A stretch of DNA of 38,560 bases. Origin: Bacteroidota bacterium. GTDB taxonomy: Bacteria > Bacteroidota > Bacteroidia > Bacteroidales > UBA932. Both the position numbers and the translations under genes were made by a program. Position 1 is the first letter of the stretch, and every line of letters starts with the position of its first letter. The stretch lies in contig JAKQLB010000189.1 in the NCBI GenBank assembly GCA_029567375.1, forward strand, positions 1 to 38,560, read 5' to 3'. The notes below the pieces were generated by a model. That model saw only the letters and a list, made by a program, of their open reading frames with translations, did not search any database and had not been told where the DNA came from. Positions 1 through 38,560 of this stretch are shown in pieces.

Positions 1-162
1 TTTGGGTGCTCTATGAGGGGACTTGGGGCGGCTGCATCCCAATCGGCTGCCTGTGAAAGGATACTAAATCTCTCAAGATTTTCCATTTACTAAACACAAG
101 TTTAGTAGCAGTATTATTATCTGTCAATCCTTTTTTATTGCCTTATTAAAAGAGGCTTTTCA

Positions 163-230
163 ATAGCAGAATAGTCTCGGCTAGTTGCAGATAGCCTATA
201 GCAGAATAGTCTCGGCTAGTTGCAGATAGC
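163..230. repeat. 33-bp direct repeat, two copies, outside the island
   Basis: A 33-base unit beginning ATAGCAGAATAGTCTCGG occurs at 163-195 and again at 198-230, separated by two bases. It lies in host sequence just left of the attachment site. Two copies with a 2-bp gap do not form a CRISPR array. The function is unknown. No gene is recognisable in 1-276. Confidence 0.85.
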
Positions 231-238
231 AGAGAAAA

Positions 239-264
239 ATAAAAAAGCCCTCTTTCGAGGGCTT
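239..264 (-). terminator. Probable original terminator of the target tRNA gene
   Basis: AAGCCCTC (245-252) and GAGGGCTT (257-264) form a perfect 8-bp stem with a 4-base loop. Read on the minus strand, the stem is followed by a T-run (the A's at 241-246). It lies immediately downstream, in minus-strand sense, of the tRNA 3'-end copy. It is therefore probably the terminator that followed the tRNA before the island inserted between them. Confidence 0.75.
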
Positions 265-276
265 AGTATTTTTCCT

Positions 277-297
277 TAGCGGGAGAGGGGATTGAAC
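277..297. repeat. Left attachment site (copy of tRNA 3' end)
   Basis: This 21-base stretch matches 38403-38423 at all but one position (T at 293 against C at 38419). It corresponds to the T-arm and acceptor 3' strand of the tRNA, the usual core used by tyrosine integrases. Similarity ends after GAAC, which marks entry into the island. Confidence 0.88.
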
Positions 298-604
298 AGT
301 AATTATTATTACAAATATATATAAAATATATAAATAAATAAATTTATGCGATAATATTCTACAAATAGCCTACAGTTTTATGGGTTGTCGACTCAATCTT
401 TTCCGTTCAAAAAATATATAAATAACAAAATATTAAAAAATTAATATTATACTTCAAAATAATATGCCCGAGCTTTTTCATCAAAACATAAGTGTAGCGC
501 ATTAAAGCAGATAAGATAAAAAAATATGAAGACGAAGTTCGCTTTTTATTTGGGGCAAGGGTATGGTACAATAAAAAGTAAAATATCAAATTTCGAGGTG
601 TGGT
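298..604. other. AT-rich left-end non-coding region
   Basis: I see no convincing gene here. A TTCTACAAAT sequence at 357-366 shares TCTACAA with the tandem 11-bp repeats beside the integrase gene, so it could be an integrase arm-type site. TGG followed by TACAAT (567-572) resembles an extended -10 element for the caspase-like gene starting at 605. No clear -35 box accompanies it. Both readings are weak. Confidence 0.35.
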
Positions 605-2476
605 ATGAAAGCCAAACATGCGATGCCAGTATTTCTGTTCTTTGCATTCATTCTCTTTTCAAGCTCATTGGCTCTTGCTCAGGATAAAACGGGCAGCAGG
701 TACGCACTGGTCATTGGCAATGGGAATTATACTGAGCTCAGCCATCTTCGGAATGCGAAAAATGACGCTGAAGATATGGCGGCTGCGCTGAGGGATCTAG
801 CGTTTGAAGTTACTGTGCTCCTCGACGCCAGCCAGCCTGCAATGGAAGATGCACTTGCGCAGCTTGCAGACAAGCTTGCCAGCGCGCCTGATTCGATCGG
901 ACTTTTCTATTTTGCGGGACATGGCGTACAGGCTGAGGGAGTAAACTACCTCATCCCCGCAGATTCGCGCATCCCTTCGGAAGCCTATCTGAAGACCAAG
1001 GCTTTCAGCCTGCAGAGTGTGCTTGACAGTTTTAAAAGAGCAAACAATGCCCTCAATATCGTCATTCTGGATGCATGCAGGGACAATCCATACCAATGGG
1101 CGCGGTCTGGTGCCCGGGGACTCGCCGTGATTCCTTCGCAGCCTGTCGGCAGCATAATCGTCTACGCCACCAGTGCCGGGGATGTTGCGCTTGATGGGCA
1201 GGGCAGGAATGGAGTGTTTACCGGCGAATTGCTGAAATACCTGCGGAACCCTGAGCTGGAGATCAATGAAGTCTTCAAAAGAACGGGAGCTGCGGTTCAG
1301 AAGGCGACAGGGGGAAAACAGAACCCAGCCATTTATTCTCAATACTTCGGTAATATCTATTTGGCAGCTCCTTCGCAGTTGAGACCTTCGCAGGTGGCAC
1401 TCACGCCACCGGCAGTCCAGAAGAAATATGGTACCGCGCTGGTCAGCACTGTTTCTGCAGGGTCCCTCTTCATCGACGGTATCAAGATGGAGAGCATTCG
1501 GGCAGGAGGACAGCTGGAGCTCAGCAGGCTGGAATCCGGAACGTACAGCTTTGAAATGCAATACCAGACGGGTGAAAGAGAAAGGAAACAGGTGCAGATA
1601 GATCCCGATACAAGAACATTGGTAACCTTTTCCTGGAAGCCTGAGGTAGTCATCACCAGTCCGGTGCAGAGTCCGCAGGGACAGTATCAAAAGGAAGGGG
1701 AATTGCTCGTGCTGACTATTCCAGGGTCGGAAATGCAGACGGGATTGCGGGTGCAGATCCAGATGCGGCTTATCCAGCCAGGCACCTTTCTGATGGGATC
1801 ACGGGTGGATGAACAGGATAGAGACGATGATGAAGGTCCGGTGCACGAAGTGGAAATCACAAAGCCTTTCTATATGGGCATCTATGAAGTCACCCAGGCA
1901 CAGTATGGTGCGGTAATGGGCTCAAATCCAAGCGAGTTCAAGGGAATGGATCGCCCTGTTGAAAATTTGACAAAGGCGAATATTGATGAATTCATCAAGC
2001 GGCTGAATACCATGGGGATTGGCAAATTCCGGCTTCCCACGGAAGCTGAGTGGGAGTACGCCTGCCGCGCAGGTACCCGGACTAGATTCCCCTGGGGAGA
2101 TGATCCATCCTATTCACTGCTCGATGAATATGCCTGGTGGAATGATACGGTTACTCATCCGGTGGGCCAGAAGAAACCCAACCCCTGGGGCCTGTATGAC
2201 ATGCATGGCAATGTGTGGGAGATGTGCGCTGATGGGTATGGACCTTATCCACCAGGAAGACTCGTCGATCCCATTAATATAGGGACAAGTATATATAAAG
2301 TATGCCGTGGCGGATCGGTAGAATCACCTGGCTCAAGCAGGCCTCCAAGTAAATCAAGTTATATTTCTTATAGAAAAAATATTGAGCAAGTAATTCCCCA
2401 AACCATGCGCTCTGCCAACAGAGATTATGGTGAGGGGCCGCTTGTCGGCTTTAGGCTCGTGCGGGAGGTTGATTGA
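605..2476 (+). CDS. Exported caspase-like / PEGA / FGE-fold protein
   Basis: The 623-residue protein begins with a signal peptide (residues 1-26, cleavage expected near LALA-QD), so it should act outside the cytoplasm. A peptidase C14 (caspase/metacaspase-like) domain covers about 30-255, with the dyad His106 (FAGHG) and Cys158 (LDACRDNPY). A short PEGA-like beta domain lies near 280-345. A sulfatase-modifying-factor (FGE) fold covers about 375-623, with RLPTEAEWEYACRAG, GLYDMHGNVWE and GFRLV. The C-terminal part lacks the cysteine pair of true formylglycine-generating enzymes, so that domain is probably structural or ligand-binding. GAGG at 595-598 supports the start. It is the first gene inside the island. 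Its substrate is unknown, and a role in defence is only a possibility. Confidence 0.85.
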   Translation: MKAKHAMPVFLFFAFILFSSSLALAQDKTGSRYALVIGNGNYTELSHLRNAKNDAEDMAAALRDLAFEVTVLLDASQPAMEDALAQLADKLASAPDSIGLFYFAGHGVQAEGVNYLIPADSRIPSEAYLKTKAFSLQSVLDSFKRANNALNIVILDACRDNPYQWARSGARGLAVIPSQPVGSIIVYATSAGDVALDGQGRNGVFTGELLKYLRNPELEINEVFKRTGAAVQKATGGKQNPAIYSQYFGNIYLAAPSQLRPSQVALTPPAVQKKYGTALVSTVSAGSLFIDGIKMESIRAGGQLELSRLESGTYSFEMQYQTGERERKQVQIDPDTRTLVTFSWKPEVVITSPVQSPQGQYQKEGELLVLTIPGSEMQTGLRVQIQMRLIQPGTFLMGSRVDEQDRDDDEGPVHEVEITKPFYMGIYEVTQAQYGAVMGSNPSEFKGMDRPVENLTKANIDEFIKRLNTMGIGKFRLPTEAEWEYACRAGTRTRFPWGDDPSYSLLDEYAWWNDTVTHPVGQKKPNPWGLYDMHGNVWEMCADGYGPYPPGRLVDPINIGTSIYKVCRGGSVESPGSSRPPSKSSYISYRKNIEQVIPQTMRSANRDYGEGPLVGFRLVREVD

Positions 2477-2579
2477 GGCTGAAAACATAAGCAACATAGG
2501 AATTCTATCAAGATATTAAATACTCTTTGCTTGAAAAATGTAAATCCCGTATTCCTTATAGACTTAAGAGCGCAGGTGG

Positions 2580-2638
2580 TTTTTCATTTTGTTATGAAAA
2601 ATGTAGCAAAATTATTCTTTTAGAAAGAATCGAATAAT
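2580..2638. promoter_or_regulatory. Two inverted repeats upstream of the DUF91 nuclease gene
   Basis: TTTTTCAT (2580-2587) and ATGAAAAA (2594-2601) are perfect 8-bp arms. ATTCTTT-TAG-AAAGAAT (2614-2630) is a perfect 7-bp-arm palindrome, nested in a wider ATTATTC/GAATAAT repeat (2611-2638). They sit just before the ribosome binding site of the gene at 2657. They may be operators or RNA hairpins. No cognate regulator is visible nearby. Confidence 0.4.
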
Positions 2639-2656
2639 TAGAATAGGGAAGGAAAA

Positions 2657-3817
2657 ATGAATTACAAAGCTGACCTTTTCAACAAGTTCAATGCATTTAT
2701 TGCAAACTATGCGTTTGAAGAGAAAAAGAAAATCTGGCAAGAACATTCTCAGAAATTCCATACTTTCTGGCAGAACAGAATATTGAATCACTCAGCGCCA
2801 GAATTGAATGACGAAGAAATTGACGGCATCATACGGATTCTGGACCGCAATGGAAAAGGCAACCGTCAAGGGGCCGAGTCAGTTGCCGTTGTCTGGATCT
2901 GGCAGGGTGCGTGGCGAAGATTGTTTCATCAGCTCAGAGATAACAATTCGCTTGCACTCAGCCTCAATGATGTCTTTATCGCCCGCACAGACGAAGAAAG
3001 AGCGAACGCCATCGATGAGCTCTATAAGGTAAATCAAAAGCATAAGAACAATCTGACTGGTGAAAACGGCAATGGCTTAAATGCATTACTGGTTGCCTAT
3101 GATCCATTCCATAACCTATCGATGGTTTCGCTCAAAGACCGAAAAGCGTTCATTGACTATTTCAGCGTTCCTTTCGCAGGCAACCTGGATGCAATGAGCT
3201 ATGGAAACCGAATGGTTGCTACCAACCAGGCAATCATTGCATGGTTTGAAGAATTGGGGCTTGATTACGATGCACGAACGCTCTCCATTTTCTGCTATTC
3301 CGATGCTGTGCAGCCATTATGGAAAAAGAAATCAACGGAAACAGAAACCGAAGCACAGGAAGAGACTGCCGATTTTGCTCATGAGGAGCAGGAAGGATCT
3401 GAAGAAGAGAGCCACCATTTCAGTCTTGAAAAGCAGCTTGAGGATTTTCTCATTCAGAACTGGGAGAAGACACTGCTTGGGGAAAAGTACGAGTTGCTTG
3501 AAGAGAATGGTGAGCTCGTGAGTCAGCAGTATAAAACTGATATTGGCAGGATCGATATTCTTGCCAGAGACAAGAAAGATGGGCGGTATGTCGTTGTCGA
3601 GCTCAAACTGGGCCGGGCGAGTGATGTGACCGTTGGACAGCTCACTCGCTATATGGGATGGCTGGAAGAACACAAATGCAGGGACGGCAGGTCGACGAAG
3701 GGAATTATTATCGCTGCGGAATATGATCCCAAGATATACTATTCAACTAAGAAAGTACCTGATGTGGAGGTTTTTGAATACCGACTCAAATTCGAGCTCG
3801 TACCGTATGTAAAATAA
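2657..3817 (+). CDS. DUF91 / NucS-like PD-(D/E)XK nuclease protein
   Basis: This is a 386-residue protein. The C-terminal part (about 258-386) has the endonuclease NucS / DUF91 type core: Asp300 in GRIDILA, then Glu315-x-Lys317 in VVELKLGR, then Gln328 in VGQLTRYMGWLEE, the order expected of a RecB-like PD-(D/E)XK active site. An acidic linker (about 227-255) separates it from an alpha-helical N-terminal region (1-225) that I do not recognise. GGGAAGGA lies just before the ATG. The gene is alone, convergent with the helicase operon. The N-terminal region may supply substrate recognition. A solitary nuclease in a defence island suggests restriction of foreign DNA, but no partner is seen. Confidence 0.75.
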   Translation: MNYKADLFNKFNAFIANYAFEEKKKIWQEHSQKFHTFWQNRILNHSAPELNDEEIDGIIRILDRNGKGNRQGAESVAVVWIWQGAWRRLFHQLRDNNSLALSLNDVFIARTDEERANAIDELYKVNQKHKNNLTGENGNGLNALLVAYDPFHNLSMVSLKDRKAFIDYFSVPFAGNLDAMSYGNRMVATNQAIIAWFEELGLDYDARTLSIFCYSDAVQPLWKKKSTETETEAQEETADFAHEEQEGSEEESHHFSLEKQLEDFLIQNWEKTLLGEKYELLEENGELVSQQYKTDIGRIDILARDKKDGRYVVVELKLGRASDVTVGQLTRYMGWLEEHKCRDGRSTKGIIIAAEYDPKIYYSTKKVPDVEVFEYRLKFELVPYVK

Positions 3818-3860
3818 GCGTTTGGAGATTTATGTGCTGCAATTGTGTAAATAGAAACCA

Positions 3861-3931
3861 GTAACAAATTTTATGTAAAAGGCCATACTCGCTCCCTAGC
3901 GTAGTATAACCGTTTACACAAAATTTATTAC
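3861..3931. repeat. Long imperfect palindrome between convergent genes
   Basis: The left arm GTAACAAATTTTATGTAAA (3861-3879) pairs with the right arm TTTACACAAAATTTATTAC (3913-3931), with two mismatches in 19. Inside it, ATACT/AGTAT and CGCT/AGCG (with a CCCT loop) continue the stem. The palindrome lies between the stop codons of the nuclease gene and the helicase gene, so a bidirectional terminator is plausible. It has no strong T-run. A MITE-like or recombination-site origin is an alternative. Confidence 0.7.
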
Positions 3932-3979
3932 ACTCCTCAAATATTTACAGGCTCATCCCTTTTCCCTATTTGCATATTC

Positions 3980-6900
3980 TCAGTGCCATTCTGAGAGTAG
4001 TGCTTTCAAATAACGCATCACTGGACCTCTTTGAAGATATTGATGGGCGAATTGGTTTCTGTAGTTTCTCAAACACCCATAGCAGCTCGTAGCCTCATCG
4101 CAACCGCATTTGCCGCTTGTTCTAACTAATGCTGCTTCCAAACATGCCTTAAGTATGTTTTCTTTTTCCAAGTGTGCAACAAGACCTGCTCCTCCTGGTA
4201 CATTGTCATAAAGAATTATCGGAGGGATTGTATTCTGGTTACCGTACTTAACAGTAGCGTTAAGATCAGTGGAGGGTATCTCTAATACTTCAGCAGCGCC
4301 TTCTACCAAAGCATATGCAAGCGAATATGCAAACCAAATAGGATCTAGCGTTTTTTCTTCAGGGAAGCGATGGAATTGCAGCTGCAGTACATCAGTTTCA
4401 AACTCGTGGCCGAGAGAAACTTGTTCGAGTGTTCCATTGCATTCTTGCCCATAAGACGATTTATGAGACTTCAGACTCTTTTTTTGAAATCCAGCACCAC
4501 ATGTTTTGCAGATATAAAATTGCTCTTGTCGTCTTCCTTCGCACAATACTACCATTGTGCCAGGGGATGCCTTCTTAATTGTAATCACGGGAGAATAATC
4601 AGGAATATGGATTTCTTCCGGATCAACACCTAGAGAGCCTGCAAAGTAGGGACGTGTTGTGAATATCTTTGAAGTCCGAGATCTTGGTTCTTCTGGATTA
4701 CTTCGATCGGTGACGAATCCAAATCTCGGAATCACATATTCTGATACTGATAACTGATCCCCACAGGGCGTCGCGGGTTCTGGTTCACCAGGCTGCCACT
4801 GAAAGAATACATTATGCTTCCTGCATATTTTATATTTTTTTCGAGGCCATTCCTTACCGGGAATTCTTTTAAGTCCATAAGCAGTCCAAATCTTCTTATT
4901 TGCCATCAGCTTGCTTGTTGGAGCAAACTCTGAAATGGCAATACTCAGGTCTCTTTGCAACAGGACTTCTGATGTCTCCAAATTCTTTTGTGCCATTTGC
5001 GTATCCAGCTCAACAACGTCTACTGGAAAACCATATTTAGGAATCACCGCTTTTCGCGAAAGAAAGGAGAGCACATCTTCAGTTGCGATGGTCTTTGCTC
5101 GCCTATTAGCCCACTCGGCCTCTCGATAATCCCTTTCCTCCCTTGATTTCTCTTCAAGTTTAGCAATTACTCGATAGTCGTTTGATACCTCAATTTCTGC
5201 AAGAGAGAAGCGGCTTTCTTCATCTGCCAGCATGCTTATCCACTCTCCATTGTCTAGTCCCAGTCTGGCCCTCATCTTTTCCGGCACAATTGATCTAAGC
5301 GATTTTTCAAGATTCTCCTTATTCTTACTGAGATAATCATTGAAATCAGAGACTGCAGATGGGTTCTTTAAATCTACGAATAGCTTCTCTACGCTAGCAA
5401 ACCTCTCAGGAAACGCACGGAAAAAGTAAGAAAGCGCAACTGCCAGGATATGCCGGATGATAATCTTTTCGTTCTGAAGGCTCAGGATAGGGGGCCGGAC
5501 TTTTCCTCCCATAATTCGCTCTGGTTCAGAAAAATGATAGAGGTCATGCGGACTACGATGACAAAAAGTGACTGCAAATCCGGGGCACCCGCTTCGGCGG
5601 CCTGCTCGTCCTACACGCTGAGCATAATTAAATGATTCCGGCGGAACATTTCGGAGAAACACGGTATCGAGGTCGCCCAGGTCGACACCTAATTCGAAGG
5701 TTGTTGAACAGCTGAGAACATGGATGTTACCGTTTTTAAAATCTGCCTGGAATTCTCGTGCTTTTTCTTTGTCGAGCTGGGCAGTGTGTTCCTCTACACG
5801 CATTATCCCCGGCAACGTATCTTCATATAATGACCGGTAATGATTTTCTGGAAGATCGCTCAGATGGAGCGGCGTTAGTACCCCTTGGCAATTATGTCTT
5901 GGACAAAGTCCGTGAATTGAAAAGGCGTGAAGGCGTCCACACAGATTGCACTGGTAGATTGTCTCATCCTTTTTTATAAGATGAAGCCTCCACCAGTCAG
6001 GATTCAATCTTCGAGTATCTTCAATTGAAAGCAGCAAACTTTCTTTTGCTGTCGGCGCATGCTTATCACACCGGCCGATGGTTTCCCAGATTTCCCTTAA
6101 GGCGAGCTCTACATTGTCAGCACCTTCCTGCTCTGAAAGATCATCTCTGATTTTCAAAAGCAGCTTTTTCATAAATTTGAATCGTTTGCTCTGCGTGCCA
6201 TCCCAACTCCTGACATCTTTTTTATTCTTTGGATCTCCGATACGAAAACGCATTTGGATAGCTTGCAAGGAAAGATCGCTCCAATTCATTGAAACACCCG
6301 GAGATGTTCGCAATTCAACAGCCCTATCTGTTCGCATTGTGTTAAGAAGCAGGAACACAAGGTTTCGAGCTTCCTCTTCACTTAGCGACCATGGCGCTTT
6401 CATTAGAATTTCTGGTATTTTAAACCATGTAGGCCACTTGATGGACCAACGTATGAGACCGACACCTTCAAGACAGATGCGCTGTTCCTCGGTAAGAAAC
6501 TCTCGATACAAGGCGGACCAAATGTTCTTTTGAGTTGTTGGCTCATCATCTGATTGATTTCTCCTAAAGGAATCGTGGTAATTATCAAATGATCTATCAG
6601 CGATCGTGCTGAGGCTAATCCCATCTTTAGGAAAGGGATTGAAGCTTTGAGCTATTTTTAGCATTAAATTTCGAATTAGAATGTCTTTATATGAGTCCTC
6701 TAAATACCATGCGAAAAACGCAGCTTCCTGCCGTCCATCACTAAAAGCAAGTACTTTTCTTCTATGTTCTGGTAGCTTCTGGTAGAGTGTCGTTGCGATA
6801 ACCGCGTGAGGACCGTCAGTGCCATGGACAACTTCTCGCACAGGGTCTCGTCCTGCTGCGGTATATCCACATGCACTGCATTTTGCAAGTTGATCTGCAC

Positions 6901-8692
6901 GATTCTTATCTTCCAGTGAATCTTCTTTATTAACCTGGATATAATTGTTATGCCCACAGCTAGGGATATTATGCTCTGCTAAACCGCATTGAACGCAGAG
7001 ATAGAACCGAGTTTTCTTTGCATCTGGAGTGTCTTCATCGGACTCACAATTATTTTCACTATTATTTATTGGCCGCAAAAAGCTTGCGCCAAAAAGAGCA
7101 TCATTAGGATCCCGGATTGCTTCCTTAACAACTACACCGTCTTTAAAATCACTTTGGGCTACAAAGTAGTGCTGCCCGCATTCTCGACATAGGGCTATCT
7201 CAAATGCGCATCCTTCCCTTCCAACACTTTTTCGATCAAGAAAGACTCTTTTCTCAGGCCAATATGAAACAAATGCACCTTCAAGGGATCGCAAGAATAA
7301 ATGATACCTTGCTGACAAAAGCGGTGCATCAGTCGAAGGGTCTTTTGTCTGCAATAGAAGTTCAACAAGGTCGGCTAACGCCGCAATTCGCTTATCTTCT
7401 TGTAAGTCATCAAAAATCATATTTGCGATAGTAGTAATTTCAGTAGGTTTTCCAGTGATTGCCTTTCGAAGGGAAGTAACCCGCCCATCATTTTTAAGAA
7501 TTCTTCCGATTGCAGTTTTGGTATCCTCATCTTTACGAAGCGTAAGATTTAATTTCTCAGCGAGACCAAAAAGTATATTCGCACTCAGGGGAACATTATT
7601 CTGGAGAATGTTTTTGAGTAATGCATAATCCGAAAAGGATAGCCTTAGCAGGCTTGCTTCGGGAATCGGCAGCGTTTCTCCAAGAATTATATCGTGTTCA
7701 GAAAATGCTTCTCCGAATAAATCTGATGCAAACTGCGCGACTGTGGCTTTGCTGCCTTCCTGACTCACAAGCGTTGCGCTGGTCGCGATACATCGGAATG
7801 GCTCTGAGCGTCCGCCTTCACGCAGCCTTTGCTTTAGCCGGCGAAGGAGCATTGCCATTTCAGCCCCTTGCGATCCCCGGTATTGATGGGCTTCATCGAG
7901 TACAATGAATGTCCACCATCTGGCCTGGCCATTATCGAACAAGGGGCTATCATCTGGGCGGAGCAATAAATATTCTAACATTGAATAATTAGTCAGGAGG
8001 ATATTCGGTGGCGTGCATCGCATTTCAGAACGAAGCACTAATTCTCCGTGTACTATGCTTCCATTTTCATAAATTGAGTAACCTTGCTGCTCCCGTTCGT
8101 ATAAGCGGTCTTGGGCATTTCGCTGACTGTCATTCTTGTCCTCGGGAGTATCGCCGATATACTGCCCAAAAGTAAAATGAAAGGCCGCATCCTCCTCTTT
8201 AAGAATCTTACATATAGCTCCAAGACGTTCCCTTTGATCGTTTGCTAAGGCGTTCATGGGATAGAGAATCAACGCACGGACACCAGGCCCTAATTGGCCT
8301 ACCATAAATTCCTTATATAAATACAGCAAAATGGGGTAGAGAAATGATTCTGTCTTTCCACTGCCAGTACCTGTAGCAACTAATACGTTTCGTCCGCTTA
8401 AGGCCTTTTGAATCGCTTCTTCCTGATGCTGATAGAGAGGTCTATCACCATGCAATGCTTTCAGAAAACGCTCATCTGTTTCATATCCAAGGAGGACTTT
8501 GAATAATTCGCGAGGGGTCTGTCCGGGTTTAAATACTGGGGTGCCTTCAAGATACGGACCTTTGCTTAAATGTCCTAAGTCAAGAGCTTGCTCAAAAGAA
8601 TTGCGAAGGTCAGGATCCTTGAAATAAAAAGTGGTCTTTAAATAGCGGCGATACGCTTCTTCAATCTTGGAGGAAAGCTCAATTGGATTCAT
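3980..8692 (-). CDS. Large DEAH helicase with DUF1998 / MrfA-type zinc-binding C-terminus
   Basis: This 1570-residue superfamily 2 helicase has Walker A ATGTGSGKTE (Lys113), DEAH at 266-269, SAT in IATSATLVS, and motif VI QRVGRAGRRSG. Several CxxC pairs in the middle suggest zinc-binding insertions. The C-terminus carries the DUF1998/MZB cysteine cluster (CGCDEATSCYGCLRNYRNQ, near 1525-1545), as in MrfA (YprA), DrmA of DISARM and DruE of Druantia. It probably translocates along DNA. The start overlaps the 3' end of the uS9-fusion gene by 14 bp, so the two are translationally coupled and likely work together. No DISARM methyltransferase or recognised Dru partner is present, so I do not assign a named system. 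Confidence 0.85.
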   Translation of the reverse strand: MNPIELSSKIEEAYRRYLKTTFYFKDPDLRNSFEQALDLGHLSKGPYLEGTPVFKPGQTPRELFKVLLGYETDERFLKALHGDRPLYQHQEEAIQKALSGRNVLVATGTGSGKTESFLYPILLYLYKEFMVGQLGPGVRALILYPMNALANDQRERLGAICKILKEEDAAFHFTFGQYIGDTPEDKNDSQRNAQDRLYEREQQGYSIYENGSIVHGELVLRSEMRCTPPNILLTNYSMLEYLLLRPDDSPLFDNGQARWWTFIVLDEAHQYRGSQGAEMAMLLRRLKQRLREGGRSEPFRCIATSATLVSQEGSKATVAQFASDLFGEAFSEHDIILGETLPIPEASLLRLSFSDYALLKNILQNNVPLSANILFGLAEKLNLTLRKDEDTKTAIGRILKNDGRVTSLRKAITGKPTEITTIANMIFDDLQEDKRIAALADLVELLLQTKDPSTDAPLLSARYHLFLRSLEGAFVSYWPEKRVFLDRKSVGREGCAFEIALCRECGQHYFVAQSDFKDGVVVKEAIRDPNDALFGASFLRPINNSENNCESDEDTPDAKKTRFYLCVQCGLAEHNIPSCGHNNYIQVNKEDSLEDKNRADQLAKCSACGYTAAGRDPVREVVHGTDGPHAVIATTLYQKLPEHRRKVLAFSDGRQEAAFFAWYLEDSYKDILIRNLMLKIAQSFNPFPKDGISLSTIADRSFDNYHDSFRRNQSDDEPTTQKNIWSALYREFLTEEQRICLEGVGLIRWSIKWPTWFKIPEILMKAPWSLSEEEARNLVFLLLNTMRTDRAVELRTSPGVSMNWSDLSLQAIQMRFRIGDPKNKKDVRSWDGTQSKRFKFMKKLLLKIRDDLSEQEGADNVELALREIWETIGRCDKHAPTAKESLLLSIEDTRRLNPDWWRLHLIKKDETIYQCNLCGRLHAFSIHGLCPRHNCQGVLTPLHLSDLPENHYRSLYEDTLPGIMRVEEHTAQLDKEKAREFQADFKNGNIHVLSCSTTFELGVDLGDLDTVFLRNVPPESFNYAQRVGRAGRRSGCPGFAVTFCHRSPHDLYHFSEPERIMGGKVRPPILSLQNEKIIIRHILAVALSYFFRAFPERFASVEKLFVDLKNPSAVSDFNDYLSKNKENLEKSLRSIVPEKMRARLGLDNGEWISMLADEESRFSLAEIEVSNDYRVIAKLEEKSREERDYREAEWANRRAKTIATEDVLSFLSRKAVIPKYGFPVDVVELDTQMAQKNLETSEVLLQRDLSIAISEFAPTSKLMANKKIWTAYGLKRIPGKEWPRKKYKICRKHNVFFQWQPGEPEPATPCGDQLSVSEYVIPRFGFVTDRSNPEEPRSRTSKIFTTRPYFAGSLGVDPEEIHIPDYSPVITIKKASPGTMVVLCEGRRQEQFYICKTCGAGFQKKSLKSHKSSYGQECNGTLEQVSLGHEFETDVLQLQFHRFPEEKTLDPIWFAYSLAYALVEGAAEVLEIPSTDLNATVKYGNQNTIPPIILYDNVPGGAGLVAHLEKENILKACLEAALVRTSGKCGCDEATSCYGCLRNYRNQFAHQYLQRGPVMRYLKALLSEWH

Positions 8693-10886
8693 CTTTTCGT
8701 TCTCCTATCATGTTCGCTTCTTTTACTTTGATTCCACCAAAACCAGCATTCCTTAATACCACCCTCAACCTCGGATTATAACTGATAAGCGCGCGTGAAA
8801 TGGCATGTGCGGCTGCTTTTACTTGGCGGCTTGCTCTAGGATCGCTTCCCTTAATAGTGATATGCACGTCAAACCCTGAGAGTATTTCATGCACTTCATG
8901 CATAGTAAGCAGCCGTTCTAGAAATCGCCTACCAGAGGATGCAGTACGCCTAAAATAGTCATCTAAGAGTAAATCATTGACTATTATTTCATTCTTTCCA
9001 GGACGCAATACAGCTTTAGCATACGCATTTTTCTTTCTACCTAACCCCATCCAAAATTGATTGGGCGTTCGTGATGTGGATTTAACAGCAGATTTGTGTT
9101 CTGCAGGTCTTTGTGAGAGTTGTAGATTAGCCAGAATACCCTCAATTTCTTGATTCCTTCGATTTATGTAAATTCTTAGACAGTGTGATTGTGATCGATC
9201 ATCAAGTTCCTTATAGTCACAATAATCGCGGAGAGGAATGGCAATTGTATTCTCGGTAACTTTAACTCCGTAAGGGCGAGCATTAGCCCTTTCAAAGCCC
9301 ACCAACACTTTATCAATCCATCGGCATTTTGGAAGACGCAGCCATAATGCTTTGTTGGATGTCGCTTTGAAATCCTTATTTGAAAGCATGATTGGATGAT
9401 CATGCCATTCGGAAGGTTGACTGTATTCGTCTGCTACGGACCACCAAATTCTCTCGATGAGTATGGCTATTTCTACGGGATGCCCATTTTTTGATCGCAC
9501 GAGAAAGCGAAGCCTGTCACACGAAGGATCAGGAGGAACTGTCGCAATCGTTTTTTCACTAAGGTGCTCAATATTAATGCTTTCTTTCAAACGAATTGTG
9601 CAACCAGCCTCGTGAATAAACTGCACATTCACTTCTCTGTATCCGTCTTTAGAAGGCAAAGGTTGTGGATCAGGAAGAATTATTTCTTTCAGATCGCTAA
9701 TGAATCTAAAATCATAGCTGTCGATTAGATCATCATTGCTGTCATAGAATCTAAGAAAATACCATCCACTCTTTCTTTCGATCAGATTCGTTAACAAGTT
9801 CTGCGTGGATTGACCCGGATTGGGGATGTATTCTTTTCTCCATTTCTTTCGTCCAGTACCTTCTTCACCGACAATGATTGTCTTAACATTTTCCCATGCG
9901 CTTGTATCTAAAGTTTTGATTAAAGGTGGATATTGAATAAATAGAGGCCCTATATTATCGCTTGCATCTTCAATATGATTCCCAATCAATTCAAAGATTG
10001 GAACTTTTGAAGCAATAACCTTGGGTCCTAAATCTGGAGTTGTAAAGGCGATCTTGCTCTCTCCGCTCTTCTGAATGTAAAAGAAATGAGCCGTATATCC
10101 TTCGAATATTACAGGTTCAGGAGTTACAGGTGGAAACCCTGACAATGTTACATCACGTTCCCAGGTATCAGGTACAATCACAAGGTATGCCCCTGATGAA
10201 ACCGACTCTACCAATCTTCCATTTTTAAGATCCGAGCCAATTAATTTGAAAAGAAGGTATCCATCGTGTCCAATCTGAGTCTTGGTTTTTTGTTCGGTTT
10301 CATTACTGTTCCAGAAAGCCTCCAATTCACCGGATATTTGAGCTAAAGGCCAACAGAATTCTTTTCTTTCATCCTTCGAAAGAACAATACCATTCTGAAG
10401 GATTCTGAAATCAGATTTTTCTGAAAGTTCCTCTGGTACTTCTACTGCAATTATCCATTGGCATTCTTGCTTATAGCAGATTATTTCGGGTTTTAAGCTG
10501 CGATGTCTTTTAGTACGCCCTCGACTTCTATTAGGATCAGAGCTTGAGGAACGAGATCTGCCTCCTCTTTGGATCGGTTTTAGCCTAACTCTATCATTCT
10601 GTGGCGTGATAAAAGTCCCGCATAATTCTTGTTCTTCATCAGTGCTGCACTTGTTCTCTACCTCTGGTGGCCCAATAAAAGTACCGAACAGCTCTGCCTC
10701 ATTCTCTTCATTCTGCTCTTGTTTTTGTTCTTCTGTTTGAGGTTTTTCCTTCGCTACTGGTTCTTGGTTATGATTTTTTTTGTGGCCATGAACAATATGG
10801 TAAGTTACTGCTATTGTGGCTGAGCCTGACAAGAGCACGAGCAATAGGCTGATGAAAGAATCCATCCGTTTCCTCGCTATTTTCAT
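8679..10886 (-). CDS. Membrane-anchored protein with C-terminal ribosomal uS9-like domain
   Basis: This is a 735-residue protein. Residues 9-32 form one hydrophobic segment, followed by a Gln/Glu/Lys-rich stretch containing two copies of a motif of the form L-x-GTFI-x-P and an Arg/Ser-rich basic patch. Residues about 130-600 look like beta-rich modules I cannot name. Residues 611-716 align with ribosomal protein S9 (uS9): GLGRKK at the start, RPG, IIVN, LLLDDYF, then FDVHITIKGS, ISRAL, LRVVLRNAGF. The basic C-terminal tail of real S9, which reaches the ribosomal P site, is missing. The gene is the first of a two-gene operon with the DUF1998 helicase. It is not the housekeeping rpsI: there is no rplM neighbour, and the domain is a minor part of a large protein. 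Function is unknown. The S5-domain-2-like fold could bind nucleic acid or the helicase. Confidence 0.8.
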   Translation of the reverse strand: MKIARKRMDSFISLLLVLLSGSATIAVTYHIVHGHKKNHNQEPVAKEKPQTEEQKQEQNEENEAELFGTFIGPPEVENKCSTDEEQELCGTFITPQNDRVRLKPIQRGGRSRSSSSDPNRSRGRTKRHRSLKPEIICYKQECQWIIAVEVPEELSEKSDFRILQNGIVLSKDERKEFCWPLAQISGELEAFWNSNETEQKTKTQIGHDGYLLFKLIGSDLKNGRLVESVSSGAYLVIVPDTWERDVTLSGFPPVTPEPVIFEGYTAHFFYIQKSGESKIAFTTPDLGPKVIASKVPIFELIGNHIEDASDNIGPLFIQYPPLIKTLDTSAWENVKTIIVGEEGTGRKKWRKEYIPNPGQSTQNLLTNLIERKSGWYFLRFYDSNDDLIDSYDFRFISDLKEIILPDPQPLPSKDGYREVNVQFIHEAGCTIRLKESINIEHLSEKTIATVPPDPSCDRLRFLVRSKNGHPVEIAILIERIWWSVADEYSQPSEWHDHPIMLSNKDFKATSNKALWLRLPKCRWIDKVLVGFERANARPYGVKVTENTIAIPLRDYCDYKELDDRSQSHCLRIYINRRNQEIEGILANLQLSQRPAEHKSAVKSTSRTPNQFWMGLGRKKNAYAKAVLRPGKNEIIVNDLLLDDYFRRTASSGRRFLERLLTMHEVHEILSGFDVHITIKGSDPRASRQVKAAAHAISRALISYNPRLRVVLRNAGFGGIKVKEANMIGERKDESN

Positions 10887-11241
10887 TATTTTTTGTATTC
10901 AATAATTATTATATGGAATAATCTTGTACATTAATTTTATCCTTAAAAAGCTATTCGCGAAAGCCTTAATTCATTCTTTATTATCTTATTTCTATATATT
11001 TAATATATAAAATCTTTAAACTATTATTGCTTTCTTGGATCACCTGGTCAAGATTTTTTGTATAAACAAAATAATATTCCAAATTTTATTTGTTTGCAGT
11101 GTCAATGTCCTATATGGAGCATTTAGTTTGAAGAGTATGAAAGCTTGGAAAATACTAGCACTGTATATCGCTTTTGATTGACATCCGCATCCCTGCAAGC
11201 TAGCATACCTATGCTGAAAGGATGTTGAAAGGTAATGCGGA
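10887..11241. promoter_or_regulatory. Divergent intergenic region with the BREX promoter
   Basis: This AT-rich spacer separates the minus-strand helicase operon from the plus-strand BREX operon. TTGACA (11178-11183) and TAGCAT (11201-11206), 17 bp apart, form a good sigma70-type promoter for brxE. The perfect palindrome AGCATA-CC-TATGCT (11202-11215) overlaps the -10 and could be an operator. No BrxR-like regulator gene is found in the island, so any repressor would be a host protein or an unrecognised one. I could not define the promoter of the minus-strand operon. Confidence 0.5.
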
Positions 11242-11751
11242 ATGGCTGTACTCGATGAATTCATTGAGCTTCGTATCCTGGTTGCGGCTCTTGGTGAAAA
11301 ACCTAATGCCGGCTGGTGGGAGAGCTCCTTTCTTGGGGAGATTGGGGTACGATATCTCTCTTATGCGTTCCCGCGAGCTCCAGAACTCGCAGCGATCCAA
11401 GGTGCTGTTGAAGCTGCTCGCAGAGTCCATGATGCCCGGATTGGCACTAAGGGTGTCACCCATCTGTTCCGACAGTCATACGAGGTCGAACTGCTTATTC
11501 TCGACCATCTAAAATCAAATATTGATGCAATACGGAACCGTATGGCCTCAGTGTATTCAAAGCCTGCAGCATGCAAATCTGCGCTCGAAGCCATTGCGGG
11601 CTCACCAGAATTGGGCCATGAAGGACCGGTTCTGATCGGGTCTCTACCGGGGCTTCCTGATACTGAAGGTATCAGGCGTATGGCCGCCATTTACCTCGGC
11701 GCAATAAATAGCGGCAAAGTTGCATTGCCGTATTTTCTGAGTACACCATGA
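11242..11751 (+). CDS. brxE: BREX protein BrxE
   Basis: A 169-residue protein with the features I associate with BrxE of type 6 BREX: an N-terminal LRILVAALGEK followed by a Gly-Trp-Trp stretch, and the signature VHDARIG...THLFRQ. Its biochemical role is not established. It is the first gene of the operon, with TGAAAGG at 11226-11232 as ribosome binding site. The stop overlaps the next start (ATGA). Its presence together with brxL, instead of the brxD/brxHI pair normally paired with BrxE, makes this operon a hybrid. The family assignment rests on recalled motifs. Confidence 0.7.
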   Translation: MAVLDEFIELRILVAALGEKPNAGWWESSFLGEIGVRYLSYAFPRAPELAAIQGAVEAARRVHDARIGTKGVTHLFRQSYEVELLILDHLKSNIDAIRNRMASVYSKPAACKSALEAIAGSPELGHEGPVLIGSLPGLPDTEGIRRMAAIYLGAINSGKVALPYFLSTP

Positions 11752-12539
11752 GCAAAGGTACTACCCTCTATTCGACTGAGCTCATCAAAGCGGCAGGTAT
11801 GGTATCTGAGTCGATTGAGCTCCTTCGTATCTGGACCCCCGGTATGCGCCCTTCTGAATTGCGAGATGCTGCTCTCCGGGCTGGAACACTCGCAAAGGTG
11901 AGTTCGGATCGAGTCTGGGCTATCACCCGATATGGCTTTAGTTTACGATACCTTGCAGACGAACAGCGACCTGCACAGATTCTAAAGCGGCTGGTTGAAC
12001 ATGGAGCTTCCGTGCCTCTTCTCAGGCAGCTGTTTTTGCTCTACACCGCACGCAGCAATAGCCTTTTTGCAGATATAGCCGGCGAGTATTATTGGCAGCT
12101 CAACGCCCGCGGAATCAAAGAGCTTTCAAAAGCGATGATTGAAAAATTTATCAGGTCCAAGTTCGGCTCAGAAAAAGTGCCTCATGCATGGTCAGATAGT
12201 GTTACCGACCGGGTTGCATCGGGACTAATGAAAACTCTTTCTGATTTTGGGTATATCGCCCCAGGGCGGGGGAAGCTGCGTTCGATGACACCCCCTGCCA
12301 TTCTGCCAGAGACAATCTGTTTCATTGCCTATGAAGCACGTGAACGCAAGGTCCCCGATTCTCTCGTTGCTGCGGATCCGGCTTTTGCTCTCTTTGGCCT
12401 GAGCCATCAGAAGGCACTTGAAGAGCTCATCCATGTCTCAGGGCAGTATGGGCTTATCGTGCAGTCTGCAGGCGATCTGGTGCGTATCTCCTATAAGTAT
12501 CAAACCATGGAGGACTTTCTCGATGCCCTCGTGCGATGA
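11748..12539 (+). CDS. brxA: BREX protein BrxA (DUF1819)
   Basis: A 263-residue DUF1819 family protein. BrxA is a small DNA-binding protein of the BREX core. The N-terminal helical region with LRIWTPGMRPSELRDAAL and the middle segment with PLLRQLFLLYTARSNSLFADIAGEYYW fit the family, as do length and position. The ATG overlaps the brxE stop, giving tight coupling. Its own 3' end overlaps the brxB start by 17 bp. No anomaly is visible. Confidence 0.85.
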   Translation: MSKGTTLYSTELIKAAGMVSESIELLRIWTPGMRPSELRDAALRAGTLAKVSSDRVWAITRYGFSLRYLADEQRPAQILKRLVEHGASVPLLRQLFLLYTARSNSLFADIAGEYYWQLNARGIKELSKAMIEKFIRSKFGSEKVPHAWSDSVTDRVASGLMKTLSDFGYIAPGRGKLRSMTPPAILPETICFIAYEARERKVPDSLVAADPAFALFGLSHQKALEELIHVSGQYGLIVQSAGDLVRISYKYQTMEDFLDALVR

Positions 12540-13107
12540 ACTTTTCAATGAGCTCTTGATTCGTCTGAAAACGATTGACCGATACAATATTATGGGCGGA
12601 GAGCCCATATACTACCTTGTCTTTCCTGTTGAGCAGATGCTGGAGATGAAACGAAGCCTCAAAGTGCTCGTGTCTCGCCTTATGCTCGATGGATGGTCTC
12701 CTTCCGTGCTTTCTCTTGCTGAGGTAGTCAATGCAATCTTCAGGTCTGATCCAGACCGGCAGATACTTTTGGAATCGGAGAAGGCCTACCTGGAGGATGG
12801 AGACTTTGCTGCTATCAATGAAAGCCTGCGGAGTATCCTGCTGGGCACAGGGGCGGATAAGGTAACTGCAAGAATTCTGAAAGAGCTGGAATCCTTACAG
12901 GAAAAGAAAGGCAGCATCCTTATCATTGCCGATGTTGAAGCATTACATCCCTATCTGCGAATTGGAGCCATCGAACAGCGGCTTCAGGGGCGTTGCCCTG
13001 TACCTGTCGTCATATTCTATCCTGGAAACCGAACTGGCAATTCCACGCTGCAGTTTCTAGGGATTTGGCCTGAAGATGGCAACTATCGTTCGACTCATAT
13101 CGGTTGA
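12523..13107 (+). CDS. brxB: BREX protein BrxB (DUF1788)
   Basis: A 194-residue DUF1788 protein, part of the BREX core of unknown exact role. The open frame extends upstream to 12418, but that part only overlaps brxA. The ATG at 12523 has GGAGG at 12509-12513 with 9-bp spacing, and gives MPSCDELFNELLIRL, typical of the family start. The C-terminal ILIIADVEALHPYLRIGAIEQRL and VVIFYPGNR match the DUF1788 pattern. It lies between brxA and brxC as in types 1 and 6. Confidence 0.85.
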   Translation: MPSCDELFNELLIRLKTIDRYNIMGGEPIYYLVFPVEQMLEMKRSLKVLVSRLMLDGWSPSVLSLAEVVNAIFRSDPDRQILLESEKAYLEDGDFAAINESLRSILLGTGADKVTARILKELESLQEKKGSILIIADVEALHPYLRIGAIEQRLQGRCPVPVVIFYPGNRTGNSTLQFLGIWPEDGNYRSTHIG

Positions 13108-13118
13108 GGAGCACAGAT

Positions 13119-16100
13119 ATGGCAAGCAAGATTCGAGCGTTGTTTGACCCAGCAAAACCTATCGACCGGCGCATTGAGAAGGTTATCAACTATGAACTTG
13201 TTGGAGAGGACCAGCTCAAGGCTGAAGTCACCGAATACGTCGTCACGGAGAGCATTGAGGAGCATTTTCTGAGGCTTCTCGATATCATGGATCAGTCGAT
13301 GTCAGGCGATGCCGTGACAGATACCTCGGTCTGGGTATCCGGATTCTATGGATCAGGAAAAAGCTCCTTCACCAAGTATCTTGGATTTGCTCTTGATCCT
13401 TCAAAGAAAATCGGTGACAGGGCATTTCTCGATTACCTTGTAGACCAATTCTCCAGGCAGGCGACGAAACAGAAGCTGAGAACAGTCGCAAGGAAGCATC
13501 CGCTTACCGTCATCATGATCGACCTTGCTAGCAATCAACTCTCAGGAGCCGGCCTGGCGGATATCTCGAGCGTACTCTACTGGCATGTCATGCAATGGGC
13601 AGGCTATTCCAGAGACCGCAAGATCGCCTACCTTGAGTTCATGCTCGAGCGCGATGGGAAACGGGAAGCGTTCGAGAAGCGGTTCTCAGAGCTTTCCGGC
13701 GGCAGGAGCTGGGCTGAAGTCCAGTCGAATCTTCTCGTAGCTCAAACATACGCTTCCAAACTCGCCAGCGAGTTCTATCCCGAAATCTGGGCAGATCCAT
13801 CAGAATTTTCCAGGGTGAAACTTGATGAAGCCAGTTTTGAAGAGCAGCGTATCAAGGAAATGCTCGAAATCATCAAGCGACGATCAGGGACAGACAAGGT
13901 CGTGTTCATCGTTGACGAAGTGGGACAATACATTTCCGGACGCGATGAGCTCATCCTCAATCTCGATGGTCTTGCAAAGAATATAAAGAACATAGGCAGG
14001 GGCAAGGCATGGATTATCGCCACTGCGCAACAGACCCTCACGGAGGACAACCCACAATCCCAGATCAATTCTCCCAAGCTTTTCAAGCTCAAGGACCGAT
14101 TCCCCATAAGCATTGACCTGGAAGCAAGCGATATCCGCACGATCTGCCATCGTCGGCTCCTTTCCAAATCACCCGCGGCCCGAGAGGAGCTGGAGAAGCT
14201 TTTTGATCAGTATGGCCAGCGAATGATTCATGCAACCAGGCTCACCCAGACAAGAGTCATCACTTCCACCCTGGACAGAGAATCCTTTCTCGATCTCTAT
14301 CCGTTCCTTCCTCACCATTTGGACCTTCTTCTTTTGCTCTTGGGAAGGCTCGCGAAGACATCAGGTGGTGTAGGGCTGCGTTCCGCAATAAAGGTAGTCC
14401 AGGATGTGCTGGTCGAATCCGCCATCCCTGGAGGGTCTCCGCTTGCGGATGCTCCTGTCGGAACTCTTGCCAACGCTGTTATTTTCTATGATTGCCTCAG
14501 AAAGGACATCCAACGCTCGTTCCCCTACATCGTACAAGGCGTAGAAAAGGCAGTTGCCGCTTTTGGTGCTGATTCGCTACCTGGGAGGCTTGCGAAAGCC
14601 ATTGGTGTGCTTCAGGTGATAGAGGATTTCCCTCTCACTGCTGAGAATGCGGCAGCTCTGATGGTGCCTTCCGTAGACTCAGAGCCTCTTTTCGAAGCGG
14701 TGCGCCAGGCAGCAAAAGAGCTTCTCCATGATCCTCTCATCCCTCTTGCAGAGGTTGATGGCCGCCTGCGTTTCATGAGCCCTGTGGTGGATGACCTCAA
14801 TAAGAAACGGCAGACCATGCAACCAAGCTCCAGCGAATTGAGGGACGTCTTTGTACTTGCGCTTCGCGACCTCTTTACTCCAAAGCCTACTGCGCGAACC
14901 GCATCAGGGAAAACGGTGGCGTGCGGCATCAAGTGGGCAGATGGTGCAGGCTGGTTTCCCGTCCAGGATGATGCCGAGGAAATTCAGCTCCATCTCATGC
15001 TCCAGCCGGAAGAAGCGCATCAAGCGGAGCTGGCAAGCATTGTTGAAAAGTCCCGCACCCCGGAATGCAGCAAGGCAATTTTCCTTGTCGCTCCTGAAGA
15101 TGAGCAGCTTGTGCATCTTGCAGTGGAGTACTGGAGAAGCAAGAAAATCTACGATTTTGAACATGCCCGCGCCCTCGACAAGGAAGTGGTTGGATACCTT
15201 AACGGACAGCGCACCAAGGCTCAGAATACATTCACCGAGCTGATACAACGTCTCAGGCAGAGTTTCTTGAAAGGCTCCTTCGTCTTCAGAGGACAACCGG
15301 TAGGGGTGGCAACCTTCTCCCATGATCTCATGCCGGCACTGCGAGAAGAGCTCGGTCGCTCGGGAGAAGATGTCTATTGCAAGTTCAAGGATGCTGCGGT
15401 ACAGGCAGAGAGCTCTGCTGCAGAAGGATTCCTGAGAACACAGAATTTGAATGCCATTGCAGGTAAAAACGATCCCTTGAATCTTGTCGATAGAAATAGC
15501 AGCAGCGGGACCATTAAAAAGGATCATCTTGCGTTCAGGGATATTTCCGACTATCTCGAACGTCGTGGTCTTGTCGAGGGCAAGAAGCTTCTGGATGATT
15601 TTGCCCAGGCACCCTACGGATGGTTCAAGGATACGACTCGATACATCGTGGCTGCCATGCTGGCGGCAGGCATCGTAAAGCTGCGCGTCAGTGGCACTGA
15701 GTTCAGCACCCCTGTTCCACAGGCGATTGAAGCCCTGAAAGGGCTTCAGCAATTCAACAAGATCGGCATCATGCTGCGGGGGAATCCTCCGCCGATCGAG
15801 CTTTTGCTTGCCACCGCAGACCGGTTGCTGATACTTACCGGGAAACAGGTCCCTCCGCTTGAACGTGATATTGCGGCAGTGGTGCGGGATACCTTCCCCG
15901 ATTTCCAGAATAGTTATGCCTCCTTGTCGGCGCGGCTTTCTGCGCTCGAGCTGGCTGGTGCAGAACGTGCCGAAGGGCTGTGCGAACGCATATCTGAATT
16001 GCTGCGAGGCGATGCATCCGATGCTCCCTACCGCCTAGGACCTCCTGACAGCGCATTATTCAGAGACCTGTGCTGGGCTCGCGATACGGTGAGGGCATTG

Positions 16101-16736
16101 AAAGAAGGTGCGGGATCTCTTGCAGAACGAGCGACGACTCTCCTTGCAGCCATCAGAGATCTTCCGCAGGATGAAGGTCCTCTCGAAGAGCTGAAAGCGA
16201 GGACAAGCCATCTGCGTGAGGAACTATCGGCAGAATTACAGCGAGAAGACTGGCATGCACGTATTGTGGAAATCAATCAGAGAGTCTCTGCCCTTGAATC
16301 TGAAGTGACAACGACCTTCCATATCTTCGTTTCCGAATGCAATGATTACGGGAAAAAGCGGTGGCATGAGATCGAAGCAAGTGCAGATTTCAATGACCTG
16401 AGCGCAGAGGAACGTGAGAGCTTTGCAGCTGAGAGACCCGTGGTTGAGATACCTGACACTACCACTATTGCTGGACTCGAAAAGCTGTATAAGCAGAAAT
16501 ATTCTCTAGCCGCGCGCTATGACAAGCTCACGGCAATGATTGCTGCTCGTGCGGAGGAAATCCGCAATGCCAGACAATCCAATGGACCAGACAATGGAGA
16601 GCCCGAGATACGAGAATATCGCCTTCGCATCCCCCGTGGAATTGTTAGGAGCTCTTCCGATCTCGATGAACTCCTGCAGATCCTCGAGAATGCCCGCCTT
16701 GCAATTGCGCAAGGCAAGACTGTCATCATTGAATAA
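13119..16736 (+). CDS. brxC: BREX ATPase BrxC
   Basis: A 1205-residue P-loop ATPase, the large motor/scaffold protein of BREX. Walker A GFYGSGKS is at 75-82 (Lys81) and Walker B VVFIVDEVGQY has Asp266-Glu267. The family start (IRALFDPAKPIDRRIEKVI) is clear from the ATG at 13119, which has GAGGAG upstream (13106-13111). An in-frame ATG five codons earlier is less well placed. The C-terminal part is rich in coiled-coil sequence (about 1010-1170). Length and order are normal for BREX types 1 and 6. BrxC is needed for both methylation and phage exclusion in studied systems. Confidence 0.9.
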   Translation: MASKIRALFDPAKPIDRRIEKVINYELVGEDQLKAEVTEYVVTESIEEHFLRLLDIMDQSMSGDAVTDTSVWVSGFYGSGKSSFTKYLGFALDPSKKIGDRAFLDYLVDQFSRQATKQKLRTVARKHPLTVIMIDLASNQLSGAGLADISSVLYWHVMQWAGYSRDRKIAYLEFMLERDGKREAFEKRFSELSGGRSWAEVQSNLLVAQTYASKLASEFYPEIWADPSEFSRVKLDEASFEEQRIKEMLEIIKRRSGTDKVVFIVDEVGQYISGRDELILNLDGLAKNIKNIGRGKAWIIATAQQTLTEDNPQSQINSPKLFKLKDRFPISIDLEASDIRTICHRRLLSKSPAAREELEKLFDQYGQRMIHATRLTQTRVITSTLDRESFLDLYPFLPHHLDLLLLLLGRLAKTSGGVGLRSAIKVVQDVLVESAIPGGSPLADAPVGTLANAVIFYDCLRKDIQRSFPYIVQGVEKAVAAFGADSLPGRLAKAIGVLQVIEDFPLTAENAAALMVPSVDSEPLFEAVRQAAKELLHDPLIPLAEVDGRLRFMSPVVDDLNKKRQTMQPSSSELRDVFVLALRDLFTPKPTARTASGKTVACGIKWADGAGWFPVQDDAEEIQLHLMLQPEEAHQAELASIVEKSRTPECSKAIFLVAPEDEQLVHLAVEYWRSKKIYDFEHARALDKEVVGYLNGQRTKAQNTFTELIQRLRQSFLKGSFVFRGQPVGVATFSHDLMPALREELGRSGEDVYCKFKDAAVQAESSAAEGFLRTQNLNAIAGKNDPLNLVDRNSSSGTIKKDHLAFRDISDYLERRGLVEGKKLLDDFAQAPYGWFKDTTRYIVAAMLAAGIVKLRVSGTEFSTPVPQAIEALKGLQQFNKIGIMLRGNPPPIELLLATADRLLILTGKQVPPLERDIAAVVRDTFPDFQNSYASLSARLSALELAGAERAEGLCERISELLRGDASDAPYRLGPPDSALFRDLCWARDTVRALKEGAGSLAERATTLLAAIRDLPQDEGPLEELKARTSHLREELSAELQREDWHARIVEINQRVSALESEVTTTFHIFVSECNDYGKKRWHEIEASADFNDLSAEERESFAAERPVVEIPDTTTIAGLEKLYKQKYSLAARYDKLTAMIAARAEEIRNARQSNGPDNGEPEIREYRLRIPRGIVRSSSDLDELLQILENARLAIAQGKTVIIE

Positions 16737-16750
16737 AAAAGGCGGTTTCA

Positions 16751-18745
16751 ATGGCGATTGGCAAGGATGACCGGAGAAGAATCGAAAAGCTTGTAGGCGA
16801 TTGCCGTGCACTGCTTGAGGCCGAATTTGGCGCACAATTCCAAACGATTTTTGGGATCGGCCTGGATGGCAGCATTGCAGACATGAATACCCTTGGGCAC
16901 CTTTCCGATAATGAGCAGAGAATTGCCCTGGCGCTGCGTCAGGAGCTCTTACACTACGCCGAAGGAAAGGCTGAGAAGAAAGCTCTGGCTGCAGCGACTG
17001 AGAAGCTCCTGCGCGAGATCGCGTTCACAACACTCAATCGATTTGCAGCCCTCAAGCTCTGCGAGAGAAGGGAATTTCTCTTCGAGTCGATAGGTTCTGG
17101 CTACAGCTCGCGAGGCTTTGAACTCTACTGCAGGCTCGCAGGCCCCTCCTTGGGAGAGAGCTACCAGCGATATGTATGCTACCTTGAGAGCGTCTTTGAC
17201 GAGCTCTCTCTGGACCTCGGTGCCCTCTTCGATAGAAGAGCTCCCGGGGCAATTCTCTTCCCAAGAGAAAAGGCGCTCCTTGCGCTTCTTGAGTTTCTCA
17301 ATGATGCATCGCTCAATCATCTCTGGGCTGAAGATGAGACCATTGGCTGGATGTACCAGTACTTCAACTCGAAAGACGAACGCCGTGAGATGCGCGCTGA
17401 ATCGGGCGGAGCTCCGCGGAACAGCCGGGAGCTTGCGGTACGCAATCAGTTTTTCACGCCCCGGTATGTGGTTCGTTTCCTCGTAGACAACAGCCTTGGA
17501 CGGCTGTGGTATGAGATGACAAGAGGAGAGACGGGCCTTTCCGATATGTGCACCTTGCTGGTTAGAAAGCCTCATGTCAGGTTCCTCGCAAAAGATGAGA
17601 AAGCCCCTGCTTCAGAGGATGAAAACACTGACTATCATCCCTATCGTGCATTGAAAGATCCCCGTGAGATACGAATGCTGGACCCCGCCTGTGGTTCAAT
17701 GCATTTCGGGCTCTATGCCTTTGATCTGTATGAAGTGATGTATCGCGAAGCATGGGACCGGTCTCCGGAGTGTTTCTCCGATCTTCGTGCTGCAGGCATG
17801 AGCCGGGATGAATTTCTCAAGCGCATCCCTGCAATGGTTATTGAGCACAATATCCATGGCATCGATATTGACCGGCGATGTACGCAGATTGCTGCCCTTT
17901 CTCTCTGGCTCCGGGCTCAAAGGAGCTGGAAAGAAGCTGCGATTCCTGCTGCCAGCCGACCGAAAATCTTAAAGAGCAATATCGCATGTGCGGAGCCAAT
18001 GCCGGGAGAAGCTACATTTCTGGAAGAGTATGCGGCATCCTTGAAACCATCGCTGCTCGGTGATTTCGTGAAAGCTGTCTGGCAAGACATGCGCCTGGCG
18101 GGCGAGGCGGGCAGCCTTTTGAAAATTGATGACACGATCCAGTCAGCTCTTAAGAAGGCGAAGACTGCATGGGACGTGTGGACCAAGGACATTCAAAAAA
18201 GATCGCTGGCAGGATTGTTTGAAGATCGTTCAAGCGATGATTTCAAGGCAATGCTCGGGTATGACATACGGGAAATAAAAGACGTATCAGAATGGGAAGG
18301 AATGGAATTAAAGCTGCTTTCAGCTCTCAAGGGTTTTGCTGAAGCTGCGCAGACGGTCAATGGTACCGGCAAACGGCTCTTTGCGGATGATGCTGCAGCA
18401 GGTTTTGCGTTCATCGATCTCTGCAGGAAATGCTATGATGTGGTGCTCATGAACCCGCCTTTTGGAGAAGCAGCTGCAGGATCAAAGCAATACATAGCGG
18501 ATGAATATGAACGATCAAAAAATGACCTGGCTTCGGCCTTCATCGAGATGGGGCTGAAACGACTGGAAAGACGTGGGTATCTCGGCGCAATAACTACTCG
18601 AACCATATTCTTCCTCTCAAGCCACACCAGGTTCAGAGAGGAAATCGTACTCAAGGAGGCAAAGCCCGTGGTATTTGCCGATCTCGGTTTCGGGGTGCTC
18701 GATGCGATGGTGGAAACGGCGGCATATGTGCTCGAGAAGGTATGA
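16751..18745 (+). CDS. pglX: BREX methyltransferase PglX, N-terminal (catalytic) part
   Basis: A 664-residue ORF carrying the full catalytic half of PglX, the N6-adenine methyltransferase of BREX. Motif I (SAM binding) is DPACGS at 311-316 and motif IV is NPPF at 568-571. The reading frame ends with TGA right after AAYVLEKV, where an undivided PglX would continue straight into the ...FFRLL... segment that here starts at 19933. The target-recognition half is a separate downstream ORF in another frame, with two genes between them. The N-terminal part starts 14 bp after brxC. The clean end suggests either a functional two-subunit enzyme or an insertion that inactivated it. Confidence 0.9.
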   Translation: MAIGKDDRRRIEKLVGDCRALLEAEFGAQFQTIFGIGLDGSIADMNTLGHLSDNEQRIALALRQELLHYAEGKAEKKALAAATEKLLREIAFTTLNRFAALKLCERREFLFESIGSGYSSRGFELYCRLAGPSLGESYQRYVCYLESVFDELSLDLGALFDRRAPGAILFPREKALLALLEFLNDASLNHLWAEDETIGWMYQYFNSKDERREMRAESGGAPRNSRELAVRNQFFTPRYVVRFLVDNSLGRLWYEMTRGETGLSDMCTLLVRKPHVRFLAKDEKAPASEDENTDYHPYRALKDPREIRMLDPACGSMHFGLYAFDLYEVMYREAWDRSPECFSDLRAAGMSRDEFLKRIPAMVIEHNIHGIDIDRRCTQIAALSLWLRAQRSWKEAAIPAASRPKILKSNIACAEPMPGEATFLEEYAASLKPSLLGDFVKAVWQDMRLAGEAGSLLKIDDTIQSALKKAKTAWDVWTKDIQKRSLAGLFEDRSSDDFKAMLGYDIREIKDVSEWEGMELKLLSALKGFAEAAQTVNGTGKRLFADDAAAGFAFIDLCRKCYDVVLMNPPFGEAAAGSKQYIADEYERSKNDLASAFIEMGLKRLERRGYLGAITTRTIFFLSSHTRFREEIVLKEAKPVVFADLGFGVLDAMVETAAYVLEKV

Positions 18746-18815
18746 CGTTTTATACGAATAATGAATGGATTTTGCTGATGAAGGAAAGGATCAATCAGTT
18801 TGGAGGAAAGCAGGC

Positions 18816-19061
18816 ATGCCAACAGCAAAAACTATTGAGTATAAAGGATTCCAGATCAGGTACAGGATTGGAATCATCAAGCAGCACGATATGGAAGCTG
18901 GGAAATATGCTGCCAGCGAATTCTCAATCGGATATTGCAAGAATGAATTATACACAGAACAGCAATATATCCTAGAGCAACAGCTTTTTGATACTGAAGC
19001 TGAGGCCGAGGCTGCTATAGTGCAGCAGGCCAAGCAGATTATCGAGGAGCAATGTCTGTGA
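18816..19061 (+). CDS. Small unknown protein inserted within pglX
   Basis: An 81-residue protein starting MPTAKTIEYKGFQIRYRI. The frame is open from an ATG at 18765, but the ATG at 18816 has GGAGG at 18802-18806 with 9-bp spacing and is preferred. It is probably a small alpha/beta protein ending in a helix (TEAEAEAAIVQQAKQIIEE). The pattern YKGFQI...FDTEAEAEAA resembles small standalone hypothetical proteins, but I cannot name a family. It overlaps the next gene by 10 bp, so the two form a unit. It lies between the two halves of pglX. Confidence 0.6.
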   Translation: MPTAKTIEYKGFQIRYRIGIIKQHDMEAGKYAASEFSIGYCKNELYTEQQYILEQQLFDTEAEAEAAIVQQAKQIIEEQCL

Positions 19062-19933
19062 GCCTTGCCAGTCAGCTGGAAAATTACGGGGATCCCATAC
19101 TTTGCAACTATCTTGTTGCATGTGTCGATCTTCTCGGGCAAAGCGAAAAGCTCTTAGATTTTAGACATGCAGATCAAATCCATCCAGAATCCCCTTCATA
19201 TCAGAATTGGCTTAAAGAAACTTTCGGCTCAGTCAGGCTCTTTCGACAAGCGTTTTCTAATTTTATTAGCTCAATCAATGCGCAACGTGAGGATTCACGA
19301 CTCCCAACTCAGCTCACCTTGACCGATATACGCATTATTCCGGCTTCAGACAGCCTTATCATCTATTCATCTCTGTATGATCCTGATGGCTCTCGAACAG
19401 TTAAGAATATCAACAGCATTGTGACTATTCTTCAGGCACTCGGCGCGCTTGCTCCTTTTTTTATTGCTCGAAACAAGCCTTTCCGGGCGGGCGTGGCGAT
19501 AGGCCTTGGCGCGGAATATGAAAGCATAGGGTTCTATGGACCGGCAATTCCTCTCGCATGCGAGCTTGAGAAGGAAGCTGATTATCCTCGAATACTGATT
19601 GATCCCTACATCATGGAGTATCTTCAAGCTTTTTCTACCTGGGAAGACAATTCACCTTCTTCGAGATTTGGAGCATCACAAGCACAGTATGCGATAAAGC
19701 TGATCTTTCAAGATTGTGACGGTAGATGGGCGCTGGATTTTCTGGGGACTTCGATTAGGAAAATCTATATGAATTCAATATTGAAAGACAAGGATCTTCA
19801 TATGGAAGGCTATACACAGATCCAAAGGAATATCGCGTATTGCAAAAACCTTAAGGTGCGGAGCAAGTACCTCCTTCTCAAGGAGTATTATGATTCCCGT
19901 GCAAGTGCATGGTATCAAAATGGAGCTCAATAA
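19052..19933 (+). CDS. Degenerate class III nucleotidyl-cyclase-like protein inserted within pglX
   Basis: A 293-residue cytoplasmic protein whose pattern resembles the class III nucleotidyl-cyclase fold. It has a first Asp in YLVACVDLLGQ (Asp26), a second in PASDSLIIYS (Asp100), a beta strand FRAGVAIG (144-151) and GPAIPLACELEKEA (163-176), the position of the GxxVNxAARLE segment in active cyclases. The two metal-binding Asp positions are kept, but the catalytic Asn and Arg are replaced (Pro and Glu), so cAMP/cGMP synthesis looks unlikely. Similar 'DLLG...SDS...RGGI.G...GPA...LE' proteins are widespread unknowns. Its TAA overlaps the ATG of the PglX C-terminal part (TAATG), so translation of the second half of PglX is coupled to it. 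Product function is inferred only by fold resemblance. Confidence 0.6.
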   Translation: MSVSLASQLENYGDPILCNYLVACVDLLGQSEKLLDFRHADQIHPESPSYQNWLKETFGSVRLFRQAFSNFISSINAQREDSRLPTQLTLTDIRIIPASDSLIIYSSLYDPDGSRTVKNINSIVTILQALGALAPFFIARNKPFRAGVAIGLGAEYESIGFYGPAIPLACELEKEADYPRILIDPYIMEYLQAFSTWEDNSPSSRFGASQAQYAIKLIFQDCDGRWALDFLGTSIRKIYMNSILKDKDLHMEGYTQIQRNIAYCKNLKVRSKYLLLKEYYDSRASAWYQNGAQ

Positions 19934-22035
19934 TGACCGTACCCTTTTTTCGTCTACTAAAATCCGAAGATAAGGAATCCGCCCTCTCATCTGCGGTTGC
20001 TTCTTTGCGAACGAAAATGCCGGATCCTGCTACAGTATTCCAGATTGATCCAGCTAAGTTGTCCAAGGTTCCCAACAGCCCTTTTGCTTACTGGGTGGGC
20101 GATGAGATCCGCGAGCTCTTTACCAAATACCCACCGTTCGAGGGCGAGGGGAGAACAGTCAAACAGGGGCTAGCAACAGCAGATGATTTCCGGTTTGTAC
20201 GTGCCTGGTGGGAGGTTCCTGCAGAGCATCGGCTCGATGCAGGCAATGGCCTTGACTGGCGTGAAAACCTACCTGCATTCCAGGCATGGTGCAGGAAACG
20301 CACCCATGAAGGTAAGTATTGGGTGCCCTTTGCAAAGGGGGGCGAGTACTCGCCCTACTATGCGGATATCCATCTGGTGGTGAATTGGAAGAATGAAGGG
20401 GCTGAAATTAAAAATTTTGCTGATCCTAAATCAGGCAAAACTTACTCAAGACCACAAAATACGGAATTCTATTTCCAGCCGGGGGTGACATATCCTTTTC
20501 GAAGCAGTAAAGGATTTTCTTGTGGTGCTCTGCGTGCTGGTGCTATTTTTGCCCTTCAGGGATCATCGATTTTTGAATCCCCTGAGAATTTAAAAAAGTG
20601 TCTGGTATTCTTTAATAGTGATGAAGTACGTGGCCTTCTATTCCTTATTACGAGTGCTAATGCCTGGCAGACTGGATATATATCAATAATACCATATAAT
20701 ATTATTTTCAATAATTCATATGAAAATGATCTAATAAATGCCTTAAATTATATCGACTCAGCCTATGAGACGAAAAATTATTTTATAATTAGGCGAGAAA
20801 ATGATGTTAAAAAATATATCAAAATTATTGCCGATCTTCACAAGAATAATTTTGGTGCTGTGATATTTGATAATATTGAAAGCCTTAATCAATTTAAAGA
20901 TTCACATGCTAAGATTGTAGATGAATTATATTCAGAGCCTTTTTCCTATGGAGAATCTTACATTTCTATTTGTATTGGTTGTTGTTTCGGTCGCTTTGAT
21001 ATTCGGATAGCTTGTAATCCTTCACTGACCCCATCTTTGCCAGATCCCTTCGACCCTCTACCAGTTTGCCCTCCAGCCATGCTCGTCGGCACAGATGGAC
21101 TTCCCGCACGACCAGAAAACATTGCCAGTGAAGCCTGGCTTCGTGCTCGCCCGAATGCTATCACCTTGCCGCCTGAGCCATTCCGCTCGCAGAAGATCAC
21201 TGCCTCCGAGTATCCTCTCGAAATCCCCTGGGACGGCATCCTTGTCGATGACCCCGAGGACAGCCGTGATATCATTTCCCGGCTGCGTGCTGTACTCACC
21301 TACTTGCATGGCACCAACGCAGATGCCAAAGAGCGGGAACTCTGCTCTGAGCTGGCAGTTCGCGACCTGCGAGAATACCTCCGAAAGCCTTCCCTCTTTT
21401 TCAATGCGCACCTCAAGCGGTACTCCAAGAGTAGGCGTAAGGCTCCCATCTACTGGCCGCTGCAGACTCGCGATGGGCGTTACACCCTCTGGCTCTACTA
21501 TCCTCGCCTGACTGCCGATACCCTCTATGGGTGCATCAATATCCTTGAAGCCAAGATCAGGCTTGAGCAACGCAAGCTCGAGCTTGCGAGAATTGACCTT
21601 GAAAAAAGCGAGGGTAAGGCTGAACGCACAAGGGTGGAGGAACTCACTGAGTTTATCGCCGCACTCACCGAGATGAAAGAAGAGCTTGAACGGGTTGCTG
21701 CTTTGCCATACAAGCCTAATCTTGATGACGGTGTGCAGATCACGGCTGCGCCGCTCTGGCGCCTTTTCAGATTGACTTCCTTGCAGAAAGAATTGAAAGT
21801 CACCTGGGAAAAGCTTGAGAATGGCGATTATGATTGGGCTCACCTTGCATATTCGATCTGGCCCGACCGGGTGCGGGAGAAGTGCAGGAACGATCGTTCT
21901 CTTGCCATCGCGCATGGCCTTGAGAATATCTGTGAGCAGAAGCCCCTGACAGACAAAGATGAAAAAAAGAAACGAGGCAGGAAAGCGAAACCCGCGTTCG
22001 AGCCAGATGAGGAGCTGGAATACGATGAAGATTGA
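19933..22035 (+). CDS. pglX: BREX methyltransferase PglX, C-terminal (target recognition) part
   Basis: A 700-residue ORF that corresponds to the C-terminal half of PglX. The ATG at 19933 gives MTVPFFRLLKSEDKE, exactly where the N-terminal ORF leaves off in an undivided protein; GGAG (19922-19925) lies 7 bp upstream. It contains the target-recognition region (about 150-360; e.g. YPFRSSKGFSCGALRAGAIF) and the conserved C-terminal helical part with a coiled coil (about 535-590) and the WAHLAYSIWPDRVREKC segment. DNA from about 20640 to 20990 is far more AT-rich than its surroundings, suggesting a recombined specificity domain. Together with the N-terminal ORF it gives about 1360 residues, normal for PglX. 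Confidence 0.85.
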   Translation: MTVPFFRLLKSEDKESALSSAVASLRTKMPDPATVFQIDPAKLSKVPNSPFAYWVGDEIRELFTKYPPFEGEGRTVKQGLATADDFRFVRAWWEVPAEHRLDAGNGLDWRENLPAFQAWCRKRTHEGKYWVPFAKGGEYSPYYADIHLVVNWKNEGAEIKNFADPKSGKTYSRPQNTEFYFQPGVTYPFRSSKGFSCGALRAGAIFALQGSSIFESPENLKKCLVFFNSDEVRGLLFLITSANAWQTGYISIIPYNIIFNNSYENDLINALNYIDSAYETKNYFIIRRENDVKKYIKIIADLHKNNFGAVIFDNIESLNQFKDSHAKIVDELYSEPFSYGESYISICIGCCFGRFDIRIACNPSLTPSLPDPFDPLPVCPPAMLVGTDGLPARPENIASEAWLRARPNAITLPPEPFRSQKITASEYPLEIPWDGILVDDPEDSRDIISRLRAVLTYLHGTNADAKERELCSELAVRDLREYLRKPSLFFNAHLKRYSKSRRKAPIYWPLQTRDGRYTLWLYYPRLTADTLYGCINILEAKIRLEQRKLELARIDLEKSEGKAERTRVEELTEFIAALTEMKEELERVAALPYKPNLDDGVQITAAPLWRLFRLTSLQKELKVTWEKLENGDYDWAHLAYSIWPDRVREKCRNDRSLAIAHGLENICEQKPLTDKDEKKKRGRKAKPAFEPDEELEYDED

Positions 22036-24541
22036 GCAGTATATCAAGACTGAATTCGAAAAGCGCCTCGAGCATTCCTCCTGTCTGGTCATCTATGATC
22101 CTGAGCATCGCTATAGCAAAATTGTGCATTCTCTTGCTTCAAAGACTACGAAGGTGGTAGACGCTTCCAACTCCATGATTCTGGCGCGAGAGGAGGCTCT
22201 GGGAGCATGGGTGCATCTCTCAGAAAATCCAGAATTGCGCCTTGTCATTTATCTTCCATGGGAAAAGCCAAAAACCCTGCTGGCAAAACGAAATGATCCC
22301 TTTGCGCCATTTTTTCTAGGCGGTGCGGTGTTCCCTGACAAGGATGCCGATACTTATCGCGAACTCTGCCTCCAGGCATTTCCAGCCCAAGGGCAAGCAA
22401 TTGCAAAGCTCTTTGAAGCAGGAGTACCCAGCTTTGCAGCAGTGAATTCGCTTGCGGGAGGAGCAGTCTGGCCACACCTGCGGGCTCTCCTTGGTGTCGA
22501 ATCGGAGCGGGAGATGATACTTGCGCTCCTCGCTCCCCCTGCAGGCATTGCCGCTCAACTGGAGCAAGGCGGATCTTGGATCGAGGAAGCACGACGACTC
22601 ATCAGCACCACATTAGGCCTCGAGCTTCATGGTTCTGACTGGCATGCAATGCAGGAAACGCTTGGCCGGTATATCCTTTTCAGTGAATTTGCTCTAGACA
22701 TTCCATGCTCGCTGCCGGCAACTCTCTCCGAAGTCCCCCATGCGGAAAGTGATCGCCGCAGCCTCATCTATGCGATTTGCGAGTCACTCAGAGACTCGCA
22801 TTCTACGAGGGCGAGGTATCGCGAGCTCGCTGAAAAGGTCGACATTTCCCTGGGGCTCTCTGAGAAGTTTTCCGAGACAGACGATCTGGGTCAGCGAGAG
22901 ACGTTCATGTTCCAGAATAAAAGCAGACTCAAAGCCTGCGTTTCATTTGCCAAATCCTCGAATTTCGACGCAGCAAAGAAAATCTGCGATGCAGAAGAGC
23001 AGTCCATCTGGTTTGAAAGTTCCGATGCGATCAGATCATTGTGGACCTGTGTCAGGGCAGCGGTCACGCTTCTGGAAGGTATCGCAGCGTTCGAGTCCCA
23101 GGTGCAGGATCGGACAAGGGTTGCAGGGATTGTCTCCTTGTATATCGACAGCTTTTCCTCACTCGATGCCGCATATTGTGATCTTGAAGCGTTTCTTGCT
23201 GATCTGGAACCTGATAATAATGGGGGAGAGGTATTCCAAGAGTTTGTCGATTCGGCTCGAACAGCCTATTTCAGGGCAGCAGAAAGTCTGCATCGCTCGT
23301 TCATCCAGGCGGTAGAGCATGAATCATGGATCAATTCCGCCAGGAACGACCAGGCTGCTGTCTTCAGAAACAAGATTGTGCCTCTTCTGGAAAAGCGGGA
23401 AAAAACAGCGTTCTTCATGATTGATGCACTGCGGTGGGATCTTGCAAAAGAACTTAGGCAATCGCTGCCCGCAGCGTACCGTGTTACCATCGATATGGCC
23501 TACGGACGGCTTCCGAGCATCACTATGGTCGGCATGGCATCTCTGCTGCCGGATGCTGACAGCAAGCTGTCCATCAGCATTGAAGAGGGGACTGTTGTTC
23601 CCCGTATTGGCTCTGTACGGGTTGCGTCCGTGCAGGAGCGCATTGCCCACCTGAAGTCGATCTATGGCGATCGAGTAAAAGCTGTGTCAATGAGTGAGCT
23701 TGAACAGGTCAGGAAGGCTGACATTGGCGATGCCGTCGATCTGTTGGTTGTCCGCTCGACAGAGATCGACGCAGCAGGCGAGTCGCTTGGCAAAGAGGCC
23801 CTTCCCATGCTTTCGTTGCTCCTGCGCAATCTGCTGCGTGCACTTGAACGCAGCAGAAAGCTTGGATTTGCAAAAGCGGTGATAGTCACCGACCATGGCT
23901 TTCTGCTCCTGCCCGCACCGAAGGCTGGTGATGCCATCACGAAGCCCGAAGGTGCCTGGGAAGCAGCTGGCCCTCGCTATCTTCTTGGAGAGGGCATAGA
24001 AAGCACCGGCGTCAAGCTTTTTGATGCAAGCCTCGTGGGGGTACCAGGGTATGCAAAGCAGTTTGCAACTCCAGCAGGGCTTGGATCCTTCATTTTCGGT
24101 GCTCGTTACGTGCATGGAGGACTCTCCCTCCAGGAGTGTGTGTTGCCGGTTCTCACGATCGATTTCCCGAATCAGCCACCCAAGAAGCATGAGGTTGGTG
24201 TATCATTGAGCTATAAAGGCGGGATGACCACAAAGATCACCACGATGCGGCCAAGCTTTGATCTTTCGGTCTCTCATACGGATCCTTTTAAAGGAGAATA
24301 TGAACCGGAGATTGCTATTGCAATTGCTGCCCGTGCTGGTGGGAAAGAGGTGGGCCGGGCACAGGCATCAGCGGGATATGATCCTGGCTCGGGATGCTTT
24401 AGACTAAAGCCCGGGAAATCGATTAAGATTACTCTTGCAATGAGCGAAGAGTACCGCGGATCCTTTACCGTGAGCGCATTTGATCCGGTAACTCATGAGC
24501 TCTATGCGAAACTTGATCTTGAAACTGATTATACGGAGTAG
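22025..24541 (+). CDS. pglZ: BREX phosphatase-like protein PglZ
   Basis: An 838-residue PglZ with the alkaline-phosphatase-superfamily core. FFMIDALRWD contains metal-ligand Asp467, PSITMVGMASLLP follows as the nucleophile region, and VIVTDHGFLL has Asp623-His624. The open frame runs upstream to 21959, but the ATG at 22025 gives the usual MKIEQYIKTEFEKRL start, overlaps the PglX stop by 11 bp and has GAGGAG upstream (22008-22013). The C-terminal about 110 residues look like a beta-sandwich. PglZ is a hallmark of every BREX type. It is full length and intact. Confidence 0.9.
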   Translation: MKIEQYIKTEFEKRLEHSSCLVIYDPEHRYSKIVHSLASKTTKVVDASNSMILAREEALGAWVHLSENPELRLVIYLPWEKPKTLLAKRNDPFAPFFLGGAVFPDKDADTYRELCLQAFPAQGQAIAKLFEAGVPSFAAVNSLAGGAVWPHLRALLGVESEREMILALLAPPAGIAAQLEQGGSWIEEARRLISTTLGLELHGSDWHAMQETLGRYILFSEFALDIPCSLPATLSEVPHAESDRRSLIYAICESLRDSHSTRARYRELAEKVDISLGLSEKFSETDDLGQRETFMFQNKSRLKACVSFAKSSNFDAAKKICDAEEQSIWFESSDAIRSLWTCVRAAVTLLEGIAAFESQVQDRTRVAGIVSLYIDSFSSLDAAYCDLEAFLADLEPDNNGGEVFQEFVDSARTAYFRAAESLHRSFIQAVEHESWINSARNDQAAVFRNKIVPLLEKREKTAFFMIDALRWDLAKELRQSLPAAYRVTIDMAYGRLPSITMVGMASLLPDADSKLSISIEEGTVVPRIGSVRVASVQERIAHLKSIYGDRVKAVSMSELEQVRKADIGDAVDLLVVRSTEIDAAGESLGKEALPMLSLLLRNLLRALERSRKLGFAKAVIVTDHGFLLLPAPKAGDAITKPEGAWEAAGPRYLLGEGIESTGVKLFDASLVGVPGYAKQFATPAGLGSFIFGARYVHGGLSLQECVLPVLTIDFPNQPPKKHEVGVSLSYKGGMTTKITTMRPSFDLSVSHTDPFKGEYEPEIAIAIAARAGGKEVGRAQASAGYDPGSGCFRLKPGKSIKITLAMSEEYRGSFTVSAFDPVTHELYAKLDLETDYTE

Positions 24542-24543
24542 GC

Positions 24544-26631
24544 ATGGACGAGCTCGATCGCAAGCTGAATGAAGCGTTCCCCGGCAAGGTCGTGAGAAAA
24601 GACCTGCTGCACAAGATCAAGAAAGGAACCAATGTACCGTCGTTCGTACTGGAGTTTCTCCTTGCAAAGTACTGCGCCTCCGATGATTCGGAAGAGATCA
24701 GAGCAGGAATTGAAGCGGTATTTGAAACGCTGGAATCGAACTACGTTCGTCCTGATGAGTCTAACAAAGCACAGTCCATGGTCCAGCAGAAGGGCAAGCA
24801 CCGATTCATAGACAAAGTGCATGTTACTTACTCTGAGAAAGAAAAGCGCCATTGGGCGGAGATGGAAAATTTCAACTCGCGGCGCATTGCAATACCTGAG
24901 AAATTCTACAGAGAGAACGACCGTATACTGGAAGGCGGCATCTGGGCGGAAGTGGTTGTCTGCCACAACGATATCGAGGACGATGATTATGCGTTCTTCA
25001 TTGATGATCTGAGGCCCATCCAGCTGTCTCGATTCGATGCGGATGCCTTTCTTGCCGGGAGAGAACGATTCACCCGCGATGAATGGCTGGATGCAATCAT
25101 CAGGAGTATCGGGCTTGAGCCATCCAAGCTTACCAAACGGCTGAAATTTCACCTCATTGCCCGGTTTTTCAGCTTTGTGGAAAAGAACTATAACTTCATC
25201 GAGCTTGGCCCACGGGGCACCGGAAAGTCCTACTCATTCTCAGAATTCTCGCCCTATGCGACCCTCATCTCGGGTGGTCAGGCGACAACGCCGATTCTGT
25301 TCTACAACAACCAGAAGAATAAGATCGGACTGGTCGGTTTCTGGGATACGGTCGCGTTCGATGAGGTGGGCTCAATCAAGATTAAAGACCGTGATTCCGT
25401 GCAAATCATGAAGGATTATATGGCGAATGGCCGCTTCTCCCGTGGGGTGCAGGTCATCGCGGATGCAAGCTTTGCCTTTGTCGGCAATATAGACCATGCG
25501 ATCGAGCAGGTCATCAATTCTCAAAACCTGGATCTTTTATATCCCTTGCCGGATAGTTTCGACCTTGCGCTCATCGATCGCTTCCACTATTACCTGCCAG
25601 GCTGGGAAATGCCGAAGAATTCAAGCCTTCTGCTCACCGAAAGCTACGGATTCATTTCCGACTATCTGGCTGAAGCGTTTCATTTCCTGTTCCGATCCCA
25701 GAATCGCTATGACTGGGTCAGCAGGAACGTAAAGCTCGGTACTACCGTCGAGGGACGTGATGAGATTGCGATCAGGAAAACCCTGTGCGCGATGCTAAAG
25801 ATACTGCATCCGGCGGGAGAACCGACTCAAGATGAGCTGGCTGAATATGTCGAATATGCAATTGAGGGCCGCAGACGGATCAAGGAACAGCTCAACAAGC
25901 GCAAAACGGACGAAGAGTACGCGAAAATCAATCTCTCCTACGTTGATTCTTCGGGAAAAGAACGAATCGTCTTTTGCCCGGAGTCCCTGGGCGCGCAAAG
26001 CACGCTTGCCCCGGAACGAAAGGTCATTGATGAGGAAGCGGTACAAAGTGGGAATAAAGGGAAAACCAGACCCAGGATTATGGAAGAAGAACAGAAACAG
26101 GAGCCTTCCAAAAGCCATGCAGAAGTCATTGTTGCACGAGGTTCCAGTGCTGAAGCTGCAGCTCTCAAAGAGAAGCACTTTCGAATTTTCTATGGCGATA
26201 CCGGCTATAGCTATGAATCCATTTTTGGCGCATACCTGCGTGGTGCAAAGACCATTGAGGTAGAGGATCCCTATATTCGAACCCAGCATCAGATACAGAA
26301 CTTTGTCCGCTTCTGCGAGCTTGTGGTGAAGGTAGGAGATGCGGAGAAGATTGTCCTGCTGACCGGCTATGATGACCAAGTGCAGAAATCGGAAGCCCAG
26401 GATCGGTTCAACAGCCTCAAGGAAAGCCTTGCGGATGCCAATATCGGCTTTGAATTCAAGTTCCGGGAGAATATTCATGATCGCGAGATACGGCTTTCCA
26501 CGGGTTGGCGGATCAAGATTGGTCGCGGGCTAGATATCTACCAAAAGCCTGAGAATTGGTTTGTTATCGGCTCGAACGATCTGGACCTGCGTCCCTGCCT
26601 GGAGACGATGGTAGATATTTTTAAAGTATGA
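24544..26631 (+). CDS. brxL: BREX AAA+ protein BrxL with MITD1-like C-terminal domain
   Basis: A 695-residue protein. Residues 1-500 match BrxL (COG4930): start MDELDRKLNEAFPGKVVRKDL, Walker A GPRGTGKS (222-229), Walker B FDEV (Asp273-Glu274). The usual C-terminal Lon-like protease domain is absent. After a low-complexity linker (about 500-540), residues 545-693 match the C-terminal phospholipase D-like domain of MITD1 (MIT_C): FRIFYGDTGYSYESIFGAYL, ...HDREIRL..GW.IKIGRGLD, ...LRPCLETMVDIF. In humans this domain binds membrane phosphoinositides, and it lacks PLD catalytic motifs. The gene starts 2 bp after pglZ and ends the operon. BrxL hexamers are DNA-binding motors; the altered C-terminus may change the effector step. 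Confidence 0.87.
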   Translation: MDELDRKLNEAFPGKVVRKDLLHKIKKGTNVPSFVLEFLLAKYCASDDSEEIRAGIEAVFETLESNYVRPDESNKAQSMVQQKGKHRFIDKVHVTYSEKEKRHWAEMENFNSRRIAIPEKFYRENDRILEGGIWAEVVVCHNDIEDDDYAFFIDDLRPIQLSRFDADAFLAGRERFTRDEWLDAIIRSIGLEPSKLTKRLKFHLIARFFSFVEKNYNFIELGPRGTGKSYSFSEFSPYATLISGGQATTPILFYNNQKNKIGLVGFWDTVAFDEVGSIKIKDRDSVQIMKDYMANGRFSRGVQVIADASFAFVGNIDHAIEQVINSQNLDLLYPLPDSFDLALIDRFHYYLPGWEMPKNSSLLLTESYGFISDYLAEAFHFLFRSQNRYDWVSRNVKLGTTVEGRDEIAIRKTLCAMLKILHPAGEPTQDELAEYVEYAIEGRRRIKEQLNKRKTDEEYAKINLSYVDSSGKERIVFCPESLGAQSTLAPERKVIDEEAVQSGNKGKTRPRIMEEEQKQEPSKSHAEVIVARGSSAEAAALKEKHFRIFYGDTGYSYESIFGAYLRGAKTIEVEDPYIRTQHQIQNFVRFCELVVKVGDAEKIVLLTGYDDQVQKSEAQDRFNSLKESLADANIGFEFKFRENIHDREIRLSTGWRIKIGRGLDIYQKPENWFVIGSNDLDLRPCLETMVDIFKV

Positions 26632-26958
26632 ATATTACTTTCTAAAAGTTCAAAGGATATTGTCTGTGTATGACTTTGATTCATGAGGGATTTCATTTTT
26701 CTTTATGGAATTTCTTTTTTAATGAATAGTTAATGTATATTTATACTTTTTTATTGTTTCATAATTTATAATATTATTTGTATATATCGTACATATAAAT
26801 TTTGCATGCTGGAAATGTCGCAGCTTGAATGTCTATCTATATTGATTTTCTGAGGTATTTATGATTCCTGGCTGCTTGGGTTACCTATACTGCAGAGTGG
26901 TCGTTGGTATGCTATTATCGAAAATAGAATCATCAATCAAACCAAGGAGGACCTGACC
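26632..26958. other. AT-rich non-coding gap after the BREX operon
   Basis: This 327-bp stretch has no supported gene. I see no clear hairpin-plus-T-run terminator for the BREX operon. AAGGAGG (26942-26948) is the ribosome binding site of the next small gene. A TTGGTA...TAGAAT pair near 26904-26930 has only 15-bp spacing and is a weak promoter candidate. Confidence 0.5.
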
Positions 26959-27291
26959 ATGGAGTGTAAAAAGCGCCATGTAATTGCCGCCTTCCTGCTC
27001 GGGGCGAGTATAAGCACCTTGTTTGGCTTTGTGAGCAGCTATTCAAACCTGTATGGTTCCTACCCAAGCTTTTCGAGCAAAGCTTACCGTCCCTCAAAGC
27101 CGTTCTCGAAGGACGAATACAGCATCTCGCGCTACCGGCAACAGGTGGAGCAGTATCGAGATGACTGCGAATCGTATATTCAGGCTGCCAATAATGACAT
27201 TGCGACGATTCGAAGAGAAATCCAGAGGGCTATCGACGAGACAAACGCGGTGGTGAGCGAGTATAATTCATTCGTAAGGTTTGGTTTTTAA
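26959..27291 (+). CDS. Small membrane-anchored coiled-coil protein, unknown
   Basis: A 110-residue protein with a positively charged start (MECKKRH), a hydrophobic segment at 8-28 that could be an uncleaved signal or membrane anchor, a Ser/Tyr/Pro-rich stretch (29-55) and a helical, probably coiled-coil C-terminus (58-105). A strong AAGGAGG ribosome binding site lies upstream. I do not recognise the family. It stands alone between brxL and the ankyrin gene, with no sign of co-transcription with BREX. Confidence 0.6.
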   Translation: MECKKRHVIAAFLLGASISTLFGFVSSYSNLYGSYPSFSSKAYRPSKPFSKDEYSISRYRQQVEQYRDDCESYIQAANNDIATIRREIQRAIDETNAVVSEYNSFVRFGF

Positions 27292-27315
27292 TGCATGCTG
27301 TCTAATTGATATCTT

Positions 27316-27759
27316 TCAAAAACGCGCATTATTCAGAGCCCAATATGCTGCTGTATCCTTAATATTTGGATTATCTTTTGCATAGTCGAATGCTGTTTTC
27401 CCCTCGAGGCTTTTTGTCTTTCCATTGGCACCAGCCTTCAGGAGGATCATAACGACCTCTGGATTGGCATTATTCGTTGCAGCCCACATCAACGGCGTCA
27501 TACCTACTATATTGTCTCTGTCATCAAGCCTTGCACCAGCCTTCAGGAGGGCTGTAATGACCTCCGGATTGGTATTATTCATTGCAGCCCACATCAACGG
27601 CGTCATACCTAAATTGTCTCTCTCATTAAGGCTGGCACCAGCCTTTATTGCTGCCAGGACATCTTGAGGTGTCCCAAATTTAGCTGCCCCAAAAATATCT
27701 TGTGCAAATAGACAAATGCTGCTTAACAAGAAAAGAATCGCAATACTCCATTTTTTCAT
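27316..27759 (-). CDS. Small exported ankyrin-repeat protein
   Basis: A 147-residue protein with a signal peptide (1-20, ...SSICLFAQD) followed by about four ankyrin repeats (22-50, 51-86, 87-119, 120-147) with the typical GMTPLMWAA and NPEVI.ALLKAGA patterns. GGAGGG lies before the ATG. Two repeats are near-identical in DNA with a period of about 105 bp (near 27431 and 27536), pointing to a recent internal duplication. Cys16 in the signal region might make it a lipoprotein under relaxed spirochaetal rules, but the lipobox is poor. It presumably binds a protein partner in the periplasm. The partner is unknown. Confidence 0.8.
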   Translation of the reverse strand: MKKWSIAILFLLSSICLFAQDIFGAAKFGTPQDVLAAIKAGASLNERDNLGMTPLMWAAMNNTNPEVITALLKAGARLDDRDNIVGMTPLMWAATNNANPEVVMILLKAGANGKTKSLEGKTAFDYAKDNPNIKDTAAYWALNNARF

Positions 27760-27879
27760 AATTTCCCTCCCTGATACGCTGGCTGTATTCCATATCCAGC
27801 ACGTATAGCCGGGTAATTTTCATTATACCACAGAGGAGTAACCAATCAAGCTTTATTATTGCAGTGTAGTATGAAGGAA

Positions 27880-28017
27880 CATTGCGGGCAGCGACGGAAA
27901 CGCCCCTCTGGCAACAGGCCTCATGCAGCACTTGGGTATGCTACTCCCGCAGAAGTCAGGAAAAAAATTATTCGCCTAAATGGTCTGAAAAGCAGGGGAG
28001 CACTACACTATCTTTGA
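27880..28017 (+). pseudogene. 3' remnant of an IS transposase (rve type)
   Basis: Read on the plus strand, this region encodes only the tail of an integrase-type transposase: NRPHAALGYATPAEVRKK and a short C-terminus ending at TGA 28015-28017. The catalytic core is missing. It overlaps the 3' end of the minus-strand gene at 28008. A diverged copy of the same tail is at about 33250-33373, so both derive from one IS family that has decayed here. Confidence 0.7.
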
Positions 28018-28286
28018 AAGATGCTGGTAAGGTCCTCCATATTTACGCGGAAATGGGGTAATCCCGAATATCGGTCCATGTCCGATCTTCTAATGAACTT
28101 GTACCAAAGCGCATGATCCAGAATATAGGAGATGCTCATCCAAGCTTCAGGGTGCTGGTACATTTCCCGCCATTCGTCCTCGGTAAGCCGCTCAACCTTG
28201 GCAAAGGGATAGAGCTCATCTGCGGCTTCTTTTTCAGCAGTCTGGACCATTTCTATCTTTTCAATTCGTCTTTCAAGTTCACGCAT
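28008..28286 (-). CDS. Unknown 92-residue protein, last gene of the island operon
   Basis: The preferred start is the ATG at 28286 (MRELERRIEKIEMVQ), overlapping the previous gene by 8 bp; the longer frame to 28385 lies wholly within the neighbour. The protein opens with a charged helix (coiled coil, 1-22), then an acidic segment with ERLTEDEWREMYQHPEAW and a C-terminal region DHALWYKFIRRSDMDRYSGLPHFR. No family is recognised. It is the distal gene of a six-gene overlapping operon with the excisionase-like and DUF3631 genes, so a role in island maintenance or replication is likely. Confidence 0.6.
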   Translation of the reverse strand: MRELERRIEKIEMVQTAEKEAADELYPFAKVERLTEDEWREMYQHPEAWMSISYILDHALWYKFIRRSDMDRYSGLPHFRVNMEDLTSIFQR

Positions 28287-28560
28287 ATTTCTTCTCCTGC
28301 GACAATGCAAGATGTTTCTCGAGTTCCGCAACGCGCTGCTCGAGCTCTTCGGTTTCCACCTCCTTGAGGTAGCCCAGAAGTACATTCATGCCATAGACCA
28401 TCATCTTGAATTTGCGTTCATCGATAGCACCCCGGTAGTAGGCTGCGATAATCCGTGCAAGGCTTCGGCGCGCATTCTTGAGCGTATCCATCGGCAGACG
28501 CTGCGGGGGGAGTGTTGGCTCTTGAGTGATGGTTTCTTCTTGAATATCAATGGTATTCAT
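28279..28560 (-). CDS. Unknown 93-residue protein of the island operon
   Basis: The ATG at 28560 is chosen because AAAGGAGG lies just upstream (minus strand, about 28567-28574). It overlaps the previous gene by 14 bp. The sequence is mostly helical: a short N-terminal tail, then DTLKNARRSLARIIAAYYRGAIDERKFKMMVYGMNVLLGYL, and a C-terminal coiled coil (VETEELEQRVAELEKHL). Small proteins of this helical type are common beside phage and satellite replication genes, but I cannot name the family. Confidence 0.65.
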   Translation of the reverse strand: MNTIDIQEETITQEPTLPPQRLPMDTLKNARRSLARIIAAYYRGAIDERKFKMMVYGMNVLLGYLKEVETEELEQRVAELEKHLALSQEKKYA

Positions 28561-29032
28561 GTGGTGTACCTCCTTTGGTAAGGTCGTTTGGCGATACCTG
28601 TGTGTCAGGTAAGGGGCCCTGGCTGGCATTCACGCACTCATCCTCAAGCAGTACAAAGCCTGGATCGACGAGGATGAAGCCGTCCTTCTCTGTGTAGACA
28701 TGGAGGGCGTCGCAGTAGGCTTTGACCAGCACAAACTGCCTCTGGGTGAGCCCTTTCGCGATGCAGATTGCCTGCCATGAGTCCACAGGGATAGCAAGCG
28801 GCTTCTCGCCTGTGCGTTTCTTGATCTGGGCCAGTTGGGTGAATACCTTCATCCCAAGGTCAAGAGCATCCGTACCGACATCGAAGATGCAAAGGGTTTC
28901 CGCTTCCCTGGTGCAGGCGTAACCCGTAACCGATTGTGTGTATGTTGTTACAGTACCATCATTTGGCATGGTTACGCCCTGGTTACGGTTACGCCTCCGA
29001 GCCGTAACCGGGTTTTCAGCCGGTACGCTCAT
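28547..29032 (-). CDS. Unknown 161-residue protein overlapping the iteron cluster
   Basis: The start at 29032 overlaps the DUF3631 stop (ATGA), with GAGGAG 8 bp upstream. The N-terminal about 40 residues are low-complexity (NPVTARRRNRNQGVT...) because the DNA is packed with GGTTACG repeats. The folded part (about 45-135) contains ALDLGMKVFTQLAQIKKRTGEKPLAIPVDSW and a helix resembling a DNA-binding segment (GLTQRQFVLVKAYCDALHVY). No family is recognised. The N-terminus may be shaped by the DNA repeats rather than by protein function. Confidence 0.65.
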   Translation of the reverse strand: MSVPAENPVTARRRNRNQGVTMPNDGTVTTYTQSVTGYACTREAETLCIFDVGTDALDLGMKVFTQLAQIKKRTGEKPLAIPVDSWQAICIAKGLTQRQFVLVKAYCDALHVYTEKDGFILVDPGFVLLEDECVNASQGPLPDTQVSPNDLTKGGTPHEYH

Positions 29033-29146
29033 ATGGCTTTCTCCTCAAAGAGGAAGTCTGCGCGGTTACGGGTCTCAGGCGTAACCGTAACCGACCCGTA
29101 ACCTTCTAAGTGTTTGTTGAAAATCAAATTATCTGCATTGGTTACG
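28918..29146. repeat. Iteron-like cluster: 11 copies of GGTTACG / CGTAACC
   Basis: The heptamer GGTTACG or its complement occurs at 28918, 28925, 28970, 28981, 28987, 29003, 29064, 29080, 29086, 29097 and 29140 (left coordinates). Chance would give far less than one copy in 229 bp. Several form tandem pairs, in both orientations. The cluster spans the junction of the DUF3631 helicase gene and the next ORF. This layout resembles iteron origins placed beside replication genes in phage satellites and integrative elements. The repeats are seen directly. Origin function is inferred. Confidence 0.7.
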
Positions 29147-30360
29147 GGGTTTCGCCTCTCCGGCAGGTACCGCTCAAACGCCTCCGTGAAATCCTTGGAA
29201 TAGTAGCCTTTGACACAGTGCCCTTCCTGCTTCAAGGTACGTGGCTTGATTCCAAACGGCCTGAGGATTCGCGCGAGGTTCGAGGCGGTCATGCCTTTTC
29301 CATGATTGAATTGCGGCCAAGGGCTTTCCTCTATCTCATTGAGGCGATCCACGAGTGTCTGGGAAGGCCATCGGTCCCGCTCAGGCTGTGCGGAGACGAT
29401 TGTGTGAAGGTCAGAGAGGAGTCGTTCTTTCACATCGTCAGGATCACTTGCGTCATGAGCGGAGAGCGCCATCGCTGCTGAGCGAGCTTGTTGTGGCCAC
29501 TCGCCACCGACAAAATCAGCAATCCGCAAGAGCTCCCGCCAGCAATCAGCCTGCCTGTCTGAGAGGCTAGATGGTATCTCAGGGTCGATTTTCTGAATTT
29601 TAGCACCATGATCCAGCGCAAACCGCTGCACTCGTGCATGCAGATCGCGAAAGCCAAGGTCTCTGTCAGCCCTTAGTCGTTCAACTTCTTCATCAGACTT
29701 GCGGCGGAGCATCTCAATAATGATCGATCGGCTGGCAAGCGTTGCAGGAAGATTCCCAATGAGGGCAATTGCCTTGGGGCAAAAGACATTGAAGGTTCGA
29801 GGTTCAAGGTCCTCTCCGACGATACGGATGACCTGCGCAGCACTGCGGGTAAAGCCCGCATTCATGATGGTGCGAAGATCCTCATTGGTGCGAAACATGG
29901 AATCGGCCTCATCGATGATCATGGTCGGGGCGTAAGCATCGATAGTGCGGAAAAGTGCAGCGGTTGAGATGTTTGAGGTTGCAAGCGCCCGTGGCACAAG
30001 ACGGCGCACGATCTCCAGTGCCGTGCTCTTGCCACAGGCCTTGGTTGCCGAGGTAACGCAGAGATTTGGACATACAGTCCCATACGGAGCGAGGTGAGTA
30101 AAAACGATCCATAGAGCTATCGCATAGGCGGATTCAATATCAATTACAAGAAAGCGGCGGATTTGGCGCACAAGGTCATCAAGAAGCATTGCACCATCCT
30201 GGGGTAATGTAGAAGGCTCTGGGTCATTAAACTGCAGGCGCTTGCCCTGTTTGTCCCGGCTTTTCTTTGCAGTATTCTTCGAGGCTTCTGATTCCGTTTG
30301 ATCCCGAAGCTGCAACTCCTGTACCACCTGAGAGACATCAATCTTCACTATCTCATCCAC
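29029..30360 (-). CDS. DUF3631 replication-type ATPase/helicase
   Basis: A 443-residue protein with a P-loop SATKACGKST (Lys111, first Gly of the motif replaced by Ala), Walker B IIDEAD (Asp150-Glu151), and a C-terminal DUF3631 region (about 190-375). DUF3631 proteins are common in phages and integrative elements, often in primase-helicase proteins; here no primase domain is fused. The start is GTG at 30360, with GGGAGG upstream and an 8-bp overlap with the preceding gene. The last codons overlap the GGTTACG repeat cluster. It is the best candidate for the island's replication initiator/helicase. Confidence 0.8.
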   Translation of the reverse strand: MDEIVKIDVSQVVQELQLRDQTESEASKNTAKKSRDKQGKRLQFNDPEPSTLPQDGAMLLDDLVRQIRRFLVIDIESAYAIALWIVFTHLAPYGTVCPNLCVTSATKACGKSTALEIVRRLVPRALATSNISTAALFRTIDAYAPTMIIDEADSMFRTNEDLRTIMNAGFTRSAAQVIRIVGEDLEPRTFNVFCPKAIALIGNLPATLASRSIIIEMLRRKSDEEVERLRADRDLGFRDLHARVQRFALDHGAKIQKIDPEIPSSLSDRQADCWRELLRIADFVGGEWPQQARSAAMALSAHDASDPDDVKERLLSDLHTIVSAQPERDRWPSQTLVDRLNEIEESPWPQFNHGKGMTASNLARILRPFGIKPRTLKQEGHCVKGYYSKDFTEAFERYLPERRNPVTNADNLIFNKHLEGYGSVTVTPETRNRADFLFEEKAI

Positions 30361-30655
30361 GAGGTGCCTCCCATAGCCTGATCGCGTGCTCCCAGACCTC
30401 AGCAGCAGAAAAGAAGGTATTGCTGCTTATTGCGCGATCCTGCGTAGTGAAATAAAGCAAGGTAAAAATTTCTGCTAATTCACAGACATTTGCAGGTACC
30501 TGAGATGGCTTTCCTGCAAGCAGCACGCGAATCTGTGGTGGCGCACTGTCAAGATTGGTGCGGGCTGTGAAAATCGCAAAATTCTTCCATCTATTACGAT
30601 CAATGTTGTGCTGACTGATAAAGCAATAGATTGCCGCTCGAACCCTTGAATTCAT
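30353..30655 (-). CDS. Unknown 100-residue protein of the island operon
   Basis: Its ATG overlaps the excisionase-like gene stop (4 bp) and has AAGGGG upstream; its 3' end overlaps the DUF3631 gene by 8 bp. The protein appears globular, alpha/beta, with VRAAIYCFISQHNIDRNRWKNFAIF and CELAEIFTLLYFTTQDRAISSNTFFSAAEVWEHAIRLWE. I recognise no family. Its place between the excisionase-like and helicase genes suggests a part in regulation or replication of the island. Confidence 0.6.
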   Translation of the reverse strand: MNSRVRAAIYCFISQHNIDRNRWKNFAIFTARTNLDSAPPQIRVLLAGKPSQVPANVCELAEIFTLLYFTTQDRAISSNTFFSAAEVWEHAIRLWEAPRG

Positions 30656-30882
30656 TTTAAACCCCTTTGATTAATCATCTGTATTGCACGCTCTGAAATT
30701 TCATCTTGAGTTGCTTTGCGGCGTTTTCTAATGAACTCTTCTAGTTCTTGTTGATCAAAGAATAGCCGACCACCAGTAGGCTTATAGCAAGGAAGCAATC
30801 GCAAATGAACGAGCTTGTATATATATTTAGGGGTTGTTTTTAAGAATGATGCAGCCTCTTCTACACTTAAAAATATGCTCAT
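30652..30882 (-). CDS. Excisionase / AlpA-like helix-turn-helix protein
   Basis: A 76-residue protein of the MerR-like excisionase (HTH_17) family: FLSVEEAASFLKTTPKYIYKLVHLRLLPCYKPTGGRLFFDQQELEEFI, then a basic tail. Such proteins bend att DNA for excision or activate integrase genes. The ATG at 30882 is preferred over the one at 30888 because GGGAG lies 7 bp before it. It is the first gene of a six-gene operon. A TGACGGTA/TACCGTCA inverted repeat lies just upstream and may be its operator. Confidence 0.85.
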   Translation of the reverse strand: MSIFLSVEEAASFLKTTPKYIYKLVHLRLLPCYKPTGGRLFFDQQELEEFIRKRRKATQDEISERAIQMINQRGLK

Positions 30883-30894
30883 GATCATACTCCC

Positions 30895-30925
30895 TGACGG
30901 TATGGTTTTCTTTTGTTTACCGTCA
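30895..30925. promoter_or_regulatory. Inverted repeat upstream of the excisionase operon
   Basis: TGACGGTA (30895-30902) and TACCGTCA (30918-30925) are perfect 8-bp arms separated by 15 bp. They lie between the operon start and its presumed promoter. An operator for a repressor or for the excisionase-like protein itself is plausible. The rest of 30889-31153 is AT-rich and holds no supported gene. Confidence 0.5.
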
Positions 30926-31153
30926 TCTTAAAGATCGCTGATTTCATTTTGCAAACGAGAGGCCTTGAGAAATTTGAGAAAAATGAGAATTTTTTATTTA
31001 TTAAAATATTATATTATAAATAATTAAAATTTATTTCTTCAATTTTAATATGTTTACCATTTGAGAAATATTGGCTAAATATTTGTGATATTTAAACAGC
31101 AATCAAGTACCCCTCATCGTTCAGGCTAATTGTAATGAACAAGGAGAGGAAGA

Positions 31154-31462
31154 ATGGGAAAGCAACAGTTACAATGGGCTGCAAATCGAAATGCTGAGAT
31201 TATTCTGCAAATCCTTTGCCAGGCAATTACAGTGGTCGATTTAGGGCGGCAAAACGACTTTAACCCCAGCGAGTGTCAGAGATGGATTGATACAATCTAT
31301 AAAGTTGGGAAAAATGGCTGAAAAGCCCAGGCCGGCGACCTTTATGAGCAGACCGAGAAAGAAATCAAAGGACTCATTGCGATGATTGGCGATCTGTATG
31401 TGGAGAATGCCAGACGAAACCGAATCCTTACCCCGAAAGGCGATCTGATGGAAGACCCTTTG
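31154..31462 (+). pseudogene. Decayed IS orfA-type transposase, truncated by an IS
   Basis: The frame starts MGKQQLQWAANRNAEIILQI with a good AAGGAGAGG upstream. It is interrupted by TGA at 31319-31321, then continues as ...EKEIKGLIAMIGDLYVENARRNR, the usual end pattern of IS3-type OrfA proteins (helix-turn-helix plus a leucine-zipper-like helix). The IS3-family element at 31463 cuts it off. The matching orfB remnant may be the tail at 33250-33373, beyond that element. Confidence 0.7.
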
Positions 31463-31500
31463 TGCCAGCATAGATGTCGCCTCAAGAGGAGGGGGCAACT

Positions 31501-32025
31501 ATGCGATACAGTCAAAGACTGCGGAATGCAGTATTACGAAAAGTTCTTCCACCAGAGAATCAGAGTATCAGCTCAGTGAGTAAGGAATTCGGGATTTCAA
31601 TGCAAACAATTCAGCGATGGATGAGTCTTGCAAAAGATGGTACACTATCGACCGAGGATTCTGTGCTCCCGCCCAATAAAAAGCCCTTGGAAGAGAAGTT
31701 TGAATATGTTCTGGAATGGTCACGATTAGCAGACGTTGATAAAGGCCAATGGCTACGGGAAAATGGGATTCATGAAGAACACCTTAGCCTCTGGGAACAG
31801 GAGCTTCGTATGACCATGGCGAAGAAGCAAGAAACAAAAAACACAGAACTTACCGCATTAAAGAAACGAAATAGGGCTCTCGAACGAGAGTTAGCCCGAA
31901 AAGAGAAAGCGTTGGCTGAATTAGCAGCCTTACTGACCTTGAAAAAAAACTCGAATCGACCTTGGGGGCCAACGAGGACGATTGATCCACGAAGCAGATC
32001 GGAAGCTGGTTATTCAGCTTATTGA
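31501..32025 (+). CDS. IS3-family OrfA with a frameshifted C-terminus
   Basis: The protein has two helix-turn-helix-like segments (about 14-40 and 60-95) and a coiled coil (TALKKRNRALERELARKEKALAELAALL). AGGAGGGGG before the ATG at 31501 supports the start. At the A8 run (31942-31949) the frame leaves the expected one. The alternative frame reads KKLESTLGANEDD and stops with TGA at 31983-31985, overlapping the orfB start as is usual in this group. One A therefore seems to be missing (ancestral A9), giving an aberrant tail up to 32025. Mutation, slippage or a sequencing error would all fit. Confidence 0.7.
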   Translation: MRYSQRLRNAVLRKVLPPENQSISSVSKEFGISMQTIQRWMSLAKDGTLSTEDSVLPPNKKPLEEKFEYVLEWSRLADVDKGQWLRENGIHEEHLSLWEQELRMTMAKKQETKNTELTALKKRNRALERELARKEKALAELAALLTLKKNSNRPWGPTRTIDPRSRSEAGYSAY

Positions 32026-32992
32026 TGAAGCTGTCGCCGCTGGTGCACGGACGTTCAAATGTTGTGAAATAGTGGGCATCAGCATACGGACTCTGCAGCG
32101 GTGGCGGGCGGGCACTACGATAGACAGACGGAAAGGCGCTCCTAAATGGGTTGCAAACAAGCTTTCACCAGAAATTATTGACGATGTGATCCAGACAGCC
32201 TGTGCTCCTGAGTACCGAAACGATACGCCTATGGTTCTGTATGTACGATTGCTTGAGGAACACTGCTATCTCGCAAGTCCCAGGTCAATCTATCGTATCC
32301 TGAAAGCGCATGGACTTTTGAAACGGCGCTGCAATGGGGCGGTTCCCACACCGAGAAGACCACCCCCCGAACGGGTAGCGACTGGGCCGGATCAGGTATG
32401 GACCTGGGATATCACCTATATGCCCATGCGCGTACAGGGATTGTTTTATTATGCCTATGTATTTCTCGATATTTGGAGCAGGAAGATTGTTGGATGGCAG
32501 ATTCATGAAAAAGAATCTCCCGAATTAGCGAGCCAGTGTTTTGAACGAAGTGTCGCCAAAGAAGGAAACCGACCACAGTTTCTTCACTCAGATAATGGCA
32601 ATCCTATGAAAGGCTTATCGATGCTCGCAACCTTATATCGGTTTGGTGTCATTCCTTCCTACTCGCGTCCTCGAGTATCGAATGACAATGCCTACAGCGA
32701 ATCCTTATTTAAAACAGCCAAATATGTTCCCCATTATCCGGGGTATTTTGAATCCCTCTCAGATGCTCGGGCATGGTTTGCCGATTTTGTGCATTGGTAC
32801 AATACGAAGCATCGGCACTCGGGAATTGGCTACGTCACGCCTGAACAGCGTCATACCGGTGCGGATAGACAGCTCTTTGATGAAAGGAATAGAACCTTGC
32901 AGTATACCCGACTATTTCGTCCAGAGATTCGGAGGCAACTGAGAGACTGGGTGCATATTGAGAAGGTCGTTTTGAATGCAAATGTTTCATAA
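31982..32992 (+). CDS. IS3-family transposase OrfB (rve DDE integrase core)
   Basis: A 336-residue transposase. It has an N-terminal helix-turn-helix region (CCEIVGISIRTLQRW, about 26-42) and an rve catalytic core with the DDE triad: Asp in TWDITYMP, Asp in LHSDNGNPMKG and Glu in NAYSESLFKT. It ends with the typical WYNTKHRHSGIGYVTPEQRH. The start is TTG at 31982, overlapping the ancestral orfA stop. No disabling change is visible, so this copy may still be active if OrfA is made. Confidence 0.85.
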   Translation: MIHEADRKLVIQLIDEAVAAGARTFKCCEIVGISIRTLQRWRAGTTIDRRKGAPKWVANKLSPEIIDDVIQTACAPEYRNDTPMVLYVRLLEEHCYLASPRSIYRILKAHGLLKRRCNGAVPTPRRPPPERVATGPDQVWTWDITYMPMRVQGLFYYAYVFLDIWSRKIVGWQIHEKESPELASQCFERSVAKEGNRPQFLHSDNGNPMKGLSMLATLYRFGVIPSYSRPRVSNDNAYSESLFKTAKYVPHYPGYFESLSDARAWFADFVHWYNTKHRHSGIGYVTPEQRHTGADRQLFDERNRTLQYTRLFRPEIRRQLRDWVHIEKVVLNANVS

Positions 32993-33249
32993 ATAAGCGA
33001 CATCTATGTTGACAAATAGCGAAGATGGGATTCGGGTCAACATTGGAATATTTTTGATATTCTAAGATGAAATCGATCTAATCTGTATTACAACGGAAAG
33101 TAACGCGAGAAAAGATCTGGAGCTACCTACATATGGCTGGCTAATGAAATGCACATTGCTATTGAGGAATTTTCTTTATACAGTACCAAAGAAATCATGC
33201 CGCATTGTGCAAATCGCATAAGAAGCAATTGAATCGTAGCAGGGTCCAT

Positions 33250-33373
33250 CTCTTACTGATTGATCATTACAATTTTGACCGACCACATGCGGCACTTAGC
33301 TATGTTACTCCCGTATAGGTCAGAAAAAAATTAGTCGCCTCAATGGGTTGAGAAGTAGATAAGTACTACACCG
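33250..33373 (+). pseudogene. Decayed transposase tail
   Basis: Plus-strand translation gives DHYNFDRPHAALSYVTPV, then TAG, then VRKKLVASMG and another stop. This is the C-terminal signature of rve transposases, with an internal stop where the homologous relic at 27880-28017 reads through. It is non-functional. Confidence 0.65.
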
Positions 33374-33497
33374 CCTTTACAATTGAGCCAGAGGCGATCC
33401 ATGCTGCCCCACCGGCAGCCTCGCTGATATATCCAAGCTTCTCTGCAAGCTTAAGCATGCTCAATCGGTTTCTGGCAATCTTCTCAGATGCGTCCAT
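33366..33497 (-). pseudogene. Truncated 5' fragment of a transposase
   Basis: A 43-codon frame, MDASEKIARNRLSMLKLAEK followed by LGYISEAAGGAA, resembles the first helix-turn-helix of rve-type transposases ('NRL..L.LA..LGN.SEAC'). The rest is missing, and the frame ends at 33366 within the opposite-strand relic. It is probably a fragment left by deletion. The IS21-family element inserted a few bases upstream of its start. Confidence 0.55.
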
Positions 33498-33624
33498 CCT
33501 CTACCTCCACACTTATATGTTTAATGTCAACTGCTTTTCCCTGGAATTATCATAAGGATTTCCCTATCGTTATCACCAGGAATTCCCTGGTTTCATCATA
33601 GACCAGCCTGAGCAGGTCGTTTTC

Positions 33625-34446
33625 TTATGCACCTCCTTCCCCAAGCCGGGTAGTCGCTTCAGCATGGGTGCTCGGTTTTACCTTGTCAGGTCCTGGTTGG
33701 CGCATGAGAGCATGCATCATGCGGTAGCTTTTTGCCTCGAAGAGCAAAAGATGACCGTGGTGAACGAGCCGATCAATCATGGCAGCTGCCATCTGCTCAT
33801 CGGTGAAGATGCCTCCCCATTTTGAGAATTCAAGGTTCGTCGTGAGGATGAGACTTTTGCTCTCGTAGCTGTCGGCAATAATTCTGAACAAAAGCTGGGA
33901 ACCTTCCCGATCCACCGGCACATAGCCCCATTCATCCAAGATGAGGAGATCCAACTGCTGCACGTCCCGAATCAGGCGTTCGAGTGTTCCCGCTTTATAC
34001 GCTTCGGTCAGTTTCAGCACGAGTTCGGTAACCGTGAAGAATCGTACCGAAAGCCCCTTTTCACAGGCGGCAATGCCGATCGCGATCGCCATGTGGGTTT
34101 TCCCGGTGCCGACACCGCCGTAGAGTACAAGATTCTTTTTTTCAGGGATAAAATCGGCACGAAGGAGATCTTCTTTGGAGAGCGCTGGCGGAAAACGGAT
34201 TTCTGAGAAGTCATATCCTTCAAAGCTCTTGAAGACTGGAAAACCTGCTCGATTTAAAAGCCTTGCTTTTTTGCCGCGTTCCCGCCTGTCGATTTCCTCA
34301 GCCAGCACTTTATGCAGGAATTCTTCCTGCCGCGGGGTCGCTTCGAGCTCGCATAATTCAACCACACGACTTGAGAGCATGAGTTTGCGGCTCATGGCGG
34401 CAATAGCCTGCCTGGTTCGTTCGCGTTCCTGGGGTGTGCGGATCAT
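33625..34446 (-). CDS. istB: IS21-family helper ATPase IstB
   Basis: A 273-residue AAA+ ATPase, the regulator that delivers target DNA to the IstA transposase. Walker A is GGVGTGKTH and Walker B is LLILDEWGYVP; TTNLEFSKWGGIF is the typical sensor region. The start ATG (34444-34446) overlaps the istA stop (ATGA). Length and order are normal for the family. Confidence 0.93.
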   Translation of the reverse strand: MIRTPQERERTRQAIAAMSRKLMLSSRVVELCELEATPRQEEFLHKVLAEEIDRRERGKKARLLNRAGFPVFKSFEGYDFSEIRFPPALSKEDLLRADFIPEKKNLVLYGGVGTGKTHMAIAIGIAACEKGLSVRFFTVTELVLKLTEAYKAGTLERLIRDVQQLDLLILDEWGYVPVDREGSQLLFRIIADSYESKSLILTTNLEFSKWGGIFTDEQMAAAMIDRLVHHGHLLLFEAKSYRMMHALMRQPGPDKVKPSTHAEATTRLGEGGA

Positions 34447-35894
34447 ACCTGCGCCCCTTCCAGGAACTCGTCGTAGACATGCAGATCCTGGCCTCGTTCA
34501 GGCGCCATATTCAGGCCATAGCCTGCGATCCGCGCAGCAAGGATTGCCGCGTCATGGAAGGCGGTTCTGGAGCGCTGTACAGCTTCCTCAAGCGCTTGCA
34601 GCGCGATTTCGAAGCCGTAGTCATCTGCTAACCGCTGCATGGTTCTCAGTGTCGCATGGAGCTCCGTACGTTCCTGCCGATCCATCAGGGCCTTCAAGGG
34701 ATCGGGTACCATTTCCCGAATCCCTGAGTTTTTCCACGCTCCGGGATTGTTCATGAGGACGGCAAGGGAGGTGCGGTAATCACAGCTGTCAGTCCTTTGT
34801 TCTCCGTAGACGCGGCTATGACGAACGACCAGATGGTTGTGTTCATCCAGAATGTCGATAGTATGCGCACGTATGGCGACGAGTACTTCCCGGCCTGCAG
34901 AGGCAGGGCTTGTCGAGTAATAGTGACGGGCATCGATCCGCACTTTGCCGTAACCGTCAGTCTTAAGGTATTCATACCGCACGGGGTCAAACGGTGATCG
35001 GGGAAGCGGCAGGAATGCTTTTTTATCTTCCTCGAAGAGTTCTTTGATCGGCACGAGCTTCTTGTAGTGCGTTTCCTCGGCCTTGGGTTCGTGCATGGAG
35101 AGCAGGGTTCTGTTATAGGCTTCAATGTCGTCGAACGACGGTTCTGGCACGAAAAGGTTCCGGCGGGTATAGCCTATCTTTGCTTCGACATTCCCTTTTT
35201 CATAGCCGGAATGAGGGTTGCAGAATCGCACGGAAAAGCCGTAATGGGCACGCATTCTGGCAAAGAGTTCCGCTTCATGGATAACTTCGCCGATCCGTCT
35301 GCCTACACCCGTCGCGTTGTCGAAGACAATCACCGGCGGTACGCCGCCGATATAGGCAAAGATGTCTTTCAATCCCTGGCAGACGCACTCGGCGGTTTCT
35401 CCTCCGAACACCTGGGTAAAGCTGTCATTGCTGGAGGCAAACGAGAGGGTAAGGTACTTTTTGCGAACCATCGTCCCGCGTTCCAGAAAATCCGCTTCGC
35501 CAAAATCAGCCTGGCTTTCACCGGGGTGCCAGACCAGTTCCAGGCTCGCCCGCACAGCACGCTGTTCTTGGAGCATGCGTTTGACGTACCGTTGGACGGT
35601 ATTGTAGGAACAGGCATAACCTGGGACCTCCGCGGCTAGTCGGTCGTGGATCCGCTTGGCGGTGTGCCGCTGTTTGTGCCATCGTCCCTGGTCTTCGGCA
35701 AGCCATGTATTGATGCGTGGCTTATACGGATCAAGGATCGAAGCTTTTGTAGCCTTTTCAGGCGGCTTTGGGGAAAAGTCTTCCTGATTCACATACTTTC
35801 GTATGGTTTTGGGGTCGACGCCAAAGGTCCTGGATAGTTCCGCCACAGAGCTTCCTTTTTGGTACTGTTCCCTGATACTTTGTATTTGGGGCAT
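34443..35894 (-). CDS. istA: IS21-family transposase IstA
   Basis: A 483-residue transposase. It has an N-terminal helix-turn-helix (GSSVAELSRTFGVDPKTIRKYV) and an rve core with the DDE triad: Asp in SQADFGEADF, Asp in VIVFDNATG and Glu in KGNVEAKIGYTRRN. The ATG at 35894 has AAGG 8 bp upstream. A GTG three codons earlier (35903), with GGAGG further upstream, is an alternative start. It appears intact. Confidence 0.92.
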   Translation of the reverse strand: MPQIQSIREQYQKGSSVAELSRTFGVDPKTIRKYVNQEDFSPKPPEKATKASILDPYKPRINTWLAEDQGRWHKQRHTAKRIHDRLAAEVPGYACSYNTVQRYVKRMLQEQRAVRASLELVWHPGESQADFGEADFLERGTMVRKKYLTLSFASSNDSFTQVFGGETAECVCQGLKDIFAYIGGVPPVIVFDNATGVGRRIGEVIHEAELFARMRAHYGFSVRFCNPHSGYEKGNVEAKIGYTRRNLFVPEPSFDDIEAYNRTLLSMHEPKAEETHYKKLVPIKELFEEDKKAFLPLPRSPFDPVRYEYLKTDGYGKVRIDARHYYSTSPASAGREVLVAIRAHTIDILDEHNHLVVRHSRVYGEQRTDSCDYRTSLAVLMNNPGAWKNSGIREMVPDPLKALMDRQERTELHATLRTMQRLADDYGFEIALQALEEAVQRSRTAFHDAAILAARIAGYGLNMAPERGQDLHVYDEFLEGAQV

Positions 35895-36104
35895 GTTGAT
35901 CACCTTCTTTGATCCTCCCTCGTCGTTGTTGGTTCTTCGACACAGGGATTCTGGATTACCAGGAGGCAGTATTCAACTGCCCCTGCTTTTTCCAGGGAAT
36001 TCCCGATGATAACACCAGGGAAATCTAGGTGATATTTTCAGGGATTTTTAGTTTATATTAAACACACTTATAGTTTAATGCAATTGCAGAAGGTAAAAAA
36101 CACT

Positions 36105-36989
36105 TTACTTTTTCATGCTCTTTAGATATCTATATACTGTTGAGTTGCTAACTTCTATTTCATCAGCAACCATATTTATTATAACTAATTCTCGATAATT
36201 TTTATATTTCGCTTTATATTCATAATATAGCTCAACAGCTTTTCTCATTCTTTCTTCTTTTTTTGATTGTATTGATGCTGTTTTAGCACCTTTTCGTCCT
36301 CCTTCTCTTACTCGTTTTCCTATTTTAGCATCTTCAAAGGAGTAAGTTTTTTGCTGCATTTCACTCTCTAGGCGTTCTACCGGAATTCCTTTTTTCATAG
36401 CGGCAAAGTATATTGCGTTTTTATCCCCCCAATACTCCATCCATTCACTGAAAAGCCTAACAATATTATGATTGTAAGACAAGGATAAATAGATTTGGTA
36501 TTTAGTTAAATACTCTTTATTGTTTTGAAATTGTTTTTGCATACGTTCTTTTTGATTTTTCCTTTGTTGTTCTGCCAAGCTAAGAGAATTTACAATTGTA
36601 AAAAAATCATCATCTGGCGCGTCTATATTGGGGCTATTTCCTGAAAGAGATTTTGCAACATATTCTCGTGCTTTTTCCCAGTACTCTTCTGGTTTTATAA
36701 AACGATATTGGACAGAATCTATTTGTCGCTTTATTGATTCGTTATCTTCTTCAATAAGTCTCTTAATGCAATCTTCTTCGGCTTGTTTTAAGAGTTCATG
36801 TATTTTTATATTTTTTTCTTTAGCAGCAGCACTAAGGAATTCATGTTCTGCTTTTTTGAGTTTTGGCAAAATCTCCAGTTGAAGTTTCTTTACGGCTTCC
36901 TGAATCCATATATTGTTTTCAACTAAATCATCATTATTTTCTTTTGGAAAAATTGACGATCCGAAATCTCGTTCAGAATCATCAGCCAT
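36105..36989 (-). CDS. AT-rich, charged helical protein with C-terminal helix-turn-helix, unknown
   Basis: A 294-residue protein starting MADDSERDF, with GAGGAGG 9 bp before the ATG. It is strongly charged and largely helical. Residues 30-165 look like coiled coil, and the end (NMVADEIEVSNSTVYRYLKSMKK) is a helix-turn-helix of the kind found in resolvase or TetR-like DNA-binding segments. A basic stretch (GKRVREGGRKGAKTASIQSKKEERM) precedes it. The DNA is more AT-rich than the BREX genes. Its place next to the integrase suggests a regulator or partition/replication accessory of the island, but no family is recognised. Confidence 0.65.
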   Translation of the reverse strand: MADDSERDFGSSIFPKENNDDLVENNIWIQEAVKKLQLEILPKLKKAEHEFLSAAAKEKNIKIHELLKQAEEDCIKRLIEEDNESIKRQIDSVQYRFIKPEEYWEKAREYVAKSLSGNSPNIDAPDDDFFTIVNSLSLAEQQRKNQKERMQKQFQNNKEYLTKYQIYLSLSYNHNIVRLFSEWMEYWGDKNAIYFAAMKKGIPVERLESEMQQKTYSFEDAKIGKRVREGGRKGAKTASIQSKKEERMRKAVELYYEYKAKYKNYRELVIINMVADEIEVSNSTVYRYLKSMKK

Positions 36990-37113
36990 TACTGAAAACC
37001 TCCTCTACTAATATCTTGAATTTAGATATTCCCGAATCGTATTTGAGTGAAAAATATTAGATCCTGATTATATGTGCAATAAATACCTGCACCACTGGTA
37101 TCTTCTCTCAATT

Positions 37114-38211
37114 TCAATCACTGTTTCCATCAATATATTTCCTATACTTTAATGATGCCACCTTATTATCTAGTTGGATTTCAGGCAAGAGCTCGACCGC
37201 AGATCGTTTCATTTTATCCGTTGCTTTGGCATAGATCTGAGTAGTCTGAATATCAGTATGGCCGAGCAGCTTACTGACAGTATAGAGGTCTGCCCCATTT
37301 TCAAGGGCCAGGACGGCGAACGTATGTCGCGCAGTGTGCCATCCTATTTTCTTTTCAATACCTGCTGCTTTAGCCCAAGCCCTGAAATATTGTGTTGCAC
37401 TGGTTTTTGTCTGAAGCTCAGGAAAGATATATTCATCTTGATGGTGTAGCCTGCCATCATCAATGATTGACCATGCTGAATGGTTAATCGGCACCCCAAC
37501 TACCTTTTCTGTTTTCTTTTGCCTCTTTAAGATAGTTGGCTCCGGTGTTCGTTGGATGTCTCCCCATCGAAGGGTTTGAAGATCAGAAATTCTTAATCCA
37601 ACCATGCATGCAAAAAGGAAGCTTCTCTTGATTGCTGAGCCAAGCTTGCCTCCAAGAGGTGTCACAGCGAGGCGTTCGAGCTCTTCTGGTGTAAGCCATA
37701 CTTTAATTGGTTCAGGTTCTGAGATTTTTTTAATATGCTCTGCAGGGTTGTGTGATATCAGTCGATTCTTACATGCTATTCGAAGTACGTGGCAGACAGC
37801 TGAGAAATAGTGAGCTGCAGTAATCTGCTTTAATACTTGTTTGGATAGGAGAAATGCCTTAAATCCTTCGAGCCATTGTTCGTCAACAGCATCCAGGCGA
37901 ATATTCCCTCCATATTCTTTGATGTAGGGTATGGCTTTATGGAGATGTCTTCTGGGGGGCATGCTCTGAGCGATTTCCTGGCAATAGTCTAATAGATGTT
38001 TCTTGCTTCCTACTGGGTCAAGAATACCCCATTCCTGTGAAAAGAGTTGCTGCTCACGCTTTACCCTGGCGATGTTTGCTAAGCGCAAGGCTTCTCTATC
38101 CTGTTGCTTGTCGCCGGTTAAAGATAGGCCGAGGCTTTCCCATCTTCTTCTTCCCTTATAATAGATATCTAGATATAGTTTGTTGTGCTTCTTTCTTATT
38201 GCTACTCCCAT
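37114..38211 (-). CDS. Tyrosine recombinase (integrase) of the island
   Basis: A 365-residue tyrosine recombinase. It has an N-terminal arm-binding region (IRKKHNKLYLDIYYKGRRRW), a SAM-like core-binding domain (about 65-165) and a catalytic domain with Arg in GLRISDL, Lys in RQKKTEKVVGVPI, His-x-x-Arg in HTARHTF, His in GHTDI and the Tyr nucleophile in TTQIYAK. The ATG at 38211 is chosen with GAGG 8 bp upstream; a GTG three codons earlier is possible. It is adjacent to the tRNA target, as is usual for tRNA-integrating elements, and should catalyse integration between attP and the tRNA 3' end. Confidence 0.93.
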   Translation of the reverse strand: MGVAIRKKHNKLYLDIYYKGRRRWESLGLSLTGDKQQDREALRLANIARVKREQQLFSQEWGILDPVGSKKHLLDYCQEIAQSMPPRRHLHKAIPYIKEYGGNIRLDAVDEQWLEGFKAFLLSKQVLKQITAAHYFSAVCHVLRIACKNRLISHNPAEHIKKISEPEPIKVWLTPEELERLAVTPLGGKLGSAIKRSFLFACMVGLRISDLQTLRWGDIQRTPEPTILKRQKKTEKVVGVPINHSAWSIIDDGRLHHQDEYIFPELQTKTSATQYFRAWAKAAGIEKKIGWHTARHTFAVLALENGADLYTVSKLLGHTDIQTTQIYAKATDKMKRSAVELLPEIQLDNKVASLKYRKYIDGNSD

Positions 38212-38240
38212 GCCTGCCACCTCACATTAGCATGTTTAAA

Positions 38241-38273
38241 ATCTACAATATATCTACAATATGTCTACAAAAT
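38241..38273. repeat. Three tandem 11-bp repeats beside the integrase gene
   Basis: ATCTACAATAT (38241-38251), ATCTACAATAT (38252-38262) and GTCTACAAAAT (38263-38273) lie directly in tandem, about one helical turn each, between the integrase start and the right attachment site. They may be arm-type integrase sites or excisionase/autoregulator sites. TCTACAA also occurs near the left end (359-365). Confidence 0.65.
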
Positions 38274-38367
38274 TGAGTAAAGTCAAGGGTTAAAGAGAAA
38301 AATATAGTAAACTTGCAATAATTGGCAATATTATGAAAAGTATTGATATATAAATAAATAACAACAA

Positions 38368-38394
38368 AAAAGGCTCCCCTTCAGGGAGCCTTTT
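38368..38394 (-). terminator. Hairpin terminator downstream of the tRNA
   Basis: GGCTCCC (38372-38378) and GGGAGCC (38384-38390) form a 7-bp stem with a CTTCA loop. It is flanked by an A-run on the left and TTTT on the right, so it can stop transcription in both directions. For the minus-strand tRNA it supplies a new terminator from the island side, replacing the original now at 239-264. Confidence 0.8.
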
Positions 38395-38402
38395 CTTGTA
38401 CC

Positions 38403-38423
38403 TAGCGGGAGAGGGGATCGAAC
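38403..38423. repeat. Right attachment site (tRNA 3' end)
   Basis: This is the tRNA-side copy of the attachment core, matching 277-297 with one mismatch (38419). It forms the T-arm and acceptor 3' strand of the intact tRNA, so integration leaves the tRNA functional. Confidence 0.88.
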
Positions 38424-38475
38424 CCACGACCCAGCGGATATGAGCCGCTTGCTCTGCCAACTGAGCTATCCCGCC
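38403..38475 (-). tRNA. tRNA with anticodon CAT (Met, possibly Ile2)
   Basis: The 73-nt sequence on the minus strand starts GGCGGGATAGCTCAGTTGG and folds as a cloverleaf. The anticodon stem AGCGG/CCGCT encloses the loop CTCATAT (anticodon CAT), the T-arm carries GGTTCGATCC, and the acceptor 3' strand is TCCCGCT plus discriminator A. CCA is not encoded. The first acceptor pair is a G-T wobble. A CAT anticodon means Met, or Ile2 if modified with lysidine. I cannot distinguish these here. Confidence 0.92.
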
Positions 38476-38486
38476 ACGCAGGTGGT

Positions 38487-38515
38487 TGTATATCTCAAAA
38501 ATGCCCCTTGGTCAA
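38487..38515 (-). promoter_or_regulatory. Promoter of the tRNA gene
   Basis: On the minus strand TTGACC (38515-38510) and TATACA (38492-38487) are separated by exactly 17 bp and lie just upstream of the tRNA 5' end at 38475. This is a strong sigma70-type match in host DNA outside the island. Confidence 0.75.
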
Positions 38516-38560
38516 TACCTTGTAAGATTTTGACCTCTAAGGCTATAATTTGCAGGATTT

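Follow-up and report, generated by a model that had tools for sequence, protein, structure and literature searches.

A DruE-like helicase is paired with an Ig-like partner protein that carries interchangeable C-terminal modules, one of them a tail-less homologue of ribosomal protein uS9

The window, by which we mean the whole stretch of 38,560 nucleotides of a Bacteroidota bacterium that was analysed (contig JAKQLB010000189.1), carries a gene for a 735-amino-acid protein (8679..10886, minus strand), homologues of whose body lie upstream of DruE elsewhere, followed by a gene for a DruE-like SF2 helicase of the YprA family (1570 amino acids, 3980..8692, minus strand). The two ORFs overlap by 14 bp (8679-8692), which agrees with the coupling to a helicase gene described in an earlier sequence-only reading of this DNA. 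The 735-residue protein, called the partner here, belongs to a family of its own that consists of a membrane helix, a linker, an RGGR[PS]R motif, a body of tandem Ig-like domains and a C-terminal module. The module of the window partner is a true uS9 homologue without the tail and, beyond what the earlier reading had proposed, the conserved partner family bears several kinds of interchangeable module, uS9 being just one. We give an even chance to the explanation that the pair is a distinct Druantia-like antiphage system in which the partner is a membrane-tethered sensor or recruiter whose interchangeable module, probably one that recognises nucleic acid, passes the target to DruE.

The uS9 module occupies residues 611-716 (8739..9056, minus strand) and was identified by Pfam, NCBIfam, a sequence search of the PDB, and a structural model examined with Foldseek. 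Residues 616-716 matched Pfam Ribosomal_S9 with an E-value of 7.2e-14 and 52.7 bits (cut-off 22.5) over profile positions 1-94 of 121, and phmmer against PDB chains matched the module to uS9 at 3.7e-14. The NCBIfam 30S S9 model matched the partner with an E-value of 7e-16 and 58.6 bits, which is under the equivalog cut-off of 112, and therefore the module is a uS9 homologue and not a ribosomal S9. The AlphaFold2 model of the partner, made with a 20-row family alignment, had a mean pLDDT of 78 with block means of 86-94 over residues 611-710, and when the whole model was compared to the PDB with Foldseek the best 50 of 178 matches (E <=0.001) were all in ribosome entries, as judged from the entry titles without chain names; the bacterial chains among the listed matches gave 99-131 residues at 26-35% identity. 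The likeness to uS9 seen earlier over 611-716 is thus confirmed by profile and by predicted fold, no unrelated fold was obtained, and the other option of a generic S5-domain-2-like fold gives way to the specific uS9 homology shown by the sequence profiles. Compared to uS9 (rpsI), the module is alike in sequence and fold over positions 1-94 of the 121-position profile but differs in being fused to a 600-residue protein and in having lost the canonical C-terminal tail. The lack of this basic tail, pointed out before for the window, holds for all five uS9 modules compared. In all five the GRKK loop is retained, as are the conserved Q..A positions, and 23 of 34 highly conserved canonical uS9 columns are not kept in all of them.

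The genome of the window has a separate full-length rpsI on another contig (C46). When 296 genomes of the phylum were searched for S9, at least four (G000, G172, G299 and G347) had two S9 matches, and in G000 and G172 the second match lies inside long frames of 739 and 786 amino acids, respectively. The proposal to look for the same fusion in other helicase operons was fruitful, as the uS9 fusion is present in five genomes of four phyla, the hosts being two Bacteroidota, WOR-3, Chloroflexota and Methanophagales. An assembly artefact or chance was rejected on account of these five occurrences and of E-values that are far from chance, and the view that the window uS9 duplicates the rpsI of its host was rejected because the module groups with the other uS9 modules and not with L001. 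No viral carrier was found in IMG/VR with two peptide patterns. In a search for plasmid carriers 38 records matched, and the 20 that were listed cover only the S9 stretch and are rpsI or unannotated there.

At its N-terminus the partner has a hydrophobic segment at residues 10-28 (10803..10859, minus strand; Kyte-Doolittle maximum 1.99), in keeping with the membrane segment recognised in the sequence-only reading. Such a segment, at a Kyte-Doolittle value of at least 1.9, is present in 22 of 30 family proteins, and among the eight that do not have it are two whose sequence starts within the body and one for which we set the start. Where the helix is clear (22 proteins), 19 show a positive-inside pattern, which predicts a cytosolic body, and the window partner is one of the three exceptions (N-flank +3, C-flank +1). 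The helix is followed by a charged and probably disordered linker at residues 36-128 (10503..10781, minus strand; pLDDT <50), within which is the basic motif RGGRSR at residues 107-112 (10551..10568, minus strand), and this motif in its family form RGGR[PS]R is present in 24 of the 31 family proteins listed. The beta body, residues 104-578 (9153..10577, minus strand), was delimited from alignment A3, the models and Foldseek. Its Foldseek matches, at low TM-scores, were tandem proteins of the Ig-like and similar kinds, and hence the predicted fold class is credible and no specific relative can be named; a PDB sequence search with the body found no relatives. In the model of an L13e-bearing member (L054) the body folds as in the window protein and the module is poorly predicted, with a pLDDT of about 30-57. 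No nuclease domain was recognised in the partner or in DruE.

The best PADLOC family for the helicase was DruE1 with an E-value of 1e-186, and the next family was DpdJ with 6e-25. Its Pfam domains are DEAD, Helicase_C and MZB (PF09369), which we take to be the former DUF1998, so that the defence-type DUF1998 helicase named earlier is now seen to be DruE-like. Walker A, DEAH and motif VI were found in it by pattern. In the window DruE no nuclease domain was detected with Pfam at an E-value of 1, and the protein ends 29 residues past MZB. In a tree of 28 helicases, 21 DruE proteins of the partner-linked kind formed a clade with 100/100 support, apart from the helicase of genome G266 and from six plasmid-borne references. 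These six were presumed from their gene neighbours to represent Druantia I, II, III and ARMADA; several have long branches, their own order is unsure, and the presumed ARMADA references branch apart from the 21-member clade. In 19 out of 19 comparisons with the window, DruE was more conserved than the body of the partner.

When 395 genomes of the phylum were searched with the helicase, eight, including that of the window, had matches at 1e-60, and the partner was found in three of the seven others. In these three, G172, G138 and G149, the identity of DruE to that of the window is 67%, 54% and 52%, respectively, and a partner homologue lies just upstream in each. The proteins upstream of DruE in G266 and G489 had no phmmer match to the partner, and hhalign detected no homology between the body and the upstream protein of G266 or two cyanobacterial upstream proteins, these being weak comparisons with single sequences. 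An alignment of four bodies led to 24 loci in genome_contigs, unlike a scan with the single partner protein by which nothing was found there. The hosts of these loci include bins of Phycisphaerae, Bacteroidetes KatS3mg041, WOR-3, Treponema, Firmicutes, Aminicenantes, Methanophagales, Anaerolineales, Thermodesulfobacteriota and Planctomycetota; the KatS3mg041 locus was taken as the same locus as that of G172, and L036 is the same locus as L044. Since many of the hosts are metagenome-assembled genomes (MAGs), their assignments may be wrong, that of the archaeal one above all. DruE is directly downstream of the partner on the same strand in 20 of the 24 loci, with overlapping ORFs in 11 of these 20 and gaps of 5-30 bp in the other nine. 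Three loci (L043, L048 and L063) are cut by contig ends before DruE, and the remaining one, L066 (the same as L083), holds a 90-amino-acid remnant of the body with no DruE within 18.5 kb. The partner is also upstream of DruE in L037, L038 and L115, the last being a further member from the phylum of G494, and in the Chloroflexota loci L078, L079, L081 and L082, as well as in L080 where it is in two overlapping ORFs. Partner and DruE make up a two-gene unit, and the PglX of the window is part of a divergent BREX operon. Counting the centre genome each time, the body was found in 7 of 350, 3 of 247, 1 of 246 and 2 of 130 genomes in four phyla. The sequence of L043 breaks off at the 3' end, those of L053 and L057 start within the body, and the start of L058 was set by us inside a longer frame. 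Some genes are broken into at least two ORFs at differing places, namely DruE in L046, L049 and L057 and the partner in L065, and this is due to either sequencing error or decay. Two distant body homologues in opposite orientation, in frames of 1312-1513 amino acids, were seen in each of G1036 (contig C1) and G1020 (contig C16). The neighbours of six relatives include GmrSD-like, type I R-M, methyltransferase, TIR, PDC-S06 and type ISP enzyme genes; for this check ten proteins were chosen by eye, and eight of them, one weakly, had a PADLOC match at 1e-5.

The C-terminal modules of 31 proteins, which are the 28 rows of the body tree with L065 and L080 (zinc fingers) and L115 (L13e) added, were of the uS9 kind in five (the window, L044, L045, L056 and L057), L13e in six (L050, L051, L052, L054, L055 and L115), zinc-finger clusters in 14, basic helical in five (L043, L047, L048, L049 and L037) and of another kind in one (L059); these numbers include the near-duplicates L054/L055, L050/L052, L047/L048/L049 and L038/L062. 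Pfam found uS9 in five and L13e in four of 25 members of alignment A2 that were scanned whole, and L13e in the isolated modules of L050, L051 and L054, and L115 was assigned from its sequence and not by profile. The L13e match was significant with the whole protein (E 1.3e-9), with the module alone (3.1e-11) and with the PDB (4.6e-9), and the similarity to eL13 spans about 60 residues and reaches the segment before the GKGFS motif; the family module, in its bacterial hosts, corresponds to the middle segment of eL13 only. No other L13e was matched in the genomes of the four bacterial L13e carriers, which are MAGs and possibly incomplete. In the phylum of G495, of which 198 genomes were searched, L13e was matched only in G495 and by a free-standing protein; the latter is a basic protein of 72 amino acids (L112:1438-1656) of the bacterial genome G1356, and it is possibly a relative of the source of the L13e module. 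The zinc-finger calls rest on spaced C and H residues and weak Pfam matches, and that of L065 was made by eye; three C/H clusters were present in nine and two in four of the 13 proteins tested, and none of three such modules scanned alone exceeded a Pfam zinc-finger cut-off. The basic helical module had no PDB match. All 15 uS9, L13e and helical modules for which net charge was computed are basic (+8 to +29), and the 28 bodies range from -23 to +3.

In a tree of 24 uS9 rows the five modules formed one clade with 100/100 support that includes none of the five hosts' rpsI and lies among bacterial uS9 at 87/91, which is not a firm node; 13 rpsI rows of the window's own order and family were omitted and the bootstrap had not settled. 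The module from the archaeal bin groups with the bacterial-type modules. The bodies that bear uS9 are not a clade, as forcing them into one costs 265 lnL units (AU p 0.00064). The modules are one clade and their bodies are not, and so modules have moved between backbones, which would mean either that two or more backbones received a uS9 that had been captured once or that backbones exchanged tips. When module labels were placed on the body tree there were seven changes, compared to a minimum of four and a mean of 14.5 for shuffled labels. In this tree, 11 of 25 inner branches are weak; it has 28 rows without L063, whose module is lost at the contig end, and L065 and L080, which are in pieces, and the last 155 residues of four Chloroflexota proteins were removed to drop the module. 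Both trees, that of DruE (100/99) and that of the bodies (100/100), make L056, a uS9 carrier, sister to L060, a zinc-finger carrier.

The type-specific partner genes of Druantia types I, II and III are DruABCD, DruMFG and DruH. None of these was matched among the nine window proteins scanned by PADLOC, and the window partner had no PADLOC match at 0.1. The body was also compared to one protein of the STY4851/ECs_5259 family, which we take to be DruH (YjiT family), and hhalign gave a Prob of 0.2, a single sequence being a weak comparison. In the parts considered of the paper on Druantia III, DruE is described as a helicase-nuclease that engages ssDNA-containing intermediates, DruH as a likely sensor with Ig-like domains that diverges faster than DruE (PMC13192584), and in those of another the DruE of type III as bearing a C-terminal PLD nuclease (PMC12458937). 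By these accounts the window pair is like Druantia type III (DruH-DruE) in having two genes, of which one encodes a dedicated DruE partner that contains Ig-like domains and diverges faster than DruE, but it differs in that no nuclease domain was recognised in the pair, in contrast to the nuclease activity of the published DruH, and in that its DruE is without the C-terminal PLD nuclease. By description it also resembles a branch of Druantia that Bell et al. (PMC12458937) call type III-like or III-B, the helicases of which are mostly without a C-terminal nuclease, but a partner of the window kind is not described in the parts of that paper examined. The words ribosomal, uS9 and transmembrane are absent from the main text of PMC12458937 and the DruH papers by term search. 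A search of openly readable papers, mostly titles and the beginnings of abstracts, gave no link of uS9 or L13e to Druantia, and the earlier remark that no described defence system has a uS9 domain agrees with its outcome. In the portion of the literature covered, this DruE-centred system, its partner family and the habit of swapping modules are undescribed.

The analysis shows which domains are present and how they are arranged, that the partner is linked to DruE and diverges faster than it, and that modules have been swapped; defence, a nucleic-acid ligand, handover to DruE and the topology, which we infer, are brought together in the following explanation. The Ig-like scaffold, cytosolic and tethered to the membrane, would carry an exchangeable recognition tip, which in the window is a captive tail-less bacterial uS9, and by its membrane helix the system would be held at the site of DNA entry. 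Close to the membrane the tip would bind some feature of the invader's nucleic acid or nucleoprotein, the scaffold would hand this target to the co-encoded DruE, and DruE would move along or unwind the DNA so that replication is blocked, either by helicase or translocation action alone or by way of another nuclease. That the block may need no nuclease of its own is suggested by the fact that no nuclease domain was recognised in the pair, and the assignment of the body as scaffold and the module as tip is drawn by analogy to DruH as a likely Ig-domain sensor. Proteins of the uS9, eL13 and zinc-finger families usually bind nucleic acid. This, together with the net positive charge of the modules, is why nucleic acid is favoured as the ligand, although it is not proof. 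The family gives DruE-type helicases another kind of dedicated partner, in which the tip changes and the scaffold and helicase stay; the choice of target by Druantia-type systems becomes testable by tip swaps, and a probable immune receptor is seen to be built in part from domains of ribosomal proteins. Several observations weigh against it, however: Ig-like and S5-domain-2 folds are equally able to bind protein, the zinc-finger matches are weak as seen above, neither protein of the pair has a recognised nuclease domain by which DNA would be disabled, the window partner breaks the positive-inside pattern, and the L066 remnant has no DruE.

That two kinds of module are homologous to ribosomal proteins, and that the GRKK loop and Q..A positions persist in the uS9 modules, would also be expected if the module poses as a part of the ribosome and phage ribosome-targeting factors or products of ribosome breakdown trigger the helicase, but we consider such a mimic or integrated decoy unlikely. 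The L13e module can hardly imitate the host ribosome because no other L13e was found in the four bacterial genomes, which may be incomplete; moreover, uS9 has lost its tail, the same place is taken in other members by zinc-finger clusters or a helical domain, and the module of an archaeal bin is of the bacterial type. The mimicry and translation-sensing ideas of the sequence-only reading are weakened by the L13e result and by the zinc-finger carriers, and a mimic or decoy, possible as it is, is less likely than a module for nucleic-acid recognition. By a related analogy, with the integrated decoys of plant immune receptors, one could propose a family of bacterial immune receptors that has more than once recruited domains of ribosomal proteins (uS9 and L13e-like) as exchangeable bait or sensor tips, traded across phyla and possibly across domains of life, and this proposal is likewise improbable.

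The close pairing with DruE, down to the overlap of the ORFs in the window and in 11 of 20 loci, is what a purely structural or DruE-docking module without any role in recognition would lead one to expect. We hold this to be a rather slim possibility, because the sister DruE proteins of L056 and L060 have partners with different modules, and therefore DruE does not dictate the module. Slimmer still is the chance that the pair has a housekeeping role, in DNA repair or otherwise, in place of one in defence. YprA/MrfA helicases include repair enzymes, as stated in the parts of PMC12458937 considered, but the spread of the body in the four phyla is patchy, defence genes are nearby, and DruE profiles are far ahead of those of other helicase families.

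The window has other genes around the pair. Divergent from the partner gene is a BREX operon (11242-26631) with BrxE, BrxA, BrxB, BrxC, PglX, PglZ and BrxL, in which BrxL has a C-terminal PLD-like MIT_C domain and PglX is in two ORFs (16751-18745 and 19909-22035) that have between them two ORFs without a Pfam match (18765-19061 and 19052-19933). A tyrosine integrase gene adjoins tRNA-Met at the window edge (37114-38476) and an IS21-type pair is at 33625-35903, and because of these three features the defence cluster of the window may be an integrated island. On the other side, at 605-3817, a caspase-like domain fused to an FGE-sulfatase domain is followed by a PD-(D/E)xK nuclease gene that converges on DruE, and the product of the latter is NucS_C/YhcG-like and corresponds to PADLOC PDC-S02.
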